DNA from: Devosia sp. 66-14
Lineage (GTDB): Bacteria; Pseudomonadota; Alphaproteobacteria; Rhizobiales; Devosiaceae
DNA length: 64,000 nt
Direction of reading: 5' to 3'
NCBI GenBank assembly: GCA_001899085.1
Contig: MKVB01000006.1
Span: 529,586-593,585, forward strand
The notes beneath the pieces are model-generated. The model was given only the letters and a program-made list of their open reading frames with translations, was not told where the DNA came from and did no database searches. A program made the position numbers and the translations under genes. Below are positions 1 through 64,000 of the stretch, in pieces (the first letter of the stretch is position 1; each line of letters begins with the position of its first letter).

Positions 1-1149
1 AATCCGGCAGCCGACAACTGGATCGACCTGGTCCCGCACCGCCCCGGCGTGCTGATCCTCGACATCATCTTGCTCAGTCAGCACCTCATCCGGCTCGAGC
101 GCTCCGAGGGGCTGCCGCGCATCGTGGTCCGCAACCTCGACGATGGCGAAGAGTGGACGGTCAAGTTCGACGAGGAGGCCTATGCGCTGGGCATGTCGGC
201 CGGTTTCGAGTTCGACACCACGACCATCCGCTTCACCTATTCGTCGCCGACCACCCCGTCGCGCACCTATGACCTTGACCTCGTGACGCGCGAACGTACC
301 CTGCTGAAGGAGCAGGTGGTCCCTTCCGGCCACAACCCGGATGACTATGAGACCAGGCGCATCTTCGCCACTGCGCGAGATGGCGAGCGGGTGCCGGTGA
401 CCCTGCTCTATCGCAAGGGCCTCGAGCTCGATGGCAAGGCGCCTGCCCTGCTCTACGGCTATGGCGCCTATGGTCACGCGCTGACGGCCGGTTTCTCGGT
501 GTCGAAGCTTTCGCTGGTCGATCGCGGCTTCGTCCACGCCACGGCACATATCCGCGGCGGCATGGACAAGGGCTACGCCTGGTACAAGAACGGCCGGCGC
601 GAGCACAAAACCAACACCTTCACCGACTTCATCGCCGCCGCCGAAACGCTGATCGAGCTGGGCTATACCAGCAAGCAGCGGATCGTCGCCGAGGGTGGTT
701 CGGCGGGCGGCCTGCTGATGGGCGCCGTCACCAACATGCGCCCCGACCTGTGGGCCGGCGTGATCGCGGAGGTGCCGTTCGTCGACGTGCTCAATACCAT
801 GCTCGACGAAACCCTGCCGCTCACCCCACCGGAATGGCCCGAATGGGGCAACCCGATCGCCGACAAGGCGGCCTACGACCGCATTGCCGGCTATGCCCCC
901 TACGAGCAGGTGGCGGCCAGGGACTATCCGCCGATCTTTGCGCTGGCCGGCCTTACCGATCCGCGCGTCACCTACTGGGAGCCGGCCAAGTGGGTTGCCA
1001 AGCTCCGCGCCACCAAGACCGACGGCAACGCGCTCTATCTCAAGACCCATATGGGCGCCGGCCACGGCGGTGCTTCGGGCCGCTTCGACCAGCTCAAGGA
1101 GACCGGGCTGAGCTATGCCTTTGCGCTCAGTTGCGTCGGATTGGCATAA
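1..1149 (+). CDS. S9 family peptidase, oligopeptidase B-like (5' partial)
   Basis: C-terminal part of a prolyl-oligopeptidase-family serine peptidase, which cleaves small peptides, in oligopeptidase B after basic residues. The reading frame is open from base 1, so the start and most of the beta-propeller lie outside the window. The visible part holds the end of the propeller and the whole alpha/beta-hydrolase domain. The catalytic triad is readable: Ser in GGSAGG (about base 700), Asp in LTDPRV (about 960) and His in GAGHGG (about 1060). No signal peptide can be judged. It ends about 100 bp before sod and looks separately transcribed. The family call is firm; PtrB rather than another S9A member is likely, not certain. 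Confidence 0.88.
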   Translation, partial: NPAADNWIDLVPHRPGVLILDIILLSQHLIRLERSEGLPRIVVRNLDDGEEWTVKFDEEAYALGMSAGFEFDTTTIRFTYSSPTTPSRTYDLDLVTRERTLLKEQVVPSGHNPDDYETRRIFATARDGERVPVTLLYRKGLELDGKAPALLYGYGAYGHALTAGFSVSKLSLVDRGFVHATAHIRGGMDKGYAWYKNGRREHKTNTFTDFIAAAETLIELGYTSKQRIVAEGGSAGGLLMGAVTNMRPDLWAGVIAEVPFVDVLNTMLDETLPLTPPEWPEWGNPIADKAAYDRIAGYAPYEQVAARDYPPIFALAGLTDPRVTYWEPAKWVAKLRATKTDGNALYLKTHMGAGHGGASGRFDQLKETGLSYAFALSCVGLA

Positions 1150-1252
1150 TTCCACCCAAAGCGGGAATTGTTGAGCAATGCCAAAGGGCCTATATCGGAA
1201 CCAGCCCAGCGGCCAACAATCATAGAGACTGTCCCCCAAGGAGGCATCCAGA

Positions 1253-1861
1253 ATGGCATACGAACTTCCCCCCCTGCCCTACGCCTATGACGCGCTCGGC
1301 CCGTACATGAGCAAAGAGACGCTCGAGTTCCACCACGACAAGCACCACCAGGCGTATGTCACCAACGCCACCAAGCTGGCCGAGGGCAAGGGTCTCGACG
1401 TGCTCGCGCTCGAAGACCAGGTCAAGGAAGTGTTCGGCAAGGATCCGGGCCTCTTCAACAACCTGGGCCAGCACTACAACCACGTGCATTTCTGGAACTG
1501 GATGAAGCCCAATGGCGGTGGCGGGGCCGGGAAGGTTCCGGCGGCGCTGATCAAGGCGATCGATTCCGACCTCGGCGGTTTCGACAAGTTCCGTGCCGAT
1601 TTCATCAATGCCGGCACCACGCAGTTCGGCTCGGGCTGGGCCTGGCTGTCGCTCAAGGATGGCAAGCTCCAGGTCACCAAGACCGCCAATGGCGAGTCGC
1701 CGCTGGTGCATGGCAACGCCAAGCCGCTGCTCGGCGTCGACGTGTGGGAACACTCCTATTACATCGACTACCGCAACGCGCGCCCGAAGTACCTCGAAGC
1801 CTGGTTCGACAACCTGGTGAACTGGGAACACGTCGAGTTCCTGTTCGAAGAAGCTCGCTGA
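1253..1861 (+). CDS. sodB: Superoxide dismutase, Fe/Mn family
   Basis: Converts superoxide to hydrogen peroxide and oxygen in the cytoplasm. The 202-residue protein has the usual family length and all four metal ligands: His in the HHDKHH segment, His in QHYNHVHFW, and the Asp and His of DVWEH. A Gln just before the second ligand (LGQHYNH) is the position typical of iron enzymes, so Fe or cambialistic metal use is more likely than strict Mn. There is no signal peptide. The ATG at 1253 is preceded by a strong AAGGAGG site at good spacing, and a clear intrinsic terminator follows at 1915-1943, so the gene looks monocistronic. Confidence 0.95.
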   Translation: MAYELPPLPYAYDALGPYMSKETLEFHHDKHHQAYVTNATKLAEGKGLDVLALEDQVKEVFGKDPGLFNNLGQHYNHVHFWNWMKPNGGGGAGKVPAALIKAIDSDLGGFDKFRADFINAGTTQFGSGWAWLSLKDGKLQVTKTANGESPLVHGNAKPLLGVDVWEHSYYIDYRNARPKYLEAWFDNLVNWEHVEFLFEEAR

Positions 1862-1914
1862 GCCTCGCCAGCGAGCACCCGCCGCGCTTGATCGAAGCGC
1901 TGCAGAATGCGTTC

Positions 1915-1943
1915 AGGGCCCGCTTCGGCGGGCCCTTTTCTTT
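1915..1943 (+). terminator. Rho-independent terminator after sodB
   Basis: A perfect 9-bp GC-rich stem (AGGGCCCGC / GCGGGCCCT) closes a TTCG tetraloop and is followed by TTTCTTT. It lies 54 bp after the superoxide dismutase stop codon. Confidence 0.9.
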
Positions 1944-2060
1944 GAGACGACCGGCCGTCGACCGGCAAAAGGCGGAAAATCGCCTTATCCGCATTTCCTG
2001 CGGCTTTCGCCGGCCGCGACGCAATGGTAACGATTGATTAACCATTGGGAGCGCGAGACC

Positions 2061-2567
2061 TTGGCCGAACCAGTCCGCACCATAGCCGTCCTCGTCGCCA
2101 ACCCGGCGTTAAGCTCCATTCTCAGCATGGTGCTGGCTTCCGTCCGCAGCTTTCGGGTGCGTCCGTTCGAATCCGAACTGGCGCTGGTCACCTATATGCG
2201 GCTGGCGCCGGTCGACGTGGTGGTCACCGATTTCGACAGCGCCGCAGCCCGCGCCGACCGGGTTGCGCGCGACCTGCGCGCCGACCAGAGCATCCCGCAT
2301 CACGACTACCAGGTGATCGCGCTCGCCAGCGTGGTTTCGCCCGAGACCAAGGAACTCTGCATCGCCTCGGGCATCGACGAGGTCATCGTCAAGCCGATGT
2401 CGCCAAGGTACCTGCTGGAGCGCGTGCAATCGCGCCTCGCCCGCCGCGCTGCCAGCTTCGCCGGATATCGGTCGGTGCGCACCGCGTCGGCTCGGCGCCA
2501 GGACTTTTCGCAGTATGGCAACGTCATTCCGCTTTGGACGCGCGAACGCCCGCTGCCGACGCACTGA
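2061..2567 (+). CDS. CheY-like (pseudo-)receiver domain protein
   Basis: A protein of about 168 residues that reads as one response-regulator receiver domain plus a short basic C-terminal tail, with no DNA-binding or enzymatic output domain. The phospho-acceptor strand ends in VVVTDFD, and the conserved lysine loop appears as VIVKPMSP. The N-terminal acidic pair that normally binds Mg2+ is replaced by LVANPAL, so phosphorylation may be lost or altered. I chose the TTG at 2061 because GGGAG lies about 10 bases upstream; an in-frame TTG at 2034 is an alternative. A short inverted repeat GCCCTGC/GCAGGGC follows the stop. The partner is unknown. Confidence 0.7.
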   Translation: MAEPVRTIAVLVANPALSSILSMVLASVRSFRVRPFESELALVTYMRLAPVDVVVTDFDSAAARADRVARDLRADQSIPHHDYQVIALASVVSPETKELCIASGIDEVIVKPMSPRYLLERVQSRLARRAASFAGYRSVRTASARRQDFSQYGNVIPLWTRERPLPTH

Positions 2568-2618
2568 GCCCTGCAATCGATCGCCGGCAGGGCGTGACGA
2601 CGCGCGCTGCACGCCGTC

Positions 2619-3185
2619 CTACGCCGTAACGTTCAGCGCCCAGGCCACCTTGTTCCACAGGTCGTCGACATTGTCGGTGAACACCACGACACGGTCGGCG
2701 TGGCTCACCGAGTGGCTGAGGATGTCGGTGGCCATGCCGCGCATGGCTTCGAACGCCCGGTGGTGATTGAGCAGGACGACCGGTTTGCCGCCGGCGCCGC
2801 CACCCGCCCGCACCCAGGTGCGATAGAGAGCAGCCGCCGAGGCGAGCGAACCGGGCAACCCGACGAAGCCCTGCGCCAGTTCGCCCACGCGCTTGACCCG
2901 CGCCTCCGGGTCATCGATCCGCTCCACCGGGACCTCGGCCAGTGCCGCCGGCGCCTGGAATGCCGCGTCGGCCACGATCAGCACCTCGCCTCCGGCGGCG
3001 CGGGCGCTGGTGATCAGCGGGATGTTGTCCAGGGTTTCGTCGGCAAGGCAGATGATCCGGGCGCCATGGCGGGCCAGCAGGGTTCCGGCCTGCGACATCA
3101 GCGAACTGCGCTCCGCATCGCCGGGCCCCTTGTCGGAGGCGAATACGGCCAGCGACGGATGGTTCTGCGCGACGTTACCGACCAC
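2619..3185 (-). CDS. LOG-family-like Rossmann protein, degenerate
   Basis: About 188 residues resembling the LOG / lysine-decarboxylase-like nucleotide-binding fold: an N-terminal LAVFAS strand, a central GLPGSLAS loop where active LOG phosphoribohydrolases carry PGGxGTxxE, then KPVVLLN. Because the catalytic Gly-Gly-x-Gly-Thr-Glu pattern is not kept, cytokinin-type phosphoribohydrolase activity is doubtful. The GTG at 3185 overlaps the stop of the upstream ATPase gene (stop at 3175-3177) by 11 bases, implying translational coupling. The frame stays open further upstream into the ATPase gene, but that part is Arg/Pro-rich shadow sequence. Its function is unknown. Confidence 0.6.
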
Positions 3186-4692
3186 GGGTGAGGCCGCCGA
3201 GAATGCCGCGCAACAGGGCCTTGCCGAGCCCGTTCGCCATGGTGCGGCTGAACGAGGTGATCGCCGCCTCGGTCGGGGTCTGCCGGGTCGAACGGCGCGG
3301 CTGAGCGGCACGATCGGCGCGTTCCTGCGCCGCCGCCGCCTTGGCGTCGGCCTGCGCCTGCTTGGCGTCGAGCTCGGCCTGCTTGGCCGCGGCCTCGCTC
3401 GCCTGGCGCTCCTGGGTCTTCTTGGTCAGGACCTCGAAGGCCGACTCGCGGTCGACCACCGTGTCGTAAACCCCAGCCACCGGCGAATTGGCGATCACCG
3501 CCCGGCGCTCCTCAGGCAGGAGCGGTCCGACCTGGCCAGAAGGCGGCCGGATCAGGGTCCGGCCGACGATCGAGGGCACGCCCTTGTCTTCGAGCACGGA
3601 AACCAGCGCCTCGCCGGTGCCGAGCTGGGTGATCACCTCGGCGGTGGAAAAGGCCGGGTTGGGGCGGAACGAGTCTGCCGCCATCCGTACCGCCTTCTGC
3701 TCCTTGGGAGTATAGGCCCTGAGCGCGTGCTGCACGCGGTTCGACAACTGGGCCAGCACCGCATCCGGAATATCGACCGGATTCTGGGTCACGAAATACA
3801 CGCCGACGCCCTTGGAGCGTACCAGCTTGACCACCTGCTCCACCTTGTCGACCAGCGCCTTGGGCGCATCGTCGAACAGCAGGTGGGCTTCGTCGAAGAA
3901 GAACACCAGCTTGGGCTTGTCCGGATCGCCCACCTCCGGCAGCACTTCGAACAGTTCCGACATCAGCCACAACAGGAAGGTCGCGTAGAGCCGCGGGGCC
4001 CGCATCAGTTCGTCCGCGGCGAGGATCGAGACGTAGCCCTTGCCATCGGTGGTGGTGCGCATCAGGTCGCGGATATCGAGCGCCCGCTCGCCGAAGAACT
4101 GGTCGCCGCCCTGTTGCTCCAGCACCAGCAGCGAGCGCTGCACCGCGCCCACCGTGGCGGAGGCGACATTGCCGTACTGCACCGAGATGTCCTTGGCGTT
4201 GTTGGCGATTTCCACCAGCAGGGCGCGCAGGTCCTTGAGGTCGAGCAGCAGCAGGCCGTTATCGTCGGCATATTTGAAGGCGATGTTGAGCACGCCTTCC
4301 TGGGTATCGTTGAGATCGAGAATGCGGCTCAGCAGCAGCGGCCCCATTTCGGAGATGGTGGTGCGCACCGGGTGGCCCTGCCGCCCGAACAGATCCCAGA
4401 AGATGGTGGGGAACTTGTCCGCCGCGTAATCGGTGAAACCGATCTCCTGGGCGCGCTTCACCTGCCAGTCGAGCATCTTGCCCATATTGGCGATGCCCGA
4501 GAGGTCGCCCTTGATGTCGGCGGCGAACACCGGAACGCCGGCAGCCGAAAAGCCCTCGGCGATCGATTGCAGGGTCACGGTCTTGCCGGTGCCGGTGGCG
4601 CCGGTCACCAGCCCGTGCCGGTTGCCGTATTTCAGCGCCAGGTATTCCGGCCGGGTGCTTTGACCGAGATAGATCTTGTCGGGAAGGAGCAT
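3175..4692 (-). CDS. HerA/YjgR-like P-loop ATPase (DUF853 family)
   Basis: A 505-residue cytoplasmic ATPase of the HerA-FtsK-like DUF853 family (E. coli YjgR type), whose cellular role is poorly defined. Walker A is GATGTGKT at residues 31-38, and Walker B is the hydrophobic strand ending FFFDEAHLL near residue 270. A long Ala/Gln/Lys-rich stretch with coiled-coil character follows at about 415-470, ahead of a short basic tail. Length and domain order match the family. The ATG at 4692 has GAGG upstream. It is the first gene of a two-gene unit with the LOG-like gene, which overlaps its end. It is transcribed divergently from the Tat-exported protein gene across about 190 bp. Confidence 0.88.
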
Positions 4693-4883
4693 GACGCCTC
4701 ACTGGATTCGATGGCCGGTTGCGGACTCTATACCGGCGGGGGCATGGGCTGCCAAATGAAAGCGGGCGATCGCCTCATGCCCCGATGGGTGCGGGTGCGG
4801 TTCGATTCAATCCCACATAGCTTGGGGAAGCAGCCGGAATCGGCAATTCCCAAACGCCCCCCTACGCCCTTACACTCGGCGCC

Positions 4884-6215
4884 ATGCATCTGAGCCGCCG
4901 TCACATTCTCGTCGGACTTGCCGCCCTGCCGTTCGTCGGCGGGGTGCGGGCGCAATCGCTCGATTCGACAACGCTCAACCTGACGCCCGGCAGCCTCGAC
5001 GATCAGAGCGGACCGATGCAGGAGGCGCTGCTGCGCGCAGCGGCGGAGGGCCGGCCGCTGTTCCTTCCCTCGGGCAGCTACTACGTGCAGAACCTGCAGG
5101 TGCCCAGCAATGTGGTGGTCACCGGGATACCCGGCGGCACCATCCTCGCGGCGGCCGGCGACGCGCCGGTGTTCCGCATCGCCGGCAGCGCGCATGTCAA
5201 CCTTGCCGGCGTCACCTTCACCCGCGGCAATGGCGGGCCGTCCGGCGCCGATCGCGGCCTGGTCGAGATCGAGGCGAGCGATCACGTCACGCTGAGCAAT
5301 TGCAGCTTCGTGGGCGGCGCCGCCAACGGCCTCGCCGTGCGCGATGCCGGCGCCGACATCGAGGATTGCGACTTTACCGGCCACGCCCTCGCCGCGATCT
5401 TCTCGGTCGATGGGCGCGGGCTCAACATCACCACCAATCGCGTCACCAAATGCGGCAATGGCGGCTTCCTGATCTGGGGCAGCAAGCCGCGGCACGACGG
5501 CTCGGTGATCTCAGGCAACACCATCACCGGAATTGGCGCCACCAATGGCGGCAACGGCCAGAACGGCAACGGCATCAACATCTTCCGCTGCAGCGATGTG
5601 ATCGTCGCCAACAACCAGATTGCCGATTGCCGGTTCACCGCGGTGCGGCTCAACTCGACCGGCAACGTTGCGGTCACCGGCAATATCTGCCGCAACTCCG
5701 GCGAAGTGGCGATCTTTTCGGAGTTCGCCTTTTCGGGGTCGGTGATCTCCAACAACGTCGTCGACGGTGCTGCCGCCGGCATCTCGATCACCAACCTCGA
5801 TTCCGGCGGGCGGCTCGCCGTGTGCTCGGGCAACATCGTGCGCAACATCCGCTCGCGCTCCGAGGTCAATCCGGACACGCGACCGTTCGGCATCTATGCC
5901 GAGGCGGAAACCAGTATCTCGGGCAACAGCATAGACAACGTCCCCGGCATCGGCATCCTGGCCGGCCGCGGCACGTTCCTGCGTGACGTGATCATCGCCG
6001 ACAACGTGCTCTACGCCACCAGCACCGGTATCGGGGTCAGCGTAGTGCAGAACCCCTCGCCCGGTCCCGTCACCATCACCGGCAATATCGTCAACGCCCC
6101 GCTCGAGCATGCCATTGTCGGCATGGAATGGGACCAGGTGACCGTCGAGGACCTGGTGAAGGACGCGGCGAAGTACCCGCACATCACGCTCGCCGGCAAC
6201 TCCGTGACCCGCTGA
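4884..6215 (+). CDS. Tat-exported right-handed beta-helix protein (TIGR03808 type)
   Basis: A 443-residue exported protein. The N-terminus has a twin-arginine signal (SRRHIL at residues 4-9, then a hydrophobic run ending VRAQ), so export of a folded protein is expected. The rest is a ladder of short Asn/Gly/Ile-rich repeats (SGNTITG, ANNQIAD, SNNVVDG, SGNSIDN and others) typical of pectate-lyase-like parallel beta-helices. It matches my recollection of the alphaproteobacterial TIGR03808 family, which has no known activity. It may bind or cleave a polysaccharide, but no catalytic set is obvious. It is flanked by a divergent gene upstream and a convergent gene downstream, so it is probably monocistronic. 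Confidence 0.82.
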   Translation: MHLSRRHILVGLAALPFVGGVRAQSLDSTTLNLTPGSLDDQSGPMQEALLRAAAEGRPLFLPSGSYYVQNLQVPSNVVVTGIPGGTILAAAGDAPVFRIAGSAHVNLAGVTFTRGNGGPSGADRGLVEIEASDHVTLSNCSFVGGAANGLAVRDAGADIEDCDFTGHALAAIFSVDGRGLNITTNRVTKCGNGGFLIWGSKPRHDGSVISGNTITGIGATNGGNGQNGNGINIFRCSDVIVANNQIADCRFTAVRLNSTGNVAVTGNICRNSGEVAIFSEFAFSGSVISNNVVDGAAAGISITNLDSGGRLAVCSGNIVRNIRSRSEVNPDTRPFGIYAEAETSISGNSIDNVPGIGILAGRGTFLRDVIIADNVLYATSTGIGVSVVQNPSPGPVTITGNIVNAPLEHAIVGMEWDQVTVEDLVKDAAKYPHITLAGNSVTR

Positions 6216-6222
6216 CGGTCTT

Positions 6223-7011
6223 TCAGAGGCCGGTCGAAGCCTGGGCAATCACCGCCCACTGGCCGGATGACTGTTGCCTGAAACAGAGCCCGGAGGCGTA
6301 GGGGCGGTCGAAGTCGTCGCCACCGACCTTGCCGAAGCCGACGCCGCCGGTGGGCAGGTGGAAGGCTGTCCAGTCCACCGCGGTCTCGGCGTCGTAGTCG
6401 GTGGCATAGAGCAGCCCGGGAACCACTTTTCCGACGGGCTTGCCGTTCTCCATCGCATCGAACAGTTCGACCTCGCGCTTCACGCCGACGAAATTGTCGC
6501 CGCTGGTATCCAGCACCCTGGCGGCGCGCTTCACCTCGGCCGGGTCTACGCTGCCGAGCGCATAGGTGCAGATCGCGCCCTTGACCGCCGGGTCGGTGCC
6601 CCAGGACTGTCCGTCGGTCAGCGACTGGCTGATGAAATCCAGCTCCATCCGAGTGAGGAACGCGCCGATATCGACCTTGGGCGGCAGGTCCCAATCGCCA
6701 CCGGTGTTGTTACCCAGCGCCGCCACCTGCGATCTGGCGCTCTCCCACGGTCCCTCCAGCTTGACGCCGCGCGCGATGGACAGATCGAGGGTACCGGAGA
6801 CGATCGAGATCTTCGGCGCCAGCCACTTGCCGATGCCATCCACATCCTCGGCGGACACCGCCGCAAGCAGCTCGGTCGCCGCGGCGCGGAGATCGTCGGG
6901 CGCCTCCATCGTCCTCGCCGCGGCGAGCCTTGGCGGCACGTAGGCGGGGCCAGCCAGCGCGGTCCCGCAGAAGGCGATCGAGGCAAGGATGGTCACGACG
7001 GCGCGGCGCAT
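6223..7011 (-). CDS. Secreted hypothetical protein
   Basis: A 262-residue protein with a Sec signal peptide (basic MRRA start, hydrophobic core, AxA-type cleavage after GTALA). I do not recognise a characterised family. The mature part is acidic and rich in short strands, with a Cys near residue 160 and another near the end (SGLCFRQQ); these could pair in the periplasm. The ATG at 7011 is supported by GGAG six bases upstream; the frame is open 21 codons further but that part has no signal-peptide character. It converges with the Tat-protein gene, leaving only 7 bp between stops. It lies 59 bp after the asparaginase gene and may share its transcript. Confidence 0.7.
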   Translation of the reverse strand: MRRAVVTILASIAFCGTALAGPAYVPPRLAAARTMEAPDDLRAAATELLAAVSAEDVDGIGKWLAPKISIVSGTLDLSIARGVKLEGPWESARSQVAALGNNTGGDWDLPPKVDIGAFLTRMELDFISQSLTDGQSWGTDPAVKGAICTYALGSVDPAEVKRAARVLDTSGDNFVGVKREVELFDAMENGKPVGKVVPGLLYATDYDAETAVDWTAFHLPTGGVGFGKVGGDDFDRPYASGLCFRQQSSGQWAVIAQASTGL

Positions 7012-7070
7012 GCGAATCTCCGAAACTGACTGCTGAGTTGGACGCCGGCGGACGACGGATCCTTGGGGCG

Positions 7071-8069
7071 TCACCGGGCGGTGCGCATTTCACCGACCTC
7101 GAAGCCACGCACGTTGCGCACCACCTGGCGGGCGAATTTTTCGAGCACCGCGCGTTGGCCGGCATCAGGATCGGCAAAGCGCAGCAGCAGGTTGGCGACC
7201 AGTGTCTGGCTGGCCAGCATATTGCCGTCGTCGATCTTCAGCGCGTAGCCCCAGCCCTTGTCACGGATCGCGCCGCACTGCACCCCCTCGGCTCCGCCCT
7301 TCTGCATGACGCGGCCGCCGAAGGCCTCCATCACCAGGGTGTCGAGGTGACCGGTCCCGGCCACCAGCAAGGGGTGCGCGGTTGCGGCATCGAAAATGCG
7401 CGTCGCGGCGCTGCCGATCTCGGCGGGCAGCCCTATGCCCGTCGCCATCCTCGCGAAACCACGCGCGAAAGCGGGGAGCGGCGCGGCCCAGGTGGGGATC
7501 GAGCAGCCGTCGGTGCCGCACCGATCCTCGCTCAGCGGTTCGCCGACCACCGTCTCGATGGCCTTGCGCACCGCGATCTGCACCGGGTGGCCGCGCGTCA
7601 CGTAGTCATGGGTGTCGACACCCAGCGCCCGTGCCACGCTGAGCATGCCGGAATGCTTGCCCGAGCAGTTATTGTGCAGCTGGCTCGGTTCCTGCCCGTG
7701 GGCCCGCAGTGCTTCGCGTGCCTTGCCATTGCTGGGCTGATGCGCGCCGCATTCGAGATCGCCCGCGGCAAGCCCGATATGCTGGAGAAAATGCGTGACG
7801 CCGTCGATATGGACGTCTTCGCCGTGGTGCGAGGCGCAGGCCAGCGCCAGTTCTTCGTCGCTCAACCCGAAGCGGTCGATGGCGCCCGAACTCACCATGG
7901 CCAAGGCCTGCATCGACTTGATCGCCGAGCGCGGAAACACCGGCCGGGCAATATCGCCCGCGGCGGCGACGACATTGCCTTCGGCGTCCGAAATCACGAA
8001 GGCGCCGCGATGGCGGTTCTCGATGAAGGTGCCGCGCGTCTGCTCGATGAGGATGGGGTTGGCGTCCAA
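7071..8069 (-). CDS. Class 3 (ReAV-type) L-asparaginase
   Basis: Hydrolyses L-asparagine to aspartate and ammonia. The 332-residue protein belongs to the Asparaginase_II family (PF06089), unrelated in fold to the E. coli enzymes. Residues reported for Rhizobium etli ReAV occur here at the same numbers: Ser48 and Lys51 (RSAIK), Ser80 (CASHHGE), and the zinc-site set Cys135, Lys138 and Cys189 (NNCSGKHSG, DGCS). A further Lys in the MQKGG loop (257) may complete the second Ser-Lys pair. There is no signal peptide, so it acts in the cytoplasm. A strong terminator for the preceding gene stands directly upstream at 8084-8125, so it needs its own promoter or read-through. Confidence 0.92.
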   Translation of the reverse strand: MDANPILIEQTRGTFIENRHRGAFVISDAEGNVVAAAGDIARPVFPRSAIKSMQALAMVSSGAIDRFGLSDEELALACASHHGEDVHIDGVTHFLQHIGLAAGDLECGAHQPSNGKAREALRAHGQEPSQLHNNCSGKHSGMLSVARALGVDTHDYVTRGHPVQIAVRKAIETVVGEPLSEDRCGTDGCSIPTWAAPLPAFARGFARMATGIGLPAEIGSAATRIFDAATAHPLLVAGTGHLDTLVMEAFGGRVMQKGGAEGVQCGAIRDKGWGYALKIDDGNMLASQTLVANLLLRFADPDAGQRAVLEKFARQVVRNVRGFEVGEMRTAR

Positions 8070-8083
8070 AACTGACTCTCGGA

Positions 8084-8125
8084 AAGAAAAAAGGCCCGGA
8101 GGTTCCTAGGGAACGCGTCCGGGCC
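8084..8125 (-). terminator. Rho-independent terminator (minus strand)
   Basis: Read on the minus strand, an 8-bp stem GGCCCGGA/TCCGGGCC with a 17-nt loop that itself contains a CCTAGG palindrome is followed by TTTTTTCTTTCC. It ends transcription from the SH3b gene at 8235-8576 before the asparaginase gene. Confidence 0.85.
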
Positions 8126-8234
8126 GTGAAGTCAATGTTTCGGAGGTCAGTCAAAGGCACGTATGCATGGGAGTAGTCGGGTCGTCATGAACGCCCGGCA
8201 CGCTGTTTGGAGCAGCGCGGCGGGAATGTCGGGG

Positions 8235-8576
8235 TCAGATGTCCCAGTCGTAGGCGAGCTTCAGGAACTTGGCGTTCACCCAACCGCGGGTGTCCTGCTG
8301 CTCGACGAGGCACCAGTCGGCGCCGCCCTGCGGCGAGACGATGCAGCGCTCGACCCACACCGAGGTCTTGGGCTCGAACTCGCCGATCTTCTGCGAGTAG
8401 GAGGCCGGCCACTTGCGGACGTTGAGCGTGTCCCACTTCTTCACACCGACGATGTGGGCGGGGCTCTCGACGTCATAGCCGGCGGCCATGGCGGGCTGGA
8501 TGGCGAAAACGGCGGCGCTGGCGATGATCAGACCGGCGAGGGTCGCGACCAGCAGCTTCTCATGGGATCTGTTCAT
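8235..8576 (-). CDS. Secreted bacterial SH3-domain protein
   Basis: A 113-residue protein with an N-terminal signal or anchor segment (hydrophobic residues about 10-30, AMA cleavage) and one bacterial SH3-like domain (about residues 40-108). The domain begins with the usual LNVRKWPA strand and ends RGWVNAKFLKL. SH3b domains generally bind peptidoglycan or periplasmic partners. Two cysteines flank the middle strand (VERC, WCLV) and probably form a disulfide. The ATG at 8576 is followed by a normal leader. Upstream lies an element shared with the paralogous secreted-protein operon (8632-8662), so the gene is probably under envelope-stress-type control. No partner gene is adjacent. Confidence 0.78.
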   Translation of the reverse strand: MNRSHEKLLVATLAGLIIASAAVFAIQPAMAAGYDVESPAHIVGVKKWDTLNVRKWPASYSQKIGEFEPKTSVWVERCIVSPQGGADWCLVEQQDTRGWVNAKFLKLAYDWDI

Positions 8577-8631
8577 CGTGGCATCCTTTCGGGGGCCGGG
8601 TTTCGTTTGTTGACCCGAACATGCCTCACCG

Positions 8632-8662
8632 CGATTGAACCCGTACTGAGCCCGCCATTCAG
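8632..8662 (-). promoter_or_regulatory. Candidate OmpR-type operator, copy 1
   Basis: On the plus strand it reads TTGAACC, 3 bases, ACTGA, 8 bases, TTCAG. The same three blocks at identical spacing recur at 9754-9784. It lies about 60-90 bp upstream of the SH3b gene start. Roughly ten-base periodicity of TTCA-like half-sites suggests a response regulator of the OmpR family. Confidence 0.4.
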
Positions 8663-8701
8663 ACAGCGTTCATCGGCAGGGCATTGTCGCGGCGGCAATA
8701 A

Positions 8702-8737
8702 GGAAGGGGCGGGAACCCCGCGGTTCCCGCCCCTTTC
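8702..8737 (-). terminator. Palindromic terminator after the secreted paralog operon
   Basis: A perfect 12-bp inverted repeat (GGGGCGGGAACC / GGTTCCCGCCCC, loop CCGC) lies about 20 bp past the stop of the gene at 8758-9126. On the minus strand it is followed by TTCCTTATT, a modest U-rich tail. Confidence 0.75.
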
Positions 8738-8757
8738 ATCAGCAGGCAGTCACTGGC

Positions 8758-9126
8758 TCAGCGATGGACGTAGAGCGTCACCGTGTCGTCGCCCATCATC
8801 TTGACCCCGAATACGTCGGCCGCCGAGTAGCCCTTCTGGCGCAGCGCCCTGACCATGGCCTCGTTGCCAGCGATCGTCGAGCGCAGACCGCCAGCGTTGC
8901 CATCGTCGGGAAGGTCGAAATGATTCATGCAATATTCCGTCACCCAGACGCGCTGTGGTTCGACCACGCCAGCGAGTTCTGCGGGGGTGACGCGCTTCAG
9001 GCCACCCAGGTGGTCCTGACACACATCGTCATCTCGCTCCATCTGCTGGGCAGTTGCCAGGGCAACCGGGAGGGCCGTCACGCTGAGGCCAGTGGCGAGC
9101 AGGGCAGCCAACAGGGTTTTCGACAT
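8758..9126 (-). CDS. Small secreted protein, paralog of the adjacent gene
   Basis: A 122-residue exported protein of unknown function. It has a clear Sec signal (basic start, hydrophobic core, ATAQQ region). The mature part has two cysteines and aligns along its length with the neighbouring gene at 9230-9637. Shared blocks are LGGLKRV/LGVLKRV, RVWVTEYC/RVWVTEFC, DGNA and VKMMGxDTxxLYVH. The ATG at 9126 has AGGAG at good spacing; codons further upstream lack leader character. It is the second gene of a two-gene unit, about 100 bp after its paralog, and a palindromic terminator follows. The pair probably arose by tandem duplication. Confidence 0.75.
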   Translation of the reverse strand: MSKTLLAALLATGLSVTALPVALATAQQMERDDDVCQDHLGGLKRVTPAELAGVVEPQRVWVTEYCMNHFDLPDDGNAGGLRSTIAGNEAMVRALRQKGYSAADVFGVKMMGDDTVTLYVHR

Positions 9127-9229
9127 TTTGCATCTCCTAGTAGTAGCGGGCCGGAGCCGCCGGCAGAAAAACCAACGCCGGCCGGCCATGATGACCGGTC
9201 CGGCGTCAGTTTAGCATTAGGCCGAGGGA

Positions 9230-9637
9230 TCAGCGGCCGAAATTGTGCACGTAGAGGTTGATGGTGTCCTCGCCCATCATCTTGACCGCGAACACGTCGT
9301 CGGCGTGGAAACCATGCTGCTGCAGCACCTGCTTCAGCACGGCATTCTTGGCGATGGCGGTGCGCAGGTACGCGGCGTTGCCATCTGAGCGCATCAGCGA
9401 GGACGACGGACAGAACTCGGTGACCCAGACGCGGTAGCCGTCGTTTACGCCGAGCACTTCGGCCGGCAGCACGCGCTTCAGGACGCCGAGCTGGTCGCCG
9501 CAGTACGGTTCGGGGGCCGATTGGTGCTCACCGCACTGGTTGCTCGTACACGGCCGCTCCTGCGCGGCGCTGGGAAGGGCGGGAAACACAGCCAGAATAG
9601 CGACGGCGGCCATCGTAGTGAGGGCAAGCTTGGTCAT
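9230..9637 (-). CDS. Small secreted protein, first of a paralogous pair
   Basis: A 135-residue exported protein, paralogous to the next gene. It has a signal peptide ending near PSAAQ, followed by a short Cys-containing insert (RPCTSNQCGEH) that the paralog lacks, then the shared domain with CGDQLGVLKRV, RVWVTEFC and VKMMGEDTINLYVH. The conserved C-terminal VKMMG/LYVH block suggests a compact fold, perhaps of the PepSY or BON size class, but I recognise no family. It is the first gene of the unit, with an OmpR-type candidate operator about 120-150 bp upstream (9754-9784). The extra cysteines are unusual for such a short protein. Confidence 0.75.
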   Translation of the reverse strand: MTKLALTTMAAVAILAVFPALPSAAQERPCTSNQCGEHQSAPEPYCGDQLGVLKRVLPAEVLGVNDGYRVWVTEFCPSSSLMRSDGNAAYLRTAIAKNAVLKQVLQQHGFHADDVFAVKMMGEDTINLYVHNFGR

Positions 9638-9753
9638 CTCAATCTCCTGATACTTGCGGTGGCGGGCTGACCCGCACGCCGGTGTTGTTCAAGTGAAGGG
9701 GATCGCGGTTGAGCGATCCGCCCCTTGACGCTGGGCCGGAGACTGCGCCCCCC

Positions 9754-9784
9754 GCGTTGAACCGGCACTGACGAGCGCGTTCAG
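9754..9784 (-). promoter_or_regulatory. Candidate OmpR-type operator, copy 2
   Basis: Same arrangement as at 8632-8662: TTGAACC, 3 bases, ACTGA, 8 bases, TTCAG, preceded by CGCG. It stands in the 275-bp divergent region between the secreted paralog pair and the dehydrogenase gene. Distance favours control of the minus-strand paralogs. Confidence 0.4.
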
Positions 9785-9912
9785 GCTCGTGACAGAATGA
9801 ATTCGATCTGGCGCTACCTGCTTGGTCGCGCCCGCAGCGTTGGAAATTGTCTGCAACTTTTCCTCAAAGCGCTCTAGGCTCAGGACAAATCAGTTCGAGG
9901 AGGAACGACAAG

Positions 9913-10770
9913 ATGGCCAAGGTGCTGGTGACGGGCGGCAGCGGCAAGCTCGGGCGGGCGGTGCTCAAGGACCTGGTGACCAACGGCTATTCGGTTCTCA
10001 ACGTCGACCAGACGCTGCCCAGGGATCCGATCTGTCCGACCGTTCGCATCGACCTCACGGATTTCGGCCAGGTGGCGCAGGCCGTTCTCGGCGGCGTCGA
10101 TGAACGGCGTGGCCCGTTCGATGCCGTCGTGCACCTCGCCGCCATCCCGGCGCCCGGCCTGTTCGCCAACAGCCGCACGGTCGCGAACAATGTGCCCACC
10201 ACCTACAACGTGTTCGAGGCCTGCCGGCTGGCCGGCGTCAGGAACGTGGTATTTGCCTCAAGCGAGACCGTGCTCGGCCTGCCCTTCGAAACACCCCCGC
10301 CCTATGTGCCGGTCGACGAGGAGTACTTTCCCCGTCCCGAGACCGCCTATTCACTCGGCAAGTTGCTCGACGAGACCATGGCGGCTCAGTTCTGCCGTTG
10401 GGATCCGGAGCTGAAGATCGTCGGCCTGCGCTTCTCCAACGTCATGGATGTCGAGGACTACAAGGCCTTCCCGGCTTTCGACGCCGATCCGCAGCTGCGA
10501 AAATGGAACCTGTGGGGCTATATCGACGCCCGCGATGGCGCGCAGGCGGTCCGCCGCGGCATCGAGGCCGAGTTCAAGGGGTTCGAGCCTTTCATCATCG
10601 CCAACCAGGATACGGTGATGAGCCGCTCCAACATGTCGCTGATGGCCGAGGTCTTCCCGCAGGTGCCGCACAAGCGCGAGCTCAGCCAGAACGGCACGCT
10701 GCTGTCGATCGACAAGGCGCGGCGGCTGCTCGACTACAACCCGCAGCATAGCTGGCGGAACCACGTCTGA
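9913..10770 (+). CDS. NAD-dependent epimerase/dehydratase family oxidoreductase
   Basis: An extended short-chain dehydrogenase of 285 residues. The N-terminal Rossmann motif is VTGGSGKLG, close to the TGxxGxxG of sugar-nucleotide and aldonate/uronate dehydrogenases. The active site has the usual Ser (FASSE) and a YSLGK tyrosine-lysine pair. The ATG at 9913 is preceded by a strong AGGAGGAA; the frame extends 22 codons upstream but without family sequence. Its stop overlaps the ATG of the isomerase-like gene by one base, so the two are coupled and probably act in one sugar or sugar-acid pathway. The substrate cannot be read from the sequence. Confidence 0.85.
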   Translation: MAKVLVTGGSGKLGRAVLKDLVTNGYSVLNVDQTLPRDPICPTVRIDLTDFGQVAQAVLGGVDERRGPFDAVVHLAAIPAPGLFANSRTVANNVPTTYNVFEACRLAGVRNVVFASSETVLGLPFETPPPYVPVDEEYFPRPETAYSLGKLLDETMAAQFCRWDPELKIVGLRFSNVMDVEDYKAFPAFDADPQLRKWNLWGYIDARDGAQAVRRGIEAEFKGFEPFIIANQDTVMSRSNMSLMAEVFPQVPHKRELSQNGTLLSIDKARRLLDYNPQHSWRNHV

Positions 10771-11624
10771 TGGCCATCCGGCTCGGCGGACATGGCCTCC
10801 CCATCGGCAGCGAGGACCCCTATGCCTTCGCCCGGGCGCATCGTGAGTTCGGCTACGGTGCTGCCTATGTCCCGGAAGTGACGCTCGCCGATCGCGACCG
10901 CCTGACCGCCATCGAGCGGGCGTTTGCCGCCGAGAACGTGGTGCTGGCCGAGATCGGTATCTGGCGCAACCTCGTCTCGCCCGATGAAGCGGTGCGCAAG
11001 GCCAACCTGGCCTATGCGATCGAGCGCCTCGCCATCGCCGATGCGGTCGGCGCGGGCTGCGCCGTCAGCTATATCGGTTCGTTCCGCGCCGGCACGGACT
11101 ATGCGCCGGCCGCCGAGAACATGGGCCCCGAGGCGTTCGATGCGTGCATCGAAACCGTGCGTCATATTCTCGACGCGGTGAAACCGAAGCGCGCCAGGTT
11201 TGCGCTCGAAATGATGCAGTACTCCCTGCCGGACAGCGTCGACAGCTATGTCGAGCTGATCCACGCCGTGGCGCGACCGATGTTCGGTGCGCATTTCGAC
11301 CCGGTGAACCTGATCATGACGCCGCGGGTGTATTTCGATAACGGCACGCTGATCCGCGAATGCTTCGACAAGCTCGGCCAATGGGTGGTGTCGTGCCATG
11401 CCAAGGATATCAAGTTGCACCACCAGGCCGCACTGCATCTCGACGAGGTGCAGATCGGCGATGGGGTGCTCGACTATCGCACCTATCTCAGCGAGCTCGC
11501 CCGGATGCCCCGCGAGGTGCCGCTGATGCTCGAGCACCTGAAAGGGGAGGAATATGCCGTGGCGCGCGATCGCATTTTCGCGGTCGGCGATGCGGCCGGT
11601 ATCGAGTTCGCCGTGCGCCCATGA
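10770..11624 (+). CDS. Sugar phosphate isomerase/epimerase (AP endonuclease 2-type TIM barrel)
   Basis: A 284-residue TIM-barrel protein of the xylose-isomerase-like family, which includes sugar epimerases, inosose isomerases and 2-keto-acid isomerases. Likely metal ligands are in the expected strands: Glu in RFALEMM, Asp in GAHFDPVN, His in VVSCHAKD and Glu in PLMLEHL. The start codon overlaps the dehydrogenase stop (TGATG). There is no signal peptide. The partnership suggests oxidation of a sugar or polyol by the dehydrogenase with this enzyme isomerising substrate or product; the actual sugar is unknown. The yejBEFA importer starts 86 bp further on, but nothing links the two functionally. 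Confidence 0.82.
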   Translation: MAIRLGGHGLPIGSEDPYAFARAHREFGYGAAYVPEVTLADRDRLTAIERAFAAENVVLAEIGIWRNLVSPDEAVRKANLAYAIERLAIADAVGAGCAVSYIGSFRAGTDYAPAAENMGPEAFDACIETVRHILDAVKPKRARFALEMMQYSLPDSVDSYVELIHAVARPMFGAHFDPVNLIMTPRVYFDNGTLIRECFDKLGQWVVSCHAKDIKLHHQAALHLDEVQIGDGVLDYRTYLSELARMPREVPLMLEHLKGEEYAVARDRIFAVGDAAGIEFAVRP

Positions 11625-11710
11625 CATTCACTGCTTGGTGATTTGCCGCATTCCGGCCCACAGTGCTGCGTTGCTAACCTGAACCGACACCCGGACGACT
11701 GGAGCCGCCA

Positions 11711-12823
11711 TTGGGCGCCTACATCCTGAGACGCCTGCTGCTGATGATCCCGACGCTGCTGGGAATCATGATCGTCTCCTTCGTCATCGTGCAGTTTGCG
11801 CCGGGTGGTCCGGTCGAGCAGGTCATCGCCCAGATGTCCGGGCAGAATGTCAGCGCCACCGAACGCATCACCGGCAGCCAGCAGGGCGATTTCGCCGGCC
11901 AGGAAACGGCGCAGGCGAAAAACACCACCGACGTCAACTCGACCTATCGCGGCGCGCGGGGCCTTCGGCCCGAAATCCTGCAGCGCATCGAAAAGCAGTT
12001 CGGCTTCGACAAGCCGCCGCTCGAGCGTTTCTTCACCATGATGTGGAACTACCTGCGCTTCGACTTCGGCAACAGCTATTTCCGCGACATCTCGGTGATC
12101 GACCTGATCAAGGAAAAGCTGCCGGTCTCGATCACGCTGGGGCTGTGGATGACGCTGCTGGGTTACGGCGTCTCGATCCCGCTCGGCATTGCCAAGGCGC
12201 TGCGGGATGGTTCGCGCTTTGACGTGTGGACCTCGTCCATCGTCATCATCGGCTACGCCCTGCCCGGCTTCCTTATCGCCATCCTGCTCATCGTGCTGTT
12301 CGCCGGCGGCAGCTTCTGGAACATCTTCCCGTTGCGGGGCCTCGTGTCGGAGAACTTCGCCAACCTCCCCTGGTACAGCCAGATCCTCGACTATCTGTGG
12401 CACATCACGCTGCCGATCGTCGCGATGGCGGTGGGTGGCTTCGCCACGGTGACGCTGCTCACCAAGAACTCGTTCCTCGAGGAAATCCGCAAGCAGTACG
12501 TGACCACGGCGCGCGCCAAGGGGCTCAACGACCGGCAGGTGCTGTACCGGCACGTGTTCCGCAATGCCATGCTGCTGGTCATCGCCAGTTTCCCGGCAGC
12601 GTTCATTTCGGCTTTCTTCGGCGGTTCGCTGCTGATCGAGACGATCTTCTCGCTCGATGGCCTGGGCCTGCTCGGCTTCCAGTCGGTGCTCAACCGCGAC
12701 TACTCGGTGGTGTTCGCAACGCTCTATGTGTTCTCGCTGCTCGGCCTCGTCATCGGGCTGGTCTCGGACCTGATGTATATGTGGATCGACCCGCGTATCG
12801 ATTTTGAGAGCCGGGAGGTCTGA
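11711..12823 (+). CDS. yejB: Oligopeptide/microcin C-type ABC permease YejB
   Basis: Inner-membrane permease of a YejABEF-type peptide importer (microcin C and oligopeptide uptake). At 370 residues it has the N-terminal transmembrane helix typical of DppB-like permeases ([20 protein letters not shown] region), a long periplasmic loop with the GSQQGDF insert, and a cluster of membrane helices around the EAA loop ([21 protein letters not shown]). The start is TTG at 11711, with GGAG six bases upstream; no better ATG exists before the first helix. The stop overlaps the yejE start (TGATG). The gene order here is B-E-F-A, with the binding protein last. Confidence 0.93.
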
Positions 12824-13997
12824 TGCACGCGAGCATCACCGGCATCCGCACTCCGTTCCTCGCCTTCGCTCCCGCCGACCAGGCGCGGTCGGCGCCGCTG
12901 CTGTCGCCGATCAACCAGCGTCGGCTCAAGGTGTTCAACGCCAATCGGCGCGGCGTCTGGTCGTTGTGGATCTTCCTCGTCCTGTTCATCCTGACGATGT
13001 TCGCCGAGTTCATCGCCAATGATCGGCCGCTGGTGGTCAGCTACAAGGGCGAACTGCTGTTCCCGGTGGTCGTCACCTATCCCGAGAGCAAGTTCGGCGG
13101 CTTCCTCGCCGAGACGGTCTATCGAGACCCCTTCATCGCCGACGAGATCAACTCCAATGGCTGGATGGCATGGCCGCCGATCCGCTACTCCTACGGCACC
13201 GTCGATGAGTCCCTCAGCGGTGCCGCGCCCTCCAAGCCCTCGTGGCTGCAAACGGCAGAGGAGCGCTGTTCCGGTTATCCGGCCGGCGTCGCGGACCCCT
13301 CCTGCACCATCGGCAATTTCCACTGGCTCGGGACCGACGACCAGGGCCGCGACGTGCTGGCGCGGCTGATCTACGGTTTCCGTATCTCGGTGCTGTTCGG
13401 GCTGGTGCTCACCATCCTCTCCTCGATCATCGGCATCGGTGCCGGCGCATTGCAAGGTTACCTCGGCGGTTGGGTCGACCTGATCGCCCAGCGCGCCATC
13501 GAGGTCTGGACCTCGGTCCCCTCGCTCTACCTGCTGCTGATCATTTCCAGCATCATCGCTCCCAGCTTCTGGGTGCTGCTCGGTATCCTGCTGTTGTTTT
13601 CATGGACGGCGCTGGTCGGCATCGTGCGCGCCGAGTTCCTGCGCGCCCGCAACTTCGAATATGTCGCCGCGGCGCGTGCGCTGGGCGTCTCGAACTTCAA
13701 GATCATGATCGGCCACCTGTTGCCCAACGCCATGGTCGCGACCCTGACCTTCATGCCGTTCATCCTCGCCGGGTCGGTCACGACGCTCACGGCGCTCGAT
13801 TTCCTCGGTTTCGGCCTGCCCGTCGGCTCGCCGTCACTGGGTGAACTCCTGAGCCAGGGCAAGGATAACCTCTCGGCCTGGTGGCTCGGCATTACCGGCT
13901 TCTTCACCGTCTCGCTGATCCTGACCCTGCTCGTCTTTATCGGCGAGGGCGTGCGCGATGCGTTCGACCCGCGCAAGACGTTCGCGGGAGCGCGTTG

Positions 13998-13998
<1 letters not shown>
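12823..13998 (+). CDS. yejE: Oligopeptide/microcin C-type ABC permease YejE
   Basis: Second permease of the Yej importer, 391 residues. An N-terminal cytoplasmic stretch contains the family-typical SPINQRRLKVFNANRRG segment, followed by one helix and a long periplasmic domain (about residues 65-175) with GTDDQGRDVLARL just before the permease core. That motif is diagnostic of the DppC/OppC family. The EAA loop reads AAARALGVSNFKIMIGHLLPN. The gene overlaps yejB at the start and yejF at the stop (GTTGATG), which indicates tight translational coupling of the membrane and ATPase subunits. Confidence 0.93.
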
Positions 13999-15617
<1,619 letters not shown>

Positions 15618-15723
15618 TCAGCCTACTTCGCCATAGCGTCCCTCTCTCCGAGGCAGAGGTGGCGCTCGAAGCGAAATTCGGTCCTAATGCCCAGCAATTG
15701 TTCTCCCCCGAATGGAGGCCGTC

Positions 15724-17568
15724 ATGCGTATGAAGCTCATTGCCCTTGCTCTCGCCACCCTGGTCGCGGTCAGCCCGGCGCTTGCCCAGGACAAGGTCTG
15801 GCACCACGGCGGGTCGCTGATCGGCGAGCCGAAATATCCCGAGGGCTTTCAGAAGTTCGACTACGTGAACCCGGATGCGCCGGTCGGCGGCGTGGTGCGG
15901 CTGAGCGACATGGGGGGCTTCGACACCTTCAATCCGATCCTGCCGCAAGGTGAGGTGGCGAGCGGCATCGGCCTGGTGTTCGAAACGCTGACCACCCCGT
16001 CGCTCGATGAAACCTCGACGCAGTACGGCGACCTCGCCGAAGCCTTCAGCTACCCCGACGACTTCTCCTCGGTCACCTTCCGGATGAACCCGCGCGCCAA
16101 GTGGGCCGACGGCCAGCCGGTGACCGCCGAGGATGTGGTCTGGACCTTCAACAAAGTCATGGAACTCAATCCCAGCCAGGCCAACTACTACGCCAACGTC
16201 ACCAAGGCCGAAGTCACCGCGCCGGGAGAAGTCACCTTCACCTTCGACCAGACCGGCAACCGCGAGCTGCCGCACATCATGGGGCAGCTGATTGTCCTGC
16301 CGCAGCACTGGTGGGAGGGGACCGGACCCGACGGCAAGCCGCGCGATATCGGCCGCTCCACGCTCGAGCCGCCGATGGGCTCGGGGCCCTACAAGCTCGC
16401 AAGCTTCTCGGCCGGCAGCTCCGTCACCTTCGAGCGCGACCCCAATTACTGGGCCCTGAAGGAGCCGTTCAACATCGGGCAGAACAATTTCGGCCAGATC
16501 AAGTACGAGTATTTTCGCGACACCACCGCCGAGTTCGAGGGTTTCAAGGGCGATGCGTTCGACTGGTGGGACGAGAACCTCGCCCTGCGCTGGCAGAACG
16601 ACTACAATTTCCCGGCCGTCACCGAGGGCAAGGTGGTCAAGGAGCTGTTCGAGAACGCCTATCGCGGCTCGGGCATCCTGGTGGGGTTCGTGCCAAATCT
16701 CAGGAAACCGCTGTTCCAGAGCGAAGCGCTGCGCGAGGCGATGCTCTATGCCTTCGATTTCGAGGAACTCGACAAGCTCCGCTTCTTCGGCCAGTACGAC
16801 CGCATCAACTCGTTCTTTTATGGCACCGAGTTCGCCGCCTCAGGCCTGCCGCAGGGCGAAGAACTCGACATCCTCAACTCGGTCAAGGACCTGGTTCCCG
16901 CCTCGGTGTTCACCACCGAGTACAAGAACCCGGTCAATGGCGACACCGGGAAACTGCGCAACAGCCTGCGCACCGCCAACGAGATCCTGACCAAGGCCGG
17001 CTATACCCTCAACGGCAACCAGTTGGTCGATCCGAACGGGCAGCCGGTGAGCTTCGAGATCCTGCTCAACGGCCCGACCATCGAGCCGATCGCCACGGCG
17101 TTCCAGACCAACCTCAAGCGGCTCGGCATCAATGCCACCATCCGCTCGGTGGACTCGCCGCAATATATCGAGCGGGTGCGCAATCGCGATTTCGACATGA
17201 TCTACACCGGCTGGGTGCAGTCGCTGTCACCGGGCAATGAGCAGCGCGACTTCTGGGGCTCGGCATCGGCGGCGCAGAACGACAGCCGCAACTATGCCGG
17301 CATCGCCGACAAGGGTGTCGATGCGCTGGTCGACAAGATCGTCTTTGCGACCAACCGCGACACGCTGATTGCCGCCACCCGGGCGCTCGACCGTGTGCTG
17401 CTGGCGCACCACTACGCCGTGCCCACCTACACCTTGCGCAAATCCCGCATCGCCCGCTGGGACCGCTTCAGCCACCCCGAGACGCTGCCGGAATTCTCCA
17501 TCGGCTTCCCGACGGTGTGGTGGTACGACGATGCCAAGGCCGCCAAGACCGGGGCGGCGAAGAACTAG
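15724..17568 (+). CDS. yejA: Peptide ABC transporter substrate-binding protein YejA
   Basis: Periplasmic binding protein of the Yej importer, 614 residues, of the SBP_bac_5 family. A Sec signal peptide (MRMKLIALALATLVAVSPA, cleavage after LAQ) precedes the mature protein. The YejA-type start WHHGGSLIGEPKYPEGF and the class-C binding-protein core (WADGQPVTAEDVVWTF, PPMGSGPYKL) are both clear. I chose the ATG at 15724 because GGAGG ends five bases before it; an ATG at 15712 would place the ribosome site inside the gene. Having the binding-protein gene last, with its own strong ribosome site, may allow higher expression than the membrane parts. A family A palindrome follows the stop. Confidence 0.93.
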   Translation: MRMKLIALALATLVAVSPALAQDKVWHHGGSLIGEPKYPEGFQKFDYVNPDAPVGGVVRLSDMGGFDTFNPILPQGEVASGIGLVFETLTTPSLDETSTQYGDLAEAFSYPDDFSSVTFRMNPRAKWADGQPVTAEDVVWTFNKVMELNPSQANYYANVTKAEVTAPGEVTFTFDQTGNRELPHIMGQLIVLPQHWWEGTGPDGKPRDIGRSTLEPPMGSGPYKLASFSAGSSVTFERDPNYWALKEPFNIGQNNFGQIKYEYFRDTTAEFEGFKGDAFDWWDENLALRWQNDYNFPAVTEGKVVKELFENAYRGSGILVGFVPNLRKPLFQSEALREAMLYAFDFEELDKLRFFGQYDRINSFFYGTEFAASGLPQGEELDILNSVKDLVPASVFTTEYKNPVNGDTGKLRNSLRTANEILTKAGYTLNGNQLVDPNGQPVSFEILLNGPTIEPIATAFQTNLKRLGINATIRSVDSPQYIERVRNRDFDMIYTGWVQSLSPGNEQRDFWGSASAAQNDSRNYAGIADKGVDALVDKIVFATNRDTLIAATRALDRVLLAHHYAVPTYTLRKSRIARWDRFSHPETLPEFSIGFPTVWWYDDAKAAKTGAAKN

Positions 17569-17587
17569 GACGCCGACATTTGCGCGT

Positions 17588-17731
17588 GGGGTACCCCCAC
17601 CCTTGATCCCTCCCCACAAGGGGGAGGGAGACGCATGCTGATGCTGCGGTTCTCGCTCTCCCTCCCCTTGATGGGGAGGGCAGCGCAGCTTGGCGGCGCC
17701 GCCGCCTAGCGGAGCTGGGTGGGGTGGAGCC
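17588..17731. repeat. Family A palindromic element, copy A1
   Basis: Intergenic element between the convergent yejA and urocanase-like genes. It contains two internal hairpins, CCTCCCC-ACAA-GGGGGAGG and CCCTCCCC-TTGAT-GGGGAGGG, within outer arms GGGGTACCCCCACCC and GGGTGGGGTGG. It is the most divergent copy: the GGCACGATCG core of A2-A4 is absent and is replaced by a GGCGGCGCCGCC palindrome. It could act as a bidirectional terminator. Confidence 0.75.
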
Positions 17732-17748
17732 GCCAGCTCGGAAGCTGG

Positions 17749-19416
17749 TCAGCTCTCCCGCAAATCAAACCACCCGATCCCCTTCATCTCCGCCTCATCC
17801 ACCGCCTCGTCATACCCCGCATCAGCATAGCGCATCACGCCGAGCGCGGTGTCATTGGTCAGCGCGTGCGACAGCCGCTCGTCGCCGGCCTCGGTCCCAT
17901 CCGCCACCAGCGTGACGCCCGCAGACGTCATGTAGCCGGCATAGCCGCCGCCGCCGGAATGAATCACCACCAGGTCGGCCATCGAAGCGGTGAGCAGCAT
18001 CGCATCGAGCAGCGGCCAGTCGGCGATGGCGTCGGAGCCGTCCTGCATGTTCTCGGTCATGATGTTGGGGTGGGCCATCGCCCCGGCATCGAGGTGATCT
18101 CTGGAGAACGCCACCGGCCCCGCAAGCTCGCCTGAGCGCACCAGGGCATTCACCGCCAGCGCCAGCGCTGTGCGCTCGCCATGCCCGAGCCAGGCGATGC
18201 GTGCCGGCAGGCCTTCGAACGGCACGTATTGCCGGGCCAGCCGGATCCAGTTGGTGACGATCTTGTTGTCCGGGAACATCTCCAGCACCAGGTCGTCGAT
18301 CCGTGCGATGTCCGACGCTTCGCCTGACAGCGCCATCCAGCGGAACGGCCCGATGGCGCGGGCGAATAGCGGCCTGAGATAGGCCTCGGTGAAGATCGGG
18401 ATGTCGAAGGCGTTCTCGACGCCGGCCTGCCTGGCTTGGGTGCGGATCAGGTTGCCATTGTCGAACACCTCCGCGCCGGCCGCCTGGAATCCCAGCATGG
18501 CCCGCACATGATCGGCGATCGAGGCACGGCTCGCCGCCATCAATTGGCCCTGCCCATCCACCCGCAGCCTGCGCACCTCGTCGAGGCTCATGCCCTTGGG
18601 CACGTAGCCGTAGACGAGGTCGTGCGCGCTGGTCTGGTCGGTGACGATGTCCGGGATAATGCCGCGCCGGAGAATTTCCGGGTAGACCTCGGCGGCATTG
18701 GCCACCAGCCCGACCGACAGCGCGCGCTTGTCGCGCACTGCCGCGGCGATCATTTCGAGCGCGGTATCGAGATCCGGCGCGATCTCCTCGAGATAGCCGA
18801 TTTCCTTCCGCCGCTCGGCCCGAACCGGGTCGACATCGACGTCGAGAATTGCGGCGCCCGCCATTCGGCCGGCCAGCGGCTGCGCCCCGCCCATGCCGCC
18901 CATCCCCGCCGTGAGGATGAAGCGGCCGGCAAGCGAACCACCGAAGCGCTTTTCGGCGATGCGCATGAAGATCTCGTAGGTGCCCTGAATGACACCCTGG
19001 CTGCCGATATACTGCCAGGCGCCGGCGGTGAGCCCGCCCCAGGCGATCAGGCCCTTCTTTTCGAGCTCGTAGAACACCTCGGCCTTGGCCCACTGCCCGA
19101 CAATGTTGCAGTTGGCCATGATCACCAGCGGCGCCTGCGCATGCGTCTTCAGCAGGCCGATCGGCTTGCCGGACTGGATGACCAGCGTCTGATCCTCGTC
19201 CATGGTGGTCAGCGCTTCGACGATTTGCCGATGCGCCGCCCAGTTGCGCGCCGCCTTGCCGAGCGCCGCGTAGACGATCAGCTTGTCCGGATCCTCACCG
19301 ACAGCGAGGACATTCTCGAGCAGGCGCAGCAACGCCTCCTGCCGCCAGCCCTTGGCGCGCAGCACCGGACCGGAGGGAATGGGGAAATTCGGATGGCGGG
19401 GATTGGGTTTTGGCAT
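17749..19416 (-). CDS. Urocanase family protein, candidate thiourocanate hydratase
   Basis: A 555-residue urocanase (HutU) family protein, cytoplasmic and expected to use tightly bound NAD+. The fold core is strongly conserved: YIGSQGVIQGTYE (136-148), LTAGMGGMGGAQPLAG (168-183), DQTSAHD (260-266) and RDHLDAG (439-445). Several active-site segments depart from canonical HutU: the reactive Cys of the GLPARICW loop is Ala408 (ARIAW), and the HHGGGVGMGFSQH segment is replaced by IHSGGGGYAGYMTS (485-498). No canonical hutH, hutI or hutG is nearby. With a MIO-less ammonia-lyase homolog and a thiohydantoin-desulfurase-family gene in the same unit, hydration of thiourocanate is the most economical role. 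Plain urocanate hydratase remains possible. Confidence 0.85.
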   Translation of the reverse strand: MPKPNPRHPNFPIPSGPVLRAKGWRQEALLRLLENVLAVGEDPDKLIVYAALGKAARNWAAHRQIVEALTTMDEDQTLVIQSGKPIGLLKTHAQAPLVIMANCNIVGQWAKAEVFYELEKKGLIAWGGLTAGAWQYIGSQGVIQGTYEIFMRIAEKRFGGSLAGRFILTAGMGGMGGAQPLAGRMAGAAILDVDVDPVRAERRKEIGYLEEIAPDLDTALEMIAAAVRDKRALSVGLVANAAEVYPEILRRGIIPDIVTDQTSAHDLVYGYVPKGMSLDEVRRLRVDGQGQLMAASRASIADHVRAMLGFQAAGAEVFDNGNLIRTQARQAGVENAFDIPIFTEAYLRPLFARAIGPFRWMALSGEASDIARIDDLVLEMFPDNKIVTNWIRLARQYVPFEGLPARIAWLGHGERTALALAVNALVRSGELAGPVAFSRDHLDAGAMAHPNIMTENMQDGSDAIADWPLLDAMLLTASMADLVVIHSGGGGYAGYMTSAGVTLVADGTEAGDERLSHALTNDTALGVMRYADAGYDEAVDEAEMKGIGWFDLRES

Positions 19417-19450
19417 GCGGTGGTTCTAGCGCACACCGCCGGCCGAGACG

Positions 19451-19568
19451 ACCCCCTCCCATCCTCCCCCTTAAAGGGGGAGGTGCCCCGCCGGGGCGTT
19501 AGGCACGATCGAAGACAGAGCCCCGACTCTTCACCTCCCCCTTCATGGGGGAGGCCGGGAGGGGGCCG
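19451..19568. repeat. Family A palindromic element, copy A2
   Basis: Lies in the 172-bp gap between the DUF917 and urocanase-like genes of the same operon. Outer arms CCCCCTCCC/GGGAGGGGG enclose hairpins CCTCCCCCTT-AA-AGGGGGAGG and CCTCCCCC-TTCAT-GGGGGAGG around the core GGCACGATCGA. Confidence 0.85.
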
Positions 19569-19588
19569 TCTGCTTCAGTCAGCCGCTC

Positions 19589-20716
19589 TTAAGCCCAGCC
19601 CTTCCGAGCCTTCTTCTTCCGCTTCACACCGTCGAGCGCGTATTTGGCCAGTTCGATCCCCATGGCCTTTTCGACCGGCGGATAGACCGCCGGGTCGACC
19701 ACCGAGGAGGAGAGCGGGATCACTTTCTTGGGGACGTGCAGCACGAAGACGAACATGCCTTCTCGCAACTGCCCGGCGCTGAGCGGCTGGCCGGCGGCAT
19801 CGAGCGTGGCGATCACATCGGGGAAAGTGGCGAGCCGGTTGCCGCCGGCATCGTCGATGGCCATGTACTCGTTCATGGTGTGGATGGTGACGGCCTTGTC
19901 GCCCTCACCCAAGACGAACCGCCCGATATCGAAGGCCTCTCTGGTGTAGACGAGGTCTTTCCTGGTCACCGCGCCCTTTACGAGGATGGTGCCGCCGGTC
20001 GCCTTGACGATGGCGTCGATGATCGCCGAGCCGCCCTTTTTCTCCGCTGCGATGATCGCCTCGCCGAGGCTCAAGGCCAGCGAGATGCCGCCGAGCGCCG
20101 CGTTCCGCTGCACATACTTGGCGCGGAGCGGGTTGCGACATGAGGCGATGAAGCCGCCCGACATGTCGGCCGCCGTGCGGAGGATCGGCGAAATCTTTGC
20201 CGTGGCGCCCTTCACCACCAGCTCGATGTAGCGGTTCTCGGCGCGATTGCCGCCCACGGCAGTCTGGATCATCTTCTTGGGCGATCCGGCCATGCCGATC
20301 GAGCCCATGTCGCCGGTCGGATGGGCGCGGATATCGCCCACCGCATCGACCACCTTGGTGCCGAGAATGGCACTCGGCAGCCAGGCGTTGAGCGTCGAGC
20401 TCTTGCCGTTCTGCCCAACCATCAGCCCGCGGACCTTGTCGCCCAGCGCCTTTTCGAGCAGCTTCACCGCCTTGACGTAGTCGACACCGCGCATCTCCCA
20501 AGGTGTGGTCGAAGCCGGCGCGCCGATTGCGGCGGCCGTCGCCACCCAGTCGCGTGGCTCCAGTTCCTCGATATCGACGAGTTCGGGCTTGCCGACGCTT
20601 ACCGCCGCATAACCGAGCATGCGGCCATGATCGGCCCAGCCACCGCCGCCGGCGGCATAGACGGAGCCGCCTTTCACCGCGGCTTCCACATCCTTCTCGG
20701 TCAGTACGCGACCCAC
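19589..20716 (-). CDS. DUF917 / S-methyl-thiohydantoin desulfurase-family protein
   Basis: A 375-residue DUF917 protein (PF06032). To my knowledge this family has been renamed after S-methyl-thiohydantoin desulfurase, a hydrolase acting on thiohydantoin rings. The hallmark Gly-rich start (VYAAGGGGWADHG, about residues 19-31), the central PTGDMGSIGMAGSPKK segment and the C-terminal PxxVYPPVEKAMG region are present. In this operon it would remove sulfur from 3-(5-oxo-2-thioxoimidazolidin-4-yl)propionate, the expected thiourocanate hydratase product, giving hydantoin-5-propionate. It starts with GTG one base after the stop of the M20 gene, so the two are tightly coupled. The C-terminus is unusually basic (VKRKKKARKGWA). 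The family call is strong; the substrate is inferred. Confidence 0.85.
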   Translation of the reverse strand: MGRVLTEKDVEAAVKGGSVYAAGGGGWADHGRMLGYAAVSVGKPELVDIEELEPRDWVATAAAIGAPASTTPWEMRGVDYVKAVKLLEKALGDKVRGLMVGQNGKSSTLNAWLPSAILGTKVVDAVGDIRAHPTGDMGSIGMAGSPKKMIQTAVGGNRAENRYIELVVKGATAKISPILRTAADMSGGFIASCRNPLRAKYVQRNAALGGISLALSLGEAIIAAEKKGGSAIIDAIVKATGGTILVKGAVTRKDLVYTREAFDIGRFVLGEGDKAVTIHTMNEYMAIDDAGGNRLATFPDVIATLDAAGQPLSAGQLREGMFVFVLHVPKKVIPLSSSVVDPAVYPPVEKAMGIELAKYALDGVKRKKKARKGWA

Positions 20717-20717
20717 T

Positions 20718-21956
20718 CTACAATTCCTTGTCCAACCGCTTCACCGCCTCCAGCAGCACGGCGGCGCCCAGCGCCACGTCGGCCGTTTCGGCATATTCGT
20801 CCGGCGTATGGCTGCGGCCGCCGAGGCAGGGGATGAAGATCATCGCCGCCTTGGTCACCCGCGCCATCCAGGCCGTGTCGTGCCCGGCGCCCGAGGCCAT
20901 GCGGCGATGGCGCGCCCCCACGGCCACGGCTGCCGCGTCGAGCGTATCAAGCACGAACGGGTCGCCAGGCGTTGGCAAATTGTCTGAAATGGTCAATGGC
21001 GGCTCTATCGTCACCCCGGTCGCGGCGGCCGTCGCGTTAACGAGGACTGCGAGCTCGGCGACGAAGCGCTGCATGTCCTCGCGTCGCTCGGCGCGCGCAT
21101 CGATCAGCAGCCGCGCGCGCGACGGCACGACGTTGGCCGCCCCAGGCTCGATCGAGAACTCGCCGACGGTGGCAGCGAAATGGAACTTGCCCTGGCTGAG
21201 CAGCGTCCCCAGTTCCTCGATCCCCAGCACCAGCCGCGCCGCGGTGGTCAACGCATCCTGGCGCGAGCCCATCGGAGTCGTGCCGGCATGGTCGGCCCGA
21301 CCGTTCACCACCACTTCGATCCGCGTAATTCCGGCAATCGCCGTCACCACGCCAATATCGAGATGCCCGTCCTCCAGCACCGGCCCCTGCTCGATATGCA
21401 GCTCGAGAAAGGCGGCGATGTCCTCACGCTTCTCGACCTTGCCCGGGTTGCCGCCCACCTCGGCGATCCCTTCACGCAAAGTGAACTGGTCGACCTCGCG
21501 GTCGAGCCAGTTGTCCGGCCTGACTCCAGCCATGCCGCGACTGCCGACGCAGGAGACGCCAAAGATCGACACCTCCTCGGCAAGGAAATCGACGATCTCC
21601 AGATCGTGCTCGAGCTGCACGCCCTGATCGGTCAGCGCCCGCGCCACCTCAAGGGCTGCGGAGACGCCGGCAATGCCGTCGAAGCGGCCACCATCGGGCA
21701 CGGTATCGGAGTGGGAGCCGAGCATGATGGTCTTGCCGCCGGTGCGGCCGCGACGGCGACCGATCAGGTTGCCGGAAGCGTCGACGCGCGTTTCCAGCCC
21801 GGCGGCCTCGAAGCACCGCACCAGCCACTCGCGGCCGCGGAGGAACATCGGGGTGAAGGCGCGACGGGTGTAGGGCCGCCCCGGCTCGGTGATCTCGGCG
21901 AGGGTCGCGATATCCTCGGCAATGCGGGCTTCCTGGGTGGGGAGATTGCGGGTCAT
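20718..21956 (-). CDS. M20 family Zn-dependent hydrolase (N-carbamoyl amino acid/allantoate amidohydrolase type)
   Basis: A 412-residue binuclear metallo-hydrolase of the allantoate amidohydrolase / L-carbamoylase branch of M20. Ligands are readable: His82 (GSHSDTVPDGG), Asp93 (RFDGIAG), Glu127-Glu128 (FLAEEVS), the HIEQGPVLE His, and the C-terminal GRSHTPDE His. The lid domain carries the GRADHAGTTPM dimer motif typical of carbamoylases. In the proposed pathway it hydrolyses N-carbamoyl-L-glutamate to glutamate, CO2 and ammonia; ureidoglycine or beta-ureidopropionate are alternatives. The ATG at 21956 is the real start: the frame continues upstream only because it runs into a family A repeat, which translates as a Pro/Gly-rich leader. 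Confidence 0.88.
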   Translation of the reverse strand: MTRNLPTQEARIAEDIATLAEITEPGRPYTRRAFTPMFLRGREWLVRCFEAAGLETRVDASGNLIGRRRGRTGGKTIMLGSHSDTVPDGGRFDGIAGVSAALEVARALTDQGVQLEHDLEIVDFLAEEVSIFGVSCVGSRGMAGVRPDNWLDREVDQFTLREGIAEVGGNPGKVEKREDIAAFLELHIEQGPVLEDGHLDIGVVTAIAGITRIEVVVNGRADHAGTTPMGSRQDALTTAARLVLGIEELGTLLSQGKFHFAATVGEFSIEPGAANVVPSRARLLIDARAERREDMQRFVAELAVLVNATAAATGVTIEPPLTISDNLPTPGDPFVLDTLDAAAVAVGARHRRMASGAGHDTAWMARVTKAAMIFIPCLGGRSHTPDEYAETADVALGAAVLLEAVKRLDKEL

Positions 21957-21970
21957 TGGTGGCACGCCGA

Positions 21971-22099
21971 GAGAGACGGCCCCCTCCCATCCTCCCCCAC
22001 AAGGGGGGAGGTGCCGCATCGAGTATCAGGCACGATCGAGCCACAAGCTCGACTCTTCACCTCCCCCCTTGTGGGGGAGGCCGGGAGGGGGCCCTCTCT
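21971..22099. repeat. Family A palindromic element, copy A3
   Basis: Between the hydantoinase-like and M20 genes. Outer arms GAGACGGCCCCCTCCC-like and GGGAGGGGGCCCTCTC enclose CCTCCCCC-ACA-AGGGGGGAGG and CCTCCCCCCTTGTGGGGGAGG, with GGCACGATCGAGC at the centre. It is the cleanest copy and has exact counterparts of the A2 core. Confidence 0.88.
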
Positions 22100-22113
22100 A
22101 TCAGTCAGCACCC

Positions 22114-23457
22114 TCACGGCCGCACCCACCGCCCTGCCCCGGGCTCGGCGACGTTGGTTCCGTCAAACACCTGCCTTCCACGCAGCCAGGTGCCGGCCAC
22201 CGTCCATGGCAGCTCGATGCCGTTGTATGGCGACCACCCCACCACATTGTGCCCCGAGCGTGCCGCGTCATACACCACCGGCCGATCCACCAGCACGGTG
22301 ATGTCGGCGTCCTTGCCCGCCTCGAGCGCGCCCTTGGTGCCCAGCCGAAAGTGCTTTGCCGGGTTGGCGGCCATCAGTTTTGCCGCCCAGGTCAGCGACA
22401 CGCCGCGCTCCAGTGCCCCCTTGACGAATAGCGGCACCATGGCCTCGAGCCCCGGCACGCCGGAGGAATTGGCCAGCATGTCCGGGTTGGTCTTCCGATC
22501 CTCGGACCAGCTGACGTGATCGGTCGAAACCAGCGTCACATTGCCGGCGGCGACCTGCCGCCACAGCGCTTCCACCTCGGCGCGCGGGCGGATCGGCGGG
22601 TTGATCTTGGCCTTGCCGCCGAGCCGGCGGACATCGTTTTCCTCATCGAGGGTCAGGTAGTGAATGCAGCACTCGATGGTGGCGCCAAAGCCGTGCGCCC
22701 GGTAGTCGGCAGCGATGTCGTAACCGCGGCTCAGCGAGCAGTGCACCACATGCGCGTCGCAGCCGGTTTGCGCTCCGGTCTCATAAATCTGCAGCGTCGC
22801 CAGCAGTTCGGTCAGCGGCGGCCGGCTCATGCCATGGGCCCGCCAGTCGGTGATCCCGGAGGCTTTCACCCGCGCCATGGCGGCGCGGACGCTCTCATCG
22901 TCTTCGTTGTGGACGCCCGCCGTCAGCCCGGTCTTCGCCACCTCAGCAAAGGCCTCGGCGAGCAGTGGCGGTGAAATGCGGGGGAAGCGTACGGGGTCGG
23001 TGCCGAAGGTCGAGAACTTGAACGCCGCGACGCCCGCCGCCGCCTGCTCGGCGATGCGGCTCGCCCCCTCCTCCGGGTTGATCGTGCCATAGAGGGCGAA
23101 ATCCACCCGGGCCTGCGGGGTGGCATGCGCCACCTTGATCCGCGCCGCCTCGGCCGAGCAGACGAGATTACCCTCGTCATAAGGCATGTCGACGATGGTG
23201 GTGACCCCACCGGCCGCCGCTGAACGGGTCGACCAGATGAAATCCTCCTGGTTCCTCTGGCTCAGCGAGTGGGTCTGCGCATCGATGGCGCCGGGCAGGA
23301 TCAGCGCCTTGCCGAGCAGATGCCGCTCGTGCGCGTGCGGCGGCGCCCCTTCGCCGACATGCACCACCTTGCCATCGCGCACCGCAACATAGCCATCCTC
23401 GATCAACATGGAAGGCAGCACCACCGTGCCGGCGAGGACGAGATCGAAATCGGACAT
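22114..23457 (-). CDS. Hydantoinase/allantoinase-like cyclic amidohydrolase
   Basis: A 447-residue amidohydrolase-superfamily protein of the dihydropyrimidinase/allantoinase group, which opens cyclic ureides such as hydantoins. Candidate binuclear-site residues are Lys147 (AFKFS, normally carboxylated), His183 (GVHNE), His239 (VVHCS) and Asp313 (STDHVSW). The usual first-strand HxH is altered to Gln61-Thr-His63 (PGAIDAQTHSLS), so one metal ligand is missing or replaced. In context it would hydrolyse hydantoin-5-propionate to N-carbamoylglutamate, feeding the M20 enzyme encoded next. The ATG start begins MSDFDLVLAG, as usual for the family. A family A palindrome separates it from the next gene. 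Confidence 0.87.
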   Translation of the reverse strand: MSDFDLVLAGTVVLPSMLIEDGYVAVRDGKVVHVGEGAPPHAHERHLLGKALILPGAIDAQTHSLSQRNQEDFIWSTRSAAAGGVTTIVDMPYDEGNLVCSAEAARIKVAHATPQARVDFALYGTINPEEGASRIAEQAAAGVAAFKFSTFGTDPVRFPRISPPLLAEAFAEVAKTGLTAGVHNEDDESVRAAMARVKASGITDWRAHGMSRPPLTELLATLQIYETGAQTGCDAHVVHCSLSRGYDIAADYRAHGFGATIECCIHYLTLDEENDVRRLGGKAKINPPIRPRAEVEALWRQVAAGNVTLVSTDHVSWSEDRKTNPDMLANSSGVPGLEAMVPLFVKGALERGVSLTWAAKLMAANPAKHFRLGTKGALEAGKDADITVLVDRPVVYDAARSGHNVVGWSPYNGIELPWTVAGTWLRGRQVFDGTNVAEPGAGRWVRP

Positions 23458-23509
23458 GTTGTGCCTTAAGCTCTCAGAATACGATGTTCCCCGGTAGGCC
23501 GGGGTGCTC

Positions 23510-24259
23510 CTAGGAACGCAGCCGGCGCTGACCGGTGCGGGCCATCAGGACCCGCTCGAGCGCCGACAGCGCATCATAGATCAGAACCGCCATCACGCCG
23601 ACCACCAGGCCGCCCTGGGCGATGAAGGCGATGTTGTTGCTGAGCAGCCCGGCGATGATCACCTCGCCCAGCGTCGAGGCGGCAACCGTCGAGCCGATGG
23701 TGGCGGTCGCCACGGAGATCACGACGGACAGGCGGATGCCGGCGAGGATCACCGGGGTCGCCAGCGGCAGCTCCACGCCCAGCAAGCGCTGCCGGTCGGT
23801 CATACCGACGCCGCGTGCGGCCTCGGTCACCGCCGGCGGCAAGGTGGTGAGGCCGGTCAGCGCGTTCTCGAAGATCGGCAGCAGCCCATAGAGGAACAGC
23901 GCCACCAAAGTCGGCGCAGTGCCGAAGCCGAGCACCGGCACGGCCAGCGCCAGTACCGCCACGGGCGGAAAGGTCTGGCCGATATTGGCGAGCGAGCGGC
24001 TCAGCGGCAGGAACTCGGCTCCGAACGGTCGGGTGACGAGGATGGCGAGCCCCACCGCCAGCAGCGTCGACGCGATGGTGGCGATGGCGACGATGGTCAG
24101 GTGGCTGAGGGTCAGGTTGAGCAGCGAGTTCTGCACATAGATCGCCGGCTGGCTGTTTTTGGTCAGCGGCTGGAACACCCAGGCGAAGCTCGTTGGCGTG
24201 ACGATGAACGCCACCAACAGCGCCAGGACCACCAGCCGGATGATCAGCCCCGGCTTCAT
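23510..24259 (-). CDS. ABC permease, osmoprotectant (OpuCB/EgtU-type)
   Basis: A 249-residue inner-membrane permease with about six helices and a BPD_transp_1 core, closest to the glycine-betaine/choline OpuC-type permeases. The EAA loop is VTEAARGVGMTDRQRLLGVELP, with the family-typical ALPPI-like TFPPVAVLALAVP segment upstream. Its ATG overlaps the stop of the ATPase gene (ATGA). With the second permease (25187-26374), the ATPase and the binding protein it makes a full importer. Related transporters in Streptococcus and Helicobacter (EgtUV) import ergothioneine, itself a betaine, which fits the surrounding enzymes. The substrate assignment is inference. Confidence 0.85.
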   Translation of the reverse strand: MKPGLIIRLVVLALLVAFIVTPTSFAWVFQPLTKNSQPAIYVQNSLLNLTLSHLTIVAIATIASTLLAVGLAILVTRPFGAEFLPLSRSLANIGQTFPPVAVLALAVPVLGFGTAPTLVALFLYGLLPIFENALTGLTTLPPAVTEAARGVGMTDRQRLLGVELPLATPVILAGIRLSVVISVATATIGSTVAASTLGEVIIAGLLSNNIAFIAQGGLVVGVMAVLIYDALSALERVLMARTGQRRLRS

Positions 24260-25194
24260 TGCGGGCGCTCGGCCCTGTGGGCGATGTCGTCGCGCCGGAT
24301 GCGGCCGATGCTGGCGCCATCGTCATCGACCACCGGCAGCATCTCACGGCCGGTCCACAGGCACTCGGCATAGGCATCGCGCAGAGAGGCATCGGCCGAG
24401 ATCGGCTCGCCTTGCGCCGGGCCGGGCTCGACCAGGTCGCGGACCTTGACCAACGACAGCAGGCGGAAGGGGCGCTCGCCGGTGCCGATCAGTTCGGCGA
24501 CGAACGGCGTTGCCGGTCGGGCGATGATCTCGTCGGGCGGCGCGTATTGCAGCAGCTTGCCCTTGTCCATCACGGCGATGCGCGAACCGAGATGGATCGC
24601 CTCCTCCATGTCGTGCGTCACCAGGACGATGGTGGTGCCGAAGCGCTTCTGGATGGCGAGCAGGTCCGATTGCGCCTTGGCGCGGATGATCGGGTCGAGC
24701 GCGCCGAACGGCTCGTCCATCAGCAGCAGTTTCGGCTCGGCCGCCAGCGCCCGCGCCACGCCGACACGCTGCTGCTGGCCGCCCGACAGCTCGCTCGGCA
24801 TGCGATCGCGGAACTCGGCCGGCGGCAGTTGGAACAGCTCCAGCAATTCATCGACCCGGGCGGCGATCCTGCCCTTGTCCCAGCCCAGCAGCGTCGGCAC
24901 GGTGGCGATGTTCTGGCCCACCGTGCGGTGCGGAAACAGTCCATGCCCCTGGATGGCGTAGCCGATGCGGCGGCGGAGCTCGAAGGCCGGGACGGCCCGG
25001 GTGTACTGCCCGTCGATCTTCACCGTGCCGGAGGTCGGCTCGATCAGCCGGTTGATCATCCTGAGGAGCGTGGTCTTGCCCGACCCCGAGGTGCCGACGA
25101 TCACCGCGATCTCGCCGTCGGCGACGGTGAGGCTCACATGGTCGACAACGGTCAGCTCGAGATAGTCCTTGGTGAGGGCTTCGATCTCAATCAC
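24256..25194 (-). CDS. ABC ATPase with C-terminal CBS domain (OpuCA/EgtV-type)
   Basis: A 312-residue ATPase of the quaternary-amine uptake family. Walker A is GTSGSGKTT, the signature LSGGQQQRVGVARAL and Walker B LLLMDEPFGALDP. Residues after about 240 form a single CBS unit (MLPVVDDDGASIGRIRRDDI), where related osmoprotectant ATPases carry two and use them to sense ionic strength or nucleotides. The start is GTG at 25194 (VIEIEALTKDY), overlapping the upstream permease stop by 8 bases; codons further upstream are shadow sequence. The only-half CBS pair suggests reduced osmotic gating. It overlaps the downstream permease by four bases. Confidence 0.88.
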   Translation of the reverse strand: MIEIEALTKDYLELTVVDHVSLTVADGEIAVIVGTSGSGKTTLLRMINRLIEPTSGTVKIDGQYTRAVPAFELRRRIGYAIQGHGLFPHRTVGQNIATVPTLLGWDKGRIAARVDELLELFQLPPAEFRDRMPSELSGGQQQRVGVARALAAEPKLLLMDEPFGALDPIIRAKAQSDLLAIQKRFGTTIVLVTHDMEEAIHLGSRIAVMDKGKLLQYAPPDEIIARPATPFVAELIGTGERPFRLLSLVKVRDLVEPGPAQGEPISADASLRDAYAECLWTGREMLPVVDDDGASIGRIRRDDIAHRAERPQ

Positions 25195-26374
25195 GGCGCG
25201 TATCCTTGGGTGAGACCATTTCGACAATTGCATCGAGCACGACCGCCGCGGCGAAGGCGAGCGCCACGGTTGGCACGGCGCCGAGCAGCACCAGGTCCAT
25301 CGCCGTCTGCCCGACGCCCTGGAACACGAAGACGCCAAAACCGCCGCCACCGATCAGCGCGGCAATGGTGGCGAGACCGATATTCTGCACCAGCACGATG
25401 CGGATGCCGGTGAGGATCACCGGAAAGGCCAGCGGGAACTCGACGGTCGTCAGCCGCTGCCAGTCGGTCATGCCCATGCCCTTGGCGGCATCATTGGCGG
25501 CGGGCGGCACGCCATCGAGGCCGACCACCGTATTGGCGACCACCGGCAGCAGCGAATAGGCAAACAGCGCCACCATGGCCGGCGCCGCACCGATGCCGGA
25601 GATGCCGACGGCGGAAGCACCGGGGATGTTGGCAGCCACCCAGGCGAGCGGCGCGATCAGGAGGCCGAACAGCGCAATCGACGGGATGGTCTGGATGGCG
25701 TTCAGCACGTTGAGCACCGGCGCGCGCCACGCGTCGCTGCGTTGGCAGAGCACGCCGATGGGGATGCCGGCCACCGTTGCCGCGGCGAGCGAGCCCAGCG
25801 CCAGCGCCAGATGCGTCTGGGCCTCGCGCCAGAAGGTGTCGCCGCGATTGGCATATTCACGCAGGATCGACAGGTCGTTCAGCGTGCCCGAGCCGAGCAG
25901 CACGGCGAAGAACAGAGCCACCGCCGCCAGCACGCCGATGCGGGTCCACGGCGTCAGCTTCAATCGCGCGATAGCGTCGGCTGCCAGAAGGGCGAAAGCG
26001 AAAACCAGCAGCCAGAAGCCGCCGCCGGGCGAAACGCGGGCGATCTTGTCGCCAGGCGGCGTCAGGAAGGTGCCGGCATGGCCGATGGCGACGAACAGCA
26101 GCGCCAGGACAACAAGGCTGGTGCCGAGCCGCCACAGGGTCGGCGTCCGGAGCAGCGCGATGGCTATGCCTGCGGCCAGCAGCACAGCGAGGATGGCGGC
26201 TTCCCAGCTCGGGAGTGCGGCGAGCAGGCCCTTGGATTCGCCGAGGACGATGCGGTTGGCGCGAAAGGCGGCGAAGGGCAGGAACGCGGCGATAGCAGCG
26301 AGTGCGGCGATCAGCAGGCCGAGCTTGTCGACGGCGAAGCTTCGTGTCGGTACGGCGATAGCAGCGTCGGTCAC
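25187..26374 (-). CDS. ABC permease with extra N-terminal membrane region (OpuC/YehY-like)
   Basis: A 395-residue membrane protein. The C-terminal half (about residues 190-390) is an OpuC-type permease with TFWREAQTHLALALGSL, IQTIPSIALFGLLIAPL and the EAA loop AANDAAKGMGMTDWQRL. The N-terminal 180 residues add about five further helices and a short soluble loop (PGDKIARVSPGGG), as in YehW/YehY-type and some betaine permeases. I start at GTG 26374 (VTDAAIAV), with GGAG about nine bases upstream. The open frame further upstream lies in a family B palindrome and is not coding. It probably pairs with the 249-residue permease as a heterodimer. Confidence 0.83.
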   Translation of the reverse strand: MTDAAIAVPTRSFAVDKLGLLIAALAAIAAFLPFAAFRANRIVLGESKGLLAALPSWEAAILAVLLAAGIAIALLRTPTLWRLGTSLVVLALLFVAIGHAGTFLTPPGDKIARVSPGGGFWLLVFAFALLAADAIARLKLTPWTRIGVLAAVALFFAVLLGSGTLNDLSILREYANRGDTFWREAQTHLALALGSLAAATVAGIPIGVLCQRSDAWRAPVLNVLNAIQTIPSIALFGLLIAPLAWVAANIPGASAVGISGIGAAPAMVALFAYSLLPVVANTVVGLDGVPPAANDAAKGMGMTDWQRLTTVEFPLAFPVILTGIRIVLVQNIGLATIAALIGGGGFGVFVFQGVGQTAMDLVLLGAVPTVALAFAAAVVLDAIVEMVSPKDTRRD

Positions 26375-26395
26375 CGGTATCGCTCCATACTCGAT

Positions 26396-26473
26396 GTCAT
26401 CCCTGCGAAAGCAGGGACCCAACTCGCGGCCAGCGCGGGCTGGGCGATGGGTCCCTGCTTTCGCAGGGATGAC
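26396..26473. repeat. Family B palindromic element, copy B1
   Basis: A perfect 26-bp inverted repeat, GTCATCCCTGCGAAAGCAGG... on the left and its complement on the right, with a 26-bp GC-rich spacer. It sits in the 193-bp gap between the binding-protein gene and the permease gene, so it may be a partial terminator that sets a high binding-protein to permease ratio. Confidence 0.88.
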
Positions 26474-26567
26474 AAGCGGTGGTCGTTGCCGAAGCGCGTC
26501 ATGCCCAAAACACTAGGGGTGGGCAGTCGTCCTGCCCACCCCCAAAATGCATTGACCGTGCGGCGGC

Positions 26568-27476
26568 TTACTTCAGGAAGCCGTTGGTCTTCAGCCAGTC
26601 GATGGCGACGTCCTTGGCAGCTTCGCCACCGACCTGGATACGGCCGTTGAGCGTCTGCAGGGTGGTCAGGTCGAGCTTGGCGAAGACCGGCTTCAGCAGC
26701 TCTTCGATCTGCGGGTTGGCCTTGAGCACCGCTTCGCGGATGATCGGGGCCGGCTCGTAGACGGGCTGCACGCCCTTGTCGTCGGTCATGACGACGAGAC
26801 CCGAGGGGGCGATGCCGCCATCGGTGCCGTAGACCATGGCGGCGTTCACGCCATTGGTCTGCTGCGCGGCTGCGGCGATGGTCGCCGCCGTATCACCGCC
26901 CGAAAGGGTCACCAGCTGGTCCGGCTTCAGGGTGAAGCCATAGACTTCCTGGAACTTGGGCAGCGCGGCCGGCGACGAGACGAACTCGGCCGAGGCGGCC
27001 AGCTTGATGTTGCCGCCGCCGGCGATGTAGGCGCCGAGCTCGCTGAAGGTCGCGAGCTTGTTGGCATCGGCCACGTCCTTGCGGACGGCCACGGCCCAGG
27101 TGTTGTTGGCGGGAGCGGGCGACAGCCAGACAATCTTGTTGGCGTCGTAGTCGAGCTTCTTGGCTTCCTCATACGCCTTGGCGGCGTCGTTCCACAGCGG
27201 ATCGTCGGCCTTCTCGAAGAAGAACGCGGCGTTGCCGGTATATTCGGGATAAATGTCGATCTCGCCGGCGATGATCGCCTGGCGCACGACGGGCGTGCCG
27301 CCGAGCTGGATCTTTTCGGTGACGGCGACACCATTGGCCTGCAGCACCTGGCTGATGATGTTGCCGAGCAAGCCACCTTCAGTATCGATCTTCGAGGACA
27401 CGACGACCTGGGCGTTCGCTGCAGTCACCGTGAAGGCCAGCGCCGCGACGGCGCCGAGCAGTTTCTTCGAAAGCAT
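26568..27476 (-). CDS. Osmoprotectant-type substrate-binding protein (OpuBC/EgtU-like)
   Basis: A 302-residue periplasmic binding protein of the OpuAC/ProX-like family. A signal peptide (MLSKKLLGAVAALAFTVTAA, cleavage near ANAQ) precedes the mature protein. It has hallmarks of quaternary-amine binders: EGGLLGNIISQVL near the start, AGEIDIYPEYTGNAAFF in the first lobe and a Tyr/Trp-containing hinge (ANNTWAVAV). The ATG at 27476 has AGGAG upstream; the open frame extends 25 codons without leader features. It is encoded between the MIO-less ammonia-lyase homolog and the permease. The likely ligand is a betaine, with ergothioneine proposed from context. Confidence 0.87.
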   Translation of the reverse strand: MLSKKLLGAVAALAFTVTAANAQVVVSSKIDTEGGLLGNIISQVLQANGVAVTEKIQLGGTPVVRQAIIAGEIDIYPEYTGNAAFFFEKADDPLWNDAAKAYEEAKKLDYDANKIVWLSPAPANNTWAVAVRKDVADANKLATFSELGAYIAGGGNIKLAASAEFVSSPAALPKFQEVYGFTLKPDQLVTLSGGDTAATIAAAAQQTNGVNAAMVYGTDGGIAPSGLVVMTDDKGVQPVYEPAPIIREAVLKANPQIEELLKPVFAKLDLTTLQTLNGRIQVGGEAAKDVAIDWLKTNGFLK

Positions 27477-27522
27477 GATGGTCTCCTTATTGTTCCAGCC
27501 GTGCAGTCCCTGGGCCGGAATT

Positions 27523-27549
27523 GGCGCCAAACCTATACGGGCGCCAAAC
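27523..27549 (-). promoter_or_regulatory. Tandem GGCGCCAAAC direct repeat, candidate operator
   Basis: The 10-mer GGCGCCAAAC occurs twice with a 17-base period inside the 94-bp gap upstream of the binding-protein gene. GGCGCC is self-palindromic, so each unit could be a dimer half. No matching site was seen elsewhere in the operon by eye. Confidence 0.35.
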
Positions 27550-27570
27550 AAAAGTCATACCCCCGGCATG

Positions 27571-29124
27571 CTACGCGACCGGCCCCAGTGCGAAAAACTC
27601 GTCCAGTGCCGGGATGGGCGCGTGGGAAATCAGTTCCGCCATGGTCTGTTCGGAGCCGAGGTCGCTTTCGATGATTTCGACTTCGGCCGAGAGCGGCCGG
27701 TCCACCTGATAAAAGGCCGCGTGGGTGCGCACCTTGTCGTAGACCATGCCCGGCACGCCGCTGGGCCGATCCCCCAGGATGTCCATGGCCTGGGCAGAGA
27801 GCAGGCCCTCGAGTGCGGCGAGGCGCTTCAGCGCCCGCACCTGCCGCTCGAAGCGCTCCACCACCAACGGCAGGAACGACACCTCGTCTTCGAGCCCCGC
27901 CGCCACCACCAGTGACTGCGCCGAGACCGGCACCGACATCGACAGCGCCCGAGCGAAGAGCTCGCCGGCCAGCTTGATGATCGGGCCGAAGCCGGTGGCA
28001 ATGGCGCCGCGCGGCACCAGGTTGATCGGCAGGTCGCGGCGCGCGCCATTGCTGAGCAGCACGCAGCGGTTGAACGAGTTGCGCGCCGCATGGGCCAGCG
28101 CCAGTTGCGCGGTCTGCAGGTAGATGGTCACGTCGAGCGGCAGCGAGCCGCCCGAGGTCAGCACCTGCCCGTCGACCACCACCGGATTGTCATCGGTGCG
28201 GCCAGTGGCAGCGAGCACGGTGCGGCCAGCGACCAGCAGCGTGTCGAAGCCCGAGCCGAACACCTGCGCCATCATGCGCAGCGACAGCGGATCCTGCACA
28301 TGGGTGGCGTTCGGCCAGTCCCAGCCCATGGCGTTGTGGTAGAGCCAGGCGCCGATCTCGGCTTCGCGCTCGGTCCCCACATGCGCTACGGCCTTCCAGG
28401 GGTCGCGCGAGGCGCCGAGCGCGCCGGCAGTGGTCAGGCTGGTGGCGAGCAGCATCCGCATGGCGGTAGCCGCCGAACGCACCGCTTCGGCGGCGGCGGC
28501 AAAGCCCACGGCATTGACGCTGACTGAAGCGAGGCTGTCGCGCGGCGCCATGCGGCAGGGCTTCAGCCCGGCCTCGGCCAGTGCCGCTTCGGCCGACATG
28601 CGCCGGTTCTGGTACACCGCCTCGCCGACCCCGGTCAGCACGGCGCCGATCTGGCCCATCAGCCCGATATCGGCCGTGCCGATCGAGCCGGTGCGCCGCA
28701 CCACCGGCACCACGTCCTTGTCGAGCAGCGCCAGGTAGGCATCGACCAGGCCGCGCGAACAACCGACCCGGCCGGTCAGCGCGGTATTGACGCGGATCGC
28801 CATGGCGCTGCGCACCACGGAACTGGGGAACGGCGCTCCGGTGCCGAAATGATGCGCCCGCACCAGCCCGAGATTAAACATCTCGAGTTCTTCGGGCGAC
28901 CATTCGACATCCTTCATGGCGCCGACGCCGGTATTGGCGCCATAGACCGCCTCGCCGCGCGCGATCTTGTCCTCGACCACCTTGCGGGCGACATCGACGC
29001 GCGCCATGGCGGCATCGTCGGCGGCAAGCGAAACCGCCCGTGCCCCGACCCGCGCCAGACTCGCAAAGCTCATGGGCTTGCCGTCGAGGGAAAGGGTACC
29101 GGACTGGGTCTGAAGGTGATGCAT
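27571..29124 (-). CDS. MIO-less HAL/PAL-family lyase, candidate ergothionase
   Basis: A 517-residue member of the aromatic amino acid lyase superfamily. The fold landmarks are present: YGANTGVG (61-68), LVRAHHFGTG (88-96), TDDNPVV (310-316) and QDPLSLR (277-283). The cofactor-forming region reads GSIGTADIG (146-154) where histidine ammonia-lyases have GSVGASGDL, so the Ala-Ser-Gly triad that cyclises to MIO is absent. I recall that ergothionase, which eliminates trimethylamine from ergothioneine, is a HAL relative working by acid/base catalysis without MIO. That fits here, with thiourocanate as product for the urocanase-like enzyme. The alternative is a non-catalytic or other betaine lyase. 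The frame is intact throughout, so this is not a decaying hutH. Confidence 0.85.
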   Translation of the reverse strand: MHHLQTQSGTLSLDGKPMSFASLARVGARAVSLAADDAAMARVDVARKVVEDKIARGEAVYGANTGVGAMKDVEWSPEELEMFNLGLVRAHHFGTGAPFPSSVVRSAMAIRVNTALTGRVGCSRGLVDAYLALLDKDVVPVVRRTGSIGTADIGLMGQIGAVLTGVGEAVYQNRRMSAEAALAEAGLKPCRMAPRDSLASVSVNAVGFAAAAEAVRSAATAMRMLLATSLTTAGALGASRDPWKAVAHVGTEREAEIGAWLYHNAMGWDWPNATHVQDPLSLRMMAQVFGSGFDTLLVAGRTVLAATGRTDDNPVVVDGQVLTSGGSLPLDVTIYLQTAQLALAHAARNSFNRCVLLSNGARRDLPINLVPRGAIATGFGPIIKLAGELFARALSMSVPVSAQSLVVAAGLEDEVSFLPLVVERFERQVRALKRLAALEGLLSAQAMDILGDRPSGVPGMVYDKVRTHAAFYQVDRPLSAEVEIIESDLGSEQTMAELISHAPIPALDEFFALGPVA

Positions 29125-29175
29125 CTGCAGGGATTAGCGGGTGCCGAAGTGCCATGCAATGGGACGGAGAGAGCG

Positions 29176-29727
29176 TTACACCGGCGCGAAGGTCAGGCCG
29201 GACGCGGTTCCTTCAAGCCTTTCCTTCAAGGAAGAGGACGCGATCAAAGCAATGGGCCAACCGTCAACTCTGAACAGGTGAGCATTCCCAACGCGTTCTG
29301 GATCGATGCGCAACTCAAGCACCATTCGCAGTTCACCCGCCTTTTCGGGTCGCTTACCGCCCTCAGGCCACAAGGTGTAGACGGAGTTTGCATAGTCGAA
29401 GCAGTCTAGAGCACTCGCCACGTTCAGCACCTCGAACCCTGGCACACCGGCTATGTGAACTGGAAAACGCTCGACGCTCAAACCGCAGAGAGATTCGAAT
29501 GTGGCCCCAATTTCTCGTCGGACGACGGGCATATCGAATGGCCCGAAACTGAAGTCCAACTCCAATCCTTGCTGCAGAACTGCAAGCTCACGGGGCCTCG
29601 GTCCTGTGTAGGAGCGTCCCTCCGTGAATGCCCTGGCATCGATCGCCTGCCCCGCCTCATCGGTCGGCTCGGACAGAAACCACTGCGGCTGGATAGTGTG
29701 GTCGAAACCCAGTCGATAGAAGGGCAT
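29176..29727 (-). CDS. Imm11-family (PF07791) immunity-like protein
   Basis: A 183-residue cytoplasmic protein resembling the Imm11 family of polymorphic-toxin immunity proteins. Characteristic C-terminal blocks are ALDCFDYANSVYTLWPEGG, LELRIDPERVGNAHLFR and DGWPIALIASSSLKERLE, which match the Asp-Cys, hydrophobic and LKxRLE blocks I associate with that family. The ATG at 29727 has AGAGG upstream; earlier in-frame codons are not plausible starts. It is more AT-rich than its neighbours and interrupts an otherwise metabolic gene string, suggesting later acquisition. No cognate toxin, VgrG, PAAR or Rhs gene is visible in the window, so it is an orphan. Confidence 0.68.
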   Translation of the reverse strand: MPFYRLGFDHTIQPQWFLSEPTDEAGQAIDARAFTEGRSYTGPRPRELAVLQQGLELDFSFGPFDMPVVRREIGATFESLCGLSVERFPVHIAGVPGFEVLNVASALDCFDYANSVYTLWPEGGKRPEKAGELRMVLELRIDPERVGNAHLFRVDGWPIALIASSSLKERLEGTASGLTFAPV

Positions 29728-29750
29728 TCGATAGACCTCTGCGGGTGATA

Positions 29751-30545
29751 CTACCCCCGGCTCCCCGGCAGCGGATAGCGCTCCACCTCGCGTAACAGCT
29801 CGATGAAGCTGCCGACCGCGGTCTCCACGGTGATCCGTCCCTTGTCGGCAGTCGCCAGGTGCGCGTCGCCGGCGGTGCCGAGCGGGTTGATGTCGCTGGC
29901 GATCCACGCATAGCTCGTTGGCCCGATCGGCCGCATGTATTTGTAGGCCTGCTCGTCGCGCGCCGCGACCGAGGGGTAATCCTGCAGCTTTTCGCGGTTC
30001 ACCAGTTCGGGCCTCAGGTGCATCACCACGGAGGTTTCGCTGTCGCCGCCATGGATGCCGTGGCGGTTCTCGATGTCGGAATAGATGTCCTTGGGCCAGT
30101 ACTGGCTCCAGCCGGTCTTCACCGCCAGCATGCCGGCGCGCACCCTGAGTTCGCGGGCCACGATGTCGAGGATCGAGACGTTGCCGCCATGCGAGTTGAC
30201 GAACACCACCTTCATGACACCGGCGCGGGCGATCTCGAGCCCGACCTGCGTCCAGGCATCGATCAGGTTGGTGGCGGTGTGGCTGAGCGTCCCGGTCTGC
30301 CAGATATGTTCGTTGGATTTGCCGATCGCCTGCACCGGCAGGATGCGGATATCGAGGTCGGCAGGCGCCCGCTCGACCAGCAGGTCGAGGTGCCCCTGGT
30401 TGATGATGGTGTCGGTCCCGACCGGCAGATGCGGCCCATGCTGCTCGACCGCCGCGGTGGGGAACACCGCTATGGTCTTCATCGGATCGATGTCATGGAA
30501 TTCGAAGGCGGAAAAGTCGTTCCACCAGATCTTGCGGTAGCTCAT
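29751..30545 (-). CDS. Creatininase family amidohydrolase
   Basis: A 264-residue metal-dependent amidohydrolase of the creatininase/FAPy-deformylase family. Ligands match the pattern: Glu34, His36 (EQHGPHLPVGTD with Asp45), a His in FVNSHGGN (119) and Glu170 in HGGDSET. Members hydrolyse creatinine, formamidopyrimidines or related cyclic and linear amides. The gene runs in the same direction as the catabolic operon, 49 bp after the Rid gene and 23 bp before the Imm11 gene. It could also serve the divergent NMT1/cytosine-deaminase block, as formamidopyrimidine deformylases do in pyrimidine salvage. The substrate is unresolved. Confidence 0.88.
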   Translation of the reverse strand: MSYRKIWWNDFSAFEFHDIDPMKTIAVFPTAAVEQHGPHLPVGTDTIINQGHLDLLVERAPADLDIRILPVQAIGKSNEHIWQTGTLSHTATNLIDAWTQVGLEIARAGVMKVVFVNSHGGNVSILDIVARELRVRAGMLAVKTGWSQYWPKDIYSDIENRHGIHGGDSETSVVMHLRPELVNREKLQDYPSVAARDEQAYKYMRPIGPTSYAWIASDINPLGTAGDAHLATADKGRITVETAVGSFIELLREVERYPLPGSRG

Positions 30546-30594
30546 CCAGGATCTTTCGCAGCAAAGCGATCAAAAATCAAAGGCTTGGGGCATG

Positions 30595-30984
30595 TCAGCT
30601 GGGAACCGCGGCGATCGCCTCGATCTCCACAACGAATTCGGGGCGGGCAAAGCCCGAGACGATCATCAGCGTCGAGGCCGGGAATGGCTCGGGGAACAGC
30701 TCGTTGCGCACCTTCATATATTCGGCGAGGTGCTCGCGGCCGGTGACGAAGGCGTTGAGCTTGACCACGTCGCCCAGCCCCATGCCGGCCTCGGCCAGCA
30801 CAGCAGCGATGTTGTCGAAACAGACGCGAGTCTGGGTGGCGCAATCGGGGGGAATCGTTCCATCCGCCCTGATGCCGATCTGGCCGGAACAGAACACGTA
30901 GCGCGAACGCGAACTGACCTCGATCCCGAGGCTGTATTGCGAGAACGCGGGGTGAATCGATGGTGGTGAAAGCGGCTTATGCAC
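30595..30984 (-). CDS. Rid (YjgF/YER057c/UK114) family protein lacking the RidA arginine
   Basis: A 129-residue Rid-family protein; canonical RidA hydrolyses reactive 2-aminoacrylate and related imines. The fold blocks are present (VFCSGQIG, LNAFVTGREHLAEYMKVRNE, VVEIEAIAAV). The catalytic arginine that follows PA in the penultimate strand (PARS in RidA) is Ser104 (PASTLMIV), so the protein belongs to a Rid subgroup without proven imine deaminase activity; such paralogs often sit in amine or pyrimidine catabolic operons. Start is GTG at 30984. It is the first gene of the minus-strand block and is divergent from the NMT1-type transporter gene across about 230 bp. Confidence 0.85.
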   Translation of the reverse strand: MHKPLSPPSIHPAFSQYSLGIEVSSRSRYVFCSGQIGIRADGTIPPDCATQTRVCFDNIAAVLAEAGMGLGDVVKLNAFVTGREHLAEYMKVRNELFPEPFPASTLMIVSGFARPEFVVEIEAIAAVPS

Positions 30985-31214
30985 AGGACCCCCGATGTGT
31001 ATGCTCAGCTAAGCGTCAAACGACTGCGAATGTAAGCCCCATTCTGAACCGCATTGCCTATTCCAGCGGCACTTCGCTGAATGGCGCAATTTTGGGCTTT
31101 TCTTTTGCAACCCGGCGCGGAATGAATGGTCTGGTGTGCCCTCGGGCATGGAAGTTTGCCTAACGGCCGGGCGGGGGACAAGCCCCGGCGGATACCTTAA
31201 CAGGGAGACTAACG

Positions 31215-32219
31215 ATGATCGACTTCACCAAGCTCATTTCTGCCGGCGTGGTAACGCTAGCATTGGGCATGGGCGGCGCCATGGCGCAGGACAAGGTGAG
31301 CTTCGGCACCAACTGGCTCGCCCAGGCTGAGCATGGCGGCTACTACCAGGCCGTCGCCGACGGCACTTACGCCAAGTACAATCTCGACGTCACCATCCGC
31401 CAGGGTGGGCCGCAGGGCGCCAACCGCTCGCTGCTGATCGGCGGACAGATCAACTTCTACATGGGCGGCCCGACCACCGCGATCGACGCGGTCAAGGAAG
31501 GCATCCCGACCATCACCATCGCCTCGATCTTCCAGAAGGACCCGCAAGTGCTGCTGGCCCATCCGGATGCCGGCTTCAAGACCTTCGCCGATCTCGCCGG
31601 CGCCTCGAAATACATCCTGTCCAAGGATGGCTTCATTTCGTATTTCAGCTGGATGAAGACGGCCTATACGGGCTTCGTCGACGAGAAGTTCGAGCCCTAT
31701 ACATTCAACCCGGCGCCGTTCATCGCCGACAAGATGGCGATCCAGCAGGGTTACCTGACCTCGGAACCCTACGAGATCGAAAAGCAGGCCGGCTTCGCGC
31801 CGCAGGTCTTCCTGCTCGCCGATAACGGTTTCGAGCCGTACTCGACCACGATCGAGACGATGAAGCCCTGGTACGACGCCAACAAGGACGTGGCCAAGCG
31901 CTTCGTCGAGGCCACCATCATCGGCTGGTACAATTACCTCTATGGCGACAACACCGCTGCCAACGAGCTGATCAAGAAGGACAATCCCGAGATGACCGAT
32001 GGTCAGCTCGCCTACGGCCTCGCCAAGATGAAGGAATACGGCATCGTGGTTTCCGGCGACGCAGAAGCCAACGGCATCGGCTGCATGACCGACGCCCGCT
32101 GGAAGAGCTTCTATGACCAGATGACCAAGGTCGGCCTGTTCGCCGAGGGCATCGACGTCACCCAGGCCTATACCACCGAACTGGTGTGCCACGGCCTCGG
32201 CAAAGAGCTGGTGAAGTAA
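31215..32219 (+). CDS. NMT1/THI5-type ABC substrate-binding protein
   Basis: A 334-residue periplasmic binding protein of the NMT1/THI5/SsuA family, whose members bind formylaminopyrimidines, hydroxymethylpyrimidine, taurine or sulfonates. The signal peptide ends GGAMAQ, and the mature protein starts VSFGTNWLAQAEHGGYYQA, as in pyrimidine-precursor binders (ThiY type). GGRSLLIGGQINFYMGG-like and YLTSEPYEIEKQAGF segments line the expected cleft. The ATG at 31215 has GGGAG upstream. A perfect stem-loop (32232-32256) follows the stop, before the ATPase and permease genes. I saw no TPP riboswitch upstream, which weakens but does not exclude a thiamine-precursor role. Confidence 0.87.
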   Translation: MIDFTKLISAGVVTLALGMGGAMAQDKVSFGTNWLAQAEHGGYYQAVADGTYAKYNLDVTIRQGGPQGANRSLLIGGQINFYMGGPTTAIDAVKEGIPTITIASIFQKDPQVLLAHPDAGFKTFADLAGASKYILSKDGFISYFSWMKTAYTGFVDEKFEPYTFNPAPFIADKMAIQQGYLTSEPYEIEKQAGFAPQVFLLADNGFEPYSTTIETMKPWYDANKDVAKRFVEATIIGWYNYLYGDNTAANELIKKDNPEMTDGQLAYGLAKMKEYGIVVSGDAEANGIGCMTDARWKSFYDQMTKVGLFAEGIDVTQAYTTELVCHGLGKELVK

Positions 32220-32231
32220 GCCGGAGCGCGT

Positions 32232-32256
32232 CAGGAACAGCCTGAGGCTGTTCCTG
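32232..32256 (+). terminator. Stem-loop between binding-protein and ATPase genes
   Basis: A perfect 11-bp inverted repeat, CAGGAACAGCC-TGA-GGCTGTTCCTG, starts 12 bases after the binding-protein stop. The tail TTCGACC is poor in U, so partial termination or 3'-end mRNA stabilisation is more likely than full termination. Confidence 0.55.
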
Positions 32257-32335
32257 TTCGACCGCACCACCAAGCAACGACCTCGGCGCGGGCAATACCG
32301 CCCGCGCCGTTCGACCCTAACGTGGGCTAACGCAC

Positions 32336-33163
32336 TTGACCGATCCCTCCCTCGCCGAGCCGGGGACCGCAACGAAATCGACGCAGACCGTCGTTTCCAT
32401 GCGCAACGTCTCGAAAGTCTTCTCCAATGGCACGCTGGCGCTCAAGGACATGTCGCTCGACGTCGAGCGCGGCGAATTCCTGAGCCTGCTCGGCCCATCC
32501 GGCTGCGGCAAATCCACAGCGCTGAGGATCATCGCCGGCCTGGGCGGGCCGAGTTCGGGGACGATCGACTGGCCCTCGTCAAAGATCAATTCGCGCGGCC
32601 TGCCCGAGGGCGATGTCGGCTTCGTGTTCCAGGAACCGACGCTGATGCCGTGGCAGACGGTATTCGGCAATGTCTACCTGCCGCTGCGGCTGCAGAGCGT
32701 CAACAAATCCGCCGCACGCGAGCGCATCATGGAAACGCTGGCCTCGGTCGGCCTCGCCGATTTCGCCAATGCCTATCCGAGGGAACTGTCGGGCGGCATG
32801 AAGATGCGCGTCTCGATCGCCCGGGCGCTGGTGACCAAGCCGAAGCTGCTGCTGATGGACGAGCCGTTTGCGGCGCTCGACGAAATCACCCGGCAGAAGC
32901 TCAACGACGACGTGCTGCGGCTGTGGAAGCAGTCGGGCGTGACGGTGATCTTCGTCACCCATTCGGTGTTCGAGAGTGCCTATCTCAGCAACCGCATCGT
33001 GGTGATGAAAGCCCGTCCCGGCCAGGTGTTCGCCGATATGCCGCTCAAGACCAGCGGCGCGCGCGACGCCGAGTACCGCACCTCGGAAGAATATCGCGCC
33101 ACCACCCACGAGGTGTCGCACGCACTGCATGAAGCCATCCACGCCGGCGGGGGGACGCACTGA
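32336..33163 (+). CDS. ABC transporter ATP-binding protein (SsuB/TauB/ThiZ type)
   Basis: A 275-residue ATPase of the nitrate/sulfonate/taurine-type family. Walker A is GPSGCGKST, the Q-loop is VFQEPTLMPWQTV, the signature is LSGGMKMRVSIARAL and Walker B is LLLMDEPFAALDE. The start is uncertain: TTG at 32336 gives the full frame, and ATG at 32399 (MRNVSKVF) would begin at the first beta-strand. Neither has a strong ribosome site. The stop overlaps the permease ATG (ACTGATGAG). It powers uptake of whatever the preceding NMT1-type binding protein delivers. Confidence 0.9.
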   Translation: MTDPSLAEPGTATKSTQTVVSMRNVSKVFSNGTLALKDMSLDVERGEFLSLLGPSGCGKSTALRIIAGLGGPSSGTIDWPSSKINSRGLPEGDVGFVFQEPTLMPWQTVFGNVYLPLRLQSVNKSAARERIMETLASVGLADFANAYPRELSGGMKMRVSIARALVTKPKLLLMDEPFAALDEITRQKLNDDVLRLWKQSGVTVIFVTHSVFESAYLSNRIVVMKARPGQVFADMPLKTSGARDAEYRTSEEYRATTHEVSHALHEAIHAGGGTH

Positions 33164-34035
33164 TGAGCAACGTCGTGCAGACAGCCCCCAACACCGACGA
33201 CGAAGCCGGCACGGACAGCGCCGTCGCCATCCTCCGGCCGCGCACCTCGAATACCGAGCGGGTGCTGCGAATCGTGGTGCCGGTGGCCATGCTGGTGCTG
33301 GCAGTGGTCGCCTGGCACCTCACCGTGGTGCTCAACGGCATCCCCAAATACATCCTGCCCACGCCGGGCGACGTGGTGACCTCGCTGATCAACGACTGGC
33401 CGACCCTGGCGCCCTCCCTGCTGGTGACGCTCAGGATCACCTTTACCGCGCTGATCCTGGCCCTGATCGGGGGCGTCGCCATGGCGATCATCCTGGTGCA
33501 GAGCAAGTGGGTGGAACTGGCGCTGTTTCCGTTTGCGGTGATCCTGCAGGTGACCCCGGTCATCGCCATCGCGCCGCTGCTGCTGATCTATGTCCCTGAA
33601 ACGCAGACGGTGCTGCTGATCATCGCCTTCCTCGTGGCGTTCTTCCCGATCCTTTCCAACATGGTCACGGGCCTGAAGAGCGTCGATCATAACCTGCTCA
33701 ACCTCTACGACCTCTACGGTGCATCGCGCTGGCAGACCCTGATCTATCTGAAGCTGCCGGCGTCCCTGCCCTATTTCATGGCGGGCCTCAGGATCGCCGG
33801 CGGCCTGGCACTCATCGCAGCAGTGGTGGCCGAGTTCGCGGCGGGCACCGCCGGCCAGGGTTCGGGCCTCGCCTTCCGGCTGCTCGAATCGCAGTACCGG
33901 CTCAACATCCCGCGGCTGTTCGCGGCGCTGATCCTGCTCACCGGCACCGGCATCGCCATCTTCGGGCTGACCTCGTTCATCGCCTGGCTGTCGCTGCACC
34001 GCTGGCACGAGAGCGCCGTGAAGCGGGAGAATTGA
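33163..34035 (+). CDS. ABC transporter permease (SsuC/TauC/ThiX type)
   Basis: A 290-residue inner-membrane permease. After a charged cytoplasmic N-terminus (about 40 residues) come six helices with the family landmark GIPKYILPTPGDV and an EAA-like loop YDLYGASRWQTLIYLKLPASLP. Length and layout match the nitrate/sulfonate/pyrimidine importer group. It is translationally coupled to the ATPase gene by a four-base overlap. A family A palindrome fills the gap before the cytosine-deaminase-like gene, so downstream genes may be expressed at a lower level. Confidence 0.9.
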   Translation: MSNVVQTAPNTDDEAGTDSAVAILRPRTSNTERVLRIVVPVAMLVLAVVAWHLTVVLNGIPKYILPTPGDVVTSLINDWPTLAPSLLVTLRITFTALILALIGGVAMAIILVQSKWVELALFPFAVILQVTPVIAIAPLLLIYVPETQTVLLIIAFLVAFFPILSNMVTGLKSVDHNLLNLYDLYGASRWQTLIYLKLPASLPYFMAGLRIAGGLALIAAVVAEFAAGTAGQGSGLAFRLLESQYRLNIPRLFAALILLTGTGIAIFGLTSFIAWLSLHRWHESAVKREN

Positions 34036-34068
34036 TGGTGAATCGCCGCGGACTCTGGCGCCCGGGGC

Positions 34069-34207
34069 AAGGCCCCCTCACCCGGATGGCTAGCGCCATC
34101 CGACCTCTCCCCCAAAGGGAGAGGTGCAGGTCGGGCACGATCGCGCCACAGCTCACCTCTCCCTTTGGGGGAGAGGTCGGCGCGTCAGCGTCGGGTGAGG
34201 GGGCCTT
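34069..34207. repeat. Family A palindromic element, copy A4
   Basis: A variant copy between the permease and the deaminase-like genes. Outer arms AAGGCCCCCTCACCC / GGGTGAGGGGGCCTT, inner hairpins CCTCTCCC-CCAAA-GGGAGAGG and CCTCTCCCTTTGGGGGAGAGG, and core GGGCACGATCGCGCC. An extra short hairpin, GGATGGCTAGCGCCATCC, is inserted in the left arm. Confidence 0.85.
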
Positions 34208-34239
34208 TCTTCCTTCACCGAACGACAGGCACGCATAGC

Positions 34240-35556
34240 ATGCACGGCACCCCTGCCCTCTCGACCGGCACGGTCACACTCCGCAACGCCCGGGTCCCGA
34301 GCGCCGCACGCGGCAAGATCGGCAATGGCGAGGTCGAAAGCCTCGATATCGAGATCGCCAATGGCCGTATCGCCGCCATTCGGCCCGCGGGCTCTGCGCC
34401 GGTTGTCGGCCCGAGCCATGATCTCGACGCCGGGCTCATCCTTCCCGCCTTCGTCGACATCCACACCCATCTCGACAAGGGCCATATCTGGCCGCGGAAA
34501 CAAAACCCCGATGGCACCTGGCTCGGTGCGCTGCTCGCGGTCGGCGCCGATCGCGAGCGCAACTGGGCCGCCGCCGATGTCGAACGCCGCTTCGATTTCG
34601 CGCTGCGCTGCGCCTATGCGCATGGCACTGCGGCGATCCGTACGCATCTCGACAGCGCGCCGCCGCAGCACGAGATCAGCTGGGCGCTGTTCGAACAGAT
34701 GCGCGATCGCTGGGCCGGCCGCATCGAATTGCAGGCCGTCTCCATCGTCGGGCCGGACACGCTCGTGAACCCGGGCGAGCTCGATGCCGTGGCGCAGCAG
34801 GTGAAGGCCTCGCGCGGCATTCTCGGCGGCTCGGTCGCCGAGTATGCGCGCTCGAAGGAAGCCATGCTGCGGGTGGTCGAGAAGGCCGGCGAGCTCGGCC
34901 TCGATCTCGACCTCCACACCGACGAAACCGGCGATCCCTCGGCGCATACCTTGCTGCATCTGGCGGAGGCGGTGCTCGAGACCGGGTTCACCGGCAAGGT
35001 GATGGCCGGCCATTGCTGCGTGCTCACCGTGCAGGACGAGCGTACCCAGCGCTCGACCATCGACAAGGCGGTCGAAGCCGGCATCGCCATCGTCTCCTTG
35101 CCGATGTGCAACATCTACCTGCAGGACCGGGTGAACGCCAACGGCACGGTCCGTACGCCGATCCGCCGCGGCGCGACGCTGCTGAACGAGTTCAAGGCGG
35201 CCGGCGCCGTCGTCGCCATCGCCTCGGACAATACCCGCGACCCGTTCTACGCTTATGGCGACCTCGACGGCGTCGAGGTGCTGCGCGAGGGCGCGCGGAT
35301 CCTGCAGTTCGATCACCCGCAGGACCGGGCCTGGGACTGGGTCCGCGCCGTCGGTTCGGCCCCCGCCGCCCATGCCGGCTTTGCCTACAAGGCAGTGATC
35401 GAAGTCGGCGCGCCGGCAGACCTCGTACTGTTCCGCGCCCGCAGCTGGACCGAACTCAATGCCCGGCCGCAACATGACCGCATAGTGTTGCGCGCCGGCA
35501 AGGCGATCGACACGAGCCTTCCCGATTATCGCGAACTCGACGACCTGATGGAGTAA
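34240..35556 (+). CDS. Cytosine deaminase-like amidohydrolase
   Basis: A 438-residue CodA-type amidohydrolase that deaminates or hydrolyses a heterocyclic base. Active-site residues are in place: His75 and His77 (DIHTHLDKGH), His226 with Glu229 (LHTDETGD, the catalytic HxxE), His258 (AGHCC) and Asp330 (ASDNTRD). I start at ATG 34240; the frame is open upstream only because it crosses a family A repeat. It follows the NMT1-type importer and precedes the FAD oxidase by three bases, so the set looks like import then deamination/oxidation of a small N-heterocycle. Cytosine itself, creatinine or a pyrimidine derivative are all possible. Confidence 0.88.
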   Translation: MHGTPALSTGTVTLRNARVPSAARGKIGNGEVESLDIEIANGRIAAIRPAGSAPVVGPSHDLDAGLILPAFVDIHTHLDKGHIWPRKQNPDGTWLGALLAVGADRERNWAAADVERRFDFALRCAYAHGTAAIRTHLDSAPPQHEISWALFEQMRDRWAGRIELQAVSIVGPDTLVNPGELDAVAQQVKASRGILGGSVAEYARSKEAMLRVVEKAGELGLDLDLHTDETGDPSAHTLLHLAEAVLETGFTGKVMAGHCCVLTVQDERTQRSTIDKAVEAGIAIVSLPMCNIYLQDRVNANGTVRTPIRRGATLLNEFKAAGAVVAIASDNTRDPFYAYGDLDGVEVLREGARILQFDHPQDRAWDWVRAVGSAPAAHAGFAYKAVIEVGAPADLVLFRARSWTELNARPQHDRIVLRAGKAIDTSLPDYRELDDLME

Positions 35557-35559
35557 CAG

Positions 35560-36969
35560 ATGGATATCGCCCAATTCCGCGCCGCGCTCGGCGATATTCC
35601 GGTGCAGGATAATCCGCGCATCGTGCAGCAGAAGAGCCGTGACCATTACTGGTATTCGCCGCGGCTGAAGCAGCAGCTCGAAGGCGTCACCGCCGAGATC
35701 GTGGTCTCGCCGCGCTCGGTCGACGAGGTGGTCACCGTGCTGCGCGAGGCCTTCAAATACGACGTGCCGGTCACTCCGCGCGGCGCCGGCACCGGCAATT
35801 ACGGCCAGGCCATGCCGCTGTCGGGCGGCGCCATGCTCGACCTGATGAACCTCAACCGGGTCATCAAGATCGAACAGGACCGGGTGCGCGCCGAGGCCGG
35901 GGTGATCCTCGAGCAGTTGGATGAGCAGACCATCCACGCCGTCAATGGCGAGTTGCGCTTTCACCCCTCGACCTATCGCATGGCCTCGCTGGGCGGCTTC
36001 ATCGCCGGCGGCTCGGGCGGCGTCGGCTCGATCCGCTGGGGCGGCTTGCGCAATTTCGGCAATATCCTGGGCCTGAAGGTGGTCACCTGCGAAGCCGAGC
36101 CGCGCGTCCTCGACCTGCGCGGGCCGGACATTCTCAAGGTGGCCCATGCCTACGGCACCAACGGTATCATCGTTGAAGCCGAGATGCCGCTGACCGCCCA
36201 TTACGACTGGGTCGACATGATGGTCGGGTTCGATTCGATCCTCGACGCCTGCGCCTTCGCCGAGCAGGTGGCGCTGCAGGACGGGTTGCTGTGCAAGGAG
36301 ATCTCGCCGGTCGCGGCGCCGGTGGCGCACGACTATTTCAACCGCCACCGCCCCTATATCCGCAATCGCGAGCAATCGGTGGTGCTGTTGATGGCGGCGC
36401 CTGCCGCCGTGCCGGCGCTGGTCGATTTCGTCGCCTTCCACGAGGGTGACCTGCTCTATCGCGCCGACACGCTGACGCCCGATGAGAAGGCCAAGCTGCC
36501 GCCGATCTATGAGTTGGCCTGGAACCACACGACGCTGCGCGGGCTGAAGATCGACCCGACCATCACGTACCTGCAGACCCAGTATCCCGACCTGGCGCAT
36601 GTGAAATGGGCGGTCGACACCTTTGGCGACGAGCTGCCGATGCATATCGAGATGACCCGCTTCGATGGCCGCGTGGTGTTCTCGGGCCTGCCGATCGTCC
36701 GCTACAGCTCTGAAGAGCGGCTCGAGGAGATCATCCGGCTGCACGAGGAGAATGGCTGCCTGGTCTTCAACCCGCACCGCTATACCCTCGAGGAGGGCGG
36801 CATGAAGCGGACCGATCGGGCGCAGCTGCAGTTCAAGAAAGAGGCCGACCCCAAGGGCATCCTCAACCCCGGCAAGATGATCGCCTGGGACGATCCGGAT
36901 TTCGATTTCGAATCCGGCCGCACCTGGCTGTTCACCGGCCTCTACACGCTCGGCGGCGCCGCCGAATGA
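35560..36969 (+). CDS. FAD-linked oxidase (GlcD/DLD-like, PCMH-type)
   Basis: A 469-residue flavoprotein with an N-terminal PCMH-type FAD-binding domain (VTPRGAGTGNYGQAMPLSGG at 71-90; GGFIAGGSGGVGSIRWG around 143-159) and a C-terminal substrate domain ending LNPGKMIAW, as in glycolate and D-lactate dehydrogenases. There is no iron-sulfur domain and no signal peptide. The gene begins three bases after the deaminase-like gene and its stop overlaps the next start, so the three are co-translated. It probably oxidises a hydroxy or amino intermediate of the same pathway. The electron acceptor and substrate are unknown. Confidence 0.87.
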   Translation: MDIAQFRAALGDIPVQDNPRIVQQKSRDHYWYSPRLKQQLEGVTAEIVVSPRSVDEVVTVLREAFKYDVPVTPRGAGTGNYGQAMPLSGGAMLDLMNLNRVIKIEQDRVRAEAGVILEQLDEQTIHAVNGELRFHPSTYRMASLGGFIAGGSGGVGSIRWGGLRNFGNILGLKVVTCEAEPRVLDLRGPDILKVAHAYGTNGIIVEAEMPLTAHYDWVDMMVGFDSILDACAFAEQVALQDGLLCKEISPVAAPVAHDYFNRHRPYIRNREQSVVLLMAAPAAVPALVDFVAFHEGDLLYRADTLTPDEKAKLPPIYELAWNHTTLRGLKIDPTITYLQTQYPDLAHVKWAVDTFGDELPMHIEMTRFDGRVVFSGLPIVRYSSEERLEEIIRLHEENGCLVFNPHRYTLEEGGMKRTDRAQLQFKKEADPKGILNPGKMIAWDDPDFDFESGRTWLFTGLYTLGGAAE

Positions 36970-37568
36970 GGGTGCTCGTCGTCCACGCCCATCCGGTCGA
37001 AACCAGCTATAACCGCGCGCTGTTCCATGCGGTGTGCGAGGCGCTCACGGCCAAAGGCGACGAAGTCGATGCGCTCAACCTCTATGAAGAGGATTTCCAG
37101 GCGGCGATGAGCCGGGCCGAGCGGCTCGAATACCACGACGTGCCGGGCAACCTCACGCCGCTGACCAAGCCCTATGTCGACCGGCTGCGCGCCTGCGAGA
37201 AGATCGTCTTCGTGCACCCGGTGTGGAACTACGGCTATCCGGCGATCCTCAAGGGCTTCTTCGACCGGATATTCCTGCCGGGTGTCTCGTTCGTGCTCGA
37301 GGGCGGCGACGCGCCCGACAAGGGCAAACTCGTCCCGGGGATGAAGAACATCAAGAAGGTCGCGTACGTCACCACCTATGGCGGCGACCGCTTCCGCACC
37401 ATGATCATGGGCGACCCACCCCGCCGCCTTGCCATGCGCTGGGCCTGGGCCACCTTCGGCACCCTGATGCCGCCGACTTACCTGGCGCTCTACGACATGA
37501 ACAACCAGACCGAGGCGGGGCTCAGGGGGTTTGTCGACAAGGTTAAGCGGAAGATGGCGACGTTCTGA
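36966..37568 (+). CDS. Flavodoxin-fold NAD(P)H-dependent oxidoreductase (NQO/KefF type)
   Basis: A 200-residue FMN or FAD protein of the NAD(P)H dehydrogenase (quinone) family. The flavodoxin fold is clear: VLVVHAHPVETSYNRAL binds the flavin phosphate, and VFVHPVWNYGYPAILKGFFD is the family's central WxxxPA(I/M)LKG-type block. The ATG overlaps the FAD-oxidase stop (ATGA). As the last gene of the unit, it may recycle the oxidase's acceptor or reduce a pathway product; members also reduce quinones, azo and nitro compounds. No regulator is associated. Confidence 0.86.
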   Translation: MRVLVVHAHPVETSYNRALFHAVCEALTAKGDEVDALNLYEEDFQAAMSRAERLEYHDVPGNLTPLTKPYVDRLRACEKIVFVHPVWNYGYPAILKGFFDRIFLPGVSFVLEGGDAPDKGKLVPGMKNIKKVAYVTTYGGDRFRTMIMGDPPRRLAMRWAWATFGTLMPPTYLALYDMNNQTEAGLRGFVDKVKRKMATF

Positions 37569-37666
37569 GGGGAGCGCTTCCACTGCTGCAAGCTTGCTTC
37601 AGTTCCGTCACCGGGGCGAGTGCTATGGCGCGACGCTAGCTGCACGGGACTGCTTGTGGGGCACGG

Positions 37667-38314
37667 ATGACAGAAGATCCACCAGACCAACCAGTTTCAT
37701 CTGGACCGGAGACAAGCGGCCAACGCATTGAAGAAATGGCCGTTGCCAGAGCCGAACTTAGACGGCTACTGCGACATGTAGACAAGTTTCGAGAGAACCT
37801 CGTTTCGGTTTTCGGCGCGGACGCTCCAGAGAGCGCCTCACTTTTGATTTCCGCGCTTGATCGAACGAACGACGCCTACTCGCGCTCATCGCTGTACTAT
37901 GGAGCGATAACAGAGTGCCTAATCAAAGGTTGCTTCACGGCGGCAGAGCGCATTGCGGTTGCTGCCCATGACGAGCAAACGGATATCCTTTCTCTCATGC
38001 GGCTTTCACATACCCTGACCGACGTGGGAAAACCTTCGGAGGGGCTCGCGTATGCCAAGGCAGCATTTGCCCAGGCAATAAGTGAGAGAGTCTATGTAAA
38101 TTTCGCTGCTGGCAACTTGATGCGCCAGGCCATCAAGACAGGGTCGTTAGGGGCAGTGAATGAAGCCCTCGATGCTCTCGTCGATTCAACCCAGGTTCCG
38201 CGCACATCGGACTGTGCCTTGGAAACCGACTGGATCGACGCGGCGAATGCACTTGGGGCCGACAAGGACCTCACCGACTGGGTCCGTGCAGTGGCTGACA
38301 GAAAACGTGAATGA
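37667..38314 (+). CDS. Hypothetical alpha-helical protein, AT-richer than neighbours
   Basis: A 215-residue soluble protein I do not recognise. After a disordered Pro/Ser-rich start (about 1-20) the sequence looks all-helical, with repeated Ala/Leu-rich pairs (LIKGCFTAAERIAVAAHD, LSHTLTDVGKPSEGLAYAK, AINEALDAL-like) that resemble degenerate TPR or SEL1-type hairpins. The ATG at 37667 has GGGG about eight bases upstream. Third codon positions are noticeably less G/C-biased than in surrounding genes, hinting at recent transfer. It is an isolated gene about 100 bp after the oxidoreductase and converges with the cell wall hydrolase gene. Confidence 0.6.
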   Translation: MTEDPPDQPVSSGPETSGQRIEEMAVARAELRRLLRHVDKFRENLVSVFGADAPESASLLISALDRTNDAYSRSSLYYGAITECLIKGCFTAAERIAVAAHDEQTDILSLMRLSHTLTDVGKPSEGLAYAKAAFAQAISERVYVNFAAGNLMRQAIKTGSLGAVNEALDALVDSTQVPRTSDCALETDWIDAANALGADKDLTDWVRAVADRKRE

Positions 38315-38425
38315 CCGGCATATGGTATCGGTCAGCCCCACGTCGCCGGCGCTCCTGCCACGCTGAAGGCGACTTCGTCCATGTTGCGAGGCGCACGGGA
38401 TGGGCCACTCAACCTCAAATAGTTA

Positions 38426-39460
38426 TCAGCCGAACTTCCAGCCACGCTTGAACTGGTAGAAGACGTGCATGCCGATCTTCACGTTCTTCTTCATGCGCGG
38501 CGCCCAGTGCGGGTAGACGTAGGTGGCGTGGTAGTGGGTCGAGTAGCCGACATCGGCCAGGTATTCCTTGCCCGAGATCACGTCCTTGGCGATGGCCATG
38601 GCCTGCTTCCATGACTTCTGGTCGTTCACCGTCTCGGGGATGCCGTCGCAGGCGAAGGAGAACTGGCAGGCGTTGCGCTTGTTCTGGTTCTGGAACACCA
38701 CGCCGCAGATGGTGTCGGGGTAGAGTTTGTGGGCGACGCGGTTCATCACCACCTGCCCCACCGCCACCTGGCCGCGATAGCTCTCGCCGCGAGATTCGAA
38801 ATAGATGGCCGTGGCCATGCACCAGACTTCCTTGTCGGAAACCTTCTTGCCCTGCTGGTTGAGTACCGAGCCGTCGAACACCGTTGCCGGCAGATCGGCA
38901 CGCGCATAGGCGAGCTTTTGCGACATGGTGTGCGGCATCGGCACATCGGAGCCGGTTCCGGCCAGCCCCTCGATGGCGTCGAGGGCCGGCGTGGTCCAGG
39001 CGGGATTGAGCGCAGCCACCGCCACGGGCATCGGGCCGATCGTCTTGCCGTCGGCCGGTGCGTCAAGCTTGGCGGTCTGCACCAGGTCGGGAGTGACGCC
39101 TTGAGGGTTGCGGGCGGCGGCGATCCGGGCGCGGATATCGGCAAAGCTGGCGGTCAGTTCGGCCAGCTCCACGACGGGACGGGCACGATCCTGCTTCAAC
39201 GCGCGGTTGGCGCCGACGAAGCTCTGCGACAGGAAAATGTTGTCGATCGAACCGGTGATGATCACATCGGTACCGGAACGACTGAGGGTCGGCCGCGTTA
39301 AGCTGGCCTCATAGGCCGACAGCGAGCCGCCATCAGGGGCGTGCGCAGCGCCGGTCAGGCCGGCGACGGCGAAAATTGCGAGCGCGAAACCTGCGCAAGC
39401 CTTGAGCACGGCGAGCTCGTTGCGAGCCCGGCGCATCGGGGTGGTCCGGTATTGGGCCAT
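38426..39460 (-). CDS. Cell wall hydrolase, SleB/Hydrolase_2 family
   Basis: A 344-residue exported or anchored peptidoglycan hydrolase. An N-terminal basic stretch and one hydrophobic segment (about residues 20-42, ending GAAHA) act as signal or anchor. A variable linker of about 160 residues precedes the C-terminal Hydrolase_2 domain (PF07486, about 215-340), with CMATAIYFESRGE carrying the catalytic Glu, GQVAVGQVVMNR and the CQFSF cysteine block. Such enzymes act in wall remodelling in rhizobial relatives. An alternative start is ATG at 39436. About 210 bp of promoter-sized sequence without a gene lies upstream. Confidence 0.87.
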   Translation of the reverse strand: MAQYRTTPMRRARNELAVLKACAGFALAIFAVAGLTGAAHAPDGGSLSAYEASLTRPTLSRSGTDVIITGSIDNIFLSQSFVGANRALKQDRARPVVELAELTASFADIRARIAAARNPQGVTPDLVQTAKLDAPADGKTIGPMPVAVAALNPAWTTPALDAIEGLAGTGSDVPMPHTMSQKLAYARADLPATVFDGSVLNQQGKKVSDKEVWCMATAIYFESRGESYRGQVAVGQVVMNRVAHKLYPDTICGVVFQNQNKRNACQFSFACDGIPETVNDQKSWKQAMAIAKDVISGKEYLADVGYSTHYHATYVYPHWAPRMKKNVKIGMHVFYQFKRGWKFG

Positions 39461-39671
39461 CAGAACGCTTTACTATCCACGCGAACGCAACAAACGACGC
39501 GCCGGCAATCTAGATAAACTGTGACGCAAATGCCGGCCTTCGCGATAATGCGGGTTTAGGGTTAGCCGACCGTAAACAAGACAAGTTTGGCGTCAGAAGG
39601 GGCCGGAAATGGCCAAGAATGGGTGATATGCAGGCGAAATGGGGCAGCAGGTCTGCCTCAAATACCGCCCA

Positions 39672-41924
39672 TCACTGCGCCAGGGTCAGCCGCGCGACCG
39701 GCACCCGATAGGGCGAGCAGCTGACGTAATCCACGTCCAGCTTCGAGAAGAACCACAGCGAAGCCGGGTCGCCCGCATGCTCGCCACAAATGCCGATCTT
39801 CAGATTGGGGTTGGCGCGCTTGCCGCGCTCGATCGCCATGGTGATCATCTCGCCAACGCCCTTCTGGTCGAGCGTCACGAACGGATCGAAGTCGTAAAGG
39901 CCCTTGCGCTGATAGGCCGAGAGGAAGGCGGGGGCATCGTCGCGGCTGATGCCATAGGTGGTCTGCGTCAGGTCGTTCGTGCCGAACGAGAAGAAGTCGA
40001 CATGCTCGGCAATGTCCGCCGCCCGGAGCGCGGCGCGCGGCAGTTCGATCATCGTGCCGAAGGCAAAGCGTTCACGCGCTGCAGGCGGCAGGCCGGCCTG
40101 CTCGACGATGGCGTAGGTCTGCCGCTTGATCTCGACCACTTCGGAGACGGTTGAAACGAACGGCACCATCACCTCGAGCGTCACCGGCTCCGACTGCTTC
40201 GCCGATGCCGCGCGCACCCCGGCGCACAGCGCCTCGATCTGCATCTTGAGGATTTCGGGATAGGTGATGGCGAGGCGCACGCCGCGATGCCCCAGCATCG
40301 GGTTGATCTCGGCGATGCGGTCGAGCCGGAGCTTCAGCGCCCGTACGCCGAGCCCCAGCGACTGCGCCGTCTCCTCGATATCCTCGTCGGTGCGCGGCAG
40401 GAACTCATGCAGCGGCGGATCGAACAGCCGCACCGTTACCGGCCGTCCCTGCATCGCCATGAAGATGGCCGAGTAATCGACGGTCTGGAAATCGACCAGC
40501 CCGGTCAGCGCCTTGGCGCGGTCATCGGCATCCTCGGAGAGGATCAGCCGGCGCAACGCGACGAGGCGTTCGCGCGAGAAGAACATGTGCTCGGAACGGG
40601 CGAGGCCGATACCCTCGGCGCCGAAGCTCAGTGCGGTGTTCACCGCCTCGACCGTTTCGGCATTGGCCCGCACCTTGATCCGGCGTGAGGCGTCGGACCA
40701 GCCGAGGAGCTTGCCCATGGCGCCGCCGATATGCGGCTGGGCCAGCGGCAGGGCACCGAGATAGACCGAACCATCGGTGCCATCGACGGTGATGCGGTCG
40801 CCCTGGCGAAACTCGCGGTTGCCGATCCTGCAGGTCAGCTCGGCGAGGTTGACGCTCAAGGTGCGCACGCCGGCGACGCAAGGCTTGCCGGTGATGCGGG
40901 CGACGACGCCGGCATGGCTGGTCATGCCGCCGCGCGCCGTGAGGATGCCGGTCGCGGCCTTCATCCCCTCGATATCGGTGGGGCCGGTCTCGGTGACGAC
41001 GAGGATGCAATGGCGGCCGCGCGCCTTCATGCGTGCTGCGTCCTCGGAGTTGAAGACGATCACGCCGCTGGCGGCGCCCGGCGAGACGCCGAGCCCGGTG
41101 GCGAGCACGGTGGCGCTTTCGGGCGAGCGCAGGCGCGGGTGCAGCATCTGCTGCAGGCGGGCCGGATCGATATGGGTCACCGCCTCGCGCTGGGTCCAGC
41201 GCCTCCGCGCCACGCGATCGACGGCGGCCTCCAGTTCCGCGGCCGCCGAGGCGGGAGCGGCGCGAGCCGAGAGCAGCCGGACGGTGTCGCCTTCAACCGA
41301 GACCAGGCAGCTCAGGTGCTGGCCGGCTGCGGCATCGAGCAGGTCGACAAAGGCCGCCGCGGAAGCCGGCAGCGGGCCGAACGGCGTGCCGTTCACCGGA
41401 GCGGGGCCGAGCGCCCCGCTCTGCGGATCGCGGGTCAGGAACTGCCTGACATCGCCATCGGCCATCGCCTGGATGATGACGATCTGCCGTTCCGGCCGCG
41501 GATCGAAGCTGGCGTAGGAGGCAAATGCGTCGGAGATCGCGCGCGCCAGCGGACGGGCCGGATCGACCGACTCGGCTTCGTTGGCCGGCGGGCTCAACCC
41601 AGGTCGGGCCGGCATCAGCCCGGTGCTGTGCGCGGCGCTCGATGTGCGAACCACCAAGGCCGGTGGGCGGCCATTGCGGCCGACCAGGCGGAACAGCGTC
41701 GCCACCCAGTGAACGCGCAGCCGGTCGTCATGCGCCTTGCGCTCTTCCTGCAGCGCGTTCCAGGCGGCGCGGCTGATGACGATGGTGGGGGCGACCGGCA
41801 GCCCGGTATTGGCGGCGCGGCTCAGCCACAGCGCCTTGCCCACCAGCAGCCCGTCCTGGATGGCCGAAAGGTTCGCCTTGCCCGTGGCGGGCGCGATCGC
41901 GAACATTTCCATTGCGAGGGTCAC
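39672..41924 (-). CDS. PEP-utilising enzyme, PPDK-like with degenerate ATP-grasp region
   Basis: A 750-residue relative of pyruvate phosphate dikinase. The central phosphohistidine domain has His337 in GGMTSHAGVVAR, and the C-terminal PEP/pyruvate TIM barrel is complete, with GICGEHAGDP and the catalytic Cys in CSPYRVPVARL. The N-terminal nucleotide-binding part is about 120 residues shorter than in PPDK (phospho-His near 455 there) and keeps only traces such as VVRTSSAAHSTGLM and HIDPARL. ATP-driven PEP synthesis is therefore doubtful; it may be a regulatory or PEP-sensing paralog, or pair with another kinase. The GTG at 41924 has GGAAGG upstream. It is divergent from ispH. Confidence 0.83.
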   Translation of the reverse strand: MTLAMEMFAIAPATGKANLSAIQDGLLVGKALWLSRAANTGLPVAPTIVISRAAWNALQEERKAHDDRLRVHWVATLFRLVGRNGRPPALVVRTSSAAHSTGLMPARPGLSPPANEAESVDPARPLARAISDAFASYASFDPRPERQIVIIQAMADGDVRQFLTRDPQSGALGPAPVNGTPFGPLPASAAAFVDLLDAAAGQHLSCLVSVEGDTVRLLSARAAPASAAAELEAAVDRVARRRWTQREAVTHIDPARLQQMLHPRLRSPESATVLATGLGVSPGAASGVIVFNSEDAARMKARGRHCILVVTETGPTDIEGMKAATGILTARGGMTSHAGVVARITGKPCVAGVRTLSVNLAELTCRIGNREFRQGDRITVDGTDGSVYLGALPLAQPHIGGAMGKLLGWSDASRRIKVRANAETVEAVNTALSFGAEGIGLARSEHMFFSRERLVALRRLILSEDADDRAKALTGLVDFQTVDYSAIFMAMQGRPVTVRLFDPPLHEFLPRTDEDIEETAQSLGLGVRALKLRLDRIAEINPMLGHRGVRLAITYPEILKMQIEALCAGVRAASAKQSEPVTLEVMVPFVSTVSEVVEIKRQTYAIVEQAGLPPAARERFAFGTMIELPRAALRAADIAEHVDFFSFGTNDLTQTTYGISRDDAPAFLSAYQRKGLYDFDPFVTLDQKGVGEMITMAIERGKRANPNLKIGICGEHAGDPASLWFFSKLDVDYVSCSPYRVPVARLTLAQ

Positions 41925-42071
41925 CGGGACACCTTCCGACCAACTTTAGCGAAACATATTGCCGTTCAGGCCGTTGCGCCGCAACTGCACACTTGAGATC
42001 GCCCGGCGCGACAGTTTGGTCGCGGCGCTCACAGCTTGACTTGCCCGGTCATTGAACGCATCTGCTCTCCT

Positions 42072-43034
42072 ATGCAAACAAGGCCGCACTTGGACATTAC
42101 GCTATGTGCGCCGCGCGGATTCTGCGCCGGCGTCGACCGCGCCATCCAGATCGTCGAGCTGGCGCTGGAGCGCTACGGCGCGCCGGTCTATGTGCGCCAC
42201 GCGATCGTGCACAACAAATACGTGGTCGACGGGCTGAAGCAGAAGGGTGCGGTGTTCGTCGAGGAGCTCGACGAGATCCCCGATACCGGCGCTCCAGTGG
42301 TGTTTTCGGCGCACGGCGTGCCGAAATCCGTTCCCGCCGGCGCCAAGGCGCGCAACATGTTTTTCCTCGATGCCACCTGCCCGCTGGTCTCGAAGGTGCA
42401 TATCGAGGCCAACCGGCATCACAACGAGGGCCGCGAGATCGTGCTCATCGGCCATGCCGGCCATGTCGAGGTGATCGGCACGATGGGGCAGCTGGTCGAT
42501 GGCGCCATCACGCTGATCCAGACGGTCGAGGAAGCTGAAGCCTTCGTGCCGCGCGATCCGGCAAAGCTCGCCTATGTGACGCAGACGACGCTCAGCGTCG
42601 ACGACACCTCGGCGATCGTCGAAGTGCTGCGCCGGCGCTTCCCGGCGATCGCGCTGCCGCACAAGGAAGACATCTGCTACGCCACCACCAACCGCCAGGA
42701 AGCGGTGAAGCGGGTGGCGCCGCATGTCGATGCGATGATCGTCGTCGGCGCCCCCGAATCGTCCAACTCGGTGCGGCTGGTCGAGGTGGCGCAGCGCGTC
42801 GGCTGTGCCAACGCTTCGTTGGTCGAGCGCGCCGACAAGATCGACTGGAGCCGTTTCGAGGGGATCAAGACGCTCGGCGTCACCGCCGGCGCCTCGGCGC
42901 CCGAGACCCTGGTCGACGAGGTGATCGAGGCGTTTGCGCAGCGCTTCGACATCGCGGTCAGCGCCAGCGGCGAACAGCGCGAAAGCATCGTCTTCAACCT
43001 GCCCCGCGAACTCAGAGCCCAACCCGCAGCATGA
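42072..43034 (+). CDS. ispH: 4-hydroxy-3-methylbut-2-enyl diphosphate reductase
   Basis: Last enzyme of the MEP isoprenoid pathway, reducing HMBPP to IPP and DMAPP with an iron-sulfur cluster. The 320-residue protein has the three cluster cysteines in [23 protein letters not shown] and [10 protein letters not shown]-adjacent ICYATTNRQ, plus the conserved [23 protein letters not shown] and GAPESSNS segments. I start at ATG 42072 ([11 protein letters not shown]); a TTG 12 codons upstream is less likely. Its stop overlaps the acetyltransferase ATG (ATGA), so ispH, the GNAT gene and rnhA form a coupled unit. Confidence 0.95.
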
Positions 43035-43558
43035 CCGACCTGACGCTTCTCGAAACCGACCGGCTGGTGCTTTCCGGCTGGCGCGCCGACCAGATTGACG
43101 ACCTCTATCGTCTCCACGGCGACCCGACGGTGGCGAAGTTCCTCACCGAACATGGCCAGCCTTGGACACAAGCGGAAATGCAGGACGCGCTCGCCCACTG
43201 GATCGCGCTGTTCGAGCGTCAGAAGATGGGCAAGCTTCGCGTCATCAGGAAATCCGACGGCGCGCTGGTCGGCCGCTGTGGCTTTGGCGTCTACGGCCCC
43301 GACGACACGCCGGAGATCGGCTACTCGCTCTATCCCGAGTTCTGGGGCAACGGTTACGTCTACGAAGCGGCCAGCGCGCTACGCGACTGGTATTGGCGCG
43401 AGACCGATCGCGACCACTTCATCGGGCTCGCCGACGTCCGCAACGAGAATTCGCTGAAAGTGCTGCGCAAGCTCGGCGGCATCTACACCCATACCGGTGA
43501 CAACGACCATGGGCATCATTGCGAGTGGTACCGCTACGACCGGCCGGCGGCGGCATGA
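43031..43558 (+). CDS. GNAT family N-acetyltransferase (RimJ-like)
   Basis: A 175-residue GNAT acetyltransferase of the RimJ/RimL type. The N-terminal [21 protein letters not shown] strand-helix, the central [20 protein letters not shown] acetyl-CoA loop and the late [13 protein letters not shown] helix are all typical. The acceptor could be a ribosomal protein N-terminus, an amino acid or a small molecule. It overlaps ispH upstream and rnhA downstream by four bases each, so it is expressed with them for genomic rather than obvious metabolic reasons. Confidence 0.87.
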
Positions 43559-44028
43559 ACTCAGTGATCATCCACACCGACGGGGCGTGCTCGGGCAATC
43601 CCGGCCCGGGCGGCTGGGGCGCGGTGCTGCAATACGGCGATACGGTGAAGGAACTGAAGGGCGGCGCTCCACTCACCACCAACAACCAGATGGAACTGAC
43701 GGCCGCCATCGAAGCGCTGACGGCGCTGAAGCGTCCATGCGAGATCGAACTCCACACCGACAGCAATTACGTCAAGGACGGGCTGACCAAGTGGATCCAC
43801 GGCTGGAAGAAGAACGGCTGGCGCACGGCCGACAAGAAGCCGGTCAAGAACGTCGAACTGTGGCAGGCGCTCGATGCCGCCACGCAGCGCCACAAGATCA
43901 ACTGGCATTGGGTCAAGGGCCACAATGGCGACGAAATGAACGAGCGTGCCGACCAGCTGGCCAATGAAGGCATGGAGCCGTTCAAGACCAGGCGCCGCAA
44001 GCCGGAAGGCCTGGTGCCGCCGGTCTGA
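43555..44028 (+). CDS. rnhA: Ribonuclease HI
   Basis: Degrades the RNA strand of RNA-DNA hybrids during replication and repair. The 157-residue protein has the four catalytic acids: Asp in [17 protein letters not shown], Glu in [13 protein letters not shown], Asp in [11 protein letters not shown], and Asp in NERADQLAN, with the WVKGHNG loop. It is about the length of E. coli RNase HI with a short basic C-terminal tail ([10 protein letters not shown]). The ATG overlaps the preceding stop (ATGA at 43555-43558); codons further upstream belong to the GNAT gene in another frame. Confidence 0.95.
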
Positions 44029-44127
44029 ACCGCAGGCGCCTCACCGCCGCGCCGGTCGTTGGCGAAACGCGGATCCGTGATGACCGACCGGCTTGCTCCG
44101 GCTGCCCGACGAGCGGATAATCTCGAG

Positions 44128-44454
44128 ATGCGCTCGCCTTGTCTCGTCGCTGCCTTTATCCTGCTCGCAACCCCCGCCCTGGCGCAGTTTCCACCGCCGG
44201 GTGTCTACAAATGCGTCAGCGAGAACGGCGCCAACCTGGGCGAGCTCACGCTGTTCGTCGCAGGCGACTATTCGTTCAGGAACGTCGACGGCAACAGCGC
44301 CAGCGGACAAGTCGCGTCCGCCGGAACGGACGTGAACCCGCTCTCCGGCCCGCTCAAGGATATGCAGCTCACCGGCATGTTCGCCACCGACGATACCGGC
44401 AAGACGACGTTTCGCTTCACCGGCGCCGACGGGTTGGAAGTGAGCTGCCGGTAG
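44128..44454 (+). CDS. Small secreted hypothetical protein
   Basis: A 108-residue protein with a Sec signal peptide (MRSPCLVAAFILLATPALAQ). The mature part is about 88 residues, beta-rich, with two cysteines (GVYKCVSE and the final SCR), probably disulfide-linked. Repeated Gly-Asp/Asn turns (GDYSFRNVDGN, TDDTGKTTFRFTGADG) suggest a small beta-barrel or sandwich. I recognise no family. ATG 44128 is chosen because the signal peptide begins there; the frame is open 23 codons further without leader features. It lies about 100 bp after rnhA. Confidence 0.68.
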   Translation: MRSPCLVAAFILLATPALAQFPPPGVYKCVSENGANLGELTLFVAGDYSFRNVDGNSASGQVASAGTDVNPLSGPLKDMQLTGMFATDDTGKTTFRFTGADGLEVSCR

Positions 44455-44559
44455 CGGCCCTCATACAGACTATTTCGCGTCGAAAGCTTCCGCGACTCCC
44501 GCGGTTTCGCTAGCTTTGCCGTTACCTTCATATCCGTCACGAACACTTGGGAGCTTTTC

Positions 44560-45336
44560 GTGGGCGTCGACATGTTTGTTCACTCGGTGCGGCTAGTGCT
44601 TAGCGACTGGCGCAACGCGCTGAAGATCACCGGCCTGCTCTACCTGATCTACGCGGTGCCGACGCTGCTGCTCGGCCTGCTGTTTCCGGCGCCGGCGCAG
44701 CCCGAACAGGCTACCGCGGCGGCCCTCTCGGCCGCACCGGCTGGGCTGCTGACACTCATTCTGGCGGTCGTGGCATTCGTCTGGGTGGCTGTCGCGTGGC
44801 ACCGCTACATTCTGCTCGACGAGGTGCCGGCCGGGCAGCTCCCTGAGTTCAACGGCCAGCGGATGCTTTCCTATGCCGGCTACTCGATCGGCATCGGCAT
44901 CATCGGTTTCGTGCTGTTCCTGGTGCTGAGCGCCATCGTCGGGATCGTCGCGGTGCCGCTGCTCGGCATGGTCGGCGCCTTCATCACCGGCGTCGTCGGA
45001 ATTGCCGCGATGCTGATCGTCGGTTACCGCCTCGCGCCGGTGCTGCCGGCCACCGCGATCGGCAAGCCGCTGACCATCAGGCAGGCGTGGGAATCCACCA
45101 ATGGCGCCAACATGCCGATCATCATCCTCGCCGTGCTCTCGGCGGTTGCGGCGATCGTGATCGACATTCCGGCGTTCATCCTGGCCATGGCCGGCCCGAT
45201 CGGCGCGTTCCTGGCGCTGTTGTGGACGTTGGGCACCGGCTGGGTGAAGATGCTGGTCGGCGTCAGCATCCTGACGACGCTCTATGGCCACTATATCGAG
45301 CGTCGCTCGATCCCGGCCGCCAGCGCCGGAGTCTGA
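44560..45336 (+). CDS. Multi-pass membrane protein of unknown function
   Basis: A 258-residue integral inner-membrane protein with about six hydrophobic segments and few charged residues outside the first 20. It begins VHSVRLVLSDWRNALKI-like, typical of uncharacterised alphaproteobacterial membrane proteins with a cytosolic N-terminal helix. There is no transporter, kinase or protease motif. Start is GTG at 44560, with GGGAG six bases upstream. A strong bidirectional terminator follows at 45356-45387, shared with convergent glyQ. The role cannot be deduced. Confidence 0.75.
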   Translation: MGVDMFVHSVRLVLSDWRNALKITGLLYLIYAVPTLLLGLLFPAPAQPEQATAAALSAAPAGLLTLILAVVAFVWVAVAWHRYILLDEVPAGQLPEFNGQRMLSYAGYSIGIGIIGFVLFLVLSAIVGIVAVPLLGMVGAFITGVVGIAAMLIVGYRLAPVLPATAIGKPLTIRQAWESTNGANMPIIILAVLSAVAAIVIDIPAFILAMAGPIGAFLALLWTLGTGWVKMLVGVSILTTLYGHYIERRSIPAASAGV

Positions 45337-45355
45337 GGCCAGAGCGAATACGGAA

Positions 45356-45387
45356 AAGGGCCGGTTTAGACCGGCCCTTCTGCTTTT
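45356..45387. terminator. Bidirectional terminator between the membrane protein gene and glyQ
   Basis: A perfect 10-bp stem, AAGGGCCGGT/ACCGGCCCTT with a TTAG loop, is followed on the plus strand by CTGCTTTTTTA and on the minus strand by TTCCGT. It lies immediately next to the glyQ stop at 45388. Confidence 0.9.
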
Positions 45388-46314
45388 TTACTCCGCGCCG
45401 CCGCCCGCCGTCTGCAGCCAGGCGGCGCCGCATTCCTTGGCCAGCTCGCGGATGCGCAGGATGTAGCTCTGGCGCTCCTGCACCGAGATGACGCCGCGCG
45501 CGTCCAGCAGGTTGAAGTTGTGGCTGGCCTTGACGACCTGCTCATAGGCGGGGACCGCCATGGTTTGCCGGTTGCCGTCGGCGCCCTTCCTCAGAATGGC
45601 GCGGCACTCGTCCTCGGCGTCCTTGAAATGCCGGAACAGCATCTCGGTGTCGGCCGCTTCGAAATTGTACTTCGAGAACTCCTGCTCGTTCTGCAGGAAG
45701 ATATCGCCGTAAGTGACCTTCTCGTCGCCCTCGCGGCCGTTGAAGTTGAGATCGTAGACGTTCTCGACGCCCTGCACATACATGGCGAGGCGCTCGAGCC
45801 CATAGGTGATCTCGCCCGGCACGGGTTTGGTCTCGAAACCGGCGACCTGCTGGAAATAGGTGAACTGGCTGACTTCCATGCCGTCGCACCAGCATTCCCA
45901 GCCCAGGCCCCAGGCGCCCAGCGTCGGGCTTTCCCAGTCGTCCTCGACGAAGCGGATGTCATGCAGGCTGGCATCGAGGCCGATCTCGCTGAGCGACTGC
46001 AGGTAGAGTTCCTGGATATTGTCGGGCGACGGCTTCAGGATCACCTGGAACTGATAATAGTGCTGCAGCCGGTTGGGGTTCTCGCCGTAGCGGCCGTCCT
46101 TGGGCCGGCGCGACGGCTGCACGTAGGCCGCCTTCCACGGCTTGGGGCCCAGTGCCCTGAGCGTGGTGGCGGTGTGGAAGGTGCCGGCGCCCATCTGCAT
46201 GTCGTAGGGCTGCAGGATCACGCAGCCCTGCTCGGCCCAGAAGCGCTGCAGCGTCAGGATCAGCCCCTGGAACGAGTTCCTCGGGTCCATGTGGGCGGGC
46301 AAAGCGTCGGGCAT
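45388..46314 (-). CDS. glyQ: Glycyl-tRNA synthetase alpha subunit
   Basis: Catalytic alpha subunit of the bacterial-type alpha2beta2 glycyl-tRNA synthetase. The 308-residue protein has the family sequence throughout: [54 protein letters not shown] and [12 protein letters not shown] start at ATG 46314; a TTG two codons upstream is also in frame. The beta-subunit gene is not adjacent: glyS starts at 62151 on the opposite strand, about 16 kb away. The gene is divergent from the phosphotransferase-like gene and ends at a bidirectional terminator. Confidence 0.96.
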
Positions 46315-46422
46315 CGGCAATATTCCGGGGTGCGAATGGCGGGCGGAACCTAGAGACGCGTGCAGGAGCGGTCAAGCGCGCCGCAGGTTGACACCGGCCG
46401 GGCAGCGATTGCAGGTGGCCCC

Positions 46423-47301
46423 ATGCAGGAGCCGATGATCGACGATCGCGAAGTGCTGGCACGGCTGGGTGCACCGAACGCGCCGCTGCTGGGTGCCGGC
46501 GGCGAGGCGCAGGTCTATGCCCTGGGTCCTGACCGAGTGGCGCGGATCATGCGTGCCGGCGCGCGTCGCGCCGACGCCGACGCACGCGCGCAATTGCTGG
46601 CGGAGATCGCCGCCGGACGCGGCGATCTGCCCTTCCTTACTCCCGCGGTAGAAGCGCTGGAAGAGATCGGCGGGCGCATCGTCTCGGTCGAGCCACGCCT
46701 GCCGGGCGAGCCGCTCTCCCTGCTGCTCGGGCGCAACGCCGGCCCGGCTCGCAGCGAGCTCATCGCGAGCTATCTCGATACGGCGCTGCGACTGCGTGAA
46801 ATCCGTCTGCCGCCGCGCGGCTTCGGTCCGTTGCTCGGCAATGCCGGGCCGCGCAGCGACTCATCGAACTCGTTCGCCACGGCGCGGCTACGGGGGAGTG
46901 CCGAGGCGTGCCCGCCCGAGCTGCGGGCAGCCGTGCTGCTTGCAGCGGCGGCCGCTCCGGCAGAGCCTCCGGAGGCCGCGCTGGTGCATCTCGACTATTT
47001 TCCGGCCAATGTCCTCGCCGCCGATGGCAGGGTCACGGCTGTGCTGGATTTCGGCCCAGCGGCGGCGATCGGTGACCCTCGCATGGATGCGTGGGGCGCC
47101 GTGGCCTATCTCGATCCCGAAATCACCCCGACGGCCTCCCCAGCCGACCGGGAACAGGCCACCGCCTGGCTTGCTCGGGCCGGCCTCGACGCCGGCTACG
47201 CCGCGGCGCGGCGCTGGCTCGCGGCCTACTGGTCGTTTGCCGCCGATGACGCACGCCTGATCGACTGGTGCAGGCGGATTCTCCTCGCGCCGACTGGGTA
47301 G
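46423..47301 (+). CDS. Aminoglycoside phosphotransferase (APH) family protein
   Basis: A 292-residue kinase-like protein of the APH/ChoK family. The catalytic loop is VHLDYFPANVL (HxDxxxxN) and the metal-binding Asp is in AVLDFGPAA. The N-lobe begins PLLGAGGEAQVYALG, a glycine-rich nucleotide loop. Such proteins phosphorylate small molecules (aminoglycosides, macrolides, homoserine, fructosamine or choline); nothing points to resistance here, and housekeeping neighbours argue against it. The ATG at 46423 has AGGTGG upstream; the open frame extends further but lacks family sequence. It is convergent with the small membrane protein gene. Confidence 0.78.
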   Translation: MQEPMIDDREVLARLGAPNAPLLGAGGEAQVYALGPDRVARIMRAGARRADADARAQLLAEIAAGRGDLPFLTPAVEALEEIGGRIVSVEPRLPGEPLSLLLGRNAGPARSELIASYLDTALRLREIRLPPRGFGPLLGNAGPRSDSSNSFATARLRGSAEACPPELRAAVLLAAAAAPAEPPEAALVHLDYFPANVLAADGRVTAVLDFGPAAAIGDPRMDAWGAVAYLDPEITPTASPADREQATAWLARAGLDAGYAAARRWLAAYWSFAADDARLIDWCRRILLAPTG

Positions 47302-47309
47302 TCGCGTCG

Positions 47310-47525
47310 CTACCTGTCTTCGGGCGGGCGGAACTTGCCGTCCTTGTCGCGCTTGAGGGTGATCACGTCCGGGCGCTGGCGCTCGCGCAGGTCGCGCTCA
47401 TGCCGCTCCTTGTCGAGTTGCCTGAACTGGCCGCTCCAGTCGCGCCAGATCTTCCGCACGCCCCAGGCGATGGCCGCGAGGATGGCAACGAAGATGACGA
47501 TGCGCAGCAGGATGGCGAAGCTCAT
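47310..47525 (-). CDS. Small single-helix membrane protein
   Basis: A 71-residue protein with one N-terminal transmembrane helix (about residues 5-22), then a highly charged Arg/Lys/Asp/Glu tail (about 27-71) likely to lie in the cytoplasm. No named family is recognised. It begins four bases after the S49 peptidase stop, so the two are almost certainly co-translated; a role as accessory or substrate-recruiting partner of that membrane peptidase is possible but speculative. Confidence 0.68.
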   Translation of the reverse strand: MSFAILLRIVIFVAILAAIAWGVRKIWRDWSGQFRQLDKERHERDLRERQRPDVITLKRDKDGKFRPPEDR

Positions 47526-47528
47526 CGC

Positions 47529-48353
47529 TTACAATCCCAACCGGGCCCAGACCGAACGATCCTCGACCGTGGCAGCCACATCGCCCGCGAGGGCCGCGAG
47601 TCCGACGCGCGGCAGGGTCAGCAGCCCGCGCTTGGGAGCGATGGGCAGCAGTTCGACCTTGTCGCCGAAGCGGGTGCGCAGCACTTCATGGAGATCACCC
47701 AGGCCATCCACCAGGCCGAGTTCGAGACCGCGCACACCGCTCCAGAACTCCCCGGTGAACAACAGGTCGTCGGCCGCCTTGAGCCGGTCGCCGCGGCGCG
47801 CTTTCACCCAGTCGATGAAGACCTGATGGATGTCGCTCTCCATCTGCTTGATCCGCTCCACATCCTCGGGCTTCTCAGGAAGGAACGGGTCCAGCGTCGA
47901 CTTGTTACGGCCGGCCGTGTGCACGCGCCGATCGACGCCGACCTTTTTCAGCGTCTCGACGAAACCGAAGCCGGCAAAGATCACACCGATCGAGCCGACG
48001 ATCGAGGACGGATCGGCAATGATCTCGTCGCCGGCGGTGGCGATGAAATAGCCGCCCGACGCCGCGGCATCTTCGACGAACACCAGCACGGGCTTGCCGT
48101 GCTCATCGGCGAGATCGCGGATGCGCTTGGAGATCAGCCGCGACTGCACCGCCGAGCCGCCCGGAGAGTTGACGATGATGGCAATGGCAGGAGCCGATTT
48201 CACGGCGAAGGCGCGCTTCAGCAACGGCGCCACGGCCTCGATGTTGAGCCGCCCGGGCCGCTGGTCGGCAGCGATGACGCCGTGCAGCCGCACTACGGGA
48301 ACCACCGGGCCGCCCTGCCCCATCCGGCGCTTGATCCAGGACCGCAAACCCAT
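47529..48353 (-). CDS. sppA: S49 family signal peptide peptidase (short SppA)
   Basis: A 274-residue serine peptidase of the SppA family, which clears cleaved signal peptides from membranes. The nucleophile is in DAAASGGYFIA (about residue 127), and the general-base Lys is in GRNKSTLDPF (about 180), the Ser-Lys dyad of short-form SppA. There is no obvious N-terminal membrane helix; the start MGLRSWIKRRM is basic and amphipathic, as in rhizobial homologs. The ATG at 48353 has AGGAC upstream; the open frame extends 44 codons without homologous sequence. Order trmN6, sppA, small membrane gene suggests one transcript. Confidence 0.9.
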   Translation of the reverse strand: MGLRSWIKRRMGQGGPVVPVVRLHGVIAADQRPGRLNIEAVAPLLKRAFAVKSAPAIAIIVNSPGGSAVQSRLISKRIRDLADEHGKPVLVFVEDAAASGGYFIATAGDEIIADPSSIVGSIGVIFAGFGFVETLKKVGVDRRVHTAGRNKSTLDPFLPEKPEDVERIKQMESDIHQVFIDWVKARRGDRLKAADDLLFTGEFWSGVRGLELGLVDGLGDLHEVLRTRFGDKVELLPIAPKRGLLTLPRVGLAALAGDVAATVEDRSVWARLGL

Positions 48354-48402
48354 GTGTCGTCCTCGTTTTTGACCGGGCAGATGTATGTGCCCGCAGCCGG
48401 GA

Positions 48403-49185
48403 TTACCAGATGAGACGCGCCGTCCCGCGGAAGATGGCGTCGAACTCCGGCCGGAACGCGCGGCCCGCGGCCTCGTGCAATGCACGCGCGCCGAGGAGTG
48501 AGAACGGCGCGCGCGAGCCCTTGATGCCGCGGACCAGCACGCGGCTCGCCGGCTCGCCGTCGCGCGGCAGCAGCGGCAGCACGCTGACCGCGCCGAAGCG
48601 CCGGGTAAACGCCGCCAGCAGCAGCGGCAGCGCCTCGGCCACGTGAATGAAAATCACCTCGCCGCCGGGCGCTGCGTGGGTCGCCGCGGTTTTTACCCAG
48701 GTGTCGAGCGCGCCGTCCGCCATATGCCGCGCCCCGGCCCTCACGGCGGACGGAGCCGAGCCGCGGTTGGGGTCGAAAAACGGCGGGTTGGCGATGACGG
48801 TAGTGAAATGCTCGGCGGCAAGTCCAGCGCCGGCACGCACTTTGCCCGCTGCCGTCAGGTCGAGCGACAGCACCCTGGTGCGCTCGGCCATGCCGTTGGC
48901 GCCGGCGTTGAGTGCGGCGAGGGCCGCCATGGCCGCGTCGGCCTCCACCAGCGTCGCCTGGAGTTGCGGCAACTCGGTCATTGCCACCAGCGCCGCGGTG
49001 CCGACGCCCGCCCCAAGATCGAGCAGATTGCGTGCCGCGGCGCTTACCGCCGCCCCCAGCAACACGGAGTCCAGCCCGGCGCGAAACCCCTTTTCCGGCT
49101 GCGACACGGTGAGGCGGCCACCCAAAAAGGCGTCGCGCGTCAGCGTTTGTTGTTTTACAAGATCAGTGGCTTCGTCTAGGGACAT
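48403..49185 (-). CDS. tRNA1(Val) A37 N6-methyltransferase-like protein
   Basis: A 260-residue SAM-dependent methyltransferase of the TrmN6/YfiC type, which methylates adenine 37 of tRNA1(Val). The SAM-binding motif I is LDLGAGVGTAALV, and the catalytic NPPFF (ANPPFFDPNRG) identifies an adenine-N6 enzyme. The N-terminus has the family-typical TRDAFLGGRLTVSQP...GFRAGLDSVLL block. It is divergent from the octaprenyl diphosphate synthase gene across about 70 bp, an arrangement I recall as common in Hyphomicrobiales. Confidence 0.88.
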   Translation of the reverse strand: MSLDEATDLVKQQTLTRDAFLGGRLTVSQPEKGFRAGLDSVLLGAAVSAAARNLLDLGAGVGTAALVAMTELPQLQATLVEADAAMAALAALNAGANGMAERTRVLSLDLTAAGKVRAGAGLAAEHFTTVIANPPFFDPNRGSAPSAVRAGARHMADGALDTWVKTAATHAAPGGEVIFIHVAEALPLLLAAFTRRFGAVSVLPLLPRDGEPASRVLVRGIKGSRAPFSLLGARALHEAAGRAFRPEFDAIFRGTARLIW

Positions 49186-49255
49186 CGCACCATCGCGACA
49201 GTTCGCAGGCGCCCGACTATAGGGTGCCGGATGCGTAGCTCAAACCGGGGATTTC

Positions 49256-50275
49256 ATGGCTTTATCGGCGGCAGCGGCAAACGAGGCGATGACCAGCGCC
49301 GGCGCGCTCGACCGGCTGCTCGACGCCACGCGCCCGGGCATGGATCGGGTCAACGCGATGATCCTCGCCAAGGCCAGCTCGCATGTCGACCTGGTGCCGG
49401 AGGTGGCGCGCTACCTGATCGATGCCGGCGGCAAGCGCCTCAGGCCCATGTTGACGATCGCGGCGGCCATGCTGTTCGGCAAGGCCAATGGCAGCGAGGT
49501 CAACTTCGCCGCCGCCGTCGAGTTCATGCACAACGCGACGCTGCTGCATGACGATGTGGTCGACGAGAGTGATATGCGCCGTGGCCGCGCCGCCGCGCGG
49601 ATGAAATGGGGCAACCAGGCCAGCGTGCTGGTCGGCGATTTCCTGCTCGGCCAGGCCTTCATGATGATGGTCGACACGGGCAATGTCGCCGCCCTCAAGG
49701 TAATCTCGCAGGCGGCGACGATCATCGCCGAAGGCGAAGTGCTGCAGCTTGCCAAGACGCGTGACCTCAGCGCCAGCGCCGCCGACTATGACGAAGTGAT
49801 CGGCGCCAAGACCGCCACGCTGTTCGAAGCGGCGACCGAGGTGGGCGCCATGGCCGGTGGCGCCGATGCGGCCGGCCGCGAGGCGCTGCGCCACTATGGC
49901 CGCGAGCTCGGCTTTGCCTTCCAGCTGGTCGACGACGTGCTCGACTATCGCGGCGAGGCCGATACGCTCGGCAAGAATACCGGCGACGATCTGCGCGAGG
50001 GCAAGATGACCCTGCCGATGATCCTGGCGCTGCAAGAGGCAACGCCGGCCGAGCGTGAGATCATCGTTGCCGCCCTCGGCAATGTCGATGCCGGCGCTGC
50101 CGAGCTCCGGCAAGTCCTGGCGGTATTCGATCGCTATGATACGCTGGGCAGGACCATCGAGCGGGCCATTACTCACGCCCGCCGTGCCCGCGAGTCCCTC
50201 AAGCAGTTGCCGCCCAGCGAAATGAAGTCGCTGCTCGGCGAAGTCGCCGAAATAACAGTTTCGCGCGCGTATTAG
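49256..50275 (+). CDS. ispB: Octaprenyl diphosphate synthase-like polyprenyl synthetase
   Basis: Condenses IPP units to the side-chain precursor of ubiquinone. The 339-residue trans-prenyltransferase has both Asp-rich motifs: DDVVDESDMRRGR beginning at residue 99 and FQLVDDVLDYRG in the later helix, with GGKRLRPML and GDFLLGQAF in their usual places. Chain length (C40 or C50) cannot be read safely from the residues before the first motif. The ATG is at 49256. It converges with ispE, another isoprenoid gene, 86 bp downstream. Confidence 0.92.
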   Translation: MALSAAAANEAMTSAGALDRLLDATRPGMDRVNAMILAKASSHVDLVPEVARYLIDAGGKRLRPMLTIAAAMLFGKANGSEVNFAAAVEFMHNATLLHDDVVDESDMRRGRAAARMKWGNQASVLVGDFLLGQAFMMMVDTGNVAALKVISQAATIIAEGEVLQLAKTRDLSASAADYDEVIGAKTATLFEAATEVGAMAGGADAAGREALRHYGRELGFAFQLVDDVLDYRGEADTLGKNTGDDLREGKMTLPMILALQEATPAEREIIVAALGNVDAGAAELRQVLAVFDRYDTLGRTIERAITHARRARESLKQLPPSEMKSLLGEVAEITVSRAY

Positions 50276-50324
50276 CACCTGTTAGCGGCACCCAAGGCGC
50301 CGCGGAACCGCCCGATTTGCGGCG

Positions 50325-50356
50325 TGGCGGCAACAACGCCCCCCATGGGGCCGTTG
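50325..50356. terminator. Imperfect hairpin between convergent ispB and ispE
   Basis: ACAACGCCCCCCATGGGGCCGTTGT forms an imperfect stem (ACAACG/CGTTGT plus CCCC/GGGG). The flanking U-tracts are weak on both strands, so this is only a possible shared terminator. Confidence 0.4.
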
Positions 50357-50361
50357 TCGTT

Positions 50362-51237
50362 TCAGGCGACCACCGGCGCAGCGGCCACCCAGAACTGGGG
50401 ATACTTGGCACGCATCTCGTGTGCGGCCTGATGCGCCTGGGCGGCGGACCCGAAGAGCCCGAACACCGTGCCGCCGGAACCGGACATGCGGGCCAGCGCG
50501 CAACCATCGAGCACCCGCATCTGACGCAGCAGATCGCCGATCGCCGGCACCAGCGCAATGGCCGCCGGTTCGAGATCATTCCGGGTTTCGGCCAGCCACA
50601 GCCCGAGTTGCGCCGGCCGCGTCAGCGGCGACGGCAATGGCGGCATCGGCGGGTTGGTGCGCTGCTCCAGTCGGCGAAACACGTCGGCGGTGACGACCGG
50701 GATCAGCGGGTTGACCAGCACCAGATGCGTCGTCGGAAAACTGCGCAGCGGGTGGATGATCTCGCCGACCCCGCGCACCTCGGAGGGGCGGGACAGCAGG
50801 CAGACCGGCACATCGGCGCCCAGGCTCAACGCCAGAGCATTGAGCTCCGCGATACTAAAATCGCCGCCAGCCATGCCGGCCAGCAGCCGCAGCGTCGCAG
50901 CGGCGTCCGCGGAACCGCCGCCGATACCCGCCGCGACGGGCAGGTTCTTGGTCAGCGCAACATCCAATCCCTCGGGCAGCCGATCCGGCCAGCGGGCCCG
51001 GAACGCCTTTACCGCCCGCATCACCAGGTTGGACTCGCCACCGCCGGCGGCAGCGGCGAACGGTCCGCTGACCCGCAGGCGATCGCTCTTCGCCGGATGC
51101 GCCGTCACCTCATCGGCGACATCGACGAACACCACCAGGCTTTCGAGCTCATGGTAGCCATCGGCGCGCCGGCCGGTGACATGCAATGCCAGATTGACCT
51201 TGGCGGGAGCCGCCTCGGAAAGAGCGCCCTGCAGCAT
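50362..51237 (-). CDS. ispE: 4-diphosphocytidyl-2-C-methyl-D-erythritol kinase
   Basis: MEP-pathway kinase, 291 residues, GHMP family. The substrate-binding start PAKVNLALHVTGRRADGYHEL and the ATP-binding PVAAGIGGGSADAAA loop are clear; the C-terminal SGSGGTVFGLF motif closes the active site. The ATG at 51237 lies one base after the stop of the TPR gene, so the two are coupled; the longer frame upstream is shadow. With ispH at 42 kb and ispB at 49 kb, the window holds several isoprenoid genes but not the whole pathway. Confidence 0.94.
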   Translation of the reverse strand: MLQGALSEAAPAKVNLALHVTGRRADGYHELESLVVFVDVADEVTAHPAKSDRLRVSGPFAAAAGGGESNLVMRAVKAFRARWPDRLPEGLDVALTKNLPVAAGIGGGSADAAATLRLLAGMAGGDFSIAELNALALSLGADVPVCLLSRPSEVRGVGEIIHPLRSFPTTHLVLVNPLIPVVTADVFRRLEQRTNPPMPPLPSPLTRPAQLGLWLAETRNDLEPAAIALVPAIGDLLRQMRVLDGCALARMSGSGGTVFGLFGSAAQAHQAAHEMRAKYPQFWVAAAPVVA

Positions 51238-51238
51238 G

Positions 51239-52978
51239 CTACTGCGCGGGGGCGGCCTGACCTTCCGCCACCGGCCCGGCATCGGGCGCAGGCGACACGG
51301 CATCGAGACCACCGGCGAGCTTCTTCGCCACCCGCTCCTTCACCGCGCCTTCCTGGTCGACGGCTGCGGCGATGTTCCACTGGAACCTCGCCTCGAGCTT
51401 GCGGCCGGCGCGCCAATAGGCATCGCCGAGGTGGTCGTTGATTTCGGGATCGGTCGAACGAAGCTGCACGGCCGTCTCGAGCTGCTGCACCGCTTCGTCG
51501 AAGCGGCCGAGCCGGAAATAGGCCCAGCCGAGACTATCGATGATGTAGCCGTCATTGGGCGAAGCAGCGACTGCCTTCTGGATCATCTCGAGCGCCGGCA
51601 TCAGGTTCACGCCCTGATCGACCCAGCTATAGCCCAGGTAGTTGAGCACCTGCGGCTGGTCGGGGTTCAGCTCGAGCGCGCGCTTGAAATCCACCTCGGC
51701 CTTGTCCCACTGCTTGTTGCGTTCGTAGGCAATGCCGCGAACATAGTAGAAGCGCCAGTCGCCCGGAGCGTCGCCGCCGGCGACTCCCAGTGCCCTGGTG
51801 TAGGTGTCGGCCGCTTCGGCGTATTTCTGCGCGGCGCGCTGCATGTCGCCCAGCACCGACAGCGCCTCGAGGTCGTGCGGGTTGGAGGTGACGATATTGC
51901 CGAGCCGGCGCAGCGCCTCGTCGCGATCGCCGGTGGCGCTGAGATTCTCGGCGACGCGCACCACCGCCATCGGCTTCATCGGCGAATCCGGCGGCAGCCG
52001 GTCGTAGATGGCGTTGGCCGCATCATGCTGCCCTGCGCCATCCAGCAACTGGCCATAGACCAGATCGATCACGTCTGCCTTGGGATCGAGATACATGCCC
52101 AGTTGCAGGAACACCGCCGACACATCGGGACTGCCCTCGCGGGCCAGCGCCACGCCGACCGAGTGGAACATCTCGGCGGCGCCGGCCTGGATATCGCCGG
52201 CAAAGACGCCCGGACGCTGCTTGTTGTCGATCTTGGCTTTCACCGCGCTGACCAGCGGGTGATCGAGCCCCTGGGCCTCGAACTTGGCGATGACCTTCTC
52301 GGCTTCATCGAAGCGGCCGGCATTGCCCAGCATGCGGGAATAGGCCTCGACGATGCGGGCCACGTAGGGGTCTGCTTCATAGGCCTTGGCGGCGTATTCC
52401 AGCGCCTTCTTGCTGTCGCCTTCGACATCGGCCATCAGCGCGCGGTGGAAGACGAGGAAATCCTCAAGCCCTCCCTGCCCGACTTCGTCGAGCACCTTGT
52501 CGGCGTCCGCCGGCTTGCCTTCGCCGACCAGCGCCCAGGCGCGCAGCAAGCCACCGGTGATCCCGGCGAAGGTGTCGCCGCCGACATTCTCCAGTTCCTT
52601 GGCCGCAGCGGCGTAGCGGCGCTGCTTGACCGCTTCGGTGCCGATGACGAGGCTGGCGAGATCGTTCGGCGCGCTGAGCTCGAGCAGGTGCTTGGCGACG
52701 CGCGAGGCGTCGGCCACCTGCCCGTTGGCGGCATAGGCGATGAAGCTGCGCTCGACGATGATCGGGTTATCCCAGTCGCCTTCGGCGGCGATGCGGAAGT
52801 AACGCGCCGCTTCGTCGGTCCTCAGGTCCGACAGCGCCTGCCGACCGGCGAGATAGCTGCCGGTAACGCTCTGCTCCATCAGCGGAAAGGCCGCGCTCGA
52901 TTCGAGCGCCGCGGCGCCGCCGACGGTGAGTGCCACGGCAAGGAGGACGCCGGAAGCGAGACGGGCTTTGTGGGTCAC
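51239..52978 (-). CDS. Periplasmic TPR-repeat protein
   Basis: A 579-residue exported protein built almost wholly of tetratricopeptide repeats. A signal peptide (THKARLASGVLLAVALTVGGAA-like) is followed by about twelve helical repeats. The most regular are near the C-terminus: PDQPQVLNYLGYSWVDQG, NDGYIIDSLGWAYFRLG and DPEINDHLGDAYWRAG. Start is GTG at 52978; the frame is open much further upstream but without any leader. It is coupled to ispE by one base. Alphaproteobacterial relatives are uncharacterised; a scaffold role in outer membrane or wall assembly is a guess. Confidence 0.85.
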   Translation of the reverse strand: MTHKARLASGVLLAVALTVGGAAALESSAAFPLMEQSVTGSYLAGRQALSDLRTDEAARYFRIAAEGDWDNPIIVERSFIAYAANGQVADASRVAKHLLELSAPNDLASLVIGTEAVKQRRYAAAAKELENVGGDTFAGITGGLLRAWALVGEGKPADADKVLDEVGQGGLEDFLVFHRALMADVEGDSKKALEYAAKAYEADPYVARIVEAYSRMLGNAGRFDEAEKVIAKFEAQGLDHPLVSAVKAKIDNKQRPGVFAGDIQAGAAEMFHSVGVALAREGSPDVSAVFLQLGMYLDPKADVIDLVYGQLLDGAGQHDAANAIYDRLPPDSPMKPMAVVRVAENLSATGDRDEALRRLGNIVTSNPHDLEALSVLGDMQRAAQKYAEAADTYTRALGVAGGDAPGDWRFYYVRGIAYERNKQWDKAEVDFKRALELNPDQPQVLNYLGYSWVDQGVNLMPALEMIQKAVAASPNDGYIIDSLGWAYFRLGRFDEAVQQLETAVQLRSTDPEINDHLGDAYWRAGRKLEARFQWNIAAAVDQEGAVKERVAKKLAGGLDAVSPAPDAGPVAEGQAAPAQ

Positions 52979-53136
52979 GAGGCTCGATATCTCCGAGGAG
53001 GGTTTAGGCGGCTGACTAGCCCAAGAAACATGGGCGATTTTGCGACTGCGCCGCAAGAGGCAGGCACAATGAAGTGAGGGATTGTACGTCGCGAGGCAAT
53101 GCTGCCTGGCACGGCTGTGGTGCTCCATCCGTCGGC

Positions 53137-53228
53137 GTCATCCTCGCGAAGGCGCGGATCCAGCGGGATCTCCCAGCCTCAGCGGGTACTGCGGCATCCC
53201 ACTGGGTTCCCGCCCTAGCGGGAATGAC
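53137..53228. repeat. Family B palindromic element, copy B2
   Basis: Between the TPR and ETF-QO genes. Arms GTCATCCTCGCGAAGGCG and CGCCCTAGCGGGAATGAC with an inner CAGCGGGATC/GCATCCCACTG pair. The left arm carries substitutions relative to B3, so the hairpin is imperfect. Confidence 0.8.
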
Positions 53229-53261
53229 GGCGGCGTGTGGGCAGCATTGCTCAAAGGCACC

Positions 53262-54926
53262 TCACATCCCGGAGTAATTCGGCCCGGAGCCGCCCTCCGG
53301 CGGCACCCAGGTGATGTTCTGGGCGGGATCCTTGATATCGCAGGTCTTGCAGTGGACGCAGTTGGCGGCGTGAATGCGGAACACCGGCGCGCCGCCCTCC
53401 TCCGCCACTTCGTAGACGCCGGCCGGGCAATAGAGCGGCGCGGGTTCACCGTAGCGCGGCAGGTTTTGTCGCAGCGGCAGTTCCGGATCGGCGAGCTTGA
53501 GGTGAACCGGCTGGTCCTCGTCGTGCCTGAGATTGGCGAGGTAGACCGACGCCGCCCGATCGTAGGTCGTCACCCCATCCGGCCGCGCGTAGACGCGCGG
53601 CGTCACGTCGGCGATCGGCCGCAGCTTCTGATAATCCGCCTTGCCGTGCCGCAGCGTGCCGAACGGCGAGAAGCGGAACAGCGCCTCGCACCACATATCG
53701 AAGCCGCCCAGCAGCACGCCGAAATAGGTGCCGAACCGCGACCAGAAGGGTTTGACGTTGCGCACCGGCGCCAACTCATCGCCGATGCCGGTCGCGAGGA
53801 CGCTGTCGTTCAGCCCCTCGAGCATATCATGCGCCCGGCCCTCGCCGATGGCCGCGGCAACGCGCTCGGCCGTCGCCATCCCGGAGCGGATCGCATTGTG
53901 GATGGCCTTCAGCGCCGGCACGTTCATGAAGCCCGCCGCGCAGCCGATCAGCGCGCCGCCGGGAAACGCCAGGTCGGGGATGGATTGCAGCCCGCCCGAG
54001 GTCATCGCCCGCGCCCCATAGCTCAGCCGCCGGCCGCCCTCGAGCAGCCGGGAGATCGCGGGATGGGCCTTGAAGCGCTGGAACTCATCGAAGGGCGAGA
54101 GCGTCGGGTCGCTGTAGCTCAGATGCACCGCGAGGCCGAGATAGAGCTTGTTGCCGGCCGCGTGGTAGGCGAAGCCACCGCCGGAGGTGCCGTTGTCGAG
54201 CGGAAAACCGAGATAGTGGTCGACGCGCCCGGCCTCGTGCCGATCCGGCGCGATCTCCCACACTTCCTTGATGCCGAGCCCGTAGAGCTGCGGGTCATGG
54301 CCCTCGGCGAGGCCGAAATGACCGATCAGGTGCCTGGCGAGCGAGCCGCGAGCCCCCTCGCCGATCAAGGTATACTTGGCCCTGAGGCCGATGCCCGCGG
54401 CATAGGTGGATCTGGGGTTGCCGGCATGGTCGACGCCGAGATCACCGGTGATGATGCCCTCGACCCGACCGCCCTCGCCGGTGAGCACATCCACTGCCGC
54501 GGTCATCGGAAAGATATCGACGCCGAGCCCCTGCGCCTGCTCGCCCAGCCATCTCACCAGTTCGCCGAGGCTGACGATCACCGCGCCTTCGGTCTTCATC
54601 TGCGGCGGGATCATCAGTTGCGGCAGCGGCAGGTCCGCGGTCGCGGTCAGCAGGTGGAAGGTGTCGCGGGTGACCGCCGGGCCCACCGGCGCGCCCATGG
54701 CGCGCCAGCCGGGCAGCAGCGCATCGAGCCCCACCGGGTTCATCACCGCGCCGGAGATGATATGGCCGCCCAGTTCGGCGGACTTTTCCACCACTGTCAC
54801 CGACAGCAGCGGCGCCACCTGCTTCAGCCGAATGGCGGCGCTGAGCCCCGCAGGACCGGCCCCGACGATCAGTACGTCGGTCTCGATGATCTCGCGATTG
54901 CCGGCGTCGGCCACGGTCACGTCCAT
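53262..54926 (-). CDS. Electron-transferring-flavoprotein dehydrogenase (ETF-QO)
   Basis: Passes electrons from reduced electron-transfer flavoprotein to ubiquinone at the inner membrane. The 554-residue protein has an N-terminal FAD-binding DVLIVGAGPAGLSAAIRL and the C-terminal [4Fe-4S] domain with CPAGVYE and NCVHCKTCDIKDP, ending WVPPEGGSGPNYSGM, all typical. It probably supports fatty-acid, branched-chain and dimethylglycine oxidation. The ATG at 54926 is 43 bp from the divergent uracil-DNA glycosylase start, so the two promoters overlap. A family B palindrome lies past its stop. Confidence 0.95.
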   Translation of the reverse strand: MDVTVADAGNREIIETDVLIVGAGPAGLSAAIRLKQVAPLLSVTVVEKSAELGGHIISGAVMNPVGLDALLPGWRAMGAPVGPAVTRDTFHLLTATADLPLPQLMIPPQMKTEGAVIVSLGELVRWLGEQAQGLGVDIFPMTAAVDVLTGEGGRVEGIITGDLGVDHAGNPRSTYAAGIGLRAKYTLIGEGARGSLARHLIGHFGLAEGHDPQLYGLGIKEVWEIAPDRHEAGRVDHYLGFPLDNGTSGGGFAYHAAGNKLYLGLAVHLSYSDPTLSPFDEFQRFKAHPAISRLLEGGRRLSYGARAMTSGGLQSIPDLAFPGGALIGCAAGFMNVPALKAIHNAIRSGMATAERVAAAIGEGRAHDMLEGLNDSVLATGIGDELAPVRNVKPFWSRFGTYFGVLLGGFDMWCEALFRFSPFGTLRHGKADYQKLRPIADVTPRVYARPDGVTTYDRAASVYLANLRHDEDQPVHLKLADPELPLRQNLPRYGEPAPLYCPAGVYEVAEEGGAPVFRIHAANCVHCKTCDIKDPAQNITWVPPEGGSGPNYSGM

Positions 54927-54969
54927 TCACGGATGGCGGGAGAAAGCGGGCTGTGACATAACAGAACCC

Positions 54970-55782
54970 ATGTCCGAAAATCGACCGCTAAATGACGCCG
55001 AAGCCCGGGCGGCGCTCGACTGGTATCGCGCCGTCGGGGTCGATTTCGCCGTCGGCGAGGATCCGGTCGATCGCTTCGCCGCCTCTGCCGCCCCGTCGCG
55101 CGCCCGGCCGATCCAGGCACCGGAAACGCCGGCCGCGGCACCCGCCGCTCCGCCAGCCGGCCCGATGGCCATCTCGCTGGCCGCCGACCCGACGGAAACC
55201 ACCGCTCTCGCCGCTGCGGCACAGACGCTCGACGAACTCCGCGCGGTGATGAACGGCTATGAAGGGTGCCTGCTGAAGAAACGGGCAACCCAGCTGGTGT
55301 TCGCGGACGGCAATCCCGAGGCCGAGATCATGCTGGTGGGCGAAGGCCCGGGCGAACAGGAGGACCTGCAGGGCAAGCCCTTCGTCGGTCGCGCCGGGCA
55401 ACTGCTCGACCGCATGCTCGGCGCTATCGGCCTCGACCGCAGCAAGGTCTATATCGCCAACATGGTGCCGTGGCGCCCGCCGGGCAATCGCGATCCCTCG
55501 CCCGAGGAGATGGCGCTGTGCACGCCGTTCCTGCTGCGGCAGGTCGAGCTGGTGGCGCCGAAGTTTCTGGTGACGCTCGGCAATGTGCCGACCAAGTCGC
55601 TGTTCCAGACCCAGAACGGCATCACGCGGATGCGCGGCCAGTGGCGGGATCTGACAATCAACAGCCACCAGACCCGGGCGCTGGCGACGCTCCACCCGGC
55701 CTACCTGCTGCGGACGCCGGCCAGCAAGGCCCTGGCCTGGCGGGACATGCTGAGCCTCAAGCAGGCGATCGACGCGACCTGA
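54970..55782 (+). CDS. Uracil-DNA glycosylase, family 4-like, cysteine-poor
   Basis: A 270-residue DNA repair glycosylase. The core has family 4/5 landmarks: [20 protein letters not shown] (active-site motif A), [13 protein letters not shown] and TLHPAYLLR (motif B His). About 95 N-terminal residues are Ala/Pro-rich and probably disordered. Thermophilic family 4 enzymes hold a [4Fe-4S] cluster with four cysteines; this protein has only two (EGCLLKK and LCTPFL), so an intact cluster cannot form. I recall alphaproteobacterial relatives sharing the GCxLK pattern. Start ATG 54970 is where the family-like N-terminus begins. Confidence 0.87.
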
Positions 55783-55878
55783 GGCGTTTGGTCGATCGGC
55801 CGGCCTGCCGCGCCATTGGTCTAGCTTGCTGCGGCGCCGCGCTGCTGCTCCATCTGTCGAAAAAGCGAGGACGCCGAT

Positions 55879-56799
55879 TTGAACCTTTCAGATACCCAGC
55901 GCCTGGCGCTGCTTGCGCCACGCAGCGGCCGGTTGCGGACGGTGCTGGACACCGACACCTACAACGAGATCGATGATCAGTTCGCCGTGGTGCAGGCCCT
56001 GCTGTCGCCTGACCGGCTCGACCTGCAGGCGATTTATGCGGCGCCGTTCTTCAACGACCGTTCGAGCGGCCCCGGCGAGGGCATGGAGCTGAGCTATGGT
56101 GAAATCCTCGCCTTGCTCGAACGCCTTGGGGTTCCGCATGCCGGCTTCGTGCATCGCGGCGTCACCGACTATGTCGGCGCAGCGAAACAGGCCATGCGGG
56201 CGCCAGCGGTCGATGACCTCATCGCGCGAGCCCGAGCCGGTTCGGCCGAAGACCCGCTTTACGTGATCGCCATCGGCGCCATCAGCAACATCGCCTCGGC
56301 GCTGCTTGCGGCGCCCGACATCATCGACCGCGTGGTGGTTGTCTGGCTGGGCGGACACGCACTCGAATGGCCGCACCAGCGCGAGTTCAACCTGCGCCAG
56401 GATGTCGGCGGTGCGCAGGTGCTGTTCGATTCCGGCGTGCCGTTGGTGCTGGTGCCGTGCATGGGGGTCGTCTCGCATCTGCATTCTACGGTGCCGGAGA
56501 TCGAGCGCTATGTCGAACCGCAGGGCGAGATCGGCCGGTTCCTGGCGCAGCGGTTCAAGGAATACGAAACCGACCATGTCGGCTGGGCCAAGGAAATCTG
56601 GGACATGGCACCGGTGGGCTGGATGCTCGACCCGGACTGGGCGCCGAGCGTCATCGTGCCCACCCCGATCCTTACCGCCGACGTCACCTACAGCATCGAC
56701 CGGGCGCGGCACCCGATGCGCTATGTCACGCAGGTCAAGCGCAACCCGATCATGCGGGACTTCATCGCCAAACTGGCGGCCCGCGCCGAGAGGAACTGA
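55879..56799 (+). CDS. Inosine/uridine-preferring nucleoside hydrolase
   Basis: A 306-residue N-ribohydrolase that splits nucleosides to base and ribose. The calcium-binding N-terminal motif is VLDTDTYNEIDDQFAV with Asp24, Asp26, Asp32 and Asp33; the extra Glu before the Asp pair marks a subgroup distinct from classic DTDPGIDD enzymes. The VPLVLVPCMGVVS strand and the C-terminal YSIDRARHPMRYV segment follow. Start is TTG at 55879 with GAGG about ten bases upstream. It probably serves purine or pyrimidine salvage and is transcribed alone, as gaps of about 100-185 bp lie on either side. Confidence 0.87.
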   Translation: MNLSDTQRLALLAPRSGRLRTVLDTDTYNEIDDQFAVVQALLSPDRLDLQAIYAAPFFNDRSSGPGEGMELSYGEILALLERLGVPHAGFVHRGVTDYVGAAKQAMRAPAVDDLIARARAGSAEDPLYVIAIGAISNIASALLAAPDIIDRVVVVWLGGHALEWPHQREFNLRQDVGGAQVLFDSGVPLVLVPCMGVVSHLHSTVPEIERYVEPQGEIGRFLAQRFKEYETDHVGWAKEIWDMAPVGWMLDPDWAPSVIVPTPILTADVTYSIDRARHPMRYVTQVKRNPIMRDFIAKLAARAERN

Positions 56800-56984
56800 G
56801 GCCCGACCGACGAGGCGGCAGGCCATCACAGCCAGCACTCCGCAGGTGGCTCGACCGGCATCGGGCAGTCGTTCTGGGACGAATGGCTAGCATCCGAAAT
56901 AATCTCGGTGGTTGAACCATCTGCCCGAATTTGGTCTGAGTATCAGGGCAAGCGCCTCAGGCCCCGGTAACCGCAGAAAGCGCC

Positions 56985-58376
56985 ATGTCCTCCGCCCTCA
57001 AGATTTATGCCCTGTTCATCGGCTCGGCACTCCTGATGTTCGGAGGTGGGCTGCAGGGCCTGCTGCTCTCGGTGCGCGGCGCCGAGGAGGGGTTCTCGCT
57101 GACGGCGCTGGGCCTCATCGGCACCGGCTGGTCGGTGGGGTTCGTTGCCGGCTCGATCACCGTGCCGATGCTGGTGAAACGCGTCGGGCACATACGCGCC
57201 TATTCGATCATGGCAGCGATCGGTACGGTCACCATCCTGCTTAACCTGCTTTGGGTTCAGGATATCGGCTGGATCGTGCTGCGCGCCTTTTCCGGCTTCT
57301 GCTTTGCCGGCGCGGCGATGATCGTCGAAAGCTGGCTCAACGAGGTGGCGGACAACCGCAGCCGCGGCACGATCTTTTCGGTCTACACCACCATCAACAT
57401 GGCCGCTTCGACGGTTGGTCAGCTCGCCATGGCGGTCACCGGCACGTTCGGCCATATCCCGTTCGTGGTCGGCGCCATCGCCTTCATCTGCGCGCTGCTG
57501 CCGAGCGCACTGACGTCGACGCCGCAGCCGCGGCCGATCTCATCGGCGCGGCTCGACGTGGTGCTGCTCTACAAGACCTCGCCGCTGGCGGTGATCGCCG
57601 CCTTCGCCTGCGGCATGGCCAACGGCACTTTCGGCACGCTGGCGCCGGTCTACGGGTTCGAGCAGAAACTCGACGCCTCGACCATCGCCTATCTGTTCGC
57701 CGTCACCGCCGTGGTCGGCGCGGTCGCGCAGACGCCGTTCGGGCGGCTCTCCGACAAGATCGATCGCCGGCTGGTGATCGTCGGGCTCAGCGGCTTTTCG
57801 GCGGTGATCGGGCTGCTCACCGTGCTGCTCAACCCGAGCAGCGGGGTGCTGATGTTCATCCTGTTCGGGCTCTATGGCTTCGGCGCCTACCCGCTCTATG
57901 CCATCGCCGTGGCGCATGCGAACGACTTCGCCAAGGAGGGCGAGTTCGGTCGGGTCGCCGGCGGCATGCTGCTGATCCTCGGTATCGGTCTTGCCATCGG
58001 CCCGATCATCGCCAGCTGGGTGATGAATGCAATCGCGCCGGTCGGGCTGTTCATCGTCACCGCGACGTTCCATGGCGCGCTGGCGGTTACGGCGTTCCTG
58101 CGCATGAGGATCCGTCCGGTGCGCGACGCAGCGGGGCGGGTGCGCTTCCGCGCCATGAGTGCCGAAAAGGGTGTTTCGCCGGGCACGGTGACGCTCGATC
58201 CGCGCGTCGACGAGAAACCGACGCCCCGTCCGGCCCCTGCCGCGCCGCCGGCGCAGGCCGGGCAGACCGAAATCCTGGTGCCCGATCCGATCGAGCCGAC
58301 CATCGTCGTCGAAAGTCATCCAAAGGGTGACGCGCCCGGCGAGATCTCGCCGTCCGACAAGCCCAAGCCGGAGTAG
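56985..58376 (+). CDS. MFS transporter (YcaD/YfkF-like)
   Basis: A 463-residue major facilitator with twelve predicted helices in the first 390 residues. The GxLaDrxGRR-type loop between helices 2 and 3 appears as LVKRVGHIRAYS and its second-half counterpart as GRLSDKIDRRLV. A hydrophilic Pro/Glu-rich C-terminal tail of about 70 residues is cytoplasmic and unusual in length for the subgroup. The closest recognisable type is YcaD-like, with unknown substrates. It ends four bases before moaB, with which it is probably co-transcribed. Confidence 0.82.
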   Translation: MSSALKIYALFIGSALLMFGGGLQGLLLSVRGAEEGFSLTALGLIGTGWSVGFVAGSITVPMLVKRVGHIRAYSIMAAIGTVTILLNLLWVQDIGWIVLRAFSGFCFAGAAMIVESWLNEVADNRSRGTIFSVYTTINMAASTVGQLAMAVTGTFGHIPFVVGAIAFICALLPSALTSTPQPRPISSARLDVVLLYKTSPLAVIAAFACGMANGTFGTLAPVYGFEQKLDASTIAYLFAVTAVVGAVAQTPFGRLSDKIDRRLVIVGLSGFSAVIGLLTVLLNPSSGVLMFILFGLYGFGAYPLYAIAVAHANDFAKEGEFGRVAGGMLLILGIGLAIGPIIASWVMNAIAPVGLFIVTATFHGALAVTAFLRMRIRPVRDAAGRVRFRAMSAEKGVSPGTVTLDPRVDEKPTPRPAPAAPPAQAGQTEILVPDPIEPTIVVESHPKGDAPGEISPSDKPKPE

Positions 58377-58380
58377 CCTG

Positions 58381-58917
58381 ATGTTCAAATCGGAACTCGA
58401 CCAGAGCAAGCCGTTCACGCCGCTGTCGATCGCGGTGCTCGCCGTCTCCGACACGCGGACGCTCGAGACCGACACGGCCGGGGCGCTGCTGAAATCGCTG
58501 ATGGAAGCGGATGGTCATGCCTGCTTCGAACGCGCCGTGGTGCGCGACGATATCCACCAGATCCGCGCCAAGGTGATGGAATGGGTGGTGAACGACGGCG
58601 TCGATGCGATCATCACCACCGGTGGCACCGGCTTTTCCGGGCGCGACGTCACCCCCGAGGCGCTGGAGCCGCTGTTCCAGAAGCGGATGGATGGATTTTC
58701 GGTACTGTTCCACCAGTATTCGGCCACTACGGTCGGCACCTCTACCTTGCAGTCGCGCGCCACCGGCGGGCTGATCGGCGAGACTTTCGTCTTCGTCGTC
58801 CCGGGCTCGCGCGGCGCCTGCCGCGACGCCTGGGAAGGGATCCTGCGGGCCCAGCTCGACAACCGGCACAAGCCCTGCAACTTCGTTGAGCTGATGCCGC
58901 GGCTCAACGAGCGCTGA
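58381..58917 (+). CDS. moaB: Molybdopterin adenylyltransferase-like protein MoaB
   Basis: A 178-residue protein of the MoaB/Mog family acting in molybdenum cofactor biosynthesis (adenylylation of molybdopterin). The nucleotide loop IITTGGTGFSGRDVTPEA and the LFHQYSATTVGTSTLQSRATGG segment are family hallmarks, and PGSRGACRDAW is the late substrate loop. The ATG at 58381 has GGAG about eight bases upstream; the frame is open 18 codons further only as a shadow of the transporter gene. A 58-codon basic gene follows after four bases. Confidence 0.92.
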   Translation: MFKSELDQSKPFTPLSIAVLAVSDTRTLETDTAGALLKSLMEADGHACFERAVVRDDIHQIRAKVMEWVVNDGVDAIITTGGTGFSGRDVTPEALEPLFQKRMDGFSVLFHQYSATTVGTSTLQSRATGGLIGETFVFVVPGSRGACRDAWEGILRAQLDNRHKPCNFVELMPRLNER

Positions 58918-58921
58918 GCCG

Positions 58922-59098
58922 ATGAAAGTCCCCCTCACCCGCAAGCAGATCGCGCCGCGCAATGCCGCGGCGAAGTCGCTGCGCGAGGGGCAGTTCCAGC
59001 CCAAGGTCGAGGCGGATCCCAAGACCTACAAGCGCAAGACCAAGCACAAGACCGACCCGGTACTGGAAGCCGAGAAGCAGGACGGCGACAGCGAATAA
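58922..59098 (+). CDS. Small basic protein, ArfA-like candidate
   Basis: A 58-residue Lys/Arg-rich protein that starts four bases after the moaB stop, so it is likely co-translated. It begins MKVPLTRKQIAPRNAAAKSL and has the segment FQPKVEADPKTYKRKTKHK. That resembles the ArfA pattern of a short hydrophobic-basic N-terminal helix followed by F, VE, K, Y, RK and KH spaced as in the ribosome-rescue factor. The acidic C-terminus (EAEKQDGDSE) is not typical. No mRNA hairpin that would make a non-stop transcript was obvious. It is below usual size cutoffs and easily missed. Confidence 0.55.
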   Translation: MKVPLTRKQIAPRNAAAKSLREGQFQPKVEADPKTYKRKTKHKTDPVLEAEKQDGDSE

Positions 59099-59276
59099 CT
59101 GAAAGCCGGTTCACTCGATAGATTTGCTGAGTTCAGGTTCATCCTGAGATTCAGACCGCGCCGCGAAGTCCTTCCAAAAACACGTTCATTTCCCATTCAG
59201 CCGGCGCAATTCAATTGCGATGCCGACGCTCCGGTGCCACCCTGCATCGCTCAGGGCGTCACATGCGGAGGGCTCC

Positions 59277-59834
59277 ATGACTGGGTTGATCATTCTGGCG
59301 ATCGTCGTCGCCGCCATCGGCTACGCGATCTTCGTCTACAACGACCTGGTGTCCAAGCGGCAGCTCAAGGAAGAGGGCTGGTCGGGCATCGATGTGCAGC
59401 TGAAGCGCCGCACCGACATGATCCCCAACCTGATGGAAACGGTGAAGGGCTATATGGGGCACGAGCGCGAAACGCTCGAGGCCGTCACCCAGGCCCGCGC
59501 CGCAGCCACTGCCGGCGCCAATGCCAGCCCGGGCGAGCGCAGCGCGCTCGAAGGCGCGCTGTCCGGGGCGCTGGGCAAGCTGCTGGCCATCGCCGAGGCC
59601 TATCCCGACCTCAAGGCCAACACCACGTTCCTCGAATTCCAGAGCGCGCTGCAGAACGTCGAAGACGAGATCCAGCTGGCGCGGCGCTACTATAACGGCT
59701 CGGTGCGCAACCTGAACACCGCGGTCGAGAGCTTCCCGTCCAACGTCGTCGCCAACGCCTTCAAGTTCGAGAAGGCCGAGTATTTCGAGTTGGAGAACGA
59801 GGCGGACCGCGCCGTCCCGTCAGTGAAGTTCTGA
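59277..59834 (+). CDS. lemA: LemA family protein
   Basis: A 185-residue LemA protein: one N-terminal transmembrane helix (TGLIILAIVVAAIGYAIFVYN) and a long helical bundle with the family signatures KEEGWSGIDVQLKRRTDMIPNL, ETLEAVTQARAAA and YNGSVRNLNTAVESFPSN. Role unknown; LemA genes usually pair with a DUF2207 or peptidase membrane protein, as here. The ATG at 59277 has GGAGGG upstream; the open frame extends 19 codons without family sequence. Tandem TTCA half-sites 11 bases apart (59185-59199) lie upstream and may be a regulator site. Confidence 0.92.
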   Translation: MTGLIILAIVVAAIGYAIFVYNDLVSKRQLKEEGWSGIDVQLKRRTDMIPNLMETVKGYMGHERETLEAVTQARAAATAGANASPGERSALEGALSGALGKLLAIAEAYPDLKANTTFLEFQSALQNVEDEIQLARRYYNGSVRNLNTAVESFPSNVVANAFKFEKAEYFELENEADRAVPSVKF

Positions 59835-59847
59835 TCCCAGCCGGACC

Positions 59848-61896
59848 GTGAACATCGTGCGCTTGGCCAGCCCCCTCCCAGCCGCCCCCACAAGGGGGGA
59901 GGTCCAAGGCAGAGGTCGTGGCACGACTGAGCCCAGGCACCGGCTCCCACCTCCCCCCTTGTGGGGGCCCCTGGGAGGGGGCTGGCAACGTGCGCTGGCA
60001 GTGGTCGTCACCCTCCTGACCCTCATCGTCGCCCTCCCGGCCACTGCCCGCGAGGCGATCACTTCGTTCTCGTCCGCCATCACCCTCAACACCGACGGCT
60101 CGGTCGACGTCATCGAGACCATCGAGGTGAATGCCGAGGGCTATGAGATCCGGCGTGGCATCTACCGCGATATCCCGCTGGTGCTGATCAACCCTGACAA
60201 CTCGCGGCTGCGCTCCGATCTCAGGGTCCAGTCGGTGACCCGCGATGGCCGGGCCGAGCCGTACTCGCTGGACAATATCGGCGCCGGGTTCAAGCGCATC
60301 CGCATCGGCGATGCCGACGTGCTGCTCGATTATGGCAAACACACCTACACCATCCGCTACAGCATGAGCCGGATGGGCCGCAGCTTTGCCGATCATGACG
60401 AGCTGTTCTGGAATGCCACCGGCAACTACTGGAATTTCCCGATCGAGGCAGCCGTCGCATCGATCACCCTGCCCAAGGGCGCGGTGATCGACCGGCTGAT
60501 CGGCTATACCGGGGTGCCCGGGTCGACCGAGCAGGCCGTCACCATCACCCGCACCTCCGACAACACGGCAATCTTCCGGGTCAACCGTCCGCTCGCCTCG
60601 GGTGAAGGGGTCAGCGTGGCCGCATCGTTTCAGAAGGGCATCCTCGTCGAGCCGCAGGGGCTGGACCGGCTGCTCTACTGGCTGAGCGACCACCGCGACA
60701 TCGTGGTGCCCGGCATCGCGGTGGCCCTGGTGCTGCTCTACAACCTGCTCGCCTGGAGCGCGGTCGGCCGCGACCCCAAGAAGGGCACCATCATTCCGCT
60801 GTTTCATCCGCCCCAGCGGTTCTCGCCGGGGCTGGCCGAGTATGTCGACGGCATGGGCTGGGAGAAAGGCGGCTGGACCGCCTTTACCGCCTCGATCTTC
60901 GACCTGGGCGTCAAAGGGTTGGTGAAGATCGACAACCCAGGCAAGACCTTGAGCGTGACGGTAACCGGCAAGGCGCCACCGGACGACCTCGGGGCGGCCG
61001 AGCGACTGCTGTTCGACTATTTCAGGTCGCAGGGCAAGGTGACGGTCAACACCACGACCGGTCCCAAGCTCAATGAGACCCGCGGCCAGTTCGTCAAGGC
61101 CATCGAGACCGAGAACCGCCTCGTCTACTTCCGCAACAACACCGGCTATGTCGTCGTGGGCGTGGCGTTTTCAGTGCTGATCCTTCTGGGCATGGTGGTG
61201 TTCGACCTGATCGACCCGGTCACGCTGGTGTTCGCCGGGGTCGGCGCGCTGTTCCTCGGCATTCTGAGCGGCATCCTCAGGGGGCTGTGGCGCAGCCCGA
61301 TCATCGCCAAGATCATCTTCGCGGTGTGGGCGGTGATCTTCGGCGGCAACCTGATCGGCGCCGCCAGCGCCTTTCTCAGCGATTTCCACCCGGATGTGGC
61401 GTTGATCGGCGCCGCCTCGATCATCTTCATCAACGTGGTGTTCGCCGTGCTGATGCGGGCGCCGACCGTGCAGGGCCGGAACATCATGGACCAGCTCGAC
61501 GGCTTCAAGATGTACATGAACACGGCCGAGAAGAACCGGCTGAACATGAACAACGAGCCGCCGATGACGGTGGAGCGCTTTGAGCGCATCCTGCCCTATG
61601 CCATCGCGCTGGGGGTGGAGAAGCCGTGGTCGGAACACTTCGAAGCTGAACTCGCCCGCAATGCCGTCGCCGACGCGCAGGGCAGCAGCTACGCGCCGGG
61701 CTTCTATAGCGGGCGCAGTTGGTCGAGTGGTTCGGGCAGCTTTGCCAATACCGTCTCGTCCGTCGCAACCGGGATGAGCGCCGCCATGGTCGCGGCGCAA
61801 CCGAGTTCGTCGTCGGGCTCGGGGTTCTCCAGCGGCGGCGGTGGTGGCGGCGGCTCCGGTGGTGGCGGAGGTGGCGGCGGCGGAGGCGGGTGGTAG
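59848..61896 (+). CDS. DUF2207 membrane protein with palindrome-derived N-terminus
   Basis: A DUF2207 protein of up to 682 residues, the usual partner of LemA. After a signal-type hydrophobic run (ALAVVVTLLTLIVALPATA) come an extracytoplasmic beta-rich domain, a helix near residue 295, a cytoplasmic part and three or four more helices (about 435-540). The protein ends in the family-typical Gly-rich tail GGGGGGGSGGGGGGGGGGGW. The first 46 residues from GTG 59848 are a translation of a family A palindrome (59866-59986). An in-frame TTG at 59959 inside the palindrome would give a normal 30-residue signal peptide, and no start lies closer with a ribosome site. The true start is unresolved. Confidence 0.85.
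   Translation: MNIVRLASPLPAAPTRGEVQGRGRGTTEPRHRLPPPPLWGPLGGGWQRALAVVVTLLTLIVALPATAREAITSFSSAITLNTDGSVDVIETIEVNAEGYEIRRGIYRDIPLVLINPDNSRLRSDLRVQSVTRDGRAEPYSLDNIGAGFKRIRIGDADVLLDYGKHTYTIRYSMSRMGRSFADHDELFWNATGNYWNFPIEAAVASITLPKGAVIDRLIGYTGVPGSTEQAVTITRTSDNTAIFRVNRPLASGEGVSVAASFQKGILVEPQGLDRLLYWLSDHRDIVVPGIAVALVLLYNLLAWSAVGRDPKKGTIIPLFHPPQRFSPGLAEYVDGMGWEKGGWTAFTASIFDLGVKGLVKIDNPGKTLSVTVTGKAPPDDLGAAERLLFDYFRSQGKVTVNTTTGPKLNETRGQFVKAIETENRLVYFRNNTGYVVVGVAFSVLILLGMVVFDLIDPVTLVFAGVGALFLGILSGILRGLWRSPIIAKIIFAVWAVIFGGNLIGAASAFLSDFHPDVALIGAASIIFINVVFAVLMRAPTVQGRNIMDQLDGFKMYMNTAEKNRLNMNNEPPMTVERFERILPYAIALGVEKPWSEHFEAELARNAVADAQGSSYAPGFYSGRSWSSGSGSFANTVSSVATGMSAAMVAAQPSSSSGSGFSSGGGGGGGSGGGGGGGGGGGW
59866..59986. 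repeat. Family A palindromic element, copy A5 (in-frame within DUF2207 gene)
   Basis: A perfect 15-bp terminal inverted repeat, GCCAGCCCCCTCCCA / TGGGAGGGGGCTGGC, encloses hairpin parts GCCCCCACAAGGGGGG and CCTCCCCCCTTGTGGGGG with a GGCACGACTGAGC core. At 121 bp it lies between the LemA stop and the DUF2207 signal segment, and the reading frame passes through it without a stop. Confidence 0.88.
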
Positions 61897-61921
61897 AACA
61901 ACCTTCCATATCGTGCTCCCA

Positions 61922-62023
61922 CCGGCGTCATCCCCGCGAAGGCGGGGACCCAGTGGGATGCCTCAGCACTGGCGGGCGCGGTTAGCTCGCACTAGGTTCC
62001 CGCCTTCGCGGGAATGACGCCGG
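61922..62023. repeat. Family B palindromic element, copy B3
   Basis: Arms CCGGCGTCATCCCCGCGAAG and its complement CTTCGCGGGAATGACGCCGG, with one mismatch, enclose an inner CCCAGTGGGATG/CACTAGG region. It lies between the DUF2207 gene and glyS and could form a strong intergenic hairpin. Confidence 0.85.
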
Positions 62024-62150
62024 AGCTGGGTGCCGGCACACGGCTCCTGCTGCCGACGAACCCTACTTCCTGCGGCATCCGCCAACCCGCAATGGACAAT
62101 CTCCCCTGCCCTTGCTAGGCAAACCGCGCTTTCAAACGCCCGGTTAAGAG

Positions 62151-64000
62151 ATGCCCGAACTCCTCGTCGAACTGTTCTCGGAAGAAATCCCTGCGCGCAT
62201 GCAGCGCAAGGCGGCCGAGGACCTGAAGAAGGCCGTGACCAATGCGCTGGTCGATGCGGGCCTCGTCTACGAGGGCGCCAAGGCATTCGTCACGCCGCGC
62301 CGGCTGGCGTTGACGGTCACCGGGCTGCCCGCCCGTTCGCCGGACACGCACGAAGAACGCAAGGGGCCGCGGGTCGGCTCGCCGCAGCAGGCGATCGACG
62401 GCTTCCTCAAGGCGGCAGGGCTCGGCTCGATCGACGAGGCCAAGATCGAGGCCGATCCCAAGAAGGGCGAGTTCTATGTCGCGCATATCGACAAGAAGGG
62501 GGCCGAAGCCACCGACATCCTGGCGACGCTCCTGCCCAAGGTGATCACCGGGTTCGACTGGCCGAAATCCATGCAATGGGGCAATGGCGGGCTGACCTGG
62601 GTGCGGCCGCTACGCGCCATCACCGCAACGTTCGGCACCGACAATGACGAGCCGGTGGTCATCCCGTTCAAGTCGAACACCGTCGCTTCCGGCCAGACCA
62701 CGTTCGGCCACCGCTTCCTTGCCCCCGAGGCGATCCGGGTGAAGCGCTTCGACGATTACGTGCAGGCGCTGGAGAAGGCCAAGGTCGTCCTCGACATCGA
62801 CCGGCGCAAGGAGATCATCAAGGCCGACGCCGACAATCTCGCTTTCGCGCAGGGCCTGAGCGTCATTCATGACGAGGGTCTGCTCGAAGAAGTGGCCGGA
62901 CTCGTCGAATGGCCGGTGGTGATGATGGGCTCGTTCGACCCGGCCTTCCTCGAAGTGCCCGAGGAAGTGATCATTGCCACGATCCGCGCCAACCAGAAGT
63001 GCTTCTGCCTGCGCGACAGCGCGGGCAAGCTGGCGCCGTTCTTCATCATCACCTCGAACCAGATCGCCGCCGACGGCGGCAAGACCATCGTCGCCGGCAA
63101 CGAACGCGTCATCCGCGCCCGCCTGTCGGACGCCCGGTTCTTCTATCAGACGGACCTCTCGCTGCCGCTCGAGCATGGCCTGCCCAAGCTCGAGGAGAGC
63201 GTGTTCCACGCCAAGCTGGGCACGCAGTTCCAGCGTGTCGAACGACTGGTGAAGCTTTCGGGCGAGATCGCCCTCAAGGTCGGGGCCAACCCCGAGCTGG
63301 CCAAGCGCGCCGCGATGCTGGCCAAGGCCGACCTCACCACCGGCATGGTCGGCGAGTTTCCCGAGTTGCAGGGCATCATGGGCCGCTACTATGCCCTGGC
63401 GCAGGGCGAGCCGCTGGCGATCGCCAACGCCATCGCCGACCACTACAAGCCGCTGGGCCCCACCGACCTCGTGCCGGGCGAGCCGGTCGCCATCGCCGTG
63501 GCGCTGGCCGACAAGCTCGATACGCTCAAAGGCTTCTGGTCGATCGACGAGAAGCCCACCGGCTCGCGTGACCCGTTCGCACTGCGCCGCGCTGCGCTCG
63601 GCGTCATCCGCATCGTTACCGACAACAACCTGCGCTTCCCGCTCGAGGTCGAGCCCGACCTGCTGAGCTTCTTCCACGACCGCCTGAAAGTGACGCTGCG
63701 CGATGCCGGCGCCCGCCATGACCTGGTCGATGCGGTGATCGGCAAGGACAGCAACGACATGCTGGAGATCACCGAACGGGTCGAGGCGCTGTCGAAACTG
63801 CTCGGCTCCGAGGACGGCAGGAACCTGCTTGCCGGCTACAAGCGCGCCGCCAACATCCTCAGCGCCGAGGAAAAGAAGGACGGCAAGAGCTTTGCCGCGC
63901 CGGTCGATCCGGCGCTGCTGTCGCTCAGCGAGGAAGCGACGCTGGCCGAGGCGATCGCCTCGGTGGATACGGCGGTGGCGGCCAAGGTCGCCGCCAATGA
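62151..64000 (+). CDS. glyS: Glycyl-tRNA synthetase beta subunit (3' partial)
   Basis: Beta subunit of the heterotetrameric glycyl-tRNA synthetase, which binds tRNA-Gly and is needed with GlyQ. The frame is open from ATG 62151 to the window end (616 codons read, no stop), so the C-terminal anticodon-binding end lies outside. The family start [18 protein letters not shown] is textbook, followed by [31 protein letters not shown] and [19 protein letters not shown] blocks. It is on the opposite strand to glyQ and about 16 kb from it. A family B palindrome lies upstream, and no terminator or ribosome-site anomaly is visible at the start. Confidence 0.96.

Follow-up and report, generated by a model that had tools for sequence, protein, structure and literature searches.

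A candidate ergothioneine catabolic operon with an OsmF-type importer in Devosia sp. 66-14

A five-step bacterial pathway for the catabolism of ergothioneine was reportedly reconstituted in 2021 by Beliaeva, Leisinger and Seebeck (ACS Chem Biol). The pathway itself is thus already described and not new, and the uncertain part of the locus presented here is what its importer carries. All five enzyme types of that pathway are encoded together in Devosia sp. 66-14; the locus differs from the described system in having an alphaproteobacterial host, and in the presence of an OsmF-type importer inside the operon, an arrangement found in Devosia and Salinarimonas. The enzyme of the first step, ergothionase, is described as lacking MIO in PMC13405746. 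Literature searches returned no title on this operon among the matches listed, nothing on ergothioneine in Devosia, and a single match for ergothioneine together with OsmF, which is a review article on micronutrition in oral cancer.

The window analysed is a 64,000-nt stretch of the Devosia sp. 66-14 genome, and all coordinates are positions within it, counted from 1 at its 5' end. Nine minus-strand genes lie in one row between positions 29124 and 17749, in the order lyase, four-gene importer, ErtD, ErtE, TDS and TUR (Table 1). An earlier, sequence-only reading had placed nine frames in one direction, all of which are present at the same coordinates and on the same strand. The families it had named are borne out for all nine genes by Pfam and NCBIfam: PF00221 for the lyase, an OpuAC binding protein, two BPD_transp_1 permeases and an ABC ATPase, followed by amidohydrolase, M20, DUF917 (now S-Me-THD) and urocanase proteins.

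Table 1. Genes and intergenic repeats of the Devosia sp. 66-14 locus (window coordinates)
Feature	Position	Strand	Basis or remark
ETL, ergothionase-like lyase, 517 aa	27571..29124	-	PF00221; PDB relative 6s7j; no MIO triad
Periplasmic substrate-binding protein, OsmF type (frame open to 27551)	26568..27473	-	NF049931; PDB 5teu, 5uve, 4nd9
Dispersed hairpin repeat, binding protein/permease 1 gap	26395..26474		self-complementary match
ABC permease 1	25187..26374	-	PF00528
ABC ATPase (frame open to 25350)	24256..25233	-	PF00005; ProV-like TIGR01186 below cut-off
ABC permease 2	23510..24259	-	PF00528, 65.5 bits vs 26.4
ErtD, hydantoin-5-propionate amidohydrolase	22114..23457	-	NF058538
Dispersed palindromic repeat, ErtD/ErtE gap	21972..22099
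ErtE, N-carbamoyl-L-glutamate amidohydrolase, M20 (frame open to 22019)	20718..21956	-	NF058540
TDS, thiohydantoin desulfurase (DUF917 / S-Me-THD)	19589..20716	-	NF058529
Second copy of the ErtD/ErtE-gap palindromic repeat, TDS/TUR gap	19445..19571
TUR, thiourocanate hydratase	17749..19416	-	NF058530

Taken together, the gene set is very probably a catabolic operon for scavenged ergothioneine, predicted to encode a five-enzyme route to glutamate. The OsmF-type ABC importer would bring in ergothioneine, from which the MIO-less lyase would eliminate trimethylamine to give thiourocanate, and thiourocanate hydratase would convert this to thiohydantoin-propionate. The DUF917 desulfurase would then swap sulfur for oxygen with release of sulfide, ErtD would open the resulting hydantoin-5-propionate to N-carbamoyl-L-glutamate, and ErtE would split the latter into glutamate, ammonia and carbon dioxide. 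The same route had been proposed in the sequence-only reading, and conserved synteny upholds it, together with curated models that cover four of the enzymes and, for the lyase, MIO loss and its relatives. The four enzymes that pass curated NCBIfam cut-offs are thiourocanate hydratase, thiohydantoin desulfurase, ErtD and ErtE. A search with the EgtD model gave no match over the cut-off in this genome, a result to be read as lacking a positive control because none of 14 control genomes (0/14) passed it either.

TUR scores 1032.7 bits on the thiourocanate hydratase model NF058530 (cut-off 930). It also exceeds the hutU cut-off (685.8 vs 375), and its best PDB relative, 7ned, was deposited as a urocanate hydratase. 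HutU from the same genome shows the converse, with 964.9 bits on hutU and only 700.5 on NF058530 against the cut-off of 930. TDS scores 589.7 bits on the thiohydantoin desulfurase model NF058529, where the cut-off is 440. Ergothionase reportedly accepts ergothioneine sulfonic acid, which counts for a reading in which the operon's substrate is the sulfonate, or S-methyl-ergothioneine, instead of ergothioneine. Alternative pathways that use related enzymes exist for both compounds: NCBIfam has models for the S-methyl enzymes, and PMC13405746 lists a reference on a sulfonate pathway. The Devosia proteins are homologous to the S-methyl-thiourocanate pathway enzymes (NF058531, NF058532), yet stay below both cut-offs, with TUR at 742.6 bits against 880 and TDS at 278.4 against 450, while the thio models are passed; on these scores the S-methyl variant was rejected. 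A sulfonate route would presumably have no need of a thiohydantoin desulfurase. Both substrates are considered very improbable here, and ergothioneine is retained.

The lyase finds its best PDB relative in 6s7j, an ergothionase of Treponema denticola (1.8e-51, 178.8 bits), with the best HAL chain at 154.5 bits. The two proteins are both of the HAL family and both lack MIO. The MIO site reads GSIG(T/C)A-D in the window lyase and 11 orthologues, and GSVGASGD in the genome's own HutH; in its alignment 6s7j lacks the additional HAL residue at this site. The MIO triad is thus missing from all 12 lyases and present in HutH; for the window lyase its absence had been noted from the sequence. Five residues (K71, D72, N204, H345 and K384) are common to the 12 lyases and 6s7j, and differ in HAL 1gkj and in HutH.

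Overall similarity counts against this assignment: the lyase is 28.5% identical to 6s7j (136/477), the HAL chain being at least as similar (137/472), and among 203 invariant columns compared, 33 agree with 6s7j but not HAL and 30 with HAL but not 6s7j. The number of common residues therefore does not discriminate ergothionase from HAL. What separates the two is the kind of residue, Lys, Asp, Asn and His as opposed to mainly small and hydrophobic ones, and the charged and polar residues point to ergothionase. Also on the negative side, the lyase matched no ergothionase model in NCBIfam, which may hold none.

That the locus might be a second histidine-utilisation operon is suggested by the membership of its lyase and hydratase in the HAL and urocanase families, and by the hutU score of TUR. 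Set against this, the lyase has lost the MIO triad and reaches 217.6 bits on the hutH model (cut-off 539.15), and the remaining operon genes are unsuited to imidazolonepropionate chemistry. Furthermore, a separate hutF-hutI-hutH-hutU cluster lies elsewhere in the genome, each member over its cut-off, which makes a histidine operon very unlikely; on this ground histidine utilisation was ruled out, its remaining probability being negligible. The earlier argument from missing hutI and hutG stands for the locus, since imidazolonepropionase and formiminoglutamate hydrolase had no match among the ten scanned frames of the stretch, but not for the genome, where hutI accompanies hutF, hutH and hutU.

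For the last two steps of the proposed ergothioneine route, ErtD scores 767.6 bits on NF058538 (cut-off 600) and ErtE 576.8 on NF058540 (cut-off 520). Members of the dihydropyrimidinase superfamily, to which ErtD belongs, typically carry a full H-x-H metal motif. This motif is incomplete in ErtD, where Gln61 occupies the position expected for the first His, and Q-x-H is found in 91 of 91 distinct relatives, an observation that counts against the assignment. ErtE scores higher, at 635.8 bits, on the general Zn-hydrolase model NF009531, which likewise counts against its specific name.

Conservation of the locus was followed in the family, where 52 of 136 genomes, this one included, carry the lyase at 61% identity or above, three of them as partial genes (hand count). 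Synteny was counted in 45 of the 51 others, with G094, G036, G069, G010, G066 and G079 set aside because the gene was partial, the contig short or the sequence not retrieved. In 33 of the 45 all nine genes recur with order and strand unchanged, which excludes chance. Among the rest, ErtD and ErtE are not recognisable in G043 and G045, ErtD is missing from G075, G018 has no other enzymes after the importer within the stretch examined, and G083, G125 and G020 have no importer within theirs. Of the 45 loci, five (G053, G098, G076, G021 and G086) end at or near the contig or stretch end. A wider set of 82 loci comprised 80 of 257 relatives plus two plasmid loci (L168 and L169), with importer matches below 40% identity disregarded. 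The five enzymes occur without the importer in 50 of these, 39 of which are from Rhizobium, where 39 of 40 loci have this form. A second arrangement is seen in Ochrobactrum quorumnocens, whose importer is divergent, with about 1.7 kb between it and the operon. Complete ergothioneine-to-glutamate gene sets are thereby placed in soil- and plant-associated Alphaproteobacteria (Devosia, Rhizobium, Salinarimonas and Ochrobactrum), which bears on the persistence of ergothioneine in soil.

The importer had been compared with the OpuC-type EgtUV importers; judged by its sequence, it is OsmF-type and not EgtU-like. The binding protein scores 501 bits on NF049931 (OsmF, glycine betaine; cut-off 400), and in a PDB search it is far closer to the OsmF-type chain 5teu (487 bits) than to EgtUC chains (about 97-104 bits). 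The ATPase reaches 280.3 bits on TIGR01186 (ProV-like), below the cut-off of 326.6. A PDB search with a paralogue of the binding protein as query matched four chains, none of them EgtUC. EgtU, as described in Zhang 2022 (PMC9732360), likewise has an OpuAC-type binding domain. With residues mapped on the binding protein by motif and spacing, and not by residue-by-residue alignment to EgtUC, the four aromatic cage positions, an Asn, Lys242, Ile243 and Glu375 correspond, whereas the invariant Gly244 is replaced by Asp, Arg379 by Ser and Thr296 by Asn. On the same mapping, position 244 is Asp in 50 of 50 operon binding proteins and in 26 of 26 others, the latter including two (L190 and L194) from genomes with the lyase on another contig. 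The pocket residues are alike in operon copies and in copies away from the lyase, the sole deviating operon protein, at five positions, being the long-branched L086. An ergothioneine-specific clade of operon proteins was not supported: non-operon proteins are nested among operon copies, and the tree has seven label changes, at least six forced by well-supported branches.

Because the EgtU residues differ and the importer family also occurs without the pathway, we infer ergothioneine as the importer's substrate rather than observe it; this import step, taken alone, is considered probable. What sets the Devosia protein apart from an OsmF-type glycine betaine binding protein, whose cut-off it passes, is its genetic tie to the ergothioneine operon. 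A less probable reading, which contests the import step only, is that a general betaine/choline-type OsmF system merely sits in the operon and that ergothioneine enters mainly by another way. It draws on the NCBIfam name, on the shared pocket, on the 39 Rhizobium loci in which the four other enzymes stand beside the lyase with no adjoining importer, and on distribution: among 199 genomes of the same order, 37 have the binding protein (E 1e-60) and six the lyase (E 1e-100), 31 of these 37 yielded no lyase match, and a desulfurase over the cut-off was absent from all five tested among those 31. Ergothioneine import is favoured by the position of the importer inside the operon, after the first enzyme gene and before the second, in the 33 syntenic family genomes, by its adjoining the operon in another arrangement in Ochrobactrum, and by a search at E 1e-60 that turned up no other copy in this genome. 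More speculatively, OsmF-type systems, annotated as glycine betaine importers, might, alongside EgtU, constitute another family of ergothioneine importers in bacteria; the stand-alone copies, whose pocket is the same, would then bring it in too, for antioxidant use and not as food. The operon offers a specific and cheap test of ergothioneine binding by OsmF-type proteins.

Three of the gaps between the genes carry dispersed repeats (Table 1). The half-site of the hairpin repeat between the binding protein and permease 1 matches the genome 42 times in forward and 41 times in reverse orientation, and the core palindrome of the repeat between ErtD and ErtE occurs in 155 places.

Nine co-directional genes, overlapping or separated by 1 to 193 bases, form what reads clearly as a complete operon for ergothioneine catabolism. 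The row proposed in the sequence-only reading is present, and so, judged by model matches, would be its five-enzyme route with every step encoded: four enzymes exceed curated cut-offs, and the lyase, without MIO, has an ergothionase as its best solved relative. Hairpin repeats occupy three of the operon gaps and recur at many sites in the 5.7-Mb genome, the core palindrome of one family at 155 places, and the other family with 42 matches in forward and 41 in reverse orientation, frequently as inverted pairs 56 bases apart.

Location of the operon and of associated features (window positions unless a contig or locus is named)
Feature	Location	Strand	Remark
Operon	29124-17749	-	Lyase, OsmF-type binding protein, permease, ATPase, permease, hydantoinase-like enzyme (ErtD), M20 enzyme (ErtE), DUF917 protein, urocanase-like protein
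Dispersed palindromic repeats, two families	26395-26474, 21972-22099, 19445-19571, 59870-59967		First three in operon gaps
ErtD	22114-23457	-	Gln61 at metal motif
Imm11-like gene	29176-29907		Between creatininase-family gene and lyase
Creatininase-family gene	29751-30545	-	Upstream of operon
hutF, hutI, hutH, hutU	about C6:39000-46000 (contig of same genome)		Each over model cut-off
Two adjacent DUF917-family genes	G000:C10:45306-47392 (same genome)		116.6 and 84.3 bits, below desulfurase cut-off
Small ORF, 109-121 codons	L109 15326-15691, L113 15410-15739, L116 15384-15734 (lyase loci)		Between desulfurase and thiourocanate hydratase
Lyase region with a gap of about 1.4 kb without listed gene	L168 13170-16894 (Rhizobium sp. 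SL42 plasmid)		Gap between lyase and ErtD; toxin-antitoxin pair upstream of lyase

Against the thiourocanate hydratase equivalog (cut-off 930), the urocanase-like protein reaches 1032.7 bits; it also exceeds the hutU cut-off (685.8 bits against 375) and falls under that of the S-methyl-thiourocanate model (742.6 against 880), whereas the genome's own HutU shows the opposite pattern, with 964.9 bits for hutU and 700.5 for the thiourocanate model. Its closest solved relative, 7ned (798.9 bits), was deposited as a urocanate hydratase; a thiourocanate hydratase structure was reportedly presented alongside the ergothioneine catabolic pathway. The paper on that pathway is Beliaeva 2021. The DUF917 protein passes the thiohydantoin desulfurase model (589.7 bits, cut-off 440) and not the S-methyl model (278.4, cut-off 450). 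ErtD reaches 767.6 bits on its model (cut-off 600) and ErtE 576.8 (cut-off 520), the latter outscored by a general Zn-hydrolase model at 635.8 bits. The pathway enzymes are thus already known, as the curated Ert models attest. In ErtD, Gln61 replaces the first His of H-x-H, the usual metal motif at that position, in 91 of 91 distinct relatives, with the five other expected ligand positions retained; the metal site may be different.

The lyase falls far under the hutH cut-off (217.6 bits against 539.15), and an NCBIfam scan matched no ergothionase model. Among solved structures it matches best the ergothionase chain 6s7j of Treponema denticola (178.8 bits), ahead of the best HAL chain, 1gkj of Pseudomonas putida (154.5 bits). 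Percent identity does not discriminate between them (136/477 and 137/472, respectively). A tally of shared residues does no better: among 203 columns invariant in 12 orthologues, 33 are common to 6s7j alone, 30 to HAL alone and 47 to both. Small or hydrophobic residues predominate in the HAL-only set; those common to 6s7j and not the HAL chain include Lys71, Asp72, Asn204, His345 and Lys384, at all five of which the genome's own HutH differs. The strongest sign of a predicted ergothionase identity is loss of the MIO triad, noticed from the first: Ala-Ser-Gly is replaced by T/C-Ala, one residue fewer, in all 12 orthologues, and the window lyase aligns with 6s7j, which likewise lacks MIO, without a gap at this site. 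Ergothionase is described as being without MIO in an excerpt of PMC13405746.

A histidine-utilisation operon was rejected, the genome having a separate hutF/hutI/hutH/hutU cluster; the earlier reading had already called histidine use less likely, and hutI, absent from the operon in that reading, lies in that cluster. The EgtD route of ergothioneine synthesis is probably absent from this genome, because a search with the EgtD model found no match, a search with no positive control since none of 14 control genomes exceeded the cut-off either.

The lyase occurs at a minimum of 61% identity in 52 of 136 family genomes, own genome included (three partial). Among 45 others with fetched surroundings, 33 have all nine genes in identical order and strand, and five are truncated at or close to the end of a contig or fetched stretch. 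Within the stretch fetched, two (G083, G125) show no importer; one (G020) is rearranged and likewise shows none; two (G043, G045) lack recognisable ErtD and ErtE; one (G075) lacks ErtD; and one (G018) shows no further operon genes beyond the importer in the stretch fetched, with a desulfurase over cut-off on a different contig. A wider set of 82 loci comprised 80 from a named collection (80 retained of 257 relatives) and two plasmid loci. Leaving out importer matches below 40% identity, 50 of the 82 carry the five enzymes but no importer, and all nine genes are present in 19. By genus, taken from record titles, the importer adjoins the lyase in 25/25 Devosia and 2/2 Salinarimonas loci, and in 0/40 Rhizobium, 0/2 Shinella and 0/1 Pelagibacterium loci; of the 40 Rhizobium loci, 39 carry the other four enzymes in full. 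Ochrobactrum quorumnocens has a divergently oriented importer about 1.7 kb from the lyase.

The point of interest is the OsmF-type importer, with ergothioneine as its putative substrate. EgtUV importers had been cited for comparison; an osmoprotectant-type ABC system is indeed in the operon, but it is OsmF-type and far from EgtUC by score. The binding protein exceeds the OsmF model cut-off, matches its three nearest solved relatives at 476-487 bits and 4wep, named OsmF, at 358.5, and EgtUC chains at only about 97-104. When the EgtU positions given in PMC9732360 are mapped through motifs and their spacing, the cage becomes Tyr, Asn, Trp, Tyr, Tyr; Lys242, Ile243 and Glu375 are retained, and Gly244, Thr296 and Arg379 become Asp, Asn and Ser. 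The same residues occur in 26 binding proteins away from a lyase (including L190 and L194, whose genomes carry the lyase on another contig), the only deviation being an Asn in place of the Arg379 counterpart in one copy; Pro at 275, next to the pocket, varies in six of the 26. Across 199 genomes of the order, the binding protein (E 1e-60) was found in 37 and the lyase (E 1e-100) in six; of the 37, the lyase is adjacent in four, on a different contig in two and not found at that threshold in 31, five of which were searched for the desulfurase, with none over cut-off. The importer family therefore extends beyond the pathway. Nor do the operon binding proteins form a single clade: the tree shows seven label changes, and the nearest lyase-less copy, 90% identical, nests within the Devosia operon group at a fork that is not starred. 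That the importer sits inside the operon speaks for ergothioneine as what it takes up, a substrate that sequence alone cannot settle.

A search of an open-access library found no paper on both ergothioneine and Devosia; subscription journals were mostly outside its scope, so the operon may already be published. One paper there, of unrelated title, mentions both ergothioneine and OsmF. An excerpt of PMC13405746 lists ergothionase from Treponema denticola, Burkholderia, Agrobacterium radiobacter, Alcaligenes faecalis, Clostridium symbiosum and, doubtfully, E. coli; with A. radiobacter listed there, an alphaproteobacterial ergothionase is therefore already in print.

Among neighbouring genes, the creatininase-family gene has 16 matches in the fetched loci, 14 listed at 87-97% identity, with several stretches from one genome; it scores 86.5 bits on the MftE model, under the cut-off of 172. 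Matches to the Imm11-like gene are carried by only three fetched stretches, all of one genome. The small ORF, found in three of five inspected importer-less loci, resembles TfoX N-terminal proteins by eye; the window has 172 bases at that site. On the Rhizobium sp. SL42 plasmid, an AbrB-family and VapC-type toxin-antitoxin pair lies directly upstream of the lyase.
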